A stretch of 48,885 nucleotides of DNA from the NCBI GenBank assembly GCA_018819305.1, contig JAHJQO010000055.1, positions 1-48,885 of the forward strand, read 5' to 3'. Shown in pieces: positions 1 through 48,885 of this stretch. Positions within the stretch are counted from its first letter, which is position 1; each line of letters opens with the position of its first letter. The stretch comes from Nanobdellota archaeon. Lineage in GTDB: Archaea; Nanobdellota; Nanobdellia; Woesearchaeales; SM23-78. Under the pieces are notes generated by a model. It did no database searches and was not told the origin of the DNA. It saw nothing but the letters and a program-made list of their open reading frames with translations. Position numbers and translations under genes: made by a program.

Positions 1-2
1 GG

Positions 3-137
3 GGAAATAGAAGCCACGCAGGAGCTGTAGCAACAGAAAGAATGTTAAGCTTTGTGCAAACATGCCAATTACAAAATAAGGATTTCTTCCAAGAAGGAAA
101 AAATTATCTTAGTGAGCTATTTAATTTGCGTAACTAG
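3..137 (+). pseudogene. C-terminal end of a transposase (IS66-like), cut by the window edge
   Basis: The open frame enters from the left edge and ends at a TAG. Its 44 residues include the string GNRSHAGAVATERMLSF, which resembles the C-terminal end of IS66-type DDE transposases (GNRSxxGAxTxExLxSV...T). The start lies outside the window, so I cannot tell whether the gene is intact. It is followed by an (AT)n run and the end of the ribbon-helix-helix genes. The family assignment rests on this short motif only. Confidence 0.55.
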
Positions 138-150
138 ATACCAAAGACCA

Positions 151-172
151 ATATATATATATATATATATAT
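151..172. repeat. (AT)n simple repeat
   Basis: An uninterrupted run of about eleven AT dinucleotides lies between the transposase end and the stop of the downstream minus-strand gene. It has no other visible function, though it could melt easily or act as a transcription terminator region. Confidence 0.9.
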
Positions 173-378
173 TAAATGTCATTCTTGCCTAAGATTATTT
201 TTTCATAATACAATGCTTTTTCAGGAAAATCTTTTTTTAATTTCTCTAACACTGCTTGCCTAACATATTCTGAAACTAAGTATATGTCATTTGTAATTTT
301 ACTTAATTCATTCCATAGGCTATTTGGCATGGTTATACTTCTTCGCTCATTTCGTTCAAGTTCAGAATAGTCAACCAT
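172..378 (-). CDS. ribbon-helix-helix (CopG-like) DNA-binding protein
   Basis: This small protein (68 aa from the chosen start) contains the stretch RRSITMPNSLWNELSKI followed by SEYVRQAVLEKL, the strand-helix-helix pattern of RHH/CopG repressors and antitoxins. I chose the ATG at 378 because AAGGTGGT lies 5 nt before it; a longer reading from 396 would sit inside the upstream gene. It overlaps the upstream RHH gene by 8 bp, so the two are translated as a pair. Possible roles are autorepressor or antitoxin. I see no toxin partner, and the nearest neighbours are transposase remnants. Confidence 0.72.
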   Translation of the reverse strand: MVDYSELERNERRSITMPNSLWNELSKITNDIYLVSEYVRQAVLEKLKKDFPEKALYYEKIILGKNDI

Positions 379-532
379 TTTTGACCACCTTTTCATAGAT
401 TTCTTTGATCATCTCATTAATATTAAGAGGTGCAAATAAGACTGAACGAACAAAATCAGATTTTCTTTTAAAACCTGCATTTCTAGCTTTGGCTTCCAAT
501 ATCTTTTTTTGTTCAAAAGTTATTCTAACCAT
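371..532 (-). CDS. ribbon-helix-helix protein, small
   Basis: The 53-residue product begins MVRITFEQKKILEAKA and continues GFKRKSDFVRSVLF, an RHH-like strand followed by two helices, similar to CopG or MobC-type proteins. The ATG at 532 is preferred over an upstream TTG because residues upstream of it do not fit the fold. The start codon abuts the edge of a transposase remnant on the other strand, so the promoter of this two-gene unit lies inside former transposase sequence. The function is probably DNA binding; no target is visible. Confidence 0.65.
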   Translation of the reverse strand: MVRITFEQKKILEAKARNAGFKRKSDFVRSVLFAPLNINEMIKEIYEKVVKNG

Positions 533-534
533 TA

Positions 535-837
535 AGTATTGAGTGTTTTCACAAGGATGCAAAGCAGCATTTAGGACTAGAGGCGTATCAAGTACGTAAG
601 GACCGTGGGATGCAGGTAGTCGCGCTCGCCATACTTACTGCTTATATGCTAGCAATTCTTGTTGCTCGCATTTTGAAAACACCAATTCTATCTCTTAAAA
701 CCATAGGAAAGATGTGCAGATATCTTAGTCTTATTGCATACAAAGGGATTAGGTGGATTAGAGAGATTATATCTAAGCCAATAGAATTCATAAAAACACT
801 AAAAAGGCATGTTTTTGTAAAAAACGCAAAAGTCTAG
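535..837 (+). pseudogene. C-terminal remnant of a DDE transposase (IS4/IS1634-like)
   Basis: The frame contains IECFHKDAKQHLGLEAYQVR, the well-known C-terminal block of IS4-group transposases (IExxFRDAKQxLGLxxYQxR), followed by a hydrophobic helix and a basic tail. An in-frame TAA lies just upstream (526-528) and there is no N-terminal or catalytic D-D region, so this is a fragment. A reading that starts at the internal ATG (610) would look like a 75-aa membrane protein, but the upstream residues show its true origin. Its left end coincides with the start of the divergent RHH gene. Confidence 0.75.
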
Positions 838-879
838 CAAATCAAAAGCTTTATTAAGAAAGAATCTATTTGTTTATAT

Positions 880-2097
880 ATGGTAATGGTAAAAAAAGAA
901 GGTGTTATCCTTGAACCAACAGACTTAGAATTTGAAAATCAGGGAGTCTTAAATCCGGCAGTCGTACAACAAGGCAATACTTTGCATATGTTCTACCGAG
1001 CTGTAAAAAAAGGAAATTATTCAAGCATAGGTTATTGCAGATTGGATGGTCCACTAAACGTTGTTGAAAGATCAAAAAAACCAATTATGATACCAGAATT
1101 TGATTATGAAAAACATAGTATAGAGGATCCAAGAATAGTCTTTCTTGATGGAATCTATTACCTTTTTTATGTAGCATACGATGGAAAAAATGCGTTAACT
1201 GCATATGCAACAAGTAAAGATCTTAAACAATGGGAAAAGCAAGGAATCATAAGTCCTAAGATAACATATGATGAAGCAGAGGATATTTTTCGTTCATCAA
1301 AACTAAAGGAAAGATATTCTTTCTTTGAATCATATTATAGAGATGTTGTTGCACCTGATGTACTACTTTGGGAAAAAGACGCATTCATCTTTCCGAAAAA
1401 ATTTAACAATAAGTTTGCATTAATCCATAGAATTTTGCCAGATATCCAAGTAATATACTTTAATGATTTTAAAGCATTAACTTTGGATTATTGGAAAGAA
1501 TATCTAAAAAAATTAGGTGATTTTGTTGTACTTGAACCCAAACATGGTTATGAGTCACGAAATATAGGGGGAGGTGCTCCTGTTATAAACACTGACAAAG
1601 GATGGCTTATGATATACCATTCTGTTGAGGATTCTAACAATGGGAAGATATATCGCGCAAGTGTAGCTCTCCTTGATAAGAAAGACCCATGCAAGGTTAT
1701 TGGTCGTTTGAATAACCCATTATTTTCTCCTGAAGAGGAATATGAAAAATTAGGAGACGTAAATAATGTTGTTTTCCCTACAGGTACAGCGATTTTTAAA
1801 GGAAGACTTTACATATACTATGGAGCCGCCGATAAGAGAGTTGCTGTAGCTTCAGTAAACTTGAATGAACTTTTGGAAGAACTCTTAGCAACGAAAATAG
1901 ATTTTGATGCTGAAATTGGTTTTATAGCAGGGCAAATATTTAATCTGGGATTAAAAAAAGAGGTGACTTTGACCCAACTAAAAGATACCTTAAAAAAAGA
2001 TGAAAAAACTATTTTAATGGCTATTGGCTGGTTGGCAAAAGATAACAAAGTCCAGTTCCGACATAACAAGGATGAAATAAAAATAAAGACTAAATAA
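880..2097 (+). CDS. GH130-family mannoside phosphorylase-like protein with C-terminal winged helix
   Basis: Residues 1-335 form a five-bladed beta-propeller of the GH130 type, which cleaves beta-mannosides with phosphate. Visible family blocks are LNPAVV (24-29), MFYRA (37-41), EDPRI (82-86), KDAFIFPKKFNNKFALIHR (about 167-185), GGGAPVI (230-236) and YH (246-247). Residues 340-405 are an unusual addition that resembles the DUF2582-type winged helix (GLKKEVTLTQLKDTLKKDEKT...AIGWLAKDNKV). An AT-rich element 25-30 nt before the ATG suggests a leaderless mRNA. The gene lies 36 bp before a glycosyltransferase and near a phosphomannose isomerase, which supports a role in mannose or mannan turnover. 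The exact substrate cannot be read from the sequence. Confidence 0.85.
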   Translation: MVMVKKEGVILEPTDLEFENQGVLNPAVVQQGNTLHMFYRAVKKGNYSSIGYCRLDGPLNVVERSKKPIMIPEFDYEKHSIEDPRIVFLDGIYYLFYVAYDGKNALTAYATSKDLKQWEKQGIISPKITYDEAEDIFRSSKLKERYSFFESYYRDVVAPDVLLWEKDAFIFPKKFNNKFALIHRILPDIQVIYFNDFKALTLDYWKEYLKKLGDFVVLEPKHGYESRNIGGGAPVINTDKGWLMIYHSVEDSNNGKIYRASVALLDKKDPCKVIGRLNNPLFSPEEEYEKLGDVNNVVFPTGTAIFKGRLYIYYGAADKRVAVASVNLNELLEELLATKIDFDAEIGFIAGQIFNLGLKKEVTLTQLKDTLKKDEKTILMAIGWLAKDNKVQFRHNKDEIKIKTK

Positions 2098-2103
2098 TAA
2101 ACT

Positions 2104-2113
2104 TTTATATATA
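2104..2113 (+). promoter_or_regulatory. TATA box of the glycosyltransferase gene
   Basis: TTTATATATA lies about 26 nt upstream of the ATG, the spacing expected for an archaeal promoter that gives a leaderless transcript. Confidence 0.6.
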
Positions 2114-2133
2114 CGTGTTAGTTCTTTATTTAT

Positions 2134-4320
2134 ATGAAACCAGCATGGATTCTTTACATAGGTACATTTCCTCCGAGAGAGTGTGGAATAGCTACATTTA
2201 CAAAAGATCTAGCCACAGCCATGGACAAACAATTTTCTCCTTTGATAAAATCAAAGATTCTTGCGATGAATGATGATAGTACTAATATCTATAATTATCC
2301 CAAGGATGTAATACTAGAGATAAGCGATACAGACATCTCTGAATATATTGAAACCGCTAAAATGATAAACAAAATGGATGCTGTAAAGATGGTTAGTATC
2401 CAGCATGAATTTGGGATTTTTGGAGGAGAATACGGCTCTTATCTCATAGCATTTCTTGAGATACTGGAAAAACCAGTTTTTATAACATTCCATTGTGTTC
2501 TGCCAAACCCTGATGATAAACTCAAGAAAGTTGTTTATAGTTTGGCAGAAAAATCGGAGTCTATAATAGTCATGACCAAGAAAGGAATTGATATTCTCAG
2601 AAATGACTATGGCATAAAAACAGACATAAAGCTTATACCTCATGGTATTCCGAGTGTTGCTTTCAATTCAAGCCAGAAAGAAAAGACGCGGTTGAGCTAT
2701 AAAAATAGAATTATTCTCTCATCTTTTGGTATGATGAATTTTAATAAAGGTTATGAGTATGTCATTGATGCCCTTCCCAAAGTTGTTGAAAAATTTCCTA
2801 ATGTATTATATCTCATAGTAGGCGAAACCCACCCAATTGTCAGAAAAAAAGAAGGAGAGCAATACAGAAATTTCCTTGAGAGCAAAGTTAAGGAGCTTAG
2901 CTTACAAAAACATGTGAAGTTTTACAATAAATATGTTAAACTAAGTGAGATAATAAGGTATCTGGAAGCAACTGATATTTACATGTGTTCCAATAATAAT
3001 CCTAATCAGATAACAAGCGGAACCTTAGCTTATGCTCTAGGAGTAGGCAGGGCAGTAATCTCAACACCTTTTTTGCATGCTAAAGATATCATCACTCCTG
3101 AGAGGGGCATACTGGTCAATTTTAAGGATAAGGATTCGTTTAGTGATGCTATTTTGAAAATTCTTTCAGATCCTGCTTTAAAGGAACAAATGGGAAAAAA
3201 TGCTTACTCTTATACAAGGCATATGACATGGCCTAATGTTGCATTGTCTTACATGGATTTATTTAATAAGTATTTGAACATTACAGATAAATATGAAAAA
3301 TCATTCCCAAAAATAAAGCTCAATCATCTTATCAGACTTACAGATGATTTTGGAATATTTCAATTTGTAAATTACACCCGGCCAGATAAAACCGATGGTT
3401 ATACACTTGATGATAATGCAAGGGCCATGATAGTCTGTTGCATGCATTACAATAAATTCAGGAATGATATTCAATTACAGCATATCAAGACATATCTGAA
3501 TTTCATCAAATATGTGCAACAAGATGGGAGATTGTTTAATTTTGTTGATAATAATAGAAAAATTAATATTGAGCACTGGACAGATGATGCACATGGCAGA
3601 GCACTATGGGCTCTTGGTTTTTTGACTTCCATAAAATCTATTCCGCAGGAATTGAAAGATGAAGCTGAGCAAGTGTTCAAAAAGTCATTAGATATCGCAA
3701 ATAAAATTAAGTCACCCAGGTCAGTTGCCTTTATGATTCTAGGATTATATTTTTATAATAAAGCAAAACCTTCTTCCGAAGTTGTTGCTAATATAAAAAT
3801 GTTGGCAGATCACCTAATTAATATATACAGTGATAATTCTTCTGATGAGTGGCAGTGGTTTGAAACTTATCTTACTTATTCTAACAGCAAATTGCCTGAG
3901 TCCCTATTTTACGCTTATTTAGCAACTAAAGATAAAAAATACCTGTATATTGCAAAACTGACATTAAATTTTTTGATATCTATTACATTCGAAAATAACA
4001 GGTTTGCACCGATTGGTCATGATGGCTGGTATATTAAAGGCGGTCAAAAATCGCATTTTGACCAGCAGCCAGTGGATACAGCTTCTATGGTACAGACACT
4101 TATCTTAGCAAAAGAAGTTACAGGAGAAGAAAAGTACATGAAGAATGCGATTACAGCTTTTCAATGGTTTCTAGGAAACAACATTCTAAAACAGATGGTT
4201 TATGATGAACAGACTGGAGGTTGTCATGATGGAGTTGGCAAATCATCGGTAAATCTAAATCAAGGAGCAGAATCAACAATATCCTATCTTATAGCAAGAT
4301 TGACCTTGCTTGGATCCTAA
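2134..4320 (+). CDS. glycosyltransferase (GT4 type) with C-terminal alpha-helical glycosidase-like domain
   Basis: The 728-aa protein starts as a GT-B glycosyltransferase: IGTFPPRECGIATFTKDL (residues 9-26), then GMMNFNKGYEYVIDALPKV at the start of the nucleotide-sugar-binding half and NNNPNQITSGTLAYALGVGRAVISTP near residue 290. From about residue 395 a second domain begins (DDFGIFQFVNY...GYTLDDNARAMIVC...HWTDDAHGRALWALGFL...). Its regular helical pairs look like an (alpha/alpha)6 barrel of the kind found in glycosidases and epimerases. Such a fusion suggests a glycan-synthesising enzyme with a second catalytic or binding function. The neighbours (GH130, phosphomannose isomerase) suggest mannose-containing substrates. 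Donor and acceptor are unknown. Confidence 0.85.
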   Translation: MKPAWILYIGTFPPRECGIATFTKDLATAMDKQFSPLIKSKILAMNDDSTNIYNYPKDVILEISDTDISEYIETAKMINKMDAVKMVSIQHEFGIFGGEYGSYLIAFLEILEKPVFITFHCVLPNPDDKLKKVVYSLAEKSESIIVMTKKGIDILRNDYGIKTDIKLIPHGIPSVAFNSSQKEKTRLSYKNRIILSSFGMMNFNKGYEYVIDALPKVVEKFPNVLYLIVGETHPIVRKKEGEQYRNFLESKVKELSLQKHVKFYNKYVKLSEIIRYLEATDIYMCSNNNPNQITSGTLAYALGVGRAVISTPFLHAKDIITPERGILVNFKDKDSFSDAILKILSDPALKEQMGKNAYSYTRHMTWPNVALSYMDLFNKYLNITDKYEKSFPKIKLNHLIRLTDDFGIFQFVNYTRPDKTDGYTLDDNARAMIVCCMHYNKFRNDIQLQHIKTYLNFIKYVQQDGRLFNFVDNNRKINIEHWTDDAHGRALWALGFLTSIKSIPQELKDEAEQVFKKSLDIANKIKSPRSVAFMILGLYFYNKAKPSSEVVANIKMLADHLINIYSDNSSDEWQWFETYLTYSNSKLPESLFYAYLATKDKKYLYIAKLTLNFLISITFENNRFAPIGHDGWYIKGGQKSHFDQQPVDTASMVQTLILAKEVTGEEKYMKNAITAFQWFLGNNILKQMVYDEQTGGCHDGVGKSSVNLNQGAESTISYLIARLTLLGS

Positions 4321-4404
4321 TTAATCCTTTTTAGAGTTTTCACAAATACTTTTAAAAATATATAAAGAGTAAACTTTATAAGATAAGTAATTTTATTCAT
4401 TCGT

Positions 4405-4746
4405 ATGGATAAATATGTTGAGAAAAGACCCTGGGGAGAGTTTACTCGCTATACATTAAACTCTAAAAGTACTGTCAAGATCCTGACTATTGAAAAGGGT
4501 AAGAAACTTAGTTTGCAATCCCATAAGATACGTGATGAATTCTGGGTTGTTTTAGATGAAGGGATAAAGATTGAACTTGATGGAAAACTAATATATCCAA
4601 AGGTAGGTGAACAAATCATGATTCCTCATGGAAAAAAACATAGATTATCTTCATTAGAGAAAAGAGCAAGGGTACTTGAGATTTCAGTTGGAGAATTTTC
4701 TGAAGATGATGAGATCCGTTACGAGGATGATTATGGTAGAAAGTAA
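4405..4746 (+). CDS. mannose-6-phosphate isomerase, type II (cupin)
   Basis: This 113-residue single-domain cupin begins EKRPWGEFTRY, the hallmark of type II phosphomannose isomerase and of the C-terminal part of ManC. It continues with KKLSLQSHKIRDEFWVVLDE and a second cupin motif IPHGKKHRL, giving the metal ligands H/E/H. It interconverts fructose-6-phosphate and mannose-6-phosphate and would feed the GH130/glycosyltransferase genes upstream. A TATA-like AAACTTTATAAG about 29 nt upstream implies its own leaderless promoter. It lacks the guanylyltransferase domain found in bifunctional ManC. Confidence 0.85.
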   Translation: MDKYVEKRPWGEFTRYTLNSKSTVKILTIEKGKKLSLQSHKIRDEFWVVLDEGIKIELDGKLIYPKVGEQIMIPHGKKHRLSSLEKRARVLEISVGEFSEDDEIRYEDDYGRK

Positions 4747-4766
4747 GTTTACTTTTCATTAACTCT

Positions 4767-5231
4767 TTAGATTTTCTTTGTATTGATAACTTGCACTCTC
4801 CTCGGGCCGCGGTCTTTGGACGCATCAGCAACTAACTCGCTTGAACTCTGGATTTTTTTACCACCAATATTGAATACCATTTCAATTCCTAATTTCCTGC
4901 ATAATTTATATTCCGGGATATTGCCAGCTTTTCGGTCTCCGCCATTTGCAAAGATATCTGGCTTGATTTCCCTGAGTTCGTGGCAGACAGACATATCATC
5001 TGGTTCAGGTTTGTGTTTTGTCAGTACAACCTCATCTACAGAACGCAGATTCCTTATGATTTCAGCTCGTTCTTCCTCAGGCATAAAGAAATATCCTTTT
5101 TTCGCCTTCAGCCAACTATCATTGTTGACAACCACAATCAGCCTGTCGCCAAGTCTCTTGGCATTATTGAAAAGCCTTACATGACCTATGTGAATAGGAT
5201 CAAATCCTCCTGACACAACTACATTCTTCAC
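4767..5231 (-). CDS. cytidylyltransferase-like nucleotidyltransferase (RfaE/TagD type)
   Basis: The 154-aa protein has the N-terminal signature GGFDPIHIGHVRLF, which holds the HxGH catalytic motif of the cytidylyltransferase superfamily. It ends with the IQSSSEL region that corresponds to the ISST-type motif. The superfamily transfers a nucleotide onto a sugar or alcohol phosphate (heptose-1-P, glycerol-3-P) or onto pantetheine-phosphate. The start overlaps the stop of the upstream HAD phosphatase gene by 4 bp, so the two are translationally coupled. A phosphatase next to a nucleotidyltransferase suggests production of an activated sugar or polyol; the substrate is not known. Confidence 0.78.
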   Translation of the reverse strand: MKNVVVSGGFDPIHIGHVRLFNNAKRLGDRLIVVVNNDSWLKAKKGYFFMPEEERAEIIRNLRSVDEVVLTKHKPEPDDMSVCHELREIKPDIFANGGDRKAGNIPEYKLCRKLGIEMVFNIGGKKIQSSSELVADASKDRGPRRVQVINTKKI

Positions 5232-5980
5232 TTTATCACCTTTAATATCTGTTCTATTAGGATGTCTGCAGGCAGACGTGGACCATCCAATGGTATGTAA
5301 TAATCACCTTTCAGACGCTCCTTATCAGCTGAGACAGCAATACCTGCCTGTTCTAAGAGCTCTTTATCATTGTAGTTGTCACCAATGGCCAACACATTCC
5401 TTTTCTTCAGATTGAAGAATTTTGTAACATTATTGACACCCAGTCCTTTAGTCTGCAGATTCTTCACACCGATGTCATAGGCTTCACCGTTCCAGAGGCA
5501 GTATAGCTCTTCATACTTCTGTGAGATTTTCTCGATTTGTGAAACCCTATCTTTACAATGGATCGTTATTATGAGTTCTTTCGGCTCGAAACCCTTGATA
5601 TTCTTATGTTTCACATAACACAACTCATCTTGGATATCCTTCAGGTAAAGAAAGCTATTGAAATGCTGTTCAATCTTTCCTTGGTTCCATGTCGCACTAC
5701 CATTCTCATAAGTCAGGCTGACAAAGTCCAGCACTTCCCTGAACATTTCCTGAAGCATGTAAAGGCCTCTTCCTGAGTTGATATTAATAAGGAATCTTTT
5801 CTCTTTCAATTTTTTAATCTGCTCAATCTGTTTCGGCGCAATGTGTTTTGTTTCAAGCGTAGTTATACTACCTCTTTGACTTATTCGTGTTCCCCGTTGA
5901 ACCAATACACCATCAACATCAAAGATAATGAGCTTTATGTCCTTGAGAGCATCTTTCGTAAGGTTTTTTATATCTGCCAT
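5228..5980 (-). CDS. HAD-superfamily phosphatase
   Basis: The protein (250 aa) carries HAD motif I IIFDVDGVLVQRG (residues 18-30), a central cap region, and motif IV LAIGDNYNDKELLEQAG near residue 196, with the expected DxDxV and GDxxND residues. The layout resembles Cof-type and sugar-phosphate phosphatases. GGAGG lies 6 nt before the ATG, so it is a translated internal or leadered gene. It is followed by the cytidylyltransferase with a 4-bp overlap and preceded by a tiny membrane-peptide ORF on the same strand. It probably dephosphorylates a sugar phosphate in the same pathway. Confidence 0.82.
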   Translation of the reverse strand: MADIKNLTKDALKDIKLIIFDVDGVLVQRGTRISQRGSITTLETKHIAPKQIEQIKKLKEKRFLININSGRGLYMLQEMFREVLDFVSLTYENGSATWNQGKIEQHFNSFLYLKDIQDELCYVKHKNIKGFEPKELIITIHCKDRVSQIEKISQKYEELYCLWNGEAYDIGVKNLQTKGLGVNNVTKFFNLKKRNVLAIGDNYNDKELLEQAGIAVSADKERLKGDYYIPLDGPRLPADILIEQILKVIK

Positions 5981-6014
5981 TAAAATCCTCCAGCATATCT
6001 TTCTTCGTTTTTTT

Positions 6015-6101
6015 TTAAATTATACTTAATACTCCACCTGCAACTCCCATTGCTAAGGCCAAGCAATTTAAAATCAATGGTATAATTTTTTTTGTGTCCA
6101 T
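6015..6101 (-). CDS. 28-residue hydrophobic peptide (candidate small membrane protein)
   Basis: The ORF reads MDTKKII, then one hydrophobic segment with small residues (LAMGVAGGVLSII), and stops. A TATA-like ATTTAAATAAT lies about 28 nt upstream, which matches the leaderless promoter spacing seen elsewhere in this window. It sits 35 bp before the HAD phosphatase gene on the same strand. I do not recognise it. It may be a single-pass membrane peptide or the head of the operon leader. Confidence 0.4.
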   Translation of the reverse strand: MDTKKIIPLILNCLALAMGVAGGVLSII

Positions 6102-6152
6102 ATAAGTAAATAGAATGAAGGATTATTTAAATATTTGTAATTCATTTTTTGA

Positions 6153-6180
6153 ATTGAATATAATGCCTGTTAAACTCCCC
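6153..6180 (+). repeat. dif-like site 1
   Basis: Left arm ATTGAATATAA, spacer TGCCTG, right arm TTAAACTCCCC. It marks the left border of the module array. Confidence 0.75.
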
Positions 6181-6836
6181 GAACGGAACGAAGTGGAGTG
6201 AGAGTGCAGCGTGGTCGAGGGCTGAAAGCCCGAAGAAGTTGTCGGAAAAAATTTATATAGTTGTGAGGTTTATCAATAGTTATGGAACAATATTGGATGC
6301 CCAAGGAATTAGATTTTGAAAATTTAAAATTGTGTTTAGATAATTATTCACCTGATTTTCTGTATATTAGATTAGTTGGTTCAATGGGTGGTATCACAAA
6401 AGTCAATGAGAGATTAGAGAGCAGAATGCTCAATTTTAGAAAAGACAAATCTGGTTTATATATGCTCATTGATTCAGATGAAGTATTCCACTTCCCTTTG
6501 AAAGATTATCAAAAAGGCTTCTCACTTGCATATGAAAGAATTGAACCAACTGAAGACGGTATTGGAAGAATGATTATGCTAAGCCAGGGAGTAGATCCAT
6601 ATGATCCTAATCTTCCAGAACCAAGAAAATCAACTTTAAGAACAGTATTAGATGATCATTTAATGGAAATAGATTTTGAAGGGAGAATAAACCTTAAATT
6701 TCATTCTTGGCGGGATAAACCACATGGGAAATACTGGACTATTGATAAACTCGGTAATATTCAAGAAGCTATTTTGAAACAGCAGATTGAGTATAGTGAA
6801 GAAGATTCTTAAATTTTTTCCGACAATTGCAATTAA
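6170..6836 (+). mobile_element. dif module 1 (one gene)
   Basis: The module carries one plus-strand gene. A perfect 16-bp inverted repeat bounds it: TTGTCGGAAAAAATTT at 6239-6254 and its complement at 6811-6826. The right copy overlaps the stop codon and touches the next site. A triloop hairpin GGGCT-GAA-AGCCC (6219-6231) lies in the hairpin-rich left flank. Confidence 0.7.
6282..6812 (+). CDS. unrecognised 176-aa cargo protein
   Basis: I do not recognise this protein. It is acidic and soluble, with no signal peptide or membrane segment, and is rich in aromatic residues (YWMPKELDFENLK at the start, WRDKPHGKYWTIDKLG near the end). The only gene of module 1, it sits between the two halves of the module's inverted repeat. 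ATTTATATAG lies about 28 nt before the ATG, so the gene brings its own promoter and probably gives a leaderless mRNA. A role in stress, immunity or defence is possible by analogy with integron cargo, but nothing in the sequence shows it. Confidence 0.7.
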   Translation: MEQYWMPKELDFENLKLCLDNYSPDFLYIRLVGSMGGITKVNERLESRMLNFRKDKSGLYMLIDSDEVFHFPLKDYQKGFSLAYERIEPTEDGIGRMIMLSQGVDPYDPNLPEPRKSTLRTVLDDHLMEIDFEGRINLKFHSWRDKPHGKYWTIDKLGNIQEAILKQQIEYSEEDS

Positions 6837-6853
6837 TCGGTGTTATGTGTTTT
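6826..6853 (+). repeat. dif-like site 2
   Basis: Left arm ATTGCAATTAA, spacer TCGGTG, right arm TTATGTGTTTT. The right flank (6841-6862) is shared word for word with the flank of site 5. Confidence 0.75.
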
Positions 6854-7041
6854 TTCTGCAAGTTCTCAAAAATCAATGATTTTTGGAACACCAAAAACAA
6901 AGTTTTTGATTGAAAAAAAGCCGAAGGCTCAGTTAAATTTAATTTTCCAATCAATCCTACGTTAGCAGACTATATTTTAGGGGGTTTCCGTCTTCAAGGG
7001 CGTAAGCCCAATCTAACAAATATATAGGGAGGAAAATCTTA

Positions 7042-7308
7042 CTAGCCAGTACAATATTTTTCATAGAATTGCAATATTTCATCTGTTTTCTGAGGATTCA
7101 GCGAATAATGAATTTCACCAGTTTTCATAGCAGGAATTATCCATTGGTCTCTTTCTAACTCTTTAATTGCTTGTTTAGTAATCTTAGCTCCTTTTAGATG
7201 AGAAGGCATTCCACCAATAATATTTTCTGTGTGAGAACCACCCCATTTCCTCCATCTAACAAGCTGTATTATAATCCTCTTTTTTACTTCTTCTTTTGTA
7301 TTTTCCAT
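7042..7308 (-). CDS. small winged-helix-like protein
   Basis: The 88-aa protein (RRWRKWGG-type N-terminal part: IIIQLVRWRKWGGSHTENI, then ITKQAIKELERDQWI and TGEIHYSLNPQKTDEILQF) has a helix-helix-wing pattern. Similar small proteins recur in archaeal genomes as putative DNA-binding regulators; I know no assigned function. It is divergent from the HTH gene at 7419, with about 110 bp of shared promoter region that contains two AT-rich TATA-like elements. The pair may control each other. Confidence 0.65.
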   Translation of the reverse strand: MENTKEEVKKRIIIQLVRWRKWGGSHTENIIGGMPSHLKGAKITKQAIKELERDQWIIPAMKTGEIHYSLNPQKTDEILQFYEKYCTG

Positions 7309-7418
7309 ATAGCAAAATAGGATATATCAAAGTATAAAAACTATTGTGTAATTTATGGTACGATATTGTTCCAAAATAGTAATATTTAAATATAAGTTAT
7401 GGTATACTACTCAATACA

Positions 7419-7748
7419 ATGGAAGAAAAATCATCATTTATAGAATTCATGGGAGACTCTCCCACTATAAGAGTTTTGGACTATTTATTGACAGAGAGGG
7501 ATTTAGACTTTTCTATAACAGACATGGCAAAGAATTCCGGCATTGGAAGAACTACATTGTATAGGATATGGTCTGACTTAATAAAAAACAGGATAATTAC
7601 TCCAACCAGAATAATTGGAAAAGCAAAATTGTATAGATTAAATAAGGATAACTTTGTAATCAAAAAGCTTATAGAGATAGATGACAAATTAATGGTTGAA
7701 GATTTGAAGAAACGTTCTGGAAAGAAGGAGATAGAAATTATAGCATAG
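7419..7748 (+). CDS. winged helix-turn-helix transcriptional regulator
   Basis: The 109-aa protein contains a classic wHTH: GDSPTIRVLDYLLTE, DFSITDMAKNSGIGRTTLYRI as helices 2-3, then IITPTRIIGKAKLYRLN as the wing, and a lysine-rich tail. This is a common archaeal ArsR/TrmB-like regulator type. The ATG follows an AT-rich promoter (ATATTTAAATATAAG about 30 nt upstream). It is paired with the divergent small winged-helix gene within the same module, so a local autoregulatory circuit is likely. No ligand domain is visible. Confidence 0.78.
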   Translation: MEEKSSFIEFMGDSPTIRVLDYLLTERDLDFSITDMAKNSGIGRTTLYRIWSDLIKNRIITPTRIIGKAKLYRLNKDNFVIKKLIEIDDKLMVEDLKKRSGKKEIEIIA

Positions 7749-7808
7749 AGATTTTTCTCCTTTACAAATTTAGGAAACCCCCGTCCGTCTATAAAAAGTA
7801 AGAATTTT

Positions 7809-7836
7809 ATTGAATATAATTCCTGTTAGTTACTTT
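7809..7836 (+). repeat. dif-like site 4
   Basis: Left arm ATTGAATATAA, spacer TTCCTG, right arm TTAGTTACTTT. The following flank (TTCCCATACGTA... then CTGCGTCCGCAG hairpin) recurs at 11637-11678 after a decayed site. Confidence 0.75.
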
Positions 7837-8097
7837 TCCCATACGTAAGTGTGGGAAAACTGCGTCCGCAGAGTTTTTGAATTACTATATTAATCCGACC
7901 GTAGGGAGACTAAATGTCCGTTAGGATTAAGAGGGGGATTTTCGTTCTATCAAGCGAACAAAGTGAGCAATCCAGGACAAGTATTTAAGGACACACTCAT
8001 AAAGAATGGGGAATCTGGGTTAAAGCATCTGAGAAAATAGAAACATTTAAATAGAAGACTCCTATTTATAGGATAACTTAAACCTAAAAACAGGAAA

Positions 8098-8709
8098 ATG
8101 TTAAAAAAATCATATAGAATAATAGATATATTTGTGAAGAATCCTACAATTACTTATTTATTTGGTGAAGTAAAAAACTATATTGGTAGTAAGTCTGAAA
8201 GTTATACTTACAATTCTCTCAATTCCTTTGTTAAAGAGGGTATTTTAACTAAGGAAAAGAAAGGTGGATTAAGAATCTATAAAATAGCAAATACACCCAA
8301 AGCAATTTCTTTCTTATCGATGGTTGCTGAATATAAAGCATGGAATACTAAAGATTTTCCAATAAACAGCATTTATGATTTAGTTAAAAAAGCGAATATT
8401 AACTTTTTTGTGTTATTAGTTACTGGAAGTTATGCTAAAGGAAATCAAACTTCAAAATCTGATATGGATATGATATTAATAGTGCCAAATGATGCCAAAA
8501 AAATTAATTCAAGATTAAGGCATTTCTGTGAAATGAATATTCCTCAAATACACTTATATGTTTTTACAGATGAAGAATTTAAACAAATGTTATTAGATGA
8601 AAAGCATAATTATGGGAAAGAAGCTGTAAAAGACAATCTGATATTTTATGGAGCAGAAGCATATTATAAAATAATATTTGAGGCGATGAAAAATGGGTTC
8701 ACTTACTGA
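8098..8709 (+). CDS. MNT-type minimal nucleotidyltransferase with N-terminal winged helix (antitoxin-like)
   Basis: The first about 95 residues look like a winged helix (SESYTYNSLNSFVKEGILTKEKKGGLRIYKI). A minimal nucleotidyltransferase core follows, with the signature VTGSYAKGNQTSKSDMDMILIV, which gives the GS motif and the paired acidic residues. MNT proteins AMPylate their HEPN partners and act as antitoxins. The next gene is a HEPN protein and overlaps by 17 bp, the usual arrangement. A TATA-like CTATTTATAG lies 24-33 nt before the ATG. It is encoded in a module, as toxin-antitoxin genes often are in pdif modules and integrons. Confidence 0.8.
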   Translation: MLKKSYRIIDIFVKNPTITYLFGEVKNYIGSKSESYTYNSLNSFVKEGILTKEKKGGLRIYKIANTPKAISFLSMVAEYKAWNTKDFPINSIYDLVKKANINFFVLLVTGSYAKGNQTSKSDMDMILIVPNDAKKINSRLRHFCEMNIPQIHLYVFTDEEFKQMLLDEKHNYGKEAVKDNLIFYGAEAYYKIIFEAMKNGFTY

Positions 8710-9190
8710 AATATATGTAGATAGGGCAAATAATGAAATTATGGTAGCAGAATCATTGAAAAGACTAAGCGAAAAAGAAGAGGATAAAGTAAATTTTGAT
8801 TTACCTGACGACATTAGTTTTTACAGCTCTGTCATCTCACATTCCTATTATGCTATTTTTTATGCAGCAAAAGCTCTTCTTTTGATTAAAGGTATAGAAA
8901 CAAAAGCACCAGAAGTTCATAAAAAGACCTTTGAGGAATTTAAGCAGAAGTTTGTTGATACTAAAGAACTGGATGTTAGCCTCTTAAAAATATACAAGAA
9001 AATGATGGTGAGGGCTGATGAACTACTGGAAATATTCAAAGATGAAAAATGGAAGCGAGGTCATTTTACTTACCAGACAATTCCTCAAGCAAATAAAGAA
9101 CCGGCTGAAGATTCATTGAAGAATGCAAAATTCTTCGTATCAAATATTATGAGGGTAATCAAAGAATCAAATTCGAGGGGTGAAAAATAA
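8693..9190 (+). CDS. HEPN-domain protein (toxin-like partner of the MNT protein)
   Basis: This all-helical 165-aa protein has SVISHSYYAIFYAAKALLLIKG at residues 46-67, the typical central helix of HEPN proteins, and a C-terminal RGHFTYQ segment. HEPN proteins of this class are often RNases silenced by a partner MNT nucleotidyltransferase. I could not place a clean R-x4-6-H active motif, so RNase activity is not certain. The gene overlaps the MNT gene by 17 bp and ends on the start codon of the next gene. Confidence 0.75.
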   Translation: MGSLTEIYVDRANNEIMVAESLKRLSEKEEDKVNFDLPDDISFYSSVISHSYYAIFYAAKALLLIKGIETKAPEVHKKTFEEFKQKFVDTKELDVSLLKIYKKMMVRADELLEIFKDEKWKRGHFTYQTIPQANKEPAEDSLKNAKFFVSNIMRVIKESNSRGEK

Positions 9191-9963
9191 TGTATACAAA
9201 AATTATAATAGGAATGATAGCTATTATTTTTAGTGGTTGTGCCCCAACTTGTCCCAATTCTTGTGATGATGGGAATAAATGCACTGAAGATTTCTGCTCT
9301 GAAAGCACCAGCTATGAATGCCAACATAGTATTATTAAACCCTGCAATGGCAATGGGATTTGTGAAAATGGAGAATATGGAATATCAGAAGACTGTCCTG
9401 ATTGCAATGATGACAATATTTATACAGAAGATAATTACAATATCCAAAAAGAAACTTGTGAGTTTACTTTTCTTTCTGGCTCTGAAGTAACTGAAATGTG
9501 CTTTAATAAATACCATACCGAACGCTATATTACTGAATGTTTATATGATGGTGCTTTGGAAACATTAAATCCCAATATTTGTAATGAGATTAAATTACGT
9601 TATGTTGATACAGATACTGGAGAGTTAAAGATATCTAAAGAACTTTGTATAGCAGAAATTGCATTTAAAAAGAATGATTACTCATTGCTTAGGGGAACCA
9701 TTCTAGATGGAATAAATTTAATTCAAAAAGAAGCTATAGAAAATGAAGATTATAAAATGTGTGAATTAATGGAGTATGTATATGAAGATAAGTCTTTGCC
9801 ATTAAGGTTTATTTGTGAATGTTTTTATGCTGTTTATGACAGCTCAAATATATACACTACTGAGAGATGTGTGGGAGTTTCAGAATATTATCAAAAGATG
9901 TGCTTAAATATACAGTTCCCTAAGTGCTATAATACTCTTCTTGAAACTTGGGGTTATACTTAA
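9190..9963 (+). CDS. Cys-rich secreted lipoprotein, function unknown
   Basis: The N-terminus is a short hydrophobic signal ending in the lipobox FSGC, so the protein is probably exported and lipid-anchored. A cysteine-rich segment follows (CPNSCDDGNKCTEDFC, then CNGNGICENGEYGISEDCPDC), of a kind common on the surface of DPANN archaea. The C-terminal half is helical with further cysteine pairs. It starts at the last base of the HEPN gene and therefore belongs to the same operon. A surface adhesin or receptor is possible, but no known domain is recognised. Confidence 0.7.
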   Translation: MYTKIIIGMIAIIFSGCAPTCPNSCDDGNKCTEDFCSESTSYECQHSIIKPCNGNGICENGEYGISEDCPDCNDDNIYTEDNYNIQKETCEFTFLSGSEVTEMCFNKYHTERYITECLYDGALETLNPNICNEIKLRYVDTDTGELKISKELCIAEIAFKKNDYSLLRGTILDGINLIQKEAIENEDYKMCELMEYVYEDKSLPLRFICECFYAVYDSSNIYTTERCVGVSEYYQKMCLNIQFPKCYNTLLETWGYT

Positions 9964-9966
9964 TGA

Positions 9967-10572
9967 TTGGCTTATAAGTTGAAAATGGATGGATCAACAG
10001 AAGAACAAGTTCTAAATATTCTATTTGGAGAAGCAAAACCCATAATAATTAAAAATTATAAAAATTTAGTTGAAGATTTAAACGAGAAATTGGACAATAT
10101 CGAATTAGAAATAAATCAAAATATTAATGATTTTGCTAGAACACTACCACCCAGCACAATTCAATTCAAGGAAATTAGGCAAAATCATGAAGAAAATATA
10201 CTCCTATTGATTCATGAAATACTGCATGTTCTTTTTACTGTGAAAGTTGTTAAAAAATTTAAGAAAAAACTTGCAGAAGAAGAGAAAAAATATATTGACG
10301 ATAATTTTTTACAATATTTGCTTGATTCGTTTATAGATACGCAGATTTTTATTTTTACTAATTTTGATCATTCTATTTGGAAAAATCTCAAAAAGAGTAC
10401 TTATCCACCATATTTCACCGATGAAGATTTATCTATTTCTTTTAATGAATTTATTCATAAAAATAGTTTGTCTTCCAAGTTAATAAACTTAGATGAATTA
10501 ATTGGAGATTTTATATCCATAAATTATAATAAAATCAAAAAGAATCATTGTTATGAAATTCAAAGAACTTAA
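9967..10572 (+). CDS. HExxH-containing protein, possible zinc metalloprotease
   Basis: The protein has the motif LLLIHEILHVLF near residue 90, a HExxH zinc-binding site inside a predicted helix, with long lysine-rich helices around it. No signal peptide or membrane span is visible. Further zinc ligands are not obvious, so protease activity is only a guess. The frame opens with TTG at 9967; the ATG at 9985 (MDGSTEEQ) is an equally good start. It follows the lipoprotein by 3 bp, which suggests co-translation. Confidence 0.6.
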   Translation: MAYKLKMDGSTEEQVLNILFGEAKPIIIKNYKNLVEDLNEKLDNIELEINQNINDFARTLPPSTIQFKEIRQNHEENILLLIHEILHVLFTVKVVKKFKKKLAEEEKKYIDDNFLQYLLDSFIDTQIFIFTNFDHSIWKNLKKSTYPPYFTDEDLSISFNEFIHKNSLSSKLINLDELIGDFISINYNKIKKNHCYEIQRT

Positions 10573-11026
10573 GCCCCGAGTCTATTTTATTTTTATTCGT
10601 CGTTAGCCCCCGAGAAATAACTTTACTTTATATTAAATCCGAAATTTGGGTCGAACGTAGTGAGCCGTTTAATCTTTGTTATAGGATAGTTGTGAAGCAA
10701 TTTCCTCAGTTTTTTTTCTTTATGAGATTAAACGAAACCGAGAATATTAAAAAATTTGGTTGCATAGCAATCCTTTACTTTCTCGAAGAAAACAGAAAAT
10801 TATTTTTAATAATTTATGCCAATTAATCTCATTAATTGATAGTTCTAAAAAGCTTTGATGGTTTTTGGAATTTTCATCGAGAAAGTTGCGTTAGCAAGGT
10901 GGCTTAAAAATTACGTATAATTCCTGTTATGTGTTTTTTCTGCAAGAAAAAATCGCCGAAGGCGACAGTAGAGAAATAGGCCGTCAACCATTAGATTTAT
11001 AAACTACTTCATAGTTACTATAGTAT
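10573..11026. other. gene-less, hairpin-rich junction region
   Basis: No gene is visible in these 450 bp. The stretch holds a decayed dif-like sequence (near 10594-10620), a GTTTAATC/GATTAAAC inverted repeat, a palindrome CCAATTAAT-CTC-ATTAATTG, and then dif-like site 5 with its flank. After site 5 lies a triloop hairpin TCGCC-GAA-GGCGA. The first part may be a decayed gene-less module. Confidence 0.6.
10910..10937 (+). repeat. dif-like site 5
   Basis: Left arm ATTACGTATAA, spacer TTCCTG, right arm TTATGTGTTTT. The left arm is the least regular of the set; the right arm equals that of site 2. Confidence 0.7.
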
Positions 11027-11371
11027 ATGGGACAAGATTTTTATCAGCCATACTTTGAAGCTGTAAAACAAATATTAAACGGAATTCCAGTGAAAGAACT
11101 TGATGATATTAGACAGCAGTGCAATGAAACATTTCTAAAATCAGTGTCTCCTTATGTGCCTGAGCAAGCTAGAGGTTATACTCCAGAAGCAATTATTACA
11201 GCTTTTGTAGCAGATGCTGAAAATAAAATTCTAATGGGAATGAATACTACTGAAGCATATGGCGGTTTTAAGGGATTGGAACCTGCTGATTTTAGACAAA
11301 GAGGAAGAATAGTTCTTGAACACGCAGTTAAACAATATTTGAAATAAGGCCTATTTCTCAATTGCACATAA
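10927..11371 (+). mobile_element. dif module 4 (one gene)
   Basis: This compact module has one gene between perfect 12-bp inverted repeats: GAGAAATAGGCC at 10971-10982 and GGCCTATTTCTC at 11348-11359. The right copy begins directly after the stop codon and ends one base before the next site. Confidence 0.72.
11027..11347 (+). CDS. unrecognised 106-aa cargo protein
   Basis: This soluble, mostly helical protein (MGQDFYQPYFEAVKQIL..., ..., GRIVLEHAVKQYLK) has no motif that I recognise. AGATTTATAAACT lies about 27-37 nt before the ATG, so the module brings its own promoter. The gene fills module 4 almost fully, and its stop codon touches the inverted repeat. Size and setting fit a mobile single-gene cassette; function unknown. 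Confidence 0.68.
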   Translation: MGQDFYQPYFEAVKQILNGIPVKELDDIRQQCNETFLKSVSPYVPEQARGYTPEAIITAFVADAENKILMGMNTTEAYGGFKGLEPADFRQRGRIVLEHAVKQYLK

Positions 11372-11388
11372 TCGGTGAACGACGAAGA
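11361..11388 (+). repeat. dif-like site 6 (right half damaged)
   Basis: Left arm ATTGCACATAA and spacer TCGGTG are intact, but the right arm reads AACGACGAAGA instead of starting TTA. One half-site is probably lost, so the site is likely inactive or was rejoined imprecisely. Confidence 0.65.
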
Positions 11389-11593
11389 AACTCATCGGGT
11401 TACAGCCCGTAATTCTTTAATATCTGGTTTTTCCTTGTGAAAACCTTGCACTTACTCGCTTTTGCCGAGAGTAATGCGATTATCATTTATAAAGGATAGA
11501 AGGATATATAAATCTTGTCCTAGAAAAGCGGGCGGAATGCGATGATTTGAAAATATCCAAAAGTTATTATATAAGGTTATTAGATCTATTTAT

Positions 11594-11713
11594 ATGGTTA
11601 CTAATAAAGAAAAAGTTGAACAAGTAGTGTTAAGTTCGTTTCCCATACGTAGTGTGGGAAAACTGCGTCCGCAGAGTAATTTTGAGAGGCGTTCTATCAA
11701 GCGAACACAGTGA
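11594..11713 (+). pseudogene. truncated gene start joined to module repeat
   Basis: An archaeal promoter (TTATTATATAAGG about 25 nt upstream) leads to an ATG and about twelve plausible residues (MVTNKEKVEQVVLSS). The frame then runs into the conserved module flank (TTCCCATACGTAG..., CTGCGTCCGCAG) and stops after 39 codons. The switch lies at a decayed dif-like site (left arm AAGTTGAACAA, spacer GTAGTG, right arm TTAAGTTCGTT). This looks like a gene whose body was lost by recombination at the site. Confidence 0.45.
11637..11678 (+). repeat. second copy of the site 4 flank
   Basis: This stretch repeats 7835-7877 with only a few differences. It holds a TTTCCCATAC/GTGTGGGAAA hairpin followed by CTGCG-TC-CGCAG. 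Both copies sit directly after a dif-like right arm, and both are followed by GTTCTATCAAGCGAACA. Confidence 0.7.
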
Positions 11714-11856
11714 GCAATAAAGAACAAGAATCAAGGGGGACAATCTCTTTTTTACTTTTTTTAGGGGGGGGCTTTTTTCATCAAAGGCGAAGCCTCTTTA
11801 ACTTATAGAATAAGGGGGAGTTCCACATAAAGCTCGATGCTTAAAAAATCCAAAAC

Positions 11857-11865
11857 TATTTATAT
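11857..11865 (+). promoter_or_regulatory. TATA box of the HIT gene
   Basis: TATTTATAT lies 25-33 nt before the ATG, consistent with a leaderless transcript. Confidence 0.5.
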
Positions 11866-11889
11866 TGTTGCATATATTTACAAGCTATA

Positions 11890-12318
11890 ATGAAATGTAA
11901 GTGGTGCAATTTTGATAATAAAACCTTGCTAATTAAAGAATATAAATATTGGAGACTTTCTCTTGCAGAAAGTCAAATACTTATCGGCTGGACTCATGCG
12001 TCACTAAAAAGGCATATCTTATTTTTTGAAGAACTTAGAGATGAAGAACTAATAGAACTTAAGAAAATTATTATGGAAATAAAAGAAACACTTAATAAAA
12101 CATTTAAGCCAGATTGGTTTAATGTTATGCAACTTGGTAATATGACGCCACACCTTCATTTTCAATTAGTTCCTAGGTATAAAGAAAAAAGAATTTTTGT
12201 GGGGAGGGAATTTATAGATAAATCCTATGGAAGACCTATTTTAGATGAATGGATTGAAGAAGATAATATTTTCTTGAAAAAATTAAGAAATTACATCAAG
12301 AAAGAGATGAAAAACTAG
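11890..12318 (+). CDS. HIT-family nucleotide hydrolase/transferase
   Basis: The N-terminus MKCKWCNFDN has a CxxC pair typical of the zinc site in HIT proteins. The signature TPHLHFQLVPRY near residue 98 corresponds to HxHxQ, so the catalytic middle histidine is present. HIT proteins of this kind hydrolyse Ap4A, AMP-amidates or related nucleotides. The gene is convergent with the radical SAM operon and overlaps its last gene by 23 bp. A nucleotide-handling role would suit the neighbouring adenosine-deaminase-like gene, but this is inference. Confidence 0.78.
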   Translation: MKCKWCNFDNKTLLIKEYKYWRLSLAESQILIGWTHASLKRHILFFEELRDEELIELKKIIMEIKETLNKTFKPDWFNVMQLGNMTPHLHFQLVPRYKEKRIFVGREFIDKSYGRPILDEWIEEDNIFLKKLRNYIKKEMKN

Positions 12319-13090
12319 CTTTAAATGTATCTTCATATACTTTATCCAAGTCAGCTTCCGGTAAAATGGACTTTAATATGGCGTATTCATTAACTATATT
12401 TGTGTTAAAAAAAACAGAGTCATCTTCATTTAATGAGAATGAACAGCCTCTTTCGTATAAGAGTAACACTGGGTGGTTATGTAAACTAGCTCTTTTTGTA
12501 TAAATATTACTTGTTAAGCAAACTTCAATATGTATTCCTTTCTCCAATATTAAACCAATATTTTTCTCAGATATGGAAAGGCCATGACCTATTCGCCTTG
12601 GATTAAATTTAAGTAACTGAATAAGTTCCTCATCACCTGATTGTTCACCTAAGTGATACGTGTAAGGTATATTCTCATATTCTAATTTCCCCATAACTTT
12701 ATAAAATTTTGATGGGGGATTACCATATTCCCTACCCGTAAAATCAACACCACAAATTAGACCATCATTAAAAAGCTGGATTATAGTAGATGTGTCTTCT
12801 AAAGGACAATTTTGTCGCCTAAGAGAATATATACTAGGTAAACGGCGGAATTCTTTAAGCAATTCTTTTGAAAATGAATAATCTGTCAGATTTCCTTGAT
12901 AATCAACCCTAATTTCTGAAAAGAAATCAGTCCTATCACCATACTGATTCAAACAAGCTAATAAGTCTTCAACAGTACGTTTTTTTGAACCAAACCAATT
13001 ATAGACTTCAACTCTATTTTCCCAAGAACACTCAATGAAATCCAGTTTAAGTGATCCTTCTAAATGTGAATGTAGCTGAGCATATCTCAT
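12296..13090 (-). CDS. adenosine-deaminase-like amidohydrolase (divergent, short)
   Basis: Family marks are QLHSHLEGSLKLDF at residues 5-18 (metal-binding HxH and substrate loop), YHLGEQ near 145, RIGHGLSI near 166, IEVCLTSN near 185 and FSLNEDDSVFFN near 215. These give the zinc ligands and the catalytic H and D/E of adenosine deaminases. At 264 aa it is 70-100 residues shorter than typical ADA. It is the last gene of the operon, overlapping the upstream radical SAM gene by 4 bp. Radical SAM enzymes release 5'-deoxyadenosine, and archaea are known to deaminate that by-product, so this enzyme may recycle it or act on the pathway product. Confidence 0.72.
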   Translation of the reverse strand: MRYAQLHSHLEGSLKLDFIECSWENRVEVYNWFGSKKRTVEDLLACLNQYGDRTDFFSEIRVDYQGNLTDYSFSKELLKEFRRLPSIYSLRRQNCPLEDTSTIIQLFNDGLICGVDFTGREYGNPPSKFYKVMGKLEYENIPYTYHLGEQSGDEELIQLLKFNPRRIGHGLSISEKNIGLILEKGIHIEVCLTSNIYTKRASLHNHPVLLLYERGCSFSLNEDDSVFFNTNIVNEYAILKSILPEADLDKVYEDTFKASFSSLS

Positions 13091-14088
13091 CTTAATTCAC
13101 CTAGTCTTTTTATGTAGTCCTTACATGATTTAAAGCCAAATGTAAAAGTGTAGTTATGTTTCATAGGCGCAAGCCTGCAGCCGCCACATTCTTCTAAAAC
13201 TTCACAAACTGTGCATTTAGAATTTGGAATTAAACTATCTTCAAGGCTATGAAGAAAATCTTCTTTTGATGAACCCAGAATATTACTTTTTGATATATGG
13301 AATTCACAAGGAGAGTAACTTCCATTAGGTTTAATAACCACTGATGCTCCTACTTCACAACCAAAGATCTCTGAAGCAGTTTTTGAAATTTGTCTGTAAT
13401 CCCTGCTAAATGCAAAGGAGTCATAGATCCTCCATTTTTGCTTTACTTCAACACTTTGTTTAATCTTCGACGCGATTGCAAAATACTCTTCTAAGGATAA
13501 AGGGGTTGCTTCCAGGGGGTTTCTCATACTAAATATTGGCTGGAAATTAAATGTGAAGTTTTGTGAAATTCCTTTCATATATGCAATAAAATCATATAAT
13601 TCTAATGAATTTTCCTTATAAACTGACGTTCTTATTGCAATGTCAGCTTCTAAATCACACATTTTCTTGATATTAGAAATTGTATTATCAAAAGAACCTC
13701 GAAATTTATCGTGAATATCTTTTTCACCGTCCAAACTCACTTCAATATGAAGATTGCTCTTATTTACCAAAGACATAAATTCTATAGGTATGGATACACC
13801 ATTTGTAACTACTGTAACATTAGCTGTTGTATCTAATGCAGTTTTTATAGCTTGACTAATACCTTTTTTTGTAAACACTTCCCCACCAGAAAATTTGTAG
13901 TCTATTAAATCATGCTGGAATATGGTGTTAAGAAACTCTACCACTTTAATCCATTCATTAGCAGAAAGCTCATATTGCTTTGTTTTATCTTGATAACAAT
14001 AAACACAGTTTAGGTTACATAAATTAGTTATTTCTAAACCTGCAGAAAGTTTAAGCTTTTTTTTCCTAAGAATATCAACTAAACTCAT
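13087..14088 (-). CDS. radical SAM/SPASM enzyme
   Basis: The N-terminal part carries CNLNCVYCYQD (residues 23-33), the CxxxCxxC motif that binds the radical SAM iron-sulfur cluster. FSGGEVF follows as the GGE motif, and VSLDGEKDIHDKFRG is typical of SPASM proteins. The C-terminal part has a SPASM-like cysteine array (CEVG, SPCEFH, CTVCEVLEECGGC, CKDY) for auxiliary clusters. Such enzymes often modify peptides or proteins. It overlaps both neighbours by 4 bp in the operon. Confidence 0.85.
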   Translation of the reverse strand: MSLVDILRKKKLKLSAGLEITNLCNLNCVYCYQDKTKQYELSANEWIKVVEFLNTIFQHDLIDYKFSGGEVFTKKGISQAIKTALDTTANVTVVTNGVSIPIEFMSLVNKSNLHIEVSLDGEKDIHDKFRGSFDNTISNIKKMCDLEADIAIRTSVYKENSLELYDFIAYMKGISQNFTFNFQPIFSMRNPLEATPLSLEEYFAIASKIKQSVEVKQKWRIYDSFAFSRDYRQISKTASEIFGCEVGASVVIKPNGSYSPCEFHISKSNILGSSKEDFLHSLEDSLIPNSKCTVCEVLEECGGCRLAPMKHNYTFTFGFKSCKDYIKRLGELR

Positions 14089-14579
14089 TTTATTTCGATT
14101 ACCTCACCAAAATTAATTATACGATTTTTTAATCCGAAATCATCCATCAGTCTTGCAATTACTCCTGCATGTGAGACTATAGCAATATCATTAAGACATA
14201 TTATTGATTGATAAAATGAATCCACCCTATCATAAAAATCCGCTTTTTTTTCTCCATTTGGTGGTGCCTCTTCAAAATTAAAGCTTCCAAAATCTGAAAT
14301 TAGCTCATCAATGGGTTTTCCATTATAACAACCATAATTTCTTTCTCTTATTCTACTATCCTTTTTGTAAGGAATATTTGTTATTTGGTTGATTAATTGA
14401 GTAAAATATAAAGTTCTATCAAGATCACTTGTTATTATTTGATTTGTACCTTCAATTTGTTTAGCTACTGCTTCTGCTTGTCTTATTCCTCTTTGAGTAA
14501 GTGTTCCTGGATTATAACCTAATAATATTTTATTTAACCCTTCAATGGTTTCTCCATGTCTAATCAGATAGATGCTCAT
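14085..14579 (-). CDS. histidine phosphatase (phosphoglycerate-mutase-like)
   Basis: The protein starts MSIYLIRHGETIEG, with the catalytic RHG motif at residues 7-9, and ends with IAIVSHAGVIARL, the second catalytic histidine. At 164 aa it is a compact branch 1 histidine phosphatase, related to alpha-ribazole and sugar phosphatases. I set the start at the ATG at 14579 because GGAAGGAG lies upstream at a suitable distance; the frame is open to 14603. It overlaps genes on both sides, so it is part of the radical SAM operon and probably removes a phosphate from an intermediate. Confidence 0.82.
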   Translation of the reverse strand: MSIYLIRHGETIEGLNKILLGYNPGTLTQRGIRQAEAVAKQIEGTNQIITSDLDRTLYFTQLINQITNIPYKKDSRIRERNYGCYNGKPIDELISDFGSFNFEEAPPNGEKKADFYDRVDSFYQSIICLNDIAIVSHAGVIARLMDDFGLKNRIINFGEVIEIK

Positions 14580-15414
14580 CTTTAAGTAACTCCTTCCATT
14601 CATCTATAATCTCCGAGTTTACTTTTCTAGATGATTTTGGAACTTTTTTACATCTTCTACAAATTTCGTTATTTCTATCATGTTTCAATAACTCGGCTCT
14701 GAGCTGGTTATATTCAACTGAAAACCAAAGGTCCAAGAAAGTTCTGTCTTTCAAGTTGCCAATAATCCCAAATTTTCGATGTAGTTCATCAGCAGGATAT
14801 ATCTCACAACATATTTTCATATTACCATCAACATCTATAGCACTTGAAACAAAAGGAAGATAACAATCATCAGAAAAATCTCTTTTTTTCACTAATCCCC
14901 CTCTATTAGTAAATAAGTCCCTATTAGGTGCCAGATATGAAACATCCATATTATTAAATTTCAGTTTACTAACAATCCCCTCATCAGTTATTATAGGTTG
15001 CGCATTTAGTCCAAGAGTCTTTGCATGTGTTATTATGGCTTCAATTGGGCTTTGATTTGAAGAATAGATGGCAATCCTAACAAGATTAGCGCCATGAGAA
15101 TCCAGTTTTGTTAATTTTTCTCTGGTTAATATATCTCCATTTGTTAATATCATCCTTTTAGAATCAGGAATATTTTCCGCTAATGTCTCAAGATGTTCAT
15201 ATAAAAAAGGATCAAATAATGGTTCATTATAATTATGAAGTGCAACTGCTCCTTTATATCTTACACATCCAAGCTCAATAACTATTTTCTTAAAAAGACC
15301 ATCATCGATCAGTTTTTGTTTGGTACCTCTATCATATACACTATTGGGGCAAAAACTACAACGTCGATTACAATATGTTGATGTTTCAATTTCGATAAAA
15401 TTTGGTAAAAGCAT
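14560..15414 (-). CDS. radical SAM enzyme with SPASM/twitch-type C-terminal domain
   Basis: The motif STYCNRRCSFCPNS (residues 12-25) is the cluster-binding CxxxCxxC. The C-terminal region has KICCEIYP and EICRRCKKVP, the cysteines of a SPASM-like domain, around GIIGNLKDRTFLDLWFSVEYNQLR, a hallmark of SPASM proteins. Length (284 aa) fits the shorter twitch/SPASM group. It starts 2 bp after the B12-type radical SAM gene and overlaps the phosphatase gene, so all are made from one mRNA. Substrate unknown. Confidence 0.83.
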   Translation of the reverse strand: MLLPNFIEIETSTYCNRRCSFCPNSVYDRGTKQKLIDDGLFKKIVIELGCVRYKGAVALHNYNEPLFDPFLYEHLETLAENIPDSKRMILTNGDILTREKLTKLDSHGANLVRIAIYSSNQSPIEAIITHAKTLGLNAQPIITDEGIVSKLKFNNMDVSYLAPNRDLFTNRGGLVKKRDFSDDCYLPFVSSAIDVDGNMKICCEIYPADELHRKFGIIGNLKDRTFLDLWFSVEYNQLRAELLKHDRNNEICRRCKKVPKSSRKVNSEIIDEWKELLKDEHLSD

Positions 15415-15416
15415 AT

Positions 15417-16691
15417 TTATCTCCTGAAAAACTCATTAGCCTCATTTATTACCCTATGAAGTTGTTCTTTTGAATAAGCTTCCACTTCAAAAATTGGTGC
15501 ATCTGTTTTCTTCATTCTATATTCGCCCCATGAATCGTTCATCCTCAAACCCATTTTTATAGCCACTTCTCTCATTACTGTTCCCGGATATGGCGTTGCC
15601 TCAAAGAAGTGTGCTTTATTCGGGTTAATTTCTTTTGCAAAATTGATTGTTTCCATTATTGAACTAGGAGTATCCCAAGGTGTTCCTAGAATAAAATAAG
15701 CATTGACAAAAATATCATTTTCTTGACATAATCTGACAGCAGTTCTTGCTTGTGACTTTGTTATCCCCTTTTTCATGTGTCTAAGGACTTCTTCATTTCC
15801 ACTCTCTATTCCTATGTTTGCGGCTACGCAACCTGAATCTCTCATCTTTTGTAATAAGTATTTATCAGCGGAATCTACTCTCATTTGAATTTTCCATTCA
15901 TAACCTTTGTGTTTAATCAAATCACAAATTTCATAAACTCTATTTTTGTTGAGCATAAAATTATCATCCCAGAACATAAAAGCGGTTACTCCTTTTTCTG
16001 CAAGTTGATCCATCTCAGCGACAACATTTTCTGCACTTCTTGCCCTAAATTTTTTTCCTGCGGCAGGTCCTCTGTAGCAGAAAGTGCATTGATAAGGACA
16101 ACCTCTGCTTGAGATTATGCTTGCAGCTTTTCTATCTGAACCATGAATATCCTGAAGATAATATTCAAAAGGCACTAGTGTTCTATCCGGAAAAGGTATA
16201 GAATCAAGATCATTTATAAAATCAGATATTTCATTGTCCACTCTATTACCCCTGTGGATATGTGATACGCCCCCTATATTCTTCCAAGATTCTCCTATAG
16301 AGTTTTTAACCAGTAAAGAAATCAGTTTTTCTCCCTCTCCTCTGTAAGCACCAGTTACGCCTTTTATATCAAGAACTTCATTAGTAATAACTGCTGCAGC
16401 AATGCCCCCCACAAATATTTTACTGTTAGGGATTTTAACACTTAATTCTTCAATTTTTTGTTTTCCTTTTGGAAACGAAGGAACCATCATTGTTACACCA
16501 ATAAAATCTGGCGACCATTTGATAATTTCATCTTCAAGTGCTTTCGATTCACCAATATTATAGTCAATGGCTCGAATCTCTCTTAATCCGTCCATTTTCA
16601 GCGTGCTTGAAAGATAAGCCAAGCTAAGAGGAAATCCTCCAAGAATATCTCCAGGTATTTCTGGATTTAATAATAATATTTTTTTATTCAT
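15417..16691 (-). CDS. B12-binding-type radical SAM enzyme
   Basis: The first about 150 residues resemble a cobalamin-binding Rossmann domain (MNKKILLLNPEIP..., SPDFIGVTMMVPSFPKG, KIFVGGIAAAVI). The core has ISSRGCPYQCTFCYRG with the CxxxCxxC motif, followed by FWDDNFMLN and IESGNEEVLRHMKKG, all typical of the B12-dependent radical SAM class that carries out methylations and ring rearrangements. The DxHxxG cobalamin-histidine motif is not evident, so cofactor use is uncertain. The ATG at 16691 is preferred; another ATG lies 6 bp upstream. The gene overlaps the HemN-like gene. Confidence 0.83.
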   Translation of the reverse strand: MNKKILLLNPEIPGDILGGFPLSLAYLSSTLKMDGLREIRAIDYNIGESKALEDEIIKWSPDFIGVTMMVPSFPKGKQKIEELSVKIPNSKIFVGGIAAAVITNEVLDIKGVTGAYRGEGEKLISLLVKNSIGESWKNIGGVSHIHRGNRVDNEISDFINDLDSIPFPDRTLVPFEYYLQDIHGSDRKAASIISSRGCPYQCTFCYRGPAAGKKFRARSAENVVAEMDQLAEKGVTAFMFWDDNFMLNKNRVYEICDLIKHKGYEWKIQMRVDSADKYLLQKMRDSGCVAANIGIESGNEEVLRHMKKGITKSQARTAVRLCQENDIFVNAYFILGTPWDTPSSIMETINFAKEINPNKAHFFEATPYPGTVMREVAIKMGLRMNDSWGEYRMKKTDAPIFEVEAYSKEQLHRVINEANEFFRR

Positions 16692-18033
16692 ATACATAAT
16701 CTCTTTGCATCTTTAATACAGCTTCACTAAAAAATAGTTTGGCAACCGCATCTGCTCTTTTGAATCCTTTTTCAGTAAGTTTAATCAGACTACCATCTCT
16801 TTCAAGAAAGCCATCTTCATATAATAATTGAAATTCTGCTGAAAAAACATCTTCGGGGTATGTTCCAAACTTTTTATGAAATGCTTCTCTACTAAATGCC
16901 GAATGCCTTATATTCATAGTGATCGCACGACGCATCCTCTCACCATCATCTAATACAAAAGCATACCTCGCAGGATGTCTTCTGGCTTGAATATCTCCTG
17001 TATATTCCAATATATCCCTTCTACAATGCGAAACGGAATAAGAGGGTCTATAATGAAGATATTCTGCATAAGACTGTGCAGCTGACCCGAACCCTTTAAC
17101 AGGTTTTCCTTTTATGGTTTCATCTTTGTGTGCATATCTTCCTACTTTGGGTAATAAAAATCTAAGCCTTGTATCTTGTACATATCCTTCACTAATCAAC
17201 AAAGGCTTAAAATAATCGTACATATTATCAATTTTAGATTTGTCTACTCCTTCAGCCCCTATTTTTTTCCAAAACCTAGTTAGTGGCTTTACATTTAATG
17301 GATAAAGAGAGATTGTACCTGGTCTAAGATCTAAAACTCTAGATAGAGTATCTCTAAGCATATCTATTGTCTGATCTGGGTGGCCATAGATTATGTCGAT
17401 ATTTATATTTTCAAATCCTGTCTCTTTTAATGCTCGAAAAATGTCTATAGGAGTTTGGTCTGAATATTTTCTTCCCATCTCTCTAATTTGTGATTTGTCC
17501 AAAGATTGTAACCCTAAGGATACCCTTGTAATCCCGAATTCTTTCATTACTTCAAGTTTTTCAAGGGTAGTGGAATCTGGTGAGATTTCTATACAAAATT
17601 CTTTTAAAGTGCGTGTATCGCTTATTTTGCTGACAATATCACCAAAAAATCTTCTCATTTGTTCAGCGCTTAAATAAGAAGGAGTGCCTCCACCAACATA
17701 AGCAGTTATTACGTTAAATTTTGCGATTACTTCTTGGTACATCTCCATTTCTTTTACTAAAGCATCCAAATACTCATCAATTAAAGTAGCATCTTCTTTT
17801 ATTGCAAATGATTCAATATTACAATAGCTGCATTTTTGTCTACAAAATGGAATATGAAAGTATACATTAAGATATTTTTGTTCAGTTGATTCCCACGCAT
17901 CTAGGGGGTTTATGTCATGAGTTATTTTTGGATAGATTTTATGAGGGGGGTATGTGTAGACAAAATGTCCTGGATTAATATTTGCTATTAATTCTTCTAG
18001 TCTTTTCCTAACTCTATCTATTTCATCTACCAT
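16684..18033 (-). CDS. HemN/HemW-like radical SAM enzyme
   Basis: The motif FHIPFCRQKCSYCNIESF near residue 57 is the HemN-type CxxxCxxC with the extra flanking residue pattern. It is followed by YVGGGTPSYLS, ISPDSTT, RVSLGLQSLDKSQIREMGR and NIDIIYGHPDQT, which match coproporphyrinogen-oxidase-like proteins (HemN, HemW, ChuW and the HemN-like methyltransferases). The C-terminal part has a winged-helix-like end. No haem genes are near, so a natural-product or cofactor role within this operon is more likely. I use the ATG at 18033; a TTG lies 6 bp upstream. Confidence 0.84.
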   Translation of the reverse strand: MVDEIDRVRKRLEELIANINPGHFVYTYPPHKIYPKITHDINPLDAWESTEQKYLNVYFHIPFCRQKCSYCNIESFAIKEDATLIDEYLDALVKEMEMYQEVIAKFNVITAYVGGGTPSYLSAEQMRRFFGDIVSKISDTRTLKEFCIEISPDSTTLEKLEVMKEFGITRVSLGLQSLDKSQIREMGRKYSDQTPIDIFRALKETGFENINIDIIYGHPDQTIDMLRDTLSRVLDLRPGTISLYPLNVKPLTRFWKKIGAEGVDKSKIDNMYDYFKPLLISEGYVQDTRLRFLLPKVGRYAHKDETIKGKPVKGFGSAAQSYAEYLHYRPSYSVSHCRRDILEYTGDIQARRHPARYAFVLDDGERMRRAITMNIRHSAFSREAFHKKFGTYPEDVFSAEFQLLYEDGFLERDGSLIKLTEKGFKRADAVAKLFFSEAVLKMQRDYVYE

Positions 18034-18751
18034 TTTCAATCATTTTTAGTGCTTTGTTTAAAGGTTTAATAAATATTAAGTCTTCTCTTGGGTGACCCAT
18101 ATGCAAATGGTCTAAAACAAGTTGATTATAAGGTAAAGACTGTGGAGGATGATATAAACCATCTTCTTTTGAAAAAGAGGATAACATTTTTCTATTAATC
18201 TCTTTTCCTGAACAGCATACATAATCCATGAGAATTTCATAAGCTTGTGAAGATAAGGTTCTGCTATGTCCAGTTTCTTCTAAAAAACGATTTAATACGA
18301 ATCTTACTGTAAAATCGCTGGGAATAAAATTATCTGGAAATGTGTAAAAACCTTTTTCAAAGAAGTCTCTACTTTCAGAATTGGCAAATAATAGATTTGC
18401 ATAATTTTGATTCAAAACCAATTCGGCATCCACATAAAATCTTTGAGTTCTTACGTCAAGACTGAACTCAGTTTTTCTTGGTGAGATTAAAACACCTTGA
18501 AATTGGGATTCTAAATCCTCTTTCAATTTTAGAGGTATCTCGCAATAATCTTTGAATTGTTCATTTTCACGAACATAAAAATCAAGATCTGCGCCATCTA
18601 ATAATCTTCCTCTATTCCATACTATTCCTTTAACTAACACAAATTCTAAACCATTTTGATTGAATCTTTGAGTAATTTCAAAGAATCTTTTATCTATATT
18701 CAGTTCTTCATGAGGGTATTTTACTCTCTGATAACTTTTATTTGGTAACAT
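18023..18751 (-). CDS. nucleotidyltransferase-fold protein, first gene of the radical SAM operon
   Basis: Residues 30-65 read NGLEFVLVKGIVWNRGRLLDGADLDFYVREN. The DLDFYV acidic pair after a GxxxxxGR-like stretch resembles the active site of minimal nucleotidyltransferases, though the family cannot be named. The C-terminal half is helical. A TATA-like element lies at 18772-18782, 21-31 nt before the ATG, and drives the seven-gene minus-strand operon. The end overlaps the HemN-like gene by 11 bp. It could activate a substrate by nucleotidyl transfer or work as a binding protein. Confidence 0.6.
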   Translation of the reverse strand: MLPNKSYQRVKYPHEELNIDKRFFEITQRFNQNGLEFVLVKGIVWNRGRLLDGADLDFYVRENEQFKDYCEIPLKLKEDLESQFQGVLISPRKTEFSLDVRTQRFYVDAELVLNQNYANLLFANSESRDFFEKGFYTFPDNFIPSDFTVRFVLNRFLEETGHSRTLSSQAYEILMDYVCCSGKEINRKMLSSFSKEDGLYHPPQSLPYNQLVLDHLHMGHPREDLIFIKPLNKALKMIENGR

Positions 18752-18771
18752 ACTTACTAAGAAGTAGTACT

Positions 18772-18782
18772 AAAATATAAAA
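18772..18782 (-). promoter_or_regulatory. TATA box of the radical SAM operon
   Basis: On the minus strand the sequence reads TTTTATATTTT, 21-31 nt before the first start codon. It is the only evident promoter for the seven tightly overlapping genes. Confidence 0.55.
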
Positions 18783-19020
18783 CTTTTGTTTTTTCTCCGA
18801 AAGATTTTCGAATGGAACCCTCCTATCAGTTTAAAATTGTCCCCTTTCTAAATATAAATTTCTTTTACGAAGTAAAAGTGTAAATGTCCGTTAGGACTAG
18901 GAACTCCTCCCTTTAATTAAAGAACTCCCCCTTTCTAAAATAAATCTCTTTTTCAAAGAAAAAGACTATATGTGCGTAGCACTGAACTCCCCCGTTTTTA
19001 AAAAAAGAAATGGAAATTTT

Positions 19021-19048
19021 ATTGTATTTAATCGGTGTTAGTTTCCCT
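19021..19048 (+). repeat. dif-like site 7
   Basis: Left arm ATTGTATTTAA, spacer TCGGTG, right arm TTAGTTTCCCT. Confidence 0.75.
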
Positions 19049-19571
19049 GCCCTCGAATGAGCCCTCCAACGACCGAAAGGGAGTTGAGAGGTGGCGAGTT
19101 CAGAGTTGGCAGGCGCGGAGCAATTCGAAGGATTGCGAAGACGAGTTTTGGGTTTAGGAAAGCCCCTTAAAGAAAATAGTTACTCTTTAGTGGTATAAAA
19201 AGGAAATATTTATAAATAATCCGTTCTTTCATTATTCCATATTATGGAGGCGATAAGATGGGAAAACCACTATATAAGTCATTATATGTAATCGCTGGAA
19301 AAAGAGAGGAGGGCACATATGGGATAATGAGACAAAGGCCTTCTAATGCAGTAAATTGTTTTGATGAACCTGAAGAAGCAGAAAGAGCGAGAATTGAAGA
19401 TGACAGCGTACTTGAAACAATAGTTGTGGACATTGGTCTTTTACTTGATACAAATATTAAAAGAAAAGGAAATACTCTTGATACTTCTGTAAAATATACA
19501 AGAGATTAATTCTTTTTCGCGCGAAGTGTGAGGTAAAGGGCTTTCCGTTAAAAACCCAAAATTGAAACTAA
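19038..19571 (+). mobile_element. dif module 6 (one gene)
   Basis: A single small gene lies between a two-part inverted repeat. TTTTGGGTTT and GGAAAGCCC (19146-19165) match GGGCTTTCC and AAACCCAAAA (19538-19561) in reverse complement. The outermost base of the right copy is the first base of the next site. Confidence 0.68.
19258..19509 (+). CDS. unrecognised 83-aa cargo protein
   Basis: This small charged protein (MGKPLYKSLYVIAGKREEGTYG..., acidic EEAERARIEDDS centre) has no motif that I know. The start is supported by GGAGG 7 nt before the ATG, and a TATA-like AAATATTTATAAAT lies further upstream, so the mRNA has a short leader, unlike most module genes. It is the only gene of module 6. It could be an antitoxin-sized or anti-defence protein, but there is no direct evidence. 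Confidence 0.65.
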   Translation: MGKPLYKSLYVIAGKREEGTYGIMRQRPSNAVNCFDEPEEAERARIEDDSVLETIVVDIGLLLDTNIKRKGNTLDTSVKYTRD

Positions 19572-19588
19572 TCGGTGTTGTGTTCTTT
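19561..19588 (+). repeat. dif-like site 8
   Basis: Left arm ATTGAAACTAA, spacer TCGGTG, right arm TTGTGTTCTTT. Confidence 0.75.
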
Positions 19589-19736
19589 TGCCGAGCGGAA
19601 CGAACCGCTGTGAGTTCCCTCCTGGCAAAATTCGAAGCACAGCAGTGCTGAGAAAGTATGACGCAGGCAACAAGTTAATTGTTATTAACGTTAATTTTTC
19701 TCCAAAAATTATGTTGCCGAGTAATATTGAACACAA
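19578..19736 (+). mobile_element. dif module 7 (gene-less, three-way-junction fold)
   Basis: Only about 160 bp long and without a plausible gene. Its core 19666-19718 can fold into a three-way junction: outer stem GGCAACA/TGTTGCC, hairpin GTTAAT-TGTT-ATTAAC (19674-19689) and hairpin AATTTTT-CTCC-AAAAATT (19693-19710). Left of it are TTTTGCC/GGCAAAA and AGCGG/CCGCT stems. Confidence 0.65.
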
Positions 19737-19753
19737 TCGGTGTTATGTCTCCC
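19726..19753 (+). repeat. dif-like site 9
   Basis: Left arm ATTGAACACAA, spacer TCGGTG, right arm TTATGTCTCCC. The left arm ACACAA and the right arm TTATGT show the inverted symmetry well. Confidence 0.78.
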
Positions 19754-20239
19754 GACGACTGAAAGGAGGAGAATGCAATGTGGTCGAGGATTTGCGTAGC
19801 AAATCCGAAGAAGTCGGCAAATGGCGAATACTATCGAGAACGAAGTTCAATTAAATAAAAGAAGAAAGGGCAAAAAGAGATTATGCTTTTTGAGAAAATC
19901 CAGATTCTGGATCAATTAACCACAAATCAAAACCTTCTCTGAATTTACCAACTCCAATTTGGACATCTTTTCCAGCAGGAGTTCTAACGGTATATGTATC
20001 AATAGTTTTGTTTTGTGGGAACCCTAATTGAGTTTGTACAGCTTCTGGAAGTTCATCCATTGCTCTTTTTCTTAAAGCTTCATCTCCGAAACCTGCATAG
20101 TAAAGTCCCATTTCAATGGCACTTTCTCGTGAATCATATTGTGATGTCATTTTATGTTTGTAACTATGTAGTAGTATTTAAAGGTTTCGGTATGCTTTTT
20201 GCCCTTTCTACTAATTCGCCATTTGCCGATTGTATTTAA
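19743..20239 (+). mobile_element. dif module 8 (one minus-strand gene)
   Basis: The module is bounded by two perfect inverted repeats: outer 16 bp (TCGGCAAATGGCGAAT at 19814-19829 with 20214-20229) and inner 15 bp (AGAAAGGGCAAAAAG at 19863-19877 with 20195-20209). Its left flank has an 8-bp stem with GTA loop (19788-19806), in the same place where modules 1 and 10 have different triloop stems. Confidence 0.75.
19881..20150 (-). CDS. unrecognised 89-aa cargo protein
   Basis: The product (MTSQYDSRESAIEMGLYYAG, then FPQNKTIDTYTVRTPAGKDVQIGVGKFREGFDLWLIDPESG) looks like a short helical part followed by a beta-rich domain. I do not recognise the family. It runs opposite to the direction of the sites. 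TTTAAA-type promoter sequence lies upstream on the minus strand (near 20170-20180). It lies inside the paired inverted repeats of module 8. Confidence 0.66.
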   Translation of the reverse strand: MTSQYDSRESAIEMGLYYAGFGDEALRKRAMDELPEAVQTQLGFPQNKTIDTYTVRTPAGKDVQIGVGKFREGFDLWLIDPESGFSQKA

Positions 20240-20256
20240 TCGGTGTTACATTCTCC
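20229..20256 (+). repeat. dif-like site 10
   Basis: Left arm ATTGTATTTAA, spacer TCGGTG, right arm TTACATTCTCC. Confidence 0.75.
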
Positions 20257-20397
20257 GAGTGAGCCCAGTTGTGCGGAGGTTCCCTGCACCTGTGGCGAAC
20301 GAGGACGAGGAGCCACAAAGTGGCGACGAAGAGTTTTGCCCTTTGGTTGATAAGGTTTTTTCTTGAGACCAAAATTTTGGGGAAAAATTGAACACAA
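20246..20397 (+). mobile_element. dif module 9 (gene-less)
   Basis: About 150 bp with no gene: a GC-rich hairpin region, then TTTTGCCC ... GGGGAAAA and TTTGGT (20342-20347) paired with ACCAAA (20368-20373). Its right end is nearly identical to that of module 11, so both are copies of one element. Minus-strand reading frames through it are made of hairpin sequence and are not believable genes. Confidence 0.62.
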
Positions 20398-20414
20398 TGC
20401 CTGTTAAATGCCCC
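20387..20414 (+). repeat. dif-like site 11
   Basis: Left arm ATTGAACACAA, spacer TGCCTG, right arm TTAAATGCCCC. Confidence 0.75.
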
Positions 20415-20942
20415 GAGCGTAGCGAGAATGCAATGTGGTTCGAGTGCGAAGCACGAGAAAGTCGGGCGTAGGCGGGCTTATCGTTTCCATCCTTTAATAT
20501 CTGGATGAAAATCAACTTGATATGCAGGAATACCTAAGGAAATTCCATAATTCTTAGCTTCATCATATTCTTTTTTACTTGTTCTATCAATAAAAAACAT
20601 TTTATCGCGAAAGATTATATAATGATGAGAATCGTTTTTGAAATCAGCATACCAAGAATGTTTTGAATCTAACGATTTGCTTAAATCTTTCGCAATTGTA
20701 TTCGCTTGATTTTCTGGAAGTTCAACAGTGTGTAGAGTCCATTGTTTAATCCACGGAGTTTTATGTTTTTCAGTAACTTTCTCGATTTTGGTCTTGAGAA
20801 TTTTTACTTTCTTCAGAACATCTTTTTTCTCAAGACTTTCTTCAATTATTACTCCGACAAAATTTTTAGTCATATTTTTGATTACACTGTTGAAATTTAT
20901 AAAAGTATTGGTTCGCGCCCGCCGTAGCCCGATTGCATTTAA
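20404..20942 (+). mobile_element. dif module 10 (one minus-strand gene)
   Basis: The private inverted repeat is TCGGGC, GTA, GGCGGGC (20462-20477) against GCCCGCC, GTA, GCCCGA (20917-20932), so 13 of 16 bases pair. A GTGC-GAA-GCAC hairpin (20444-20454) sits in the left flank. Confidence 0.7.
20478..20873 (-). CDS. conserved hypothetical protein (131 aa)
   Basis: The protein contains SKHSWYADFKNDSHHYIIFRDKMFF followed by IDRTSKKEYDEAKNYGISLGIPAYQVDF. I recall this pattern from a widespread small hypothetical family in bacteria and archaea whose function is not assigned. The true start is the ATG at 20873 (MTKNFVGVIIEES); the open frame continues another 67 codons only because it runs through the GC-rich site 12 flank. 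It is the single gene of module 10. Presence of a bacteria-like family inside the array fits horizontal gain. Confidence 0.72.
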   Translation of the reverse strand: MTKNFVGVIIEESLEKKDVLKKVKILKTKIEKVTEKHKTPWIKQWTLHTVELPENQANTIAKDLSKSLDSKHSWYADFKNDSHHYIIFRDKMFFIDRTSKKEYDEAKNYGISLGIPAYQVDFHPDIKGWKR

Positions 20943-20959
20943 TCGGTGTTGTGTTCTCT
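20932..20959 (+). repeat. dif-like site 12
   Basis: Left arm ATTGCATTTAA, spacer TCGGTG, right arm TTGTGTTCTCT. Confidence 0.75.
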
Positions 20960-21099
20960 GAGTGAGCCCTCCTGTGCGGAGTTCCCTGCACGAGTGGCGA
21001 ACGAAGACGAGGACGACCGCAGGGAGGACGAAGAGTTTTTCCCTTTGGTTGATAAGGTTTTTTCTTGAGACCAAAATTTTGGGGAAAAATTGAACACAA
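20949..21099 (+). mobile_element. dif module 11 (gene-less, copy of module 9)
   Basis: About 150 bp without a gene. Its last 60 bp match module 9 almost base for base. In the GC-rich part the two copies differ, yet pairing is kept: here CCTCCTGTGCGG pairs with CCGCAGGGAGG. The outer stem TTTTTCCC/GGGAAAAA is perfect here. Confidence 0.62.
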
Positions 21100-21116
21100 T
21101 CGATGTTATATTCTTT
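21089..21116 (+). repeat. dif-like site 13
   Basis: Left arm ATTGAACACAA, spacer TCGATG, right arm TTATATTCTTT. The right arm is very close to that of the Pyrococcus XerA dif site as I recall it. Confidence 0.75.
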
Positions 21117-21210
21117 TTTACGAATGTAAAAAATTCGAACGATAGTGAGAAAGTCGTGCCGATAAAATTATCTATAATTTTATTATAAAAAAAGGCACGA
21201 TTGAATATAA
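21106..21210 (+). mobile_element. dif module 12 (gene-less, minimal)
   Basis: The smallest module, about 105 bp. TCGTGCC (21154-21160) and GGCACGA (21194-21200) bound a 10-bp AT hairpin (ATAAAATTAT and ATAATTTTAT, 21162-21183). A second hairpin, TTTTTTAC-GAAT-GTAAAAAA, follows the site's right arm. Confidence 0.62.
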
Positions 21211-21227
21211 TTATATTAGCCGACCCT
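21200..21227 (+). repeat. dif-like site 14 (degenerate)
   Basis: Left arm ATTGAATATAA is perfect. The spacer and right arm read TTATAT then TAGCCGACCCT, so one base is lost relative to the TTA start. It is the last recognisable site of the array. Confidence 0.6.
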
Positions 21228-21447
21228 ATCCTCGTGAGCGACCCAAAAAAGATTTATATTTTTTAGGCTGGAGCGATAGAGATGATAGGGCGAGCCCAAA
21301 AAGGATATTTTTGGCGAAGAGTAAAAATCATTTTTCTGGGTGGGCATCGTATAAGAGAAGGCACTGGTTTCGTTTCGTGGGGCTGACTATCTAAGTTTTG
21401 CTTCTTTTTCTAAAAAGAAGATTTTTAGGGGGCTGACTTAGTTGCTT

Positions 21448-22104
21448 TTATTTTACATCTCCATGTAAATAAGAATAATATTCTCTTACTTTCTTTAATC
21501 CAAATTCTAACATTTCTTCATTATCTTGAGTATTTGGAGGATCATCACGAGCAGGATTGCAGTGTGTTCTATCATGGTAAGCAGATAAACCTTGTTTATA
21601 TAACTTCATTAAACGAAAAGCATAAATAGGATTTATCTTTCCAAATCTTGAAGTTTTTTCTCTTAATTGTCTTGCTCTTTCAGAATACATAGCTTCTCCA
21701 ATATTTTTTCCAGGAGCATGAGGTATTCTGAGAAATTTATCTACGAGTGCTTTTTTTATTTCCTCATCGGCTATTTCTAAAACCCTATCAATTCCATCGG
21801 AGCGAATTCCCCAAGAAGCAACACCCATTCTTGCGCTATTTTGAATCCAGATAGCACTTCCGAGACTAGCTCTTGCGACATAATCAGCAACAGATTTTCC
21901 AGAGGCAGTTACCAAATCTCCATTATACTCTATTTGAAAAGTTTCAGCAAAGTCTTTATTAGTGCTTACTGTCCTTTTGGTTCTAGAATTTTCTATATCT
22001 CCTGATTCGGAAAAAAATCCAGATTTAAGATTCATAGCGAGATAGATTCTTTCTGCTACTCCTACTCCTTCTCTTTCAGATTGTTCTTGTGTTTGTGTTT
22101 CCAT
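21448..22104 (-). CDS. unrecognised 218-aa cargo protein
   Basis: The protein is soluble and mixed alpha/beta, with a glutamine/glutamate-rich start (METQTQEQSEREG). Notable stretches are AIWIQNSARMGVASWGIRSDGIDRVL and YHDRTHCNPARDDPPNTQDNEEMLEFGL, but I cannot assign a family. It is divergent from the Lrp-type regulator gene and may be its target. The start ATG is near the end of an AT-rich shared promoter region. Confidence 0.68.
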   Translation of the reverse strand: METQTQEQSEREGVGVAERIYLAMNLKSGFFSESGDIENSRTKRTVSTNKDFAETFQIEYNGDLVTASGKSVADYVARASLGSAIWIQNSARMGVASWGIRSDGIDRVLEIADEEIKKALVDKFLRIPHAPGKNIGEAMYSERARQLREKTSRFGKINPIYAFRLMKLYKQGLSAYHDRTHCNPARDDPPNTQDNEEMLEFGLKKVREYYSYLHGDVK

Positions 22105-22189
22105 TTTATTGTTTTATGTTCATTTAGTTATTACTATCTAGTAGTTTGATAGGGTATATTAAACTTTCTTTGCTATTTTAGGGCAAAAC

Positions 22190-22213
22190 GCAATATTTAT
22201 AAACTAATATTGC
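22190..22213 (+). promoter_or_regulatory. palindrome over the TATA box of the Lrp-like gene (candidate operator)
   Basis: Eight-base arms GCAATATT and AATATTGC are perfect inverted repeats that flank the 8-bp centre TATAAACT. The centre forms the TATA box, 24-30 nt before the ATG. Lrp/AsnC proteins often repress their own promoter through such palindromes. Confidence 0.6.
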
Positions 22214-22226
22214 TTAATAGATTAAA

Positions 22227-23192
22227 ATGATAGATGAAGTTAAACTAGATTTGAAAGACAAGAAAATTTTATTTGAGTTGGATAAAAATTCTCGTCAGAG
22301 TAATAGTGAGATTGCTAAAAAAGTTGGACTTAATAAGAATACAGTTAATTATAAGATAAATAGAATGACTCAAGAAGGAGTCATAAAAGGTTATTATTCT
22401 GTTATAGACAGTTCTAAACTAGGTTACTTTTCAATAAGAATATATCTAAAATTTTTTAATACTAAATTAGAAGATGAAAAAAAGATGATTGAATGGTTAA
22501 ATAGCCAAAAAATAGTCGGAGTTCTAGCAAAAATAGAAACGATTTACGATTTAGTTTTAATGTGTTGGGTTAAAAATATTTATGAGTTTGAAGATTTTTT
22601 GCAGGAGTTTAAGAAGAAGTTTAGAAAACATTTTTGGCAAGAGAAGGTTCATATTTTCTCAAAAGTTCTCCATTTTAAGAGAAAATACCTTTTATCGCAA
22701 AAAAAAGAATATGATGAAGAGCCAGAAACAATAGGTGGGAAAGAAATCTCTGATTTTGATGAACTGGATTTAAAGATACTAAGACTACTTGCCAAAAATG
22801 CGAGAATGCCTTTGATAGATATTTCTAGTAAACTTAAAACTCCTGAAAGGACGATCGCATTTAGAATAAAGCAATTAGAGAAAAAGAAAATAATTCAAGG
22901 ATATAGAATAAATTTAGAGCTTCAAAAAATAGGATTTGAATATTATAAACTAAATTTTATACTTAATGACTTCTCAAAATATGAAGAACTGGAAAGTTTT
23001 TGTAAAATTCACGAAAATGTAATTTATATAGATAAGACTTTGGAAGAGTTAGACTTTGAGATTGATGTAGAGATAAAAAATAAACAAGAACTTTTAAAAC
23101 TAATCTCGGAAATAAAAGAAAAGTTTAGTGTAAGAAGTGTAGATATTTTAGAGCTTAAAGAGTATATTAAGTTAGAGAGTATTCCGCAGTAG
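22227..23192 (+). CDS. tandem Lrp/AsnC-type transcriptional regulator
   Basis: The 321-aa protein has two HTH-plus-effector units. The first HTH is LDLKDKKILFELDKNSRQSNSEIAKKVGLNKNTVNYKINRM; the second, near residue 185, is FDELDLKILRLLAKNARMPLIDISSKLKTPERTIAFRIKQLEKKKI. Each is followed by an Lrp-like ligand/oligomerisation segment. The duplicated form is less common than the 150-aa single unit and would act like a covalent dimer. A palindrome over its TATA box suggests autoregulation. It is cargo of the last module and sits nearest to the recombinase gene. Confidence 0.82.
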   Translation: MIDEVKLDLKDKKILFELDKNSRQSNSEIAKKVGLNKNTVNYKINRMTQEGVIKGYYSVIDSSKLGYFSIRIYLKFFNTKLEDEKKMIEWLNSQKIVGVLAKIETIYDLVLMCWVKNIYEFEDFLQEFKKKFRKHFWQEKVHIFSKVLHFKRKYLLSQKKEYDEEPETIGGKEISDFDELDLKILRLLAKNARMPLIDISSKLKTPERTIAFRIKQLEKKKIIQGYRINLELQKIGFEYYKLNFILNDFSKYEELESFCKIHENVIYIDKTLEELDFEIDVEIKNKQELLKLISEIKEKFSVRSVDILELKEYIKLESIPQ

Positions 23193-23548
23193 TCAGCCCT
23201 GATAGTCGGTCAGCCCCCTCGTAATAAAATCGAGCAAACGAATGTTTGCGAGCAAAATGTGGCGAAGCCACAATAAAATAGTTCAGCCCCCAGTTCGTCG
23301 TGTGCCTTCTCCAATTGGGTGGGAAGAAAAGGGATTTTTATTTTGGCTAATCACTTATATATGAAGAAGTGGGTTTTTGAGGGTTTCTGGGGCTGATTTT
23401 CTGGGTTTGGGAATGTCGTTTTGGTGTTTTTTGTTATCTCTGGTGCATAGCAAGGCCGGGATTTGCACTGGACAAACCGTGTTTTTTTCGTTCTTGAATG
23501 GACATTTGTATGCGTGAGGTTTATTAAGGAGTTTTTCTTTGATTTGTT
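23193..23548. other. gene-less region between the array and the recombinase gene
   Basis: The left half holds inverted-repeat copies GTCAGCCC, GTCAGCCCCC and TCAGCCCCC plus short hairpins such as GTGGC-GAA-GCCAC. The right half is T-rich with no plausible gene; the minus-strand frame over it is the shadow of recombinase upstream sequence. No convincing dif-like site is visible here, which would be the place to expect the primary site. Confidence 0.6.
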
Positions 23549-23557
23549 TTGATTTGC

Positions 23558-24421
23558 ATGGACATCATTTATCTTATGAAGAAGGAGATGTTGCGGCGCA
23601 ATTATAGCCTGCAGACAATAAAGGCTTATGTTTTTTGCATGAAGAAGTTCTTGCTTTGGTGCGGGGATAAGGAGCCCAGGAGGGTTACTAAATATGATAT
23701 AAGGAATTATCTGGATTGGCTGTGCGAGAATAAGAAAAGTGCCAGCACTTTGAATGTGCATCTTCAGGCTTTGAAGTTTGCTCTTGAGCAGATCCTGAAC
23801 AAGAGGTTTTTTGTTAATCTTCCTTTTTCAAAAGTTCCGAATAAGCTGCCTGAAGTACTTAGTCAGGATGAGATTGTGAATTTGTTTAAGAATATTGCTA
23901 ATCCTAAACACTCTTTGATTGTTCGATTAATGTATTCTGCTGGTTTAAGGGTTGGAGAAGTTGTGAATCTGAAAGTCAAGGATTTGGAGTTTGGCAAAAG
24001 AATTGGCTGGGTTCGAAAGGGCAAAGGTAACAAGGACCGACCTTTTCTGATTTCTGCTGTTTTAAAGCCAGAGATTATTGAGTTTATCAGAAAGCATGGG
24101 CTTGAGCATTATTCCTGGCTTTTTCCTGGCAGAAAAATAAATCATCTGACTACCAGAAGTGTTTATGAAATTGTTAGGCAGGCTGGAAAAAGAGCTGGTT
24201 TGAATAAAAACATTCATCCGCATACTCTCAGGCACAGCTTTGCTACACATCTTATTGAGAATGGTTATGATATTACAAGAGTTCAGGCTTTGCTTGGGCA
24301 TAACAGCCCTGAGACCACCATGGTTTATGTTCATATGGCAAGCCCTGAGATGATTAATGTAAGCAGTCCTTATGACTCTTTGTATGACTCTCCAGATGAC
24401 TCTCGGGATGACTCTCTATAG
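23558..24421 (+). CDS. xerA: XerA-like tyrosine recombinase
   Basis: The protein has an N-terminal SAM-like core-binding domain (MLRRNYSLQTIKAYVFCMKKFLLWC) and a C-terminal catalytic domain. Visible catalytic residues are R in SAGLRVGEVVNL, K in RKGKGNKDRP, HxxR in HPHTLRHSFATH, H in ALLGHNSPETT and the nucleophile Y in MVYVHM. It lacks the extra helix found in integron integrases between the second and third motifs, so it groups with XerA/XerC-D. It ends with a repetitive tail (YDSLYDSPDDSRDDSL). I chose the ATG at 23558; TTG 23549 and ATG 23576 are also possible. It probably acts on the dif-like sites upstream, and possibly on chromosome dimers. Confidence 0.88.
   Translation: MDIIYLMKKEMLRRNYSLQTIKAYVFCMKKFLLWCGDKEPRRVTKYDIRNYLDWLCENKKSASTLNVHLQALKFALEQILNKRFFVNLPFSKVPNKLPEVLSQDEIVNLFKNIANPKHSLIVRLMYSAGLRVGEVVNLKVKDLEFGKRIGWVRKGKGNKDRPFLISAVLKPEIIEFIRKHGLEHYSWLFPGRKINHLTTRSVYEIVRQAGKRAGLNKNIHPHTLRHSFATHLIENGYDITRVQALLGHNSPETTMVYVHMASPEMINVSSPYDSLYDSPDDSRDDSL
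24372..24420 (+). repeat. 12-bp tandem repeat in the recombinase tail
   Basis: The core ATGACTCT recurs every 12 bp four times and encodes the DS-rich C-terminal tail. Further diverged copies (GGAGTCT, ATGACTCT) continue beyond the stop codon to about 24465, so the repeat is a DNA feature as well as a protein tail. Confidence 0.7.
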
Positions 24422-24544
24422 GAGTCTATTTATAACTCTATTCAGCCTGTTCAGTATGACTCTCTTCAGCAATATTTATAAGCAACATTTATAAATCAGG
24501 TATTATTAGCTGAAGATAGAGGATTAAAGTGGAAGTGGCTTTGA

Positions 24545-24829
24545 ATGAATGAACAGAACTCAGAAAATACTCCAACAGTTTTGGTGCAAGTAATCCAGAG
24601 CCTGGAAGATGAAATAATCAAATGTTCTGAAGAAATAAAAGTGGCTGATGAGCCAAAAAAAACTGAATTAATGGGTATTGTAAATAAAGCTTACAAAGAA
24701 GTTTATCGCTTGTTTAAAGAAACTGGAGAAGTTCCTAATGAAACATTATTTAGAGTTTCAGAAATATACTTAAATACAGCAAATTATTATAAGGAATATT
24801 TGAAAACAAAAAATAATGAGGTGGTCTAA
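24545..24829 (+). CDS. unrecognised 94-aa helical protein upstream of LemA
   Basis: The protein is acidic and helical throughout (LVQVIQSLEDEIIKCSEEIKVADEPKKTELMGIVNKAYKEVYRLF). No motif is recognised. Its stop overlaps the lemA-like start codon by one base, so the two are co-translated and probably act together. A TATA-like ACATTTATAAATC lies about 50 nt upstream, giving a short leader. Confidence 0.7.
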   Translation: MNEQNSENTPTVLVQVIQSLEDEIIKCSEEIKVADEPKKTELMGIVNKAYKEVYRLFKETGEVPNETLFRVSEIYLNTANYYKEYLKTKNNEVV

Positions 24830-25443
24830 TGGCTAAAAAGAAAAATCTTAGTACGGGAGCAATTGTTGGTATTGTTGTAGCAGTAGTGGTTGTTATAATT
24901 GTTTTGAGTGTTATAGGTATGTTTAACACCCTTCAAAAATTAGATGAAAGTGTTGATAATGCATGGGGTCAGGTAGAGACATCCTACCAAAGAAGAGCAG
25001 ATCTGATTCCAAACCTAATGGCAACTGTGCAGGGAGCTGCTGATTTTGAGCAGGAAACACAGACCCAAGTCGCAGCGCTAAGAAGCGGAGCTGTTGCTGC
25101 AAAACAGGCATGGGATAGTGCAACAACACCAGAAGAGCAGGTTGCTGCTGCCAACCAGATGGAAGGCGTACTTGCAGGCTTCCGTTCATTAAACATCAAT
25201 GTTGAAAGATATCCTGAGCTTAAAGCAACGCAAAACTTTGAAACATTTCAGATTCAATTAGAAGGTACTGAAAACAGGGTTAGTGTTGAGAGAAAAAGAT
25301 ACAACGATGCTGTTGCAATACTTAACAAGAAAACAAGAGTTTTCCCTAGCAATATAATTGCTTCAATGAGTGGTATTGAAAAGAAAACTTATTTTGATGC
25401 ACAAGAAGGAGCAGAAGTTGCTCCAACAGTTGAGTTTACATAA
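24829..25443 (+). CDS. lemA: LemA family membrane protein
   Basis: An N-terminal membrane anchor (AIVGIVVAVVVVIIVLSVIGMF) is followed by the LemA hallmark LDESVDNAWGQVETSYQRRADLIPNLMATVQG, then long helices and VERKRYNDAVAILNKKTRVFPSNII. At 204 aa it is a full-length LemA. The function of LemA proteins is unclear; they are proposed to work in envelope stress. It follows a small helical protein with a 1-bp overlap. Probably faces outside with the anchor in the membrane. Confidence 0.92.
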   Translation: MAKKKNLSTGAIVGIVVAVVVVIIVLSVIGMFNTLQKLDESVDNAWGQVETSYQRRADLIPNLMATVQGAADFEQETQTQVAALRSGAVAAKQAWDSATTPEEQVAAANQMEGVLAGFRSLNINVERYPELKATQNFETFQIQLEGTENRVSVERKRYNDAVAILNKKTRVFPSNIIASMSGIEKKTYFDAQEGAEVAPTVEFT

Positions 25444-25528
25444 AAATTTTTATTTTTCTTCTCTTTTCATTTTTATTTGTTATTTTTCTCCGAAAAAATC
25501 GCATAAATCACGAATTTTCTTGACAGCA

Positions 25529-25537
25529 TTATATAAA
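25529..25537 (+). promoter_or_regulatory. TATA box of the 59-aa gene
   Basis: TTATATAAA lies 24-32 nt before the ATG, the leaderless spacing. Confidence 0.6.
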
Positions 25538-25560
25538 CAACTTCTTGAATTTGTTCTTTT

Positions 25561-25740
25561 ATGAAAAAAACAAAAAAACACTTCTTTAAGAAATGGGAAA
25601 TCTCAATTATAGAGCTAAAAAACAGCACTGGAAAAAAATACAAAGTTACAAGAAGAATTCCAGAAATAGAAGTATCTGAAACAAAGATGTTTATAAGCTT
25701 GAAGAAAGCAAAGGAACAATTTGAAAACTGGTTAAAATAA
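25561..25740 (+). CDS. unrecognised basic 59-aa protein
   Basis: A small lysine-rich protein (MKKTKKHFFKKWEISIIEL, then KKYKVTRRIPEIEVSETKMFISLKKAKEQFENWLK) with beta-beta-helix character. Promoter spacing and codon pattern support it as real. It is convergent with the phosphatase-like gene and their 3' ends overlap by a few bases. It may bind nucleic acid, given its charge; this is inference only. Confidence 0.6.
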   Translation: MKKTKKHFFKKWEISIIELKNSTGKKYKVTRRIPEIEVSETKMFISLKKAKEQFENWLK

Positions 25741-26037
25741 GTCAGTGGCCTTGGATTTCAAAACATCAATCAGCTCAGGCTGATTATACTTGTAAATATC
25801 AGGGATTTCAAGAGAAATAATTTTTTTCTTAAGGTATTCTTTAGGGAATCTTTTTGCAATCTCAGACCTTTGATTCTCTTCCATTACAACAACGAGGTCA
25901 GCCCATAAAATTTCTTGTTCAGAAATCGGCTGCTCATTAAACAATCCTGCTGAACGTGTTTCAAAAGCACTCTGAAAGATTTCTTCTGCAGTCCTGCTTC
26001 TGTTCTGATTTTGATTGCAAACAAATAATACTCTCAT
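25732..26037 (-). CDS. low-molecular-weight protein-tyrosine-phosphatase-like protein
   Basis: The N-terminus MRVLFVCNQNQNRSRTAEEIF holds C-x5-R-S, the phosphate-binding loop of LMW phosphatases, in the variant typical of predicted protein-tyrosine phosphatases of the COG4551 type. Later parts (WADLVVVMEENQRSEI) match the family. At 101 aa it is short but complete for that group. I placed the start at 26037, about 25-30 nt from a TATA-like AAATATATAT; the frame is open to 26058. Confidence 0.8.
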   Translation of the reverse strand: MRVLFVCNQNQNRSRTAEEIFQSAFETRSAGLFNEQPISEQEILWADLVVVMEENQRSEIAKRFPKEYLKKKIISLEIPDIYKYNQPELIDVLKSKATDLF

Positions 26038-26096
26038 ATAGCGGATAATATGTTTCAAAGATATATATTTTTCGTAAAAATCAAATTTTTTCGGCG

Positions 26097-26252
26097 GTGT
26101 CCTAAGTAACGCTCGTTATCACTCGCTTCGCGTCAGTTCGCTGAGCAAAAACCTAAAATACTTTGCATTTTAATAGGTTTTTGTTCCAAACTAGTTTCTT
26201 ACGAGATTAATCAGCTCAGCTCACATAATGGTGACGCAATAACTTAGGACAC
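26097..26252. repeat. foldback element A (nested palindrome)
   Basis: Nested inverted repeats: GTGTCCTAAGT (26097-26107) with ACTTAGGACAC (26242-26252), GCGTCA (26130) with TGACGC (26232), GCTGAGC (26140-26146) with GCTCAGC (26214-26220), and AAAAACCTA (26147-26155) with TAGGTTTTT (26174-26182). Its inner part is related to element B at 31.5 kb, while the outer arms differ. No gene inside. It could be a MITE-like repeat or structured leader. Confidence 0.72.
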
Positions 26253-26304
26253 AACTATTTTTTCCACAACCTTTATTAAGTTCTAGTCCTAAACAATTCA
26301 ATAC

Positions 26305-27021
26305 ATGGTATCTGAAGAAGACTTGCAAAGCATGAGTCCTGAGGAGATTGCAGAGCTTCAGAGAAAGAACTGTATCTTCTGCAAGATAATTGGAGGAGAA
26401 ATTCCCAGCAAGAAAGTTTTTGAAGATGACAAATTGATTGGCATTCTTGATATTAATCCTGCTGCCAAAGGCCATACTTTAATGATGACCAAGGAACATT
26501 ACCCTATTCTTCCAGTCATTCCATTGGATGTTGCAGCTCACATGTTCAGAACAACAAAACAAGTTGTAAAAGCATTAAAAGATGCAATAGTCACTAACAA
26601 ATCAACTGTTTTTATTGCCAACGGAGCAATTGCAGGACAGCAAAGCCCGCATTTCTTGTATCATATCATCCCTAGAGAAAATGATGATGGCTTGGATAAT
26701 TTTAATATTCCTGCAAATGAATTCAGAGAAGAAGAAATCACCCAGCATCTTGCTTCTCTTAAAGGCAAGCTTGGCCTGATGATGAGAGAGTATAAATCTA
26801 AAAAAGGTACATCAGACCATCGCGCTGTCACCAGCAAGCCAATGAAACACACTGACTTAGCACAGTATATTGAACAAAACCCTGATATCAAAGAAAAAAT
26901 ACTCAAAGATCCTGAAGGTTTCAAAAAAGAAGTTGAGACAAATCCTGATTTAAAAAAATTGTTTGAAAGCATTAACATCAATAAATTATCCTCTGCACTC
27001 GGCGCAATAGGGAGAAAATAA
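26305..27021 (+). CDS. HIT-domain protein lacking the catalytic histidine
   Basis: The first 150 residues are a HIT domain: CIFCKIIGGEIPSKKVFEDD with the CxxC zinc pair, INPAAKGHTLMM, and QQSPHFLYHIIPR. The HxHxH signature reads H-F-L-Y-H here, so the middle histidine, the nucleophile in Fhit-like enzymes, is leucine. A C-terminal extension ends in IEQNPDIKEKILKDPEGFKKEV and a basic tail. It probably binds nucleotides without classic hydrolysis. Start ATG has a TATA-like element 27 nt upstream. A second HIT gene follows after 22 bp. Confidence 0.82.
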   Translation: MVSEEDLQSMSPEEIAELQRKNCIFCKIIGGEIPSKKVFEDDKLIGILDINPAAKGHTLMMTKEHYPILPVIPLDVAAHMFRTTKQVVKALKDAIVTNKSTVFIANGAIAGQQSPHFLYHIIPRENDDGLDNFNIPANEFREEEITQHLASLKGKLGLMMREYKSKKGTSDHRAVTSKPMKHTDLAQYIEQNPDIKEKILKDPEGFKKEVETNPDLKKLFESININKLSSALGAIGRK

Positions 27022-27043
27022 GGAAAAAGCTAAAAACAAAAAA

Positions 27044-27562
27044 ATGACCTGCATTATTTGTGAAAAAATCAAAGAAGGAAAAGCACATGTTGTTTATGAA
27101 GACGCTAGTCTTGTGGCTGTTCTTCCAAGCAAGCCGGCAGCAGTCGGGCATATCAAGATTCTGCCTAAAAATCATTTTTCAAAGATTGAAGAAATGGAAG
27201 ATTCACTAGTTGAAGACTTGTTTTTCCTGGCAAACTTTGCTTCGTCAAGTGTTTTCGAAGCATTGCAAGCCCACGGAACAAACATTATCTTGAATGAAAC
27301 AGACAATCATCTTTCTATTGATGTTATTCCCAGAAAAGAAGGCGACAACATGAACTTCCTGTGGCAGCCAAAACAAATTGAACCTGAAGAAATGGATGAA
27401 ATTGAGAAAAAAATAAGTGACAAGGCTTTTGTTATTGGTAAAAAAGATGCAAAGCCATCAGAGCTGCCCTCTATTCCAATAGAAAAGCCTGAAGAAGTTA
27501 TTAAGATTCCTGACGAAGAAAAAACTAATTATCTAATCAAGAATCTGGAGAAGACTCCTTAG
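27044..27562 (+). CDS. second degenerate HIT-domain protein
   Basis: The N-terminal CIICEKIKEGKAHVVYEDASLVAVLPSKPAAVGHIKILP is a HIT start with the CxxC pair. The signature segment reads NHLSIDVIPRKEGD, so only the first histidine of HxHxH remains. The C-terminal 60 residues are acidic and proline-rich. It forms a pair with the preceding HIT protein, which also lacks the catalytic residue, suggesting a heterodimer with a binding role. The start has no strong ribosome-binding site. Confidence 0.78.
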   Translation: MTCIICEKIKEGKAHVVYEDASLVAVLPSKPAAVGHIKILPKNHFSKIEEMEDSLVEDLFFLANFASSSVFEALQAHGTNIILNETDNHLSIDVIPRKEGDNMNFLWQPKQIEPEEMDEIEKKISDKAFVIGKKDAKPSELPSIPIEKPEEVIKIPDEEKTNYLIKNLEKTP

Positions 27563-27618
27563 AATTAAATATCATTTCTGCATTAAATTAAAGAAAATCA
27601 TGAAAAATAAAATTGAAA

Positions 27619-28332
27619 TTATTTTTCTATCTGTTCATAGACTGTCTGTACTCCTTCATTATTAACTCTATATTTTAAACTTCGCATTGCGCTGCTTAAT
27701 TGCATTTTTGTCACTTTTCCTCTAACGCAGTCTTCAGATCCATTCAAATGTATATTTAAAAGACACTCTTGATTCACCTCATTTGGCAAACCACCATATT
27801 CTTTCAAAAGAATGCTTTCAACTAATCCCCTTATTTCTGCATTTGGACTTTTTGGCTTAAAATAATCAATAAATCCTTTTTGTTTTTTAGTACAGATTCC
27901 TTTTTCTTTTGCATATTTTCTAAGATACTGTCCAATAGAAGGACCTACAGATTTACTATGTTCTTTTAAATCCAAAGCAGATACAATCATTGGAGCATTA
28001 ATAAATCCTTCTTCTTTAATTAGTTTATTTGCTGCACTTTTGAAAGTTTTATAATCTATTTTAGAAGGGTCTTTTTTTCTTCCTCTTTTTTGTAGCTTTA
28101 CAGGCACAGCATCCTCAGTATATTTAACAGTGCCTTCAGGGTTGTATTTTGCCACAAGTTCATAAATATCAGATTCTAATGATGCAATAACATCTATACC
28201 ACTAGAGAAAACAGCGTTTAAAGTATTATTTAGAATTTTTTCTAGTTCTACTCTTTCTTGCTTAAGCAAGTTATTTTCTGCATTTTGTGCAGCTTCTTCT
28301 GTAGCTTGTTTTATTTTATCTTTTAAAGTCAT
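27619..28332 (-). CDS. unrecognised 237-aa protein with basic AT-hook-like patch
   Basis: An N-terminal coiled coil (TEEAAQNAENNLLKQERVELEKILNN) is followed by the basic patch LQKRGRKKDPSKID, which resembles an AT-hook, and by helical segments that may be winged-helix repeats (FINAPMIVSALDLKEHSKSVGPSIGQYLRKY). A DNA-binding role is plausible but not shown. It stands alone, convergent with the HIT pair and about 80 bp upstream of another unknown gene on the same strand. Confidence 0.68.
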   Translation of the reverse strand: MTLKDKIKQATEEAAQNAENNLLKQERVELEKILNNTLNAVFSSGIDVIASLESDIYELVAKYNPEGTVKYTEDAVPVKLQKRGRKKDPSKIDYKTFKSAANKLIKEEGFINAPMIVSALDLKEHSKSVGPSIGQYLRKYAKEKGICTKKQKGFIDYFKPKSPNAEIRGLVESILLKEYGGLPNEVNQECLLNIHLNGSEDCVRGKVTKMQLSSAMRSLKYRVNNEGVQTVYEQIEK

Positions 28333-28410
28333 AACTTCTCATGAGGACAGAACTCATTTATAAATATTTCGGTTTTGTTGTCATTTAAAAGTGGTTAAAA
28401 TAGAAAATAT

Positions 28411-28749
28411 TTACTTTTTCACATAACTTTCGCAGATTTTCTCAAGCTCATTCAAACTGTCATTAATATTTTCATAAAAGCCAGGCACATTTTTTGCAAT
28501 ATCAGTTCTGTACTCTCTGACCCTATTCAAAAGAGACTCGGCTTCAAACGCAACAATTTGAGAAAAATTAGGAATTTTTTCATCTAAATCCACATTTTCT
28601 AGTTTCTTCAAAGCCTCTCCGAAATACATGAGGCTTCCATAAGTTCTAAAATAATCTTTGACAGTCTCTGTTTTCTTCCAATATCTAAATGCTTTCTGTA
28701 ATTCAAGACTGCCACCAAATCTCAGGTTTTTTTTATCTTTACCATGCAT
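28411..28749 (-). CDS. unrecognised 112-aa helical protein
   Basis: A helical protein with basic start (MHGKDKKNLRFGGSLELQKAFRYWKKTE) and several amphipathic helices; no motif is recognised. It is read in the same direction as the peptidase gene upstream (28 bp gap), so they may share an mRNA. Confidence 0.62.
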   Translation of the reverse strand: MHGKDKKNLRFGGSLELQKAFRYWKKTETVKDYFRTYGSLMYFGEALKKLENVDLDEKIPNFSQIVAFEAESLLNRVREYRTDIAKNVPGFYENINDSLNELEKICESYVKK

Positions 28750-28777
28750 TTTTATTCCCCCACCACATCTTTCTAAA

Positions 28778-29641
28778 TTACAACAAAAACATCAACCAAT
28801 TCCCAAAGATAAACGTAAGTACATAAGCAATCAGGAAACTTGGAACAAAAGGAATACCAACCTTAATAGTAACATTTTGAATCTTGTGCCTTTTTAACAA
28901 GGCAATCTGCTTCATAGTGATGCCTATCTTTGTCGGATGCAAGATTATCTTATTGGCTTTCTTAACAGGGTTAATAATCCATTCTCCTTCTGTCAAATCC
29001 TTGACTTTCATCTGTTGAATCATGCAAACCTTTTCAACCAGGCTCACAAACAACCAGAGATAAAAAAAGATAAACAAAACCACTACAAAGCCAAAGAGAA
29101 TTATTGATTCATTGCTTCTTGTAGCAAGGAGAAATATGAATGACAAAACACCAAGTATCAGGAAAAGAATTCTAGTAATAATAATTTTTTTTGTCTTTGA
29201 CTTTATATCTGCAGCTTCTTTAAAAGCTTTGTAATGAGCTGCGGCTTTGATAATTGTGAAAAACAAGCCATAAATAGCTCCTACCAATAGAATGTTGATG
29301 AAAAACATGACAAGCAAAGGAATAGTTCTGCTAAAATCAGAAAGACTCAATCCAATAAGCGCTGACAAGCCAAAGATGAGTTTGCTGTCACCTCCACCCC
29401 ACTGGCCAGAATAAAACATTACCAAACCAATCACTAATCCTGCTGCTAATCCAATAACAGCGTTCCAGAATATATGAATATAACCGTGATAAATACTTAG
29501 AATTACAGAGCCACCTATTGCAAAAGCAATTAGTCCAAAGTTCAGCCAGTCAGGCACTTCTCTTGTTTTGATATCTGAAATTGAAGCAACAATCAAAACC
29601 AGCAATCCAACTGACAATCCAATATATCCAGGCCAAAGCAT
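28778..29641 (-). CDS. archaeal type IV prepilin peptidase-like protein (A24 family)
   Basis: The polytopic membrane protein has the two aspartate motifs of A24 peptidases: SISDIKTREVPDWLN near the N-terminus and GGGDSKLIFGLSALIG (GxGD) about 60 residues later, both at membrane edges. C-terminal hydrophobic segments complete the fold. These enzymes cut the signal of archaellins and pilins. I moved the start to the ATG at 29641, where ATATTTAAAG lies 24-31 nt upstream; the longer frame (to 29722) would overlap the divergent gene. No pilin gene is next to it. Confidence 0.85.
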   Translation of the reverse strand: MLWPGYIGLSVGLLVLIVASISDIKTREVPDWLNFGLIAFAIGGSVILSIYHGYIHIFWNAVIGLAAGLVIGLVMFYSGQWGGGDSKLIFGLSALIGLSLSDFSRTIPLLVMFFINILLVGAIYGLFFTIIKAAAHYKAFKEAADIKSKTKKIIITRILFLILGVLSFIFLLATRSNESIILFGFVVVLFIFFYLWLFVSLVEKVCMIQQMKVKDLTEGEWIINPVKKANKIILHPTKIGITMKQIALLKRHKIQNVTIKVGIPFVPSFLIAYVLTFIFGNWLMFLL

Positions 29642-29706
29642 AATATTATTCTTAAGCGAAGACTTTAAATATTTATCTATAATCGCAATAAAATGGTGGG
29701 TAATGA

Positions 29707-30417
29707 ATGATAGATATTCCAAAAATAATTCCTGTAATACCTGGTTCTAAACCAAGCAAAGTACCTAGTCATATTGCTATTAATACAGGCGATATCAAGA
29801 CTTGGGCAGAGGATAATAAAAAAGAATTTTCAGAAGCAGTAAACAAACACTTGACCTTGCTCGAAGAACTGATTGATTTGCAGCTCAAGTATAAGAACAG
29901 GGTTTTGACAATTAATCTGAGCGAGCATGAAGGCATGGTTGAGGAATTAAAAGAATTCTTCAAGCATCTGATTAATAATGAGAAAATCCATGAAAACCAG
30001 ATGAGAGTGTTCATTATCGGTCAATGGTTTGACATTGATTCTGAACTAAGAGAAATCTTTAAGGAGCTTATGGAGAAAACAAAGAATTATGATAAATTTT
30101 TCCTGAACTTTTGTATTAACTATGACGGACAGGAAGAATTGCTGGGAGCAATAAAACTCATTGTCAAGAAAATACTGGCAGACAAGCTCAAAGAAGAAGA
30201 TCTGACAAGCGAAACAATCAAAGAAAACCTTTACACATCATATTTCCCGCCGCCAGAACTCATAATTGAGACACCATGGAAATATTCCGGCATTCTTTTG
30301 TGGGATTCCAAAGGCGCATTAATATATTTTACAAAAAAACCATGGCTGATGTTTGAAAAAAGGCATTATGAAAAAGCCATTAGATTTTACAATAAAGAGG
30401 TTGAGAAAAAGGAGTAA
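29707..30417 (+). CDS. divergent cis-prenyltransferase (undecaprenyl/dolichyl diphosphate synthase family)
   Basis: The C-terminal part PPELIIETPWKYSGILLWDSKGALIYFTKKPWLMFEKRHYEKAIRFY matches the cis-prenyltransferase end, and FCINYDGQEELLGAIK is the middle block. The key residues are altered: the N-terminal MDGNGRWA motif reads NTGDIKTWA, and the RTSGE-type motif reads ETPWK. It may be an inactive partner subunit, comparable to NgBR in eukaryotes, or an enzyme with changed chemistry. Lipid carriers of this type support N-glycosylation in archaea. It is divergent from the A24 peptidase. Confidence 0.7.
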   Translation: MIDIPKIIPVIPGSKPSKVPSHIAINTGDIKTWAEDNKKEFSEAVNKHLTLLEELIDLQLKYKNRVLTINLSEHEGMVEELKEFFKHLINNEKIHENQMRVFIIGQWFDIDSELREIFKELMEKTKNYDKFFLNFCINYDGQEELLGAIKLIVKKILADKLKEEDLTSETIKENLYTSYFPPPELIIETPWKYSGILLWDSKGALIYFTKKPWLMFEKRHYEKAIRFYNKEVEKKE

Positions 30418-30437
30418 AAATAATAAGAGGGATGTGA

Positions 30438-31514
30438 ATGGCAAAAAAAAAGAAAAAGAGCAAAAAATCTGTTAAAAACAACAAGAACAATAATAAACAT
30501 GTTAAAAATAAACATGTTAAAAACAACATTATCATCATGCAGACCATAATAATTATTGTCTTAGCAGTGATTCTAATCTTAAAATTAACTGGCGTAAGCC
30601 TTATTGAAAAAAGCAGTGCTGCAGAAGAAAATCAGGGAGAAAATCAGGCAACACAGACAGAATTACAACCAAACCTGCTTGCAACTATTAATGGTGAGCC
30701 TGTTTACCTGGAAGATGTGAGTGCTGTGTACAACAACATACCTATAGAGCAAAGAACAAATACATCTTTGCAGGAATCAATCAATATTGTTGTTGACAAT
30801 AGATTGCTAATACAGGATGCAAAGAAGAAAGGATTCACAGCAACTGAAACCGAAGTAGATTCATACATCAGCGTACTTTTGGCAAACAATGGAATATATA
30901 TAGAACAACTTGAAAACACTCTGAAATCACAAGGCTCTTCTTTGGAACAATTCAGAGAGAACATAAAAACTACTTTGCTAATACAAAAAGAAATTGATTT
31001 TATCACAAAAGATGTTGCAATTCCAACTGCAGAAGAAATAAGAGCTTTTTATGATCAAAACCCTGAAAGCTTTGCAGCACCTGGAAGCGCGCAGACAAGG
31101 CAAATAATGCTTAGGACAAATCAAAGCAATCAAGCTGAAAAATTAGAAGCAATCAAAGCAATTGCACAAGAGCTGAATGCCACCAATTTCTGTGAATTAG
31201 TAAGCAAACATTCAGATGACCTGGCAAGCATTGAAAGATGCGGAGAATATAACTTTCAGCAGGGACAGCTGCTTCCAGAATATGAACAAGCTGTTTTCAG
31301 CTCAGAAGCAGGAATTTCAAAAATAATCCAGACAAGCCTTGGCTTTCACATTATTGAGATTAAGAGTGTTACGCAGCCAAGAACACAGACATTTGAAGAA
31401 GTTCAGGAAAGCATAAAAAATATTTTAATCTTAAGAAACAAGCAGGAAGCACTGAATGCATATTTGCAGACCTTAAGAGGACAGGCAGATATTGTTAGTT
31501 ATATTGAGCAATAA
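30438..31514 (+). CDS. membrane-anchored parvulin-type peptidyl-prolyl isomerase (SurA-like)
   Basis: A very basic N-terminus (MAKKKKKSKK...) precedes one membrane span (IIIMQTIIIIVLAVILILKL), then a SurA-like helical chaperone region (ATINGEPVYLEDVSAVYNNI..., NIVVDNRLLIQDAKKKGFTAT). A parvulin domain follows (RQIMLRT, FCELVSKHSDDLASIERCGEYNFQQGQLLPEYEQAVF, IIQTSLGFHIIEI). It probably folds exported proteins outside the membrane. Length and domain order match archaeal and bacterial SurN-parvulin proteins. It lies about 20 bp after the cis-prenyltransferase gene. Confidence 0.86.
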   Translation: MAKKKKKSKKSVKNNKNNNKHVKNKHVKNNIIIMQTIIIIVLAVILILKLTGVSLIEKSSAAEENQGENQATQTELQPNLLATINGEPVYLEDVSAVYNNIPIEQRTNTSLQESINIVVDNRLLIQDAKKKGFTATETEVDSYISVLLANNGIYIEQLENTLKSQGSSLEQFRENIKTTLLIQKEIDFITKDVAIPTAEEIRAFYDQNPESFAAPGSAQTRQIMLRTNQSNQAEKLEAIKAIAQELNATNFCELVSKHSDDLASIERCGEYNFQQGQLLPEYEQAVFSSEAGISKIIQTSLGFHIIEIKSVTQPRTQTFEEVQESIKNILILRNKQEALNAYLQTLRGQADIVSYIEQ

Positions 31515-31529
31515 TAAGCAATGTCTATG

Positions 31530-31645
31530 TAATGGCGTCAGTTCGCAGAGGCAAAAACACAATGCTTTTCTTATTGATTGTTTTTGTGTACTATGACATA
31601 TCTTACGAGTTAATCAGCTCTGCTCACATATTGATGACGCCATTA
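31530..31645. repeat. foldback element B (related to element A)
   Basis: TAATGGCGTCA (31530-31540) pairs perfectly with TGACGCCATTA (31635-31645), and a CAAAAACA-type arm pairs with TGTTTTTG inside. It shares GCGTCAGTTCGC and TTAATCAGCTC-GCTCACATA words with element A at 26.1 kb. The outer arms differ between copies but pair within each. No gene. Confidence 0.72.
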
Positions 31646-31733
31646 ACCAGGACAACACTTGAGCAACAGTAAAATTTATATACCAGCACTAAATTTGTAG
31701 AAATAAAGTTTTTCAAAGCAAATAAAACAAAAA

Positions 31734-31848
31734 CAAAATTTCAAAAGAAATTTTGAATCAACAAAGGCAAAGCCTTTGAGTGCCAAAAACAAGTTTTTGA
31801 GCATCACAAAAGCAAGGCTTTTGGGACACAAAATCAAAGATTTTGTTG
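31734..31848. repeat. string of five triloop hairpins before the histone gene
   Basis: Five hairpins stand in line: CAAAATTTC-aaaa-GAAATTTTG, CAAAGGC-aaa-GCCTTTG, CAAAAAC-aa-GTTTTTG, CAAAAGC-aag-GCTTTTG and ACAAAATC-aaa-GATTTTGT. Bases 31803-31848 reappear in inverted orientation at 37122-37167 after the EF-2 gene with one mismatch. Confidence 0.75.
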
Positions 31849-31890
31849 GTTTTTTTAAAACAAAAAACAAAACACAGCGAGGTGATTTAT

Positions 31891-32247
31891 ATGGCAGAAA
31901 TGCTAATAGTGAAATCAAAGATTAAGGACGTTGCAAAAGGATGCAATGTTGGCGGAGACACCGCAGAAGCTCTAAACAAAATTGCACTTGAAGCAATTAA
32001 AAAAGCAGGTGCAAGAGCAGATGCTAACGACAGGAAAACCATACAGGGAAAAGATGTTTGCATATGCAAAGCTTCAGCAAAAGAAATGCTTATTGTTAAG
32101 TCAAAAGTAAAAGAAGTTGCTGGAAAGCATAATGTAGGCAGCGACGTTGCAGATGCTCTTAATGAAATGATTACATGGGTCCTTTTGGAAGGATGTAAAA
32201 GAGCAGAAGCAAACGGAAGAAAAACTGTCCAGGCAAGAGACATTTAA
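31891..32247 (+). CDS. tandem histone-fold protein (DUF1931-like doublet)
   Basis: The protein consists of two copies of a roughly 55-60-residue unit: MLIVKSKIKDVAKGCNVGGDTAEALNK...RADANDRKTIQGKDV and MLIVKSKVKEVAGKHNVGSDVADALNE...RAEANGRKTVQARDI. Each matches the single-domain histone-like DUF1931 family of archaea. A covalent doublet would form an intramolecular histone-fold dimer. GAGGTGA lies 7 nt before the ATG at 31891; the frame extends upstream without support. It probably binds DNA in the chromosome. A cysteine-rich linker (VCICKAS) between units is unusual. Confidence 0.8.
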   Translation: MAEMLIVKSKIKDVAKGCNVGGDTAEALNKIALEAIKKAGARADANDRKTIQGKDVCICKASAKEMLIVKSKVKEVAGKHNVGSDVADALNEMITWVLLEGCKRAEANGRKTVQARDI

Positions 32248-32261
32248 GTCTCTTATTTTTT

Positions 32262-32330
32262 TCTTTTATTTTTCTTGTTTTTAAGAAAAATATGCAAAAT
32301 TCATTTTTGAATTTTATTTTTTTTATTTTT
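32262..32330 (+). repeat. T-rich hairpin element downstream of the histone gene
   Basis: TTTTTCTT-gttttt-AAGAAAAA is followed by AAAATTC/GAATTTT and T runs. A related copy in the same orientation follows the EF-2 gene at 37192-37265. Likely transcription terminator or mRNA end structure. Confidence 0.5.
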
Positions 32331-32422
32331 TCTAACCACTAAATAATAGTGACAAACCGAAACTTTTATAAACTTCAAGAAGACTTTATAAAGACAGATA
32401 AATATCACGGTACAAAAATAAA

Positions 32423-32761
32423 ATGGGAATACACCAAAGAGGCAGAATCTCGTCCAATGCTCCAATTCCAGAGAGTATAAGGCAGGAACCAGGACATGAA
32501 AGAAGAGTATTATACAATCCATTAAGTGAGCGAAAGCTCCATAAGAATGACTACCAGCTGACTGCACAACCTCATGATTATCTAAAGGCTCAAGGAAAAA
32601 CAATTTTAAGCAGTTATTCTCCTACAAACTTTGCAAAAACATGCCCATATGCAAATGCGACACAAGGAGATGGACACAAATACGTACCGCAAGTCAAAGT
32701 AGGTTATTCTCCAGAACACGGTTCATTAAAAGCATGGCAGAAAAATACCACAACACACTAG
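32423..32761 (+). CDS. unrecognised 112-aa protein
   Basis: The product (MGIHQRGRISSNAPIPESIRQEPGHERRVLYNPLSERKLHK) is basic and histidine-rich, with little predicted secondary structure and no known motif. A TATA-like CTTTATAAAGAC lies 30-40 nt upstream. It stands between the histone gene and the ribosomal protein cluster but does not look like a ribosomal protein that I know. Confidence 0.6.
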   Translation: MGIHQRGRISSNAPIPESIRQEPGHERRVLYNPLSERKLHKNDYQLTAQPHDYLKAQGKTILSSYSPTNFAKTCPYANATQGDGHKYVPQVKVGYSPEHGSLKAWQKNTTTH

Positions 32762-32820
32762 TTAAATTACTGCCAAAACACAAACCTTTTTAAACTAATT
32801 ATTTTTCTTCTAACTTACCT

Positions 32821-32856
32821 ATGATTGATGACGCCCTTAAGAATCTTTTGGGCTGA
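32821..32856 (+). other. leader minicistron before L7Ae (11 codons)
   Basis: An ATG 26-36 nt after a TATA-like CTTTTTAAACT opens a short frame MIDDALKNLLG that stops 63 bp before the L7Ae start. It may be a leader peptide or just the 5' end of a structured leader. A GAGAG/CTC hairpin (near 32857-32882) and GATGATAGGAGG follow, where a kink-turn for L7Ae autoregulation would be expected. Confidence 0.35.
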
Positions 32857-32918
32857 GAGAGGTACACTTTATCTGTATCTCATTGTAAGAAAAAACCGAT
32901 GATAGGAGGTTGAATAAA

Positions 32919-33236
32919 ATGAGCGAAAAAGCATATGAAGCAATAGAACTTGCAAGAAAAACAGGCAAGATTACAAAAGGTACCAACGAGGTTACCAAGG
33001 ACATTGAAAGAGGCAGGGCAAAACTTGTTGTTATTGCAAAGGACGTCAGTCCTCCGGAGATTGTGATGCACATACCGCTTCTTGCCAAGGAAAAAGGAAT
33101 TCCTGTTGTTGAAGTTGACAAAAAAGTAGAACTGGGAGCAGCTGCAGGACTCAAAGTAGGAACTGCAAGTGTTGCAATTACCCAAGAAGGAGAAGCCAAA
33201 GACCTGCTTAAAGAACTAGGCGCAAAAAAAGAATAA
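32919..33236 (+). CDS. rpl7ae: ribosomal protein L7Ae
   Basis: The 105-aa protein shows the L7Ae/L30e fold motif [47 protein letters not shown], with the kink-turn RNA-binding KGTNE loop. In archaea it is part of the large ribosomal subunit and of box C/D and H/ACA RNPs and RNase P. GGAGG lies 8 nt before the ATG at 32919, so I chose that start. It heads the conserved order L7Ae, S28e, L24e, NDK. Confidence 0.95.
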
Positions 33237-33250
33237 GCAGGTGATGTAAT

Positions 33251-33538
33251 ATGGATGAAAAAATTCAGAAAAGAGACAGAGCTCCTAAAAAAGACGACGG
33301 TCCAAAAGGAGGAGTTACTTTTACCTATGCAGTGCCCGCCAGTGTCGAGGAAATTGTCGGCAGAACAGGCACCAGGGGAGAAGCAACTCAGGTAAGATGC
33401 AAAGTTCTTGACGGCAGAGATGCTAACAAGATTATCAGAAGAAATGTTCGCGGACCCATCCAAATGGGAGACATCTTAATGCTTAGAGAGACTGAAATAG
33501 AAGCCAGACCACTTAACAAGGCTGGCAGAAGCAAATAA
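33251..33538 (+). CDS. rps28e: ribosomal protein S28e
   Basis: Family motif [53 protein letters not shown] is complete over residues 36-88. An extra N-terminal extension of about 25 residues ([21 protein letters not shown]) precedes it. It is an archaeal/eukaryotic small-subunit protein with an OB fold near the mRNA exit. A GGTGATG-type site precedes the start, and the gene sits 14 bp after L7Ae. Confidence 0.93.
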
Positions 33539-33553
33539 ATACAGGTGATTATT

Positions 33554-33745
33554 ATGCCAAGATGTGATTTTTGCAGAAAACAAATCGAGCCTGGAACAGG
33601 CAAGATATTTGTTAAAAAAGACGGCAAAGCCTTTGACTTATGCAGTTCAAAGTGCGAGAAAAATCTTCTCAAGCTTAAACGAAAAGCTAGAACAACCAAA
33701 TGGACAGAAGAGTATGCTGATGTTAAAAAAGGAGTAAAGAAGTAA
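33554..33745 (+). CDS. rpl24e: ribosomal protein L24e
   Basis: The 63-aa protein starts MPRCDFCRKQIEPGTGKIFVKKDGKAFDLCSSKCEKN, with the zinc-binding CxxC...CxxxC pattern of L24e and a basic tail. The ATG at 33554 follows AGGTGA; the frame opens 9 bp earlier with GTG. It belongs to the L7Ae-S28e-L24e-NDK block conserved in archaea. Confidence 0.94.
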   Translation: MPRCDFCRKQIEPGTGKIFVKKDGKAFDLCSSKCEKNLLKLKRKARTTKWTEEYADVKKGVKK

Positions 33746-33786
33746 GAGCCTGTCCGGCGCTTGAGGACCAATGAGGTGAATTTAAG

Positions 33787-34278
33787 ATGATTGAAAAAAC
33801 TCTTGTTTTAATCAAACCAGATGGAGTGCAAAGAGGATTAATTGGAAAAATCATTCAAAAATTTGAAGATACTGGTTTAAAAATTGTTGGTATGAAAATG
33901 GTGTGGGCAGATGAAGAGTTTGCTAAAAAACATTACACAGAAGACCTGGCAAAAAGAAGAGGAGAAGCAGTGAGAAAATATAACACAGACTTCATAAAGT
34001 CAGGCCCTGTAGTTGCATTTGTACTTGAAGGTGTTCATGCTATTGAAAATGTCAGAAAAATCGTAGGTTCAACAGAGCCAAAAAGTGCACAACCAGGCAC
34101 TATAAGAGGAGATTTTGCTCATGTAAGTTATGACCACTGCGATAACAAAAAGCAAGTGGTAAAAAATACAATTCATGCTTCTGCTGATAAAAAAGACGCA
34201 GAATATGAAGTCAGTCTTTGGTTTAAAAAAGATGAACTTCACACTTACAAAACAGTGCATGATATGCACATATATTAG
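33787..34278 (+). CDS. ndk: nucleoside diphosphate kinase
   Basis: The start EKTLVLIKPDGVQRGLIGKII is the NDK signature. The catalytic histidine is in VVKNTIHASADK (normally NxIHxSD), and the loop GTIRGDFA is present. It transfers phosphate between NTPs and NDPs. At 163 aa it is slightly longer than usual because of an insert near SADKKDAEYEVSLWF. GAGGTGA precedes the ATG. In many archaea infB follows; here an unknown gene follows instead. Confidence 0.95.
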   Translation: MIEKTLVLIKPDGVQRGLIGKIIQKFEDTGLKIVGMKMVWADEEFAKKHYTEDLAKRRGEAVRKYNTDFIKSGPVVAFVLEGVHAIENVRKIVGSTEPKSAQPGTIRGDFAHVSYDHCDNKKQVVKNTIHASADKKDAEYEVSLWFKKDELHTYKTVHDMHIY

Positions 34279-34284
34279 ATTAAA

Positions 34285-34662
34285 ATGGAAAAAAAACTTG
34301 AGACTCTGCTTCAGGAAGGAGATGTGATAAGATTCACCAAGCCTCTTAGAGTCACACAAGACAAAAAAAACAGTTATTTAGTTAATAACCTTAGAGGACG
34401 TGAAATAACATTTTCAGGAGAGTATGTTGTTGAAGAATCATGGTTTGCAAGAGAAAAAAATTCAACAAGAAACACATATGTCTGGCATATCAAAAGCAGA
34501 AAACTCGGAATAAATCATGTTTACAGCCCCAGAAATCAGGAAATGAATTTTATTCATTACACAGGAATTTATCCAGAGTGTTTCGATAGTGCAATTAATA
34601 AAACCAGCATGGAAGTTATTGGAACCATGCGAAAAAAATTTGTTGATTTTGAGGAATTATAA
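34285..34662 (+). CDS. unrecognised 125-aa protein after NDK
   Basis: The protein (LLQEGDVIRFTKPLRVTQDKKNSYLVNNLRGREITFSGEYVVEES) seems beta-rich with a C-terminal helix. I do not recognise it. It begins 6 bp after the NDK stop without a clear ribosome-binding site, and so is probably co-transcribed with the ribosomal protein genes. Confidence 0.65.
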   Translation: MEKKLETLLQEGDVIRFTKPLRVTQDKKNSYLVNNLRGREITFSGEYVVEESWFAREKNSTRNTYVWHIKSRKLGINHVYSPRNQEMNFIHYTGIYPECFDSAINKTSMEVIGTMRKKFVDFEEL

Positions 34663-34684
34663 AAATTTTAAAATTAAAGATAAA

Positions 34685-34856
34685 GTTTATAGCATCTTCA
34701 AAATTTCAGCTTTTTGTTTTCAGGGGCTCTGGCATTGACCAATCTTTTATTGGTCAACTCAAAAATGCTTTGCATTTTTGTTGCCCCGATGGGGCGTCCC
34801 CCGGCAACGAGCAAGATGTTTTATCAATGAAATTTTGACCTTAAGATGCTATAAAC
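34685..34856. repeat. foldback element C upstream of EF-2
   Basis: Outer arms GTTTATAGCATCTT (34685-34698) and AAGATGCTATAAAC (34843-34856) pair perfectly. Next arms CAAAATTTCA (34699-34708) and TGAAATTTTG (34828-34837) also pair. Inside are hairpins TTGACCAAT/ATTGGTCAA (34735-34757), AAAAATGC-ttt-GCATTTTT (34761-34779) and GTTGCC/GGCAAC. The element ends 45 bp before the EF-2 start. No gene. Confidence 0.78.
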
Positions 34857-34901
34857 AACAACTAAAAATAATTAAACAAAAACAAAATATGGTGATATAT
34901 T

Positions 34902-37085
34902 ATGGCAAAGATGGTTGATAAAGTTAGGGAAATTATGGTTATACCTGCGCAGATTAGGAACATTGCTATTGCTGCTCACATTGATCATGGAAAGACAACT
35001 CTGAGTGACAACCTGCTCGCAGGCGCTGGAATGATGAGTGAAGAACTTGCTGGAAAAGTCTGTGCTCTTGATTTTCACGAGGACGAGCAGACCAGAGGAA
35101 TCACTATTGACACTGCAGCAGTTAACATGGTTCATACTGTGGCTGGAAAAGAATTTCTGATTAATCTCCTGGACACTCCAGGTCATGTTGATTTTGGAGG
35201 AGACGTTACAAGAGCTATGAGAGCTGTTGACGGAGCAGTTGTTCTTTGCTGTGCTTCTGAAGGAATTATGCCTCAGACAGAAACAGTTCTAAGGCAGGCT
35301 CTGAAAGAAAGAGTAAAGCCAATTCTTTTTATTAACAAGACTGACAGATTAATCAGAGAATTAAAATTAACTCCTGAAAAAATGCAGGAAAGATTTGTTA
35401 AAATCATAACTCATGTTAACAAGCTTATCATGGATATTGCTGAAAAAGATTATGGTCCAAAGTGGCAGGTTAATGTTAATGATGGAAGTGTGTGCTTTGG
35501 AAGCGCTTACCATAACTGGGCATTGAGCTTTGATTACATGAAGAAAAAAAATATTTCTTTTAAAGACATAATTGATGCTTATGAACAGGACACATGGAAA
35601 GAGCTTGGCAAGAAAGCACCTCTTCATGAGGTTTTACTGGATGCTGTTATCAAGCATTTGCCGAATCCAAAGGTTTCCCAAAAATACAGGATTCCAAAAA
35701 TCTGGCACGGTGATCCTGAAAGCCCGCTAGGACAGTCATTGATAAACTGCGACCCAAAAGGTCCTTTAATGTTTGTTGTTACAAAGGTTGTTGTTGACCC
35801 GCAGGCAGGAGAGATTAGTGCAGGAAGAATTTTCTCAGGATCACTAAACAAAGGAGATACTATCTATTTGTACAAAGCAAAATCCACTCTCAGAGCTCAG
35901 CAGGTTTATATCTATAACGGAGCCAAGAGAGAAATTGTAGACCATGTTCCTGCAGGAAATATCATTGGTGTGGGCGGTTTAAAAAATGCTTATCCTGGAG
36001 AAACTGTGAGCACTCAGCAAGATGCAGATCCATTTGAAGCCATAACTCATATTTTTGATCCTGTAATGACTAAGTCTATTGAGGTCAAGAACCCTGCTGA
36101 ACTTCCTAAACTTATTGATGTATTGATGCAGGTTGGAAAAGAAGACCCAAGCATCGTAATTGAAATTAATCAGGAAACAGGCGAGTACCTTATGCATGGA
36201 ATGGGCGAGCTTCATCTTGAAGTTATTGAAAACAGAATTATAAAAGAAAAAGGCGTCGCGATTAAGACAAGCTCACCAATTGTTGTTTACAGGGAAACTA
36301 TCAAAAGAGAAAGCCCTGACAGTGAAGAAGGAAAAAGTCCTAACAAGCACAACAAGGTTTACATCCATGTCGAGCCATTAGAAGAAGGCGTTGTTCAGGC
36401 ATTAAAAGAAAAGAAAATCCGAGAAGGAAGAATCAAAAAGAAAGACAAGGATGTCTGGGAATCTTTTATTGAAGCTGGCTATGATTCAAAGACTGCAAGA
36501 GATATCAGGTGTGTTGCAAACGGCAACATTCTGATTGACGGCACAAGAGGAATTGTAAACATCAATGAAGTCATGGAAATGATTATTGACATGTTTGAGG
36601 ATGTTATGAAAGGCGGACCTATTGCAAGAGAACCTTGTATTAAAGTTAAGGTTGTTGTTGACGACCTGAAACTGCACGAAGACGCAATTCACAGAGGGCC
36701 TGCGCAAATGTATCCTGCAGTCAGAGATGCTGTAAGAGCAGCAATGCTAACAGCACAGCCAATACTCTACGAACCTGTCCAAACTCTTCAGTTCGAAGCT
36801 CCTGTTGAATACATGGGAGAAATCAGCAAAGTTATCAGCAACAAGAGAGGACAACTGCTTGACATGAAGCAGGAAAGTGAATCTATTGAAGTAATTGGCA
36901 AGCTTCCTGTTGCAGAAATGTTTGGACTTGCAAGCGAGCTTAGAAGTGCAACTGGCGGAAGAGGAAACTTCTTCCTTATTGACCAGAACTTTGAAAAGCT
37001 GCCTGAAGAGCTTCAGGAAAAAGTCAAGAGGCAAATCAGAAACAGAAAAGGCATTTCTATTGATGCTGAAGTTGCAAAAGGTTAA
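34902..37085 (+). CDS. fusA: translation elongation factor 2 (aEF-2)
   Basis: The 727-aa GTPase has AHIDHGKTTLSDNL (P-loop), RGITIDTAAV (switch I), DTPGHVDFGGDV (G3) and NKTDRL (G4). The domain IV loop HEDAIHRGPAQMYPAVR carries the histidine that archaea normally convert to diphthamide. It moves tRNAs and mRNA through the ribosome. GGTGA lies 8 nt before the ATG. The family length is typical. A foldback element separates it from the NDK operon. Confidence 0.97.
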   Translation: MAKMVDKVREIMVIPAQIRNIAIAAHIDHGKTTLSDNLLAGAGMMSEELAGKVCALDFHEDEQTRGITIDTAAVNMVHTVAGKEFLINLLDTPGHVDFGGDVTRAMRAVDGAVVLCCASEGIMPQTETVLRQALKERVKPILFINKTDRLIRELKLTPEKMQERFVKIITHVNKLIMDIAEKDYGPKWQVNVNDGSVCFGSAYHNWALSFDYMKKKNISFKDIIDAYEQDTWKELGKKAPLHEVLLDAVIKHLPNPKVSQKYRIPKIWHGDPESPLGQSLINCDPKGPLMFVVTKVVVDPQAGEISAGRIFSGSLNKGDTIYLYKAKSTLRAQQVYIYNGAKREIVDHVPAGNIIGVGGLKNAYPGETVSTQQDADPFEAITHIFDPVMTKSIEVKNPAELPKLIDVLMQVGKEDPSIVIEINQETGEYLMHGMGELHLEVIENRIIKEKGVAIKTSSPIVVYRETIKRESPDSEEGKSPNKHNKVYIHVEPLEEGVVQALKEKKIREGRIKKKDKDVWESFIEAGYDSKTARDIRCVANGNILIDGTRGIVNINEVMEMIIDMFEDVMKGGPIAREPCIKVKVVVDDLKLHEDAIHRGPAQMYPAVRDAVRAAMLTAQPILYEPVQTLQFEAPVEYMGEISKVISNKRGQLLDMKQESESIEVIGKLPVAEMFGLASELRSATGGRGNFFLIDQNFEKLPEELQEKVKRQIRNRKGISIDAEVAKG

Positions 37086-37121
37086 AAATTTTTAATTTTA
37101 TTTTTATTGTTTTATAAAAAT

Positions 37122-37190
37122 CAACAAAATCTTTGATTTTGTGTCCCAAAAGCTTTGCTTTTGTGATTTCAAAATTCATTTTTGAATTTT
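37122..37190. repeat. triloop hairpin string after EF-2 (inverted copy)
   Basis: CAAAATC-ttt-GATTTTG, CAAAAGC-ttt-GCTTTTG and CAAAATTC-attttt-GAATTTTG follow the EF-2 stop. Bases 37122-37167 equal the reverse complement of 31803-31848 except for one base. Confidence 0.75.
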
Positions 37191-37322
37191 GTTTTTATTT
37201 TTCTTGTTTTTAAGAAAAATATTCAGAATTTGTTTTTGAATTCTGTTTTATTTTTGTTATTTTTTCTTATTATTCTTATTTATTAATAAACTTTAAATAG
37301 GCATTTCTCAATAAATAGAAAT

Positions 37323-38282
37323 ATGGATCTTCCTGGAAGATTAAAGAGAAGACATTTCGAAAGTAAGCATAAAAAGATGCAGGAAGAGATTAGGGTTCTG
37401 AAAGAGAGAAGTAATTTTCTCATCAAAAAAATTGTCAGCATAGAAAATAAAAAAGTAGATTTGGTAAAAAAAATAAGACAAGACCTGAGTGATCTCGACT
37501 ATCCAAAACTCCAGAACATACTTCAAAATGAATTCTTCCGCTTAATCCAGAGAGAAGAACTTCCAGCCACAAAGAATTTAAACAGTGTTATTTACAACCA
37601 TGTTCAGAATATTAAAGAGAACTTTGAAGGCAGAAACCCAGATTCCATAATCAAAGGAGCTGGAAAACTCATTGACCATTACAGAAAAATGCAGGAATTA
37701 ATACAAATTAAAATAGCTGATATTGAAGACGAGATAAGAATCGTTGATCACTGCCTGAGAAATGGGATTCCCATAGCGCAACTAACAAAACTAAACGAAG
37801 ATGAAATGAGGGAATCAGGAATTAGAAGACGGCTTGAAGAACTAAAAAATCCATTTAAAAATCTAGTGCATAAAATGGAACAGCATCTTTTTGAAGAAAT
37901 AAGAGAAGTAGAAGGAGTAATAAAAAACTTTGAAAGCAAGCACGGACCAATTGAAAGACTATCGCATGCAGGCCATGAAACTGTTGAGCTGGCAGAAAAA
38001 GTAGGGACTTTTTCAAAAAGAGTAGACATGGCATTGTTCATGATTGAAGGTGCAGCAGCATTATTTTTAGCACCTGAAGCACTGGCAGGAATTGCAAGTT
38101 TTCATTTTATGACTGACGCATTAGACAAAGGAGCCCACATGTCAGAAGCTCTTGAATTTTTAGACAGGCTTAAAAATATCAACACAAAACTAGACATCAT
38201 AGCACAACTTCCAAACTATGATCCTGCTTATGGAAAAATTCTTGGAGAGACAAGAGAAAGATACAGGGAAATGAGGATATAA
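37323..38282 (+). CDS. unrecognised 319-aa coiled-coil protein
   Basis: Basic start (MDLPGRLKRRHFESKHKKMQEEIRVLKERSNF...) leads into long coiled coils over most of the length, with a hydrophobic patch near residue 240 (MALFMIEGAAALFLAPEALAGIASF) that could touch or cross the membrane. No known domain is found. It stands alone between EF-2 and an FKBP, with an AAACTTTAAATAGG promoter element 25-35 nt upstream. It may be a structural or membrane-bound protein. Confidence 0.7.
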   Translation: MDLPGRLKRRHFESKHKKMQEEIRVLKERSNFLIKKIVSIENKKVDLVKKIRQDLSDLDYPKLQNILQNEFFRLIQREELPATKNLNSVIYNHVQNIKENFEGRNPDSIIKGAGKLIDHYRKMQELIQIKIADIEDEIRIVDHCLRNGIPIAQLTKLNEDEMRESGIRRRLEELKNPFKNLVHKMEQHLFEEIREVEGVIKNFESKHGPIERLSHAGHETVELAEKVGTFSKRVDMALFMIEGAAALFLAPEALAGIASFHFMTDALDKGAHMSEALEFLDRLKNINTKLDIIAQLPNYDPAYGKILGETRERYREMRI

Positions 38283-38435
38283 ACCAAAACCCTTAAAAAA
38301 GCCCAATATTCCCTTCTCAATAAATCGTTTAAATTATTTTCTTAAGTAAATTCTTATGCTTAATTTTTACGATAGGAGGTACTATAACAACAAAAATTCA
38401 TTGAATTTTTGAGTGTAAAAACTGGAGGTTTTAAC

Positions 38436-38864
38436 ATGGCTTTAAAAAAAGGTGACAAAGTAAAAGCCCACTATACAGGAACCCTTGATGATGGGGCTGT
38501 TTTTGATAGTTCTGAAAAAACAGGCAATCCTTTAGAATTTGAAATTGGTGCTGGCATGATTATTCCTGGCTTTGAAAAAGCTGTCATGGACATGAAAGTT
38601 GATGATGAAAAAGAAATCAAGTTAAAGCCAGAAGACGCTTATGGACAACCAAATCCAGAACTTACTAAAAAGCTGCCAAGAGAATCGCTGCCTAAAGATC
38701 AAGAGCCAAAAGCAGGCATGATTCTTGTACTAAACCTGCCAAATGGGCAGCAAGTTCCGGCAAAAATAAAAGAAGTTGATGAAAAAGAAGTAACAATCGA
38801 CCTAAACCATCCATTGGCTGGAAAGAATCTGAACTTTAAGTTAAAATTGGTTTCTGTAAATTAA
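38436..38864 (+). CDS. FKBP-type peptidyl-prolyl isomerase (SlyD-like)
   Basis: The 142-aa protein has KVKAHYTGTLDDGAVFDSS, EFEIGAGMIIPGFEKAVMDMKVDDEKEI and an IF-domain insert (PEDAYGQPNPELTKKLPRESLP), then the C-terminal strand. This is the short archaeal FKBP with SlyD-like insert, which folds proteins and isomerises prolines. GGAGG lies 8 nt before the ATG at 38436. A second AGGAGGT and an ATTCA/TGAAT hairpin lie 40-60 nt further upstream in the leader. Confidence 0.93.
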   Translation: MALKKGDKVKAHYTGTLDDGAVFDSSEKTGNPLEFEIGAGMIIPGFEKAVMDMKVDDEKEIKLKPEDAYGQPNPELTKKLPRESLPKDQEPKAGMILVLNLPNGQQVPAKIKEVDEKEVTIDLNHPLAGKNLNFKLKLVSVN

Positions 38865-39002
38865 ATTTTTTCATGTTTTTATAATATTTTTTATTCTTTA
38901 TTTTCATTTTTTTCATAACTTCAACTTTTTCTAAAACTTAAAGAAAGTATTTATAAAAGTAATACCCTACACATAGATAAAGTTTGATTTTGAGGTGATA
39001 AG

Positions 39003-39662
39003 ATGAAGAAAACCATGATTATAACAATAACAATTTGTTTGATAGCTTTGTTTTTAATCGTAGGCTGCAAAGAAGAAGCAGACAATGACAACGAGCCAGT
39101 TGCATGCACTGCTGACGCAAAAGTTTGTCCTGACGGTAGTGCAGTAGGTAGAGACCCAGATAACAACTGTGAGTTTCCTGCATGTCCTGAAAATGTAGAG
39201 ACAGAAACTCCTGAACAGCCAATTGTCGGCGGTGACAAAGACGAGCATGGATGTATTGGCAGTGCAGGATACACTTGGTGCGAAGCAAAGCAAAAGTGCT
39301 TGAGAACATGGGAAGAAGCTTGTGAAAAAGAACAAGAACAAGCAGAAAAAAAATACGAGCACACAAATCCGGAGATTTGCGATTATGTTGAAATCAAATG
39401 CCCTGAAGGAGAAATTCCATTTTTTGATGATAATGGCTGCGGCTGTGAACCAGGAGAGCCAGAACTCGACAAACATTTTTGCATAAGAGAAAAAGATGCA
39501 GGTCCATATGCCTGCACAATGGAATTCAGACCTGTTTGCGGCTGGGCAAATAAGAATATTCAGTGCATCAAATATCCTTGCGCCAGCACATTCAGCAACC
39601 CCTGCACAGCTTGTGTTGATGAGAATGTTGAGTATTGGACAGAAGGAGAGTGTCCTGAATAA
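39003..39662 (+). CDS. Cys-rich secreted lipoprotein with protease-inhibitor-like modules
   Basis: A signal sequence ends in the lipobox LIVGC. Three cysteine-rich units follow: ACTADAKVCPDGSAVGRDPDNNCEFPACP, HGCIGSAGYTWCEAKQKC...CEKE, and CTMEFRPVCGWANKNIQCIKYPCASTFSNPCTAC, the last resembling Kazal-type inhibitors. Such proteins are frequent in DPANN genomes and probably act on the cell surface. GAGGTGA precedes the start. No partner gene is evident. Confidence 0.78.
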   Translation: MKKTMIITITICLIALFLIVGCKEEADNDNEPVACTADAKVCPDGSAVGRDPDNNCEFPACPENVETETPEQPIVGGDKDEHGCIGSAGYTWCEAKQKCLRTWEEACEKEQEQAEKKYEHTNPEICDYVEIKCPEGEIPFFDDNGCGCEPGEPELDKHFCIREKDAGPYACTMEFRPVCGWANKNIQCIKYPCASTFSNPCTACVDENVEYWTEGECPE

Positions 39663-39688
39663 AAATTTTTATTCTTTATATTTTATTT

Positions 39689-39970
39689 TTAATTTTGTTT
39701 TCCTTTTAATGCATCATTGACTTCTGAAACAAATTTCTCTTTTTCCTGCTCATCCATTTCTGAAAATTTATTTTTAGCCTCAGCAGGCAGAGATGTTGAA
39801 ACATCATCCACACCATACCATTTATGAAGCCAGAATTCATTTGCATTGATGAATCTGCCTACTTCTTCTGGTTTTATGCAATTAGGAGTTACAATTTCAA
39901 ACCCATCGCGACCCAGGTATCCTGCAATAAAATAATTATCAAGTTTTCCAACATACAAATTGTTTGTCAT
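39689..39970 (-). CDS. unrecognised 93-aa protein
   Basis: The product (MTNNLYVGKLDNYFIAGYLGRDGFEIVTPNCIKPEEVGRFINANEFWLHKWYG) is acidic at the C-terminus (KFSEMDEQEKEKFVSEVNDALKG). No family is recognised. GGAAGGTGA lies 4-5 nt before the ATG, which supports it. It is divergent from the histidine phosphatase gene. Confidence 0.66.
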   Translation of the reverse strand: MTNNLYVGKLDNYFIAGYLGRDGFEIVTPNCIKPEEVGRFINANEFWLHKWYGVDDVSTSLPAEAKNKFSEMDEQEKEKFVSEVNDALKGKQN

Positions 39971-40077
39971 TTTATCACCTTCCTGAGTTTCAAAAGAAAC
40001 ACAATCAAATATATAAACTTACTCAAAAGTAGTTAACAATCAAAAAGATTATATATTAATTTGAATTCCACTTTCCT

Positions 40078-40794
40078 ATGAAGTGGCCAAAAAGATTGGT
40101 AATTGTAAGGCACGGAGAATCAGTTCAAAACGCAATTCTTGATTTAGAAGAAGCTAACTTAGAGAAAAAAGTTATTGACATGAAAAAAATCAGAGACATG
40201 GATATTGATCTCACTAATGTCGGCGAATGGCAGGCAACACAAACAGGAATATATCTCGCCAAAACAGAGCCATTTGACATCTGCTTTTATTCACCTTATA
40301 GAAGAACAAGAAGAACAGCTGAGCTCATAGTGGCTGAATTTCATTATGACTTAAAATTCTTTGCAGATGAAAGGCTGAGAGAAAAAGAATTTGGAAAACT
40401 GCACGGGCATACAACTGAAGAAATAAAAGAAAAGTACAGGGATGAATTTGAGGCAAGAGAAAGAGATGGAAAATACTGGTACAGGCTTCTTGGAGGAGAA
40501 AATTATCCTGATGTCAGGCAAAGAATGCATTCATTTTCAGACAAGCTTGTAAGAGATTATAGCGGAAAAAACATCCTTATAGTCACTCATCATGTTCCTT
40601 ATCTGCTTTTCAGAGCTCAGTTTGAACATTTAGGTGAAGAAGAAGTGCTGGGTCTGGAAGGCATGCCAAACTGTGCAATTCAGGAATATGAAATTGATTT
40701 TTCTGTTTCAGAAGAAGGCAGAATGAAAAAAATTAAATACAATAAAACTGCTTATGACATGAGCAAAGCACCAGAAAGAAAAATAAAAGTGTGA
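40078..40794 (+). CDS. histidine phosphatase family protein
   Basis: The protein starts KWPKRLVIVRHGESVQNA, with the RHG catalytic motif, and has SPYRRTRRTAELI and ILIVTHHVPYLLFRA with the second histidine. At 238 aa it is phosphoglycerate-mutase-like. The substrate cannot be told. Its last bases overlap the next gene by 4 bp, so an operon with that unknown gene is likely. A leaderless promoter (TATATTAA about 25-30 nt upstream) is visible. Confidence 0.88.
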   Translation: MKWPKRLVIVRHGESVQNAILDLEEANLEKKVIDMKKIRDMDIDLTNVGEWQATQTGIYLAKTEPFDICFYSPYRRTRRTAELIVAEFHYDLKFFADERLREKEFGKLHGHTTEEIKEKYRDEFEARERDGKYWYRLLGGENYPDVRQRMHSFSDKLVRDYSGKNILIVTHHVPYLLFRAQFEHLGEEEVLGLEGMPNCAIQEYEIDFSVSEEGRMKKIKYNKTAYDMSKAPERKIKV

Positions 40795-41339
40795 AAATGA
40801 TAGATTCTGCCAACGCATACATTGTGGATGAACCTAAATTATTCAGAGTTTCAGAACCATATAGTGAACTAAGAAGCTTTATGGAAGCTTTAGAAGAAGC
40901 AAAAAAACTTGATGAAGAATCAATTAAGAGTGCTCTGAATACTACAAAAACATGTTTTTCTCAACTCCATTGTATTTACTTTCCAGAAAGAGGCAAGAAT
41001 TTTCAGGAATATTTAATGTTTCCTAAGCTTGACATGTATGAATCTGGAAATGATGCCAGAGATTATTTAGAAGACTTGCTGAGAATTGAAATTGAAAGAA
41101 AGTTTGGAAAGCAAGCTGCTGATGATTATTCTGGAACTTACATGGGCTGGACTCCATTGATAAATAATGTCAGAGAAAAAAATGGAATAATAGGTGTTTA
41201 TTTATCTCATGCAACAGATGATTTGGTTGCAAGATATATTGCATTTATTGAACCAACAGATGAAGAAAGAAAATTTGAACACAAAGAGATTAAAGTAACT
41301 TTTTCCAAGGATATAACTAAAAGACTGAAGTTTCCTTAA
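40791..41339 (+). CDS. unrecognised 182-aa protein, partner of the histidine phosphatase
   Basis: A helical acidic protein with aromatic patches (FSQLHCIYFPERGKNFQEYLMFPKLDMYESG, SGTYMGWTPLINNVREKNGIIGVYLSHATDDLVARYIAF). No motif is recognised. The 4-bp ATGA overlap with the phosphatase gene suggests a shared function. Confidence 0.66.
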   Translation: MKMIDSANAYIVDEPKLFRVSEPYSELRSFMEALEEAKKLDEESIKSALNTTKTCFSQLHCIYFPERGKNFQEYLMFPKLDMYESGNDARDYLEDLLRIEIERKFGKQAADDYSGTYMGWTPLINNVREKNGIIGVYLSHATDDLVARYIAFIEPTDEERKFEHKEIKVTFSKDITKRLKFP

Positions 41340-41478
41340 CATAGGTAGACTTTTCTTAATAAATATGGAATCTTTCATAACACTTATAGATTAATAAACA
41401 AAATATTTTAATCACCAATTCATGACATCAAATAAAAGTAAGTTTTATATAAATCATTATATTCCTAACAAAAACAAA

Positions 41479-41829
41479 ATGAAAAAATTACAAAAAATAC
41501 TAGTGGGCGTAGGTGCAACAGTTATTTTATGGATGGGAGTAGAATTCGGTGCATTAAGTATTGGTGTACACTATAAATTCAAAGGTGTAGAACATAAATT
41601 AGATGGACTTATTTACAAACTAGATGGTATTTTACATTTAGCTGATTTCGATGCTACTGAATCTCAGAGAGAAAAGAATCAAGAACTTGCAAATGAAGAT
41701 TATCAAAAAGGCATAGATGCATATAATAAAGGTCAAGCATATTTTGATAAAGGAGACAAATATGTCCAGTTTGCTAAATCTATGGGTCCGCTCTCTAATA
41801 TTGAGAAATTAGTAAAAGAAATATTCTAA
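41479..41829 (+). CDS. unrecognised membrane-anchored protein
   Basis: One N-terminal membrane span (ILVGVGATVILWMGVEFGALSIGV) is followed by short repeats YKFKGVEHKLDGLIYKLDGILH and a helical tail rich in Y, K and Q. The ATG at 41479 lies 26-36 nt after TTTTATATAAA, so I prefer it to the upstream ATG at 41422. The function is unknown. Confidence 0.6.
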   Translation: MKKLQKILVGVGATVILWMGVEFGALSIGVHYKFKGVEHKLDGLIYKLDGILHLADFDATESQREKNQELANEDYQKGIDAYNKGQAYFDKGDKYVQFAKSMGPLSNIEKLVKEIF

Positions 41830-42012
41830 TACTTCAAAGTGGTAATCCACCTCTTATTTCTTCTAAAAATAGAGGACATACAATAGAAACCTTTAAAAAC
41901 ACCAACTTTATCCTTAGAGTAAACTCTTTTAATAAAAGAGAGATGAGTAATAAAATAATATATGACACTAGACAAGTTATAATTCAATATGACTTGAAAA
42001 GGAGGAGATAAA

Positions 42013-43293
42013 ATGGCTAAAGGAAAACCACACATTAACCTCGTGTTCATCGGACACGTAGACCATGGTAAGTCAACAACAGTTGGTAGGCTGCTATATG
42101 ATTCTGGAAACATTGATGAGCAGGCTATGCGAAAGCTTAAAGACAAAGCACAACAGCTGGGAAAAGCTGGTTTTGAATTTGCTTTTATCATGGACAATCT
42201 TAAGGAAGAGCAGGAAAGAGGAGTTACAATTGACCTGGCTCATAAAAAGTTTGAGACAGACAAATACTACTTCACTATCATAGATGCTCCAGGGCACAAG
42301 GACTTTATTAAGAACATGATTACAGGAACTTCCCAGGCAGATGCTGCTGTTCTTGTAATTGCTGCTAATGATGGAATCATGGCCCAGACCAAAGAACATA
42401 TCTTCTTGGCAAGAACTCTTGGTGTCCAGCAGTTAATAATTGCTATTAACAAAATGGACATGAAAGACTATTCAGAAGCTGTTTACAAAAAGGTCAGCAC
42501 TGAAATTGATGCTTTAATGAAGACTGTAGGGTACAAACCTGAAGAAGTTAAGAAAATCCCACTAGCAAGCCTTCTAGGAGACAATGTATTCAAGAAATCT
42601 GAGAAAATGGGATGGTATAAAGGACCAACCCTGCTTGAAGGCATTAATGAATTAAAAGAACCTGAGAAACCAACAAATCTTCCATTAAGGCTTCCAATCC
42701 AGGATGTTTACAACATCACAGGTATTGGAGTTGTTCCTGTAGGAAGAGTTGAAACTGGAATCTTCAAGGTTGGACAGAAAGTTATGGCTGTGCCAGGAAG
42801 AGAAGGTAAAGGTGTTGCAGGAGAAGTTAAGTCAATTGAAATGCACCACGAACAGATGCAGGAAGCAGTTCCAGGAGACAATGTTGGATTCAGCGTAAGG
42901 GGCTTTGGAAAAAAGGATATTGCCAGAGGCGATGTTATTGGCCCAGCAGATGCACCTCCAACAGTTGCAACTGAATTCACTGCTCAGATCGTTGTACTAA
43001 ACCACCCAAGTGTTATGACCACAGGATACACACCTGTATTTCACATCCACACTGCTCAGGTGGCATGTCAAATTATTGAGATTGTAAAGAAGATTAATCC
43101 AGCAACTGGTGAGACATTGCAGGACAAGCCTGACTTTATTAAGAACGGCGATGCTGCAATCATCAAAGTAAAACCAGTTCAGCCAATGGTAATTGAAAAG
43201 CAGAAAGAAATACCTCAGCTGGCAAGATTCGCTATTAGAGACTCTGGCCAGACAGTTGCTGCAGGTATGTGCATTGACTTGGTTAAGAAATAA
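42013..43293 (+). CDS. tuf: translation elongation factor 1-alpha (aEF-1A)
   Basis: The 426-aa GTPase has [19 protein letters not shown] (P-loop), [15 protein letters not shown] (G3) and NKMD (G4), and the archaeal/eukaryal form [13 protein letters not shown] of the switch I segment. It delivers aminoacyl-tRNA to the ribosome. AGGAGGAG lies 5 nt before the ATG. It is followed by S10, the usual archaeal gene order. Confidence 0.97.
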
Positions 43294-43393
43294 ATAAGGA
43301 TTATCCTTATTTTATTTTTTTTATTTTTTAACTTCCAAGTCATGGTGAACTGAAGTTTTATCATGTGGCAAAAAGGTATACGGTTGATATAAG

Positions 43394-43705
43394 ATGCAAA
43401 AAGCAAGAATTAAGATAACAAGTACTGAAATTAGCAAAATTAATCAGGTCTGTGACTATATTAGCAGCATAGCAGACAAGACTGGTGTTGTTATGAGAGG
43501 ACCTATACCTTTACCCACAAAGAAGCTTAAGCTTACCACAAGAAAAAGTCCTTGCGGCGATGGTACTGCCACATGGGACAGTTTTGAAATGAGAATTCAT
43601 AAGCGACTAATTGATATTGGCATTGACGAGCGCGCCCTGAGGCTTGTCATGAGAGTGCCTATCCCTGAGGGCTTAAATATCGAAATTGAAATGATTGATG
43701 TTTGA
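43394..43705 (+). CDS. rps10: ribosomal protein S10
   Basis: Residues [73 protein letters not shown] match archaeal S10 (uS10) over its full length. It is about 100 bp downstream of EF-1A, as in many archaea, and is probably co-transcribed. Confidence 0.95.
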
Positions 43706-43978
43706 TTTCTGATTCTTTATCCCGTATGGGCTTGACTGAGCAAAGCGAAGGAAACCCATTTTTTGATCCGTTCAAAAATCAAAGATTTTTGGCGCAACGG
43801 AACTTTGTTCCGCTTGAAACTTTTTCTAAAAGTTTGCCAATATACGTTTTTCATACACTAACTTCGAAACATTTATATAGTAGTTAGTGTATACTATACA
43901 ATAAGAAGAACAAGAACATATAATCTTGGGCTTCAGTAAGTGTATGAACAACAATAACAAAACAGGGAGGCGAACAAA
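43706..43978 (+). promoter_or_regulatory. hairpin string, palindromic operator and promoter of the NAD operon
   Basis: The left part has triloop hairpins (CAAAAATC-aaa-GATTTTTG, CGGAAC-ttt-GTTCCG, AAACTTTT-tct-AAAAGTTT) that could end S10 transcription. Then ATACACTAACT (43853-43863) and AGTTAGTGTAT (43882-43892) form perfect 11-bp arms around the TATA box TTTATATAG (43872-43880). A third, one-mismatch half site AGTAAGTGTAT lies at 43935-43945 in the leader. A GGGAGG site precedes the first gene. Confidence 0.68.
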
Positions 43979-44389
43979 ATGAGCAAAAAACTAACTCAAA
44001 AAGAACTTGCAAATAACATAGTTGGATACATCAAGAGAGCAGAAGAAGATGAATCAATAAAAATACTTCCTTTTGAAAAAGAAGGTTTGTATGAAATAGT
44101 ATCAGGCGGCCAAAACGAAATGGGTTCAAGAAGTAGTTTGGGATTATATCAAGGAAAATATATTGACGCATTAGCATACCTTATGAATTCAGGAGAATAT
44201 TTTGGTTGGTGGGTAAGCCAGATAGACCACTCAAGCAATGGTTATGTAGCTAAAGCCAAAATAAATACTCTTGAAACAACAGAAAACATTGCATCACCAG
44301 TAAAAAAACTTCTTGAACTGGACAGAAAAAGAGCAGAAATAGACAAAGAAATAGAAAAATTAAATGGTCAAAAGGAGGCGCTGAAATGA
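43979..44389 (+). CDS. unrecognised 136-aa protein heading the NAD salvage operon
   Basis: The protein has an alpha/beta start (LTQKELANNIVGYIKRAEEDESIKILPFEKEGLYEIVSGGQNEMGSRSSLGLYQGKY) and a C-terminal coiled coil (LLELDRKRAEIDKEIEKLNGQKEALK). I do not recognise it. It overlaps pncB by 4 bp and is first in the operon, so a regulatory or helper role in NAD metabolism is plausible. GGGAGG precedes the ATG. Confidence 0.7.
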   Translation: MSKKLTQKELANNIVGYIKRAEEDESIKILPFEKEGLYEIVSGGQNEMGSRSSLGLYQGKYIDALAYLMNSGEYFGWWVSQIDHSSNGYVAKAKINTLETTENIASPVKKLLELDRKRAEIDKEIEKLNGQKEALK

Positions 44390-45747
44390 AGGAAAAAACA
44401 ATGCTCACAGACCTTTACCAATTAACTATGAATGCAGCTTATCATGACAATGGCAAAGCTGATGAAACAGCAACCTTTGATTTGTTCATCAGAAAGCTGC
44501 CTCAGGACTGGGGATATTTCATTGCAAATGGTATTGAAGATGCTATTGACTATATAACTAACATTGAGTTCAGCAATGAAGATATCAAATTCCTTGAACA
44601 ACAAGAGTTCTTTAAGCCAGCATTCATAGACTACCAAAAGACCTTTAAGTTTGAAGGAGATGTGTATGCAGTCAGAGAAGGCACTGCTGTTTTTGGGAAT
44701 CAACCAATTCTAAGAGTGACTGCAAAGAGAAACCAAGCCCAGTTCGTAGAAACTGCTCTTCTTAACATGATAAACTATCAGACAATGATAGCCAGCAAGG
44801 CTAACAGAGTTGTTAATGCAGCTAAAGATGCCAAAGTTGTTGACTATGGCCTGAGAAGAGCTCAAGAAGAAAGCGCAGCAATGAAAGGAGCAAGAGCCGC
44901 CTACATCGGCGGAGCCATTGGCACCAGCAATGTAAAAGCAGGCAAAGAATATGGAATAAAAATTCTAGGAACACATGCGCACAGCTTTGTGATGAGTTTT
45001 GAAAATGAAATTGATGCATTCAGAGCTTATGTAAAAACTTTCCCAAACAAAGCAACTCTGCTTATAGATACTTATGACACTGTTGAAGGAGCTAAAAACG
45101 CAGCAATAGTAGCAAAAGAACTTGAAAAACAAGGAGATAGATTAAGTGCAGTGAGACTTGATTCAGGAGATCTCTGTGACTTGTCAAAAAAAGTCAGGAA
45201 AATTCTGGATGAAAGAGGCCTGCACTATGTTAACATTGTAGCAAGCAATGATTTGAACGAATATAAAATTGATGACATGACAAAAAATGGCGCAAAGATT
45301 GACGGATACGGCGTAGGCACAGAAATGATTACAGCCAAACCAGTAGCTGCAATTCCAGGTGTATATAAATTAGTTGAAGACAATGGCGGAGCAAAGATTA
45401 AGCTTTCTCCTGATAAAAAAACCTATCCTGGAAAAAAACAAGTATACAGAGTGACTGGAGCAGACGGCAAATTCTCACATGATGTTCTTGGACTTGAATA
45501 CGAAGGAATAGCAGGAACACCACTTCTGGAAAAAGTTGTGAGCCAAGGTAAGAGAGTCACAAAGAGAAGAACTCTGGAAGAAATCAGGCAGCATGCACTT
45601 GAAAGCGTGGAAAAACTGCCAGATCATCTCAAACAAGTCAGAGTCACAGAACAGTATGAGATGAAAATCTCAGACGGATTAAATGAGTTAATTGAAAGGC
45701 TAACTCAACAATATGGAAATGAAAACAATGGAGGCGAACAAAAATGA
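44386..45747 (+). CDS. pncB: nicotinate phosphoribosyltransferase
   Basis: The 453-aa protein begins MLTDLYQLTMNAAYHDNG, the PncB start motif. It has VDYGLRRAQEESAAMKGARAAYIGGAIGTSNVKAG with the nucleotide-binding loop, GTHAHSFVMSF around the histidine that is phosphorylated, and LIDTYDTVEGAKNA with AVRLDSGDL. It joins nicotinate and PRPP to nicotinate mononucleotide using ATP. GGAGG precedes the start. Coupled by 4-bp overlaps to both neighbours. Confidence 0.95.
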   Translation: MKEKTMLTDLYQLTMNAAYHDNGKADETATFDLFIRKLPQDWGYFIANGIEDAIDYITNIEFSNEDIKFLEQQEFFKPAFIDYQKTFKFEGDVYAVREGTAVFGNQPILRVTAKRNQAQFVETALLNMINYQTMIASKANRVVNAAKDAKVVDYGLRRAQEESAAMKGARAAYIGGAIGTSNVKAGKEYGIKILGTHAHSFVMSFENEIDAFRAYVKTFPNKATLLIDTYDTVEGAKNAAIVAKELEKQGDRLSAVRLDSGDLCDLSKKVRKILDERGLHYVNIVASNDLNEYKIDDMTKNGAKIDGYGVGTEMITAKPVAAIPGVYKLVEDNGGAKIKLSPDKKTYPGKKQVYRVTGADGKFSHDVLGLEYEGIAGTPLLEKVVSQGKRVTKRRTLEEIRQHALESVEKLPDHLKQVRVTEQYEMKISDGLNELIERLTQQYGNENNGGEQK

Positions 45748-46394
45748 ACAAAGAAAAAACAATTTTTTGGAATGTAGATACACTATATGATTTTATGAGA
45801 AAAGATGGAAAATTATATGTACCTGGAGCAGAAACAACAGAAGGTAATTTGGAAATAATAACAAAGACAGCAAAAAAAGAAGACATTCAGGTTATTAATA
45901 GCGGAGATTGGCATGACAAGAACTCGCCCGAAATCTCTGACAAGCCAGACTTTGTGAATACCTTTCTAATGCACGCAGAAAAAAACACACCTGGAGCAGA
46001 ATACATACCTGCAACAAACCCAGAAAATGCATATACTATTTTCAAGGAAGACAAAACAATTGATGAAAATCTGGTGAGAGAGACAAGAAACATTGTGATA
46101 AGAAAAGATGCTTTTGACAGCTTTGATCTCAACCAAGGCAATCCTCATACAGAAAAAATTTTGGACATTATTAAACCAAAAAAAGTTATTGTTTATGGTG
46201 TTGCAACAAATTATTGTGATGACTTTGTAATAATGGGTCTTGCCAAAAGAAAAGGAATTGAAATATATGCTGTTATCGATGCAATGAAAGAAATCCCATC
46301 AGATGGTGAACCACAAAAAACATTTGACAAGTGGAAAGAAGCTGGTGTAAAATTAGTCACAACAGATGAAGTAGTCAAACAATACCAAAGGTGA
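45744..46394 (+). CDS. pncA: nicotinamidase
   Basis: The family is the cysteine hydrolase fold: NVDTLYDFM gives the first catalytic aspartate, SGDWHDKNSPE the metal-binding loop, and IVYGVATNYCDDFVIMGLAKR holds the nucleophilic cysteine. It converts nicotinamide to nicotinate for PncB. The 216-aa length is usual. It lies between pncB and nadE. Confidence 0.93.
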   Translation: MNKEKTIFWNVDTLYDFMRKDGKLYVPGAETTEGNLEIITKTAKKEDIQVINSGDWHDKNSPEISDKPDFVNTFLMHAEKNTPGAEYIPATNPENAYTIFKEDKTIDENLVRETRNIVIRKDAFDSFDLNQGNPHTEKILDIIKPKKVIVYGVATNYCDDFVIMGLAKRKGIEIYAVIDAMKEIPSDGEPQKTFDKWKEAGVKLVTTDEVVKQYQR

Positions 46395-46399
46395 TAAAC

Positions 46400-47365
46400 A
46401 TGAACAAGCCGGACAAACAAGAAAAATCACTTGAAGACAGAATTTATCTGCCAGTAATGAATCCTAATAAGGCAATTATTGAGATTGGAGACTTTATTGT
46501 AAATCAGATTGTTAGCGCAGGGTATAAAGGAGGAGTTATTGGCCTGTCAGGCGGAGTGGATTCTACAGTAGCAGCTCATATTGCAAAAAAGGGTTTTGAC
46601 AGGTACAATGCAAAGCATCCTGACAAACCTCTGCACTTAACTGGATATATTCTTCCATCCAGTACTAATAATGAAAAAAATACAAAAGATGCAGTTGCTG
46701 TAGCAGAAGGCTTGGGAATAGATTATCATATCCAAAGTATTGAACCTATAATCAAAGCATATGAGATAACAAATCCAAAGGTAATGAAAAATCCTTTTTG
46801 CAAAGGAAACATGATGGCTGAGATAAGAGCTAATTTTTTACATGGCGAAGCAGGCGAACAAAAAAAACTAGTTATTGGAACTGGCAACAAAGACGAAGAT
46901 TTTAATCTTGCATATTACACTTTGTTTGGAGACGGAGCAGTTCACATGAGCCCTCTTGGAAACTTATCAAAAAGACTGGTAAGGCAGATTGCAAAACATC
47001 AGGGATACTATGAAATTGCTGGCAAAGTTTCCACTGCAGGACTTGAGCCTGGACAAACTGATTTCAAAGACTTGGGTTATAATTATGACCTGGCAGAATT
47101 AGTGATGGAAGGAAAAACACAGGGCTTTACTTGGGAACAATTAGCTCAACATAAGCAAGTAGCTAAAGTAGCAAAAAGAGATAGAGAGAATTATGCAACT
47201 ATTTATGGAGCAAGCAAGTTCAGAACAACAAAACAAATGGTTGAAAATATAAAGTGTAGGCATTATGTTGCTGGCAAAAAAGCAGAAATTGTGCATCCCC
47301 CAATAGCGCCAGTGACTTTAATATATTTGACTTTTTTACCGAGGGAAGAAAAAACCTGGAGTTGA
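46400..47365 (+). CDS. nadE: NAD synthetase
   Basis: The ATP-pyrophosphatase motif VIGLSGGVDSTVAAHIAKKG is at residues 45-64, followed by ILPSSTNNEKNTKDAVAVAEGLGIDY and VIGTGNKDEDFNLAYYTLFGDGAVHMSPLGNLSK, all typical of NadE. It amidates nicotinate adenine dinucleotide to NAD and lacks the glutaminase domain, so it would use ammonia. The ATG at 46400 follows AAAGGTGA. NMN adenylyltransferase (NadM/NadD) is not in the window. Confidence 0.95.
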   Translation: MNKPDKQEKSLEDRIYLPVMNPNKAIIEIGDFIVNQIVSAGYKGGVIGLSGGVDSTVAAHIAKKGFDRYNAKHPDKPLHLTGYILPSSTNNEKNTKDAVAVAEGLGIDYHIQSIEPIIKAYEITNPKVMKNPFCKGNMMAEIRANFLHGEAGEQKKLVIGTGNKDEDFNLAYYTLFGDGAVHMSPLGNLSKRLVRQIAKHQGYYEIAGKVSTAGLEPGQTDFKDLGYNYDLAELVMEGKTQGFTWEQLAQHKQVAKVAKRDRENYATIYGASKFRTTKQMVENIKCRHYVAGKKAEIVHPPIAPVTLIYLTFLPREEKTWS

Positions 47366-48247
47366 ATGAAAATGAATATCGAAACCTTAAGCATCGTGGC
47401 TGGAACCGAGGCGTGCAATGCAAGATGCCCTTACTGCATCTCAAAGATGACGCCAAAGCAGGGCATCTGCACCAAAGAGCAGAAGATTAATTTCAGAAAC
47501 CTGCATAAAGGTGCTTTGCTTGCAAAAGAAAAAGGAGCAACCACTGTTATTATTACTGGCAAAGGAGAGCCAGTGCTTTTCCCAGAGCAGATTACAAAAT
47601 ATCTTGATGCTTTAGAAGGTTTTAATTTTCCATTTATCGAACTCCAGACCAATGGAATATTGTTGCATGAGCAAAAAGAAAAATACATGTCTTATCTGTA
47701 TGAATGGTATGACAAGGGCATGACAACCATAATAATATCAATTGCACATTATGAAGCAGAAAAAAACAGGCAAATCTTAGTGCCTCATAAAAAACAATAC
47801 ATTGATCTTGTTGAACTGATTGATATGCTTCATGAAATTGGTTTTAGTGTAAGGCTCGCATGTATGATGGTTAAAGGTTATGTTGACTGCAAAGAAGAAA
47901 TTGAAAAGTTGATTAAGTTCTCAAAAGAAAACATGGTTGAACAATTAAGCATTAGAAATATTTCAAAGCCAGAAAAAAGCATTAACAAGGAAATTTATGA
48001 CTGGACTATAAATAATTCTCTCAGCAAAGAGCAGCTTGAAGAAATAACCAATTACATCAAAGAAAAAGGCGCTCTGCTCTTGGAGTTTAATTACGGAGGC
48101 TCTGTTTATGATGTTGACGGGCAAAATGTATGCCTGACCAACTGCCTGACTCTGAGCAACAACCCTAACCAAATTAGGCAGTTAATATTTTTTCCAGACG
48201 GCCACTTAAGATATGACTGGCAGTACAAAGGAGCAATATTGTTATGA
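47366..48247 (+). CDS. radical SAM protein in the NAD operon
   Basis: The motif GTEACNARCPYCISKMTPKQG near residue 13 is the CxxxCxxC cluster site, with VIITGKGEPVLFPEQI as the GGE-equivalent and IELQTNGILLHEQ afterwards. The C-terminal part has NCLTLSNNPNQIRQLIFFPDGHLRYDWQYKGAI. It is short (293 aa) and lacks a SPASM array. It starts directly after the nadE stop. The role is unknown; context suggests NAD-linked or tRNA/nucleotide modification. Confidence 0.83.
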   Translation: MKMNIETLSIVAGTEACNARCPYCISKMTPKQGICTKEQKINFRNLHKGALLAKEKGATTVIITGKGEPVLFPEQITKYLDALEGFNFPFIELQTNGILLHEQKEKYMSYLYEWYDKGMTTIIISIAHYEAEKNRQILVPHKKQYIDLVELIDMLHEIGFSVRLACMMVKGYVDCKEEIEKLIKFSKENMVEQLSIRNISKPEKSINKEIYDWTINNSLSKEQLEEITNYIKEKGALLLEFNYGGSVYDVDGQNVCLTNCLTLSNNPNQIRQLIFFPDGHLRYDWQYKGAILL

Positions 48248-48280
48248 TAAAATTAAACAAACAAAACAAGGTGATAAAAA

Positions 48281-48751
48281 ATGATTGAAGACAAATTAAC
48301 AAAAAGACAGGGATTAAAAAACCCTTACCCAACAGTTGACATTATTATTGAATATAAAGACAGGAATAAAGAGGGAATAATTTTGATAGAAAGAAAAAAT
48401 CCTCCTTATGGCTTGGCTTTGCCAGGTGGGTTTGCAGAATGGGGATTAAGCCTTGAGGATAATGCAATCAAAGAAGCAAAAGAAGAAACATCTCTTGATG
48501 TTATCCTCCAAAACCCAGAAGCACCTTTGTGTGTTCATTCTGATCCTGAGCGCGACCCAAGAGGCCACACAATAAGTGTTACTTATATTGCAAAAGGAAG
48601 AGGAATTTTAAAAGCAGCAGATGATGCAAAAAAAGCATCAATTTACACAATTGAAGAATTAATAGATTTAGTTAAAGAAAAAAACAACATGGCATTTGAC
48701 CATGCAAAAACACTTGAAAAATACTTAAAACATAAAGGGCATATAAAATGA
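48281..48751 (+). CDS. Nudix hydrolase (ADP-ribose pyrophosphatase-like)
   Basis: The Nudix box [26 protein letters not shown] is complete (residues 48-73) with the E-E-x-EE metal ligands. After it comes [20 protein letters not shown], the ADPRase-like loop. It probably clears ADP-ribose or another nucleoside diphosphate derivative. AAGGTGAT precedes the ATG. It ends the NAD operon. It lacks the winged helix of NrtR regulators. Confidence 0.9.
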
Positions 48752-48755
48752 ACCT

Positions 48756-48829
48756 CCTCGCCTTAAGGCGAGGTATCCTTTTAAAAAAAAACAAAGTTTA
48801 AGCAACGAAAGTTGAAAGCTTTCGTTGCT
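48756..48829. repeat. two hairpins at the right edge
   Basis: The palindrome CCTCGCCTTAAGGCGAGG (48756-48773) comes directly after the Nudix stop, followed by an A run and a second hairpin, AGCAACGAAAG (48801-48811) with CTTTCGTTGCT (48819-48829). They could be a terminator pair or the end of an IS200/IS605-like element that continues beyond the window. No gene is seen in the remaining bases. Confidence 0.5.
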
Positions 48830-48885
48830 GGTAGTAGGACGGAAGGTTGCTAAAATTAGTTTTCCAGCTTCCTTGGCTGTAACGA

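Follow-up and report, generated by a model that had tools for sequence, protein, structure and literature searches.

Seven consecutive minus-strand genes, four of which encode radical SAM enzymes, form an operon (12296-18751) in the window, i.e. the whole 48,885-nt stretch of DNA that was analysed. It is quite possible, if still tentative, that they encode a complete orphan pathway for the biosynthesis or tailoring of a small polar metabolite (a sugar, an aminocyclitol, a nucleoside or a glycan building block), carried on an accessory cassette of a DPANN archaeon. The initial annotation of this DNA had stated that no pathway with this set of families was known; indeed, the set was found in no other genome searched.

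Organization of the operon

The genes, in the order of transcription, the convergent neighbour and the upstream element are as follows:

18023-18751, minus strand: first operon gene, 242 aa, weakly nucleotidyltransferase-like, with a GADLD motif and KG upstream
16684-18039, minus strand: HemN/STM4012-like radical SAM enzyme, 451 aa, with CRQKCSYC, GGGTP and a HemN_C domain
15417-16697, minus strand: B12-binding-fold radical SAM enzyme, 426 aa, with CPYQCTFC
14560-15414, minus strand: BtrN-like radical SAM/twitch enzyme, 284 aa, with CNRRCSFC, auxiliary cysteines 184, 202, 252 and 255, and NRGG
14085-14603, minus strand: histidine phosphatase (branch 1), 172 aa, alpha-ribazole-phosphatase-like, with RHGE and SHAG; alternative start at 14579
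13087-14088, minus strand: radical SAM/SPASM enzyme, 333 aa, with a SkfB/PapB/NirJ2-like core and a seven-cysteine SPASM pattern
12296-13090, minus strand: short adenosine-deaminase-like (ADA-like) protein, 264 aa, with HSHLEGS, HLGE, RIGHG, CLTSN and SLNEDD
11890-12318, plus strand: HIT-superfamily protein, 142 aa, with HLHFQ, convergent with the operon
18768-18782, minus strand: TATA-like box TTTATATTTT, about 26 nt 5' of the first ATG, read from the sequence

The single seven-gene operon proposed initially was confirmed: neighbouring genes mostly overlap by a few bases, and one TATA-like box precedes the first ATG. Indeed, the ADA-like and SPASM genes, and the SPASM and phosphatase genes, overlap by 4 nt each, the phosphatase and BtrN-like genes by 44 nt (20 nt if the phosphatase starts at the internal ATG 14579), the HemN-like and B12-fold genes by 14 nt, and the first and HemN-like genes by 17 nt (11 nt with ATG 18033, the likelier start of the HemN-like gene), while a 2-nt gap separates the B12-fold and BtrN-like genes. 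Shine-Dalgarno-like sequences (AGGAG, GGTGA) are present at several internal gene starts and none precedes the first gene, which, together with the position of the TATA-like box, fits one leaderless archaeal promoter; the box may thus be the promoter of a single leaderless operon transcript. No tRNA or Rfam element was found in the window.

All seven ORFs are intact, without internal stops, and the frame damage in several genes for which the initial annotation had left room was not seen. In Pfam searches, four of the proteins matched as radical SAM enzymes, while one scored 94.2 bits as a histidine phosphatase and another 82.5 bits as an adenosine deaminase. All catalytic motifs sought were found, and clusters and catalytic residues are whole in the six recognisable enzymes (6/6), which suggests that the gene set is under constraint or was recently acquired. 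The families assigned initially were thus retained, except for the nucleotidyltransferase. For the first gene, the match to PF14907 (E=0.21) is under threshold, no NCBIfam, PADLOC or meaningful PDB match was obtained, and no homologues were found in plasmids, viral contigs, 59 relatives or 250 genomes of another phylum; the sole basis of its label is the G-A-D-L-D motif with K-G upstream. For the first gene product and the ADA-like protein, AlphaFold predictions from single sequences had a mean pLDDT of 37 and were set aside. The convergent HIT gene ends inside the ADA-like gene, the last of the operon (3' overlap of 23 nt), and may be part of the same unit; its HLHFQ is an HxHxQ motif, of the type seen in nucleotidyl-transferring HIT branches.

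A dif-like array around the operon

At least 11 sites that resemble archaeal dif form an array in which the operon occupies one interval, the neighbouring intervals holding one or two genes. The elements of the array are:

6153, 6826, 7809 and 10910: intact dif-like sites left of the operon
11361-11388, plus strand: degenerate dif-like remnant on the left side of the operon interval, with left arm and spacer intact
near 11616: second degenerate dif-like remnant
19021-19048, plus strand: dif-like site bounding the operon interval on the right
19561, 19726, 20229, 20387, 20932 and 21089: further dif-like sites right of the operon
23549-24421, plus strand: XerA-type tyrosine recombinase at the junction of accessory DNA and core genes

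The sites consist of 28 bp (11-bp arms and a 6-bp spacer), with arm complementarity at 8 of 11 positions, and are identical to Pyrococcus abyssi dif at 19 of 28 positions, a value reached by one of 20,000 shuffles; TCGGTG and TGCCTG are among the spacers. They recur across the order and border toxin-antitoxin pairs elsewhere in the genome. Two matches inside the operon (13308, 15608) have near-background scores and were attributed to chance.

The array resembles archaeal Xer/dif systems and the dif modules of Acinetobacter, which move resistance genes, in its 28-bp sites, flanked toxin-antitoxin genes and nearby XerA-type recombinase, but differs in that many sites lie in one archaeal chromosome, in one orientation within a contig. 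It also shares with integrons its single-orientation sites and a recombinase at one end. An attC integron was rejected: the array contains no RYYYAAC/GTTRRRY palindrome, and the score with the integrase-specific model TIGR02249 was 205.6 against a cut-off of 265. The operon lies in accessory, probably recombining DNA; the mobile-module location put forward initially is supported, and refined to a dif-like array beside a XerA-type recombinase.

Enzyme relatives and candidate substrates

The BtrN-like enzyme provides the firmest clue to the substrate. Its sole solved-structure match (E=4e-21) is BtrN, the 2-deoxy-scyllo-inosamine dehydrogenase of butirosin biosynthesis, with which it shares the radical SAM/twitch architecture, the CX3CX2C motif (CNRRCSFC at residue 15) and the four auxiliary cysteines and NRGG, which align with those of BtrN (C184, C202, C252, C255). 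The differences are an identity of about 30% and the lack of a nearby inosose synthase or aminotransferase, no such 2-deoxystreptamine context being found among the annotated proteins of the window. The initial annotation had counted two SPASM/twitch enzymes: both are radical SAM proteins, but a seven-cysteine SPASM is present in just one of them, the other being a twitch enzyme of the BtrN type. A scan of about 85,000 species genomes yielded 80 BtrN-like loci; glycan genes were present at 23 of them, versus 0 of 21 loci in a small and unmatched control set, and a B12-fold radical SAM gene lay near the BtrN-like gene at 13; a Sodalis cluster combines a smaller BtrN-like relative with a 2-deoxy-scyllo-inosose synthase. 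Because the auxiliary cysteines and NRGG of BtrN are kept and relatives often lie in glycan clusters, a putative sugar-, cyclitol- or nucleoside-type substrate is favoured over a peptide.

A special case of such a small-metabolite pathway, in which the operon would modify a nucleotide-sugar or surface glycan, appears unlikely. Glycan-type genes at 880-5980 (glycosyltransferase, GH130, cupin isomerase, cytidylyltransferase, HAD), to which it would be tied, share the operon's accessory region, and BtrN-like and B12-fold relatives occur in glycan clusters of related archaea; however, the genes at 880-5980 lie outside the dif-like array, whose first site is at 6153, and more than 6 kb from the operon, which itself contains no glycosyltransferase.

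The B12-fold enzyme shares its N-terminal B12-binding fold and radical SAM core with HpnJ, BchE and AprD4, the radical SAM diol dehydratase of the aminoglycoside apramycin. Its model scores (HpnJ 172.5, BchE 155.1 and AprD4 119 bits) are all far below the curated cut-offs (500 bits in the case of AprD4, NF033070), and its best solved relative is AprD4 (6fd2; 104 bits, next 60). The likeness to AprD4 concerns the radical SAM core only, the HpnJ and BchE models score higher, and the DxHxxG cobalamin motif is absent. Furthermore, no AprD3-type NADPH reductase is encoded among the seven genes and the HIT gene, and hopanoid and bacteriochlorophyll genes are likewise missing here. The HemN-like enzyme matches the STM4012 model (NF006067) over its full length (303.5 bits, cut-off 380), with about 30% identity to family members, but the partners STM4011 and STM4013-4015 are missing; a distant relative is paired with a small kinase gene in three related archaea. 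Heme or tetrapyrrole synthesis, brought up by matches to the HemN, BchE, NirJ and AhbC models, was rejected, as all of these score far below their cut-offs and further tetrapyrrole genes are lacking. In the ADA-like protein, the metal- and substrate-binding motifs (HxH, HxGE, GH, DD) are complete; this short protein matches TIGR01430 mainly in its C-terminal part (93.8 bits, cut-off 216.55). A menaquinone (futalosine) pathway, suggested by ADA with radical SAM enzymes, was also rejected since the operon proteins gave no match with the MqnC or MqnE models. Searches of viral contigs gave nothing but superfamily relatives for the B12-fold enzyme, and no homologues for the HemN-like and ADA-like proteins.

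The SPASM enzyme raises the question of a peptide product. Its best model scores are those of the peptide maturases SkfB (77.7 bits; 6efn, E=4e-20) and PapB (74.3 bits), with which it shares the radical SAM core and a seven-cysteine pattern that is near-canonical (CX2CX5CX2C, the usual one being CX2CX5CX3C). The operon could thus be a RiPP pathway in which the SPASM, BtrN-like and B12-fold enzymes modify a peptide encoded by a missed or distant gene and the other genes serve export or recycling, and B12-fold and SPASM enzymes are frequent in RiPP clusters. This is nevertheless quite improbable: (i) the SkfB alignment starts at residue 12 of the operon enzyme versus 107 of SkfB, so the N-terminal extension holding the leader-binding domain of SkfB is missing, (ii) no PqqD-type (leader-binding PqqD/RRE) Pfam match was obtained, and the seven genes include no leader-binding domain, protease or transporter, (iii) the flanking gaps (11340-11900 and 18740-19260) contain only low-quality short ORFs, in agreement with the initial annotation, in which no precursor-peptide gene had been seen, and (iv) ADA, phosphatase and BtrN-type enzymes are rare company in RiPP clusters.

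The operon might instead, in the manner of prokaryotic viperins or RADAR, make or consume modified nucleotides in antiviral or competitive functions, which is very unlikely. The SPASM enzyme and the ADA-like protein gave weak PADLOC matches (viperin, 47.9 bits; CARF-ADA model, 43.2 bits), and a MNT/HEPN-like toxin-antitoxin pair (8098-9190) lies in the same accessory DNA. However, both proteins match other families better, the SPASM enzyme scores 44.8 bits with the viperin model NF038283 (cut-off 180), viperins have no SPASM domain, and the operon contains no sensor, effector or nuclease gene.

A candidate pathway and its implications

The seven-gene set was found in none of 371 genomes of the host's phylum, at none of the 80 BtrN-like loci and in no plasmid or viral collection, including 80 BtrN-like loci of viral contigs. 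Homologues of single members are scattered and far diverged (mostly <=35% identity); they occur singly or, in the case of the BtrN-like and B12-fold enzymes, together in some glycan clusters. None of the family matches of the operon proteins reaches the curated cut-off that would assign a named function. The conserved co-occurrence proposed initially as a check was not supported, the set being seen in this genome only, and the one-pathway reading lacks such support because no second copy of the set was found anywhere searched. The occurrence of homologues singly, named initially as a refuting outcome, weakens the idea of a joint pathway without refuting it, since the searches gave no close ortholog for any of the members. 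A chance, recent grouping of unrelated accessory genes, consistent with a set seen once, scattered homologues and a recombining region, has little probability, since all seven genes follow one another on one strand, with ATGA overlaps of 4 nt, and no dif-like site with a good score lies between them.

In the proposed small-metabolite pathway, the BtrN-like enzyme would convert a ring C-OH into C=O, the electrons passing to its auxiliary cluster, and the B12-fold enzyme would remove or alkylate at a neighbouring carbon (AprD4-like dehydration or class B-like methylation). The HemN-like and SPASM enzymes could perform further C-H chemistry, the first gene product, possibly with the HIT protein, could activate an intermediate by nucleotide transfer, and the phosphatase could take off a phosphate. 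The deaminase may act on an adenine-bearing intermediate or clear 5'-deoxyadenosine, a by-product of the radical enzymes. In view of this latter role and the weak nucleotidyltransferase, the nucleoside- or nucleotide-based product suggested initially from ADA, phosphatase and nucleotidyltransferase is not established. A fuller version, with seven enzymes (eight if the HIT protein belongs) making a radical-modified sugar, cyclitol or nucleoside and carried as one large cassette of an integron-like archaeal Xer/dif exchange array, is possible but doubtful.

Few natural-product pathways are known from the small genomes of DPANN archaea, in which four radical SAM enzymes in a single operon would represent an unusually rich chemical tool kit. 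If the dif-like sites are active, these archaea could trade whole pathways and toxin-antitoxin genes, in a way that recalls integrons and the dif modules of Acinetobacter.

Operon layout and enzyme families

The window is the entire contig C52 of a draft genome of 1.53 Mb, and the host is a DPANN archaeon, since archaeal EF-1A and EF-2 genes are encoded in the right half of the window. The seven-gene operon described in the initial annotation is real. Indeed, 12296-18751 is filled by seven ORFs, all on the minus strand, whose junctions are overlaps of 4 to 44 nt or a 2-nt gap. A TATA-like box lies about 26 nt upstream of the first ATG (18751), where a Shine-Dalgarno sequence is absent, so that the start of the operon looks as in leaderless archaeal transcripts; SD-like sequences precede several internal genes. 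A HIT-family gene may also belong to this unit.

Operon products in transcription order, and the convergent gene
Protein (1), first: 242 aa, carrying a GADLD motif; at most nucleotidyltransferase-like (PF14907 match with E=0.21)
Protein (2), second: HemN-like radical SAM, nearest the STM4012 family (303.5 bits, cut-off 380)
Protein (3), third: B12-fold radical SAM; top models HpnJ, BchE, ApyD, PhpK and AprD4, the last being the best solved relative
Protein (4), fourth: BtrN-like radical SAM/twitch; sole solved relatives two BtrN entries
Protein (5), fifth: histidine phosphatase, nearest alpha-ribazole phosphatases
Protein (6), sixth: radical SAM/SPASM with a SkfB-like core
Protein (7), seventh: ADA-like, short
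11890-12318, convergent with the operon: HIT-family gene, overlapping the end of the last operon gene by 23 nt

The families first proposed thus mostly stand (four radical SAM enzymes, phosphatase, ADA-like protein), the nucleotidyltransferase being the weak assignment. All four radical SAM domains have intact cysteine motifs. Also intact are the auxiliary cysteines of proteins (4) and (6), RHGE and SHAG in phosphatase (5), and HxH, HxGE, GH and DD in protein (7). Every curated named-function model scored below its cut-off against the operon enzymes, and none can therefore be assigned to a known function by membership.

Conservation of the gene set

Conserved co-occurrence of these families is absent: successive searches of 371 genomes of the phylum, using first the BtrN-like, then the ADA-like and then the HemN-like protein as query, found the whole set in the host alone. 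A BtrN-like alignment was also scanned against about 85,000 species genomes, an approach that misses relatives with differing motifs and contigs under 3 kb; the best 80 loci were all at ≤36% identity, and none of them carries the operon. Across all loci fetched outside the host the maximum was three of the operon's families, explained by radical SAM cross-matches. Since no other locus carries the set, the operon is an orphan within the genomes searched. Homologs of protein (1) were absent from 59 relatives, a plasmid collection and 250 genomes of another phylum, empty results that are weak evidence.

In three related archaea (loci L259, L260 and L261; G314:C59, G124:C40 and G138:C12), a HemN-like relative forms a conserved set with a TrmB-like regulator and with the gene of a small P-loop kinase, which overlaps the 3' end of the HemN-like gene.

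Substrate and product

Protein (4) is the firmest clue to the operon's likely role. It retains BtrN's auxiliary-cluster cysteines and an NRGG motif; the arginine of this motif is aligned to BtrN residue 152 and lies in BtrN's active site. Relatives occur in a Sodalis cluster alongside an inosose synthase, and in archaeal and bacterial glycan clusters; a glycan marker was found in 23 of the 80 loci and in 0/21 control loci, the controls being few and unmatched. B12-fold relatives of protein (3) are also present in some of these clusters (13/80). BtrN oxidises a ring alcohol of 2-deoxy-scyllo-inosamine, its auxiliary cluster being the likely electron acceptor (PMC9012708), and AprD4 carries out a diol dehydration during apramycin synthesis (PMC5461906). 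Taken together, the BtrN-like features, the glycan-cluster relatives and the AprD4 likeness favour a sugar-like or nucleoside-like substrate. A peptide product is less likely because a leader-binding domain, precursor, peptidase and exporter are all missing from the operon. With a sugar-like or nucleoside-like intermediate, phosphatase (5) could remove its phosphate. Deaminase (7) could either act on an adenine-bearing intermediate or dispose of 5'-deoxyadenosine, the expected release product of all four radical enzymes. That the operon encodes a new pathway, as read from a single copy, is reasonable but unproven.

The array of dif-like sites

Three genomes from the same genus are collinear with the window from 24.8 kb onward; left of 24.4 kb no collinearity with these three was found. 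The accessory part contains eleven 28-bp elements, all on one strand.

dif-like elements and remnants
6153, 6826, 7809, 10910, 19021, 19561, 19726, 20229, 20387, 20932 and 21089, one strand: 28-bp dif-like elements
Near 11361 and 11616: degenerate dif-like remnants

The element comprises 11-bp arms and a 6-bp spacer; its consensus, ATTGAATATAA-TCGGTG-TTATGTTCTCT, matches Pyrococcus abyssi dif (sequence printed in PMC2958812) at 19/28 positions, a value equalled by 1/20,000 shuffles. An XerA-type recombinase (NF040815, 224.7 bits, cut-off 220) is encoded 2.5 kb after the last site, and in two congeners a contig-edge site precedes its ortholog in the same orientation. The operon and HIT gene occupy the longest interval of the array (~11.6-19.0 kb). 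On contig C12 of the same genome, seven sites surround RelE-like toxin-antitoxin pairs (L238, 1290-5830), and arrays of six to nine sites occur in congeners as well as in other families of the order (L266, G129:C25; L267, G052:C114; L268, G461:C4; L239, G002:C15). In these four, site pairs are often only ~100-165 bp apart, beside a longer gene-bearing interval. The pattern is present in 27/269 genomes of the order, with ~60 matches against 4 for a reversed control pattern. The mobile module initially proposed is therefore supported in a narrower form, the operon being an interval in a dif-like array with an XerA-type recombinase nearby. We infer that the sites may be active in recombination.

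Several neighbouring features were also observed. A direct repeat of ~120-170 bp, 80-100% identical in parts (7824-7998 and 11628-11745), follows a dif-like site in its first copy and a degenerate remnant in its second, and bounds a 3.8-kb segment. An MNT/HEPN toxin-antitoxin-like pair of nucleotidyltransferase and HEPN genes (8098-9190) occupies its own interval, and two Lrp/AsnC-type regulators fused in tandem (22227-23192) lie between array and recombinase. At the left end, beyond the array, GH130, glycosyltransferase fusion, cupin mannose-6-phosphate-isomerase-like, cytidylyltransferase and HAD genes (880-5980) form a glycan or sugar-nucleotide group.

With one-strand sites flanking small accessory genes, 6153-21116 and the C12 array resemble Acinetobacter dif modules. 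The array also resembles an integron in having a recombinase at one end, but is built on dif-like sites; archaeal integrons with attC sites are already known (PMC9668308), and a search of this array for attC boxes found none. Multi-radical-SAM biosynthetic operons are a known class, on which we rate this pathway as a fresh variation; the cassette setting is the more surprising part.
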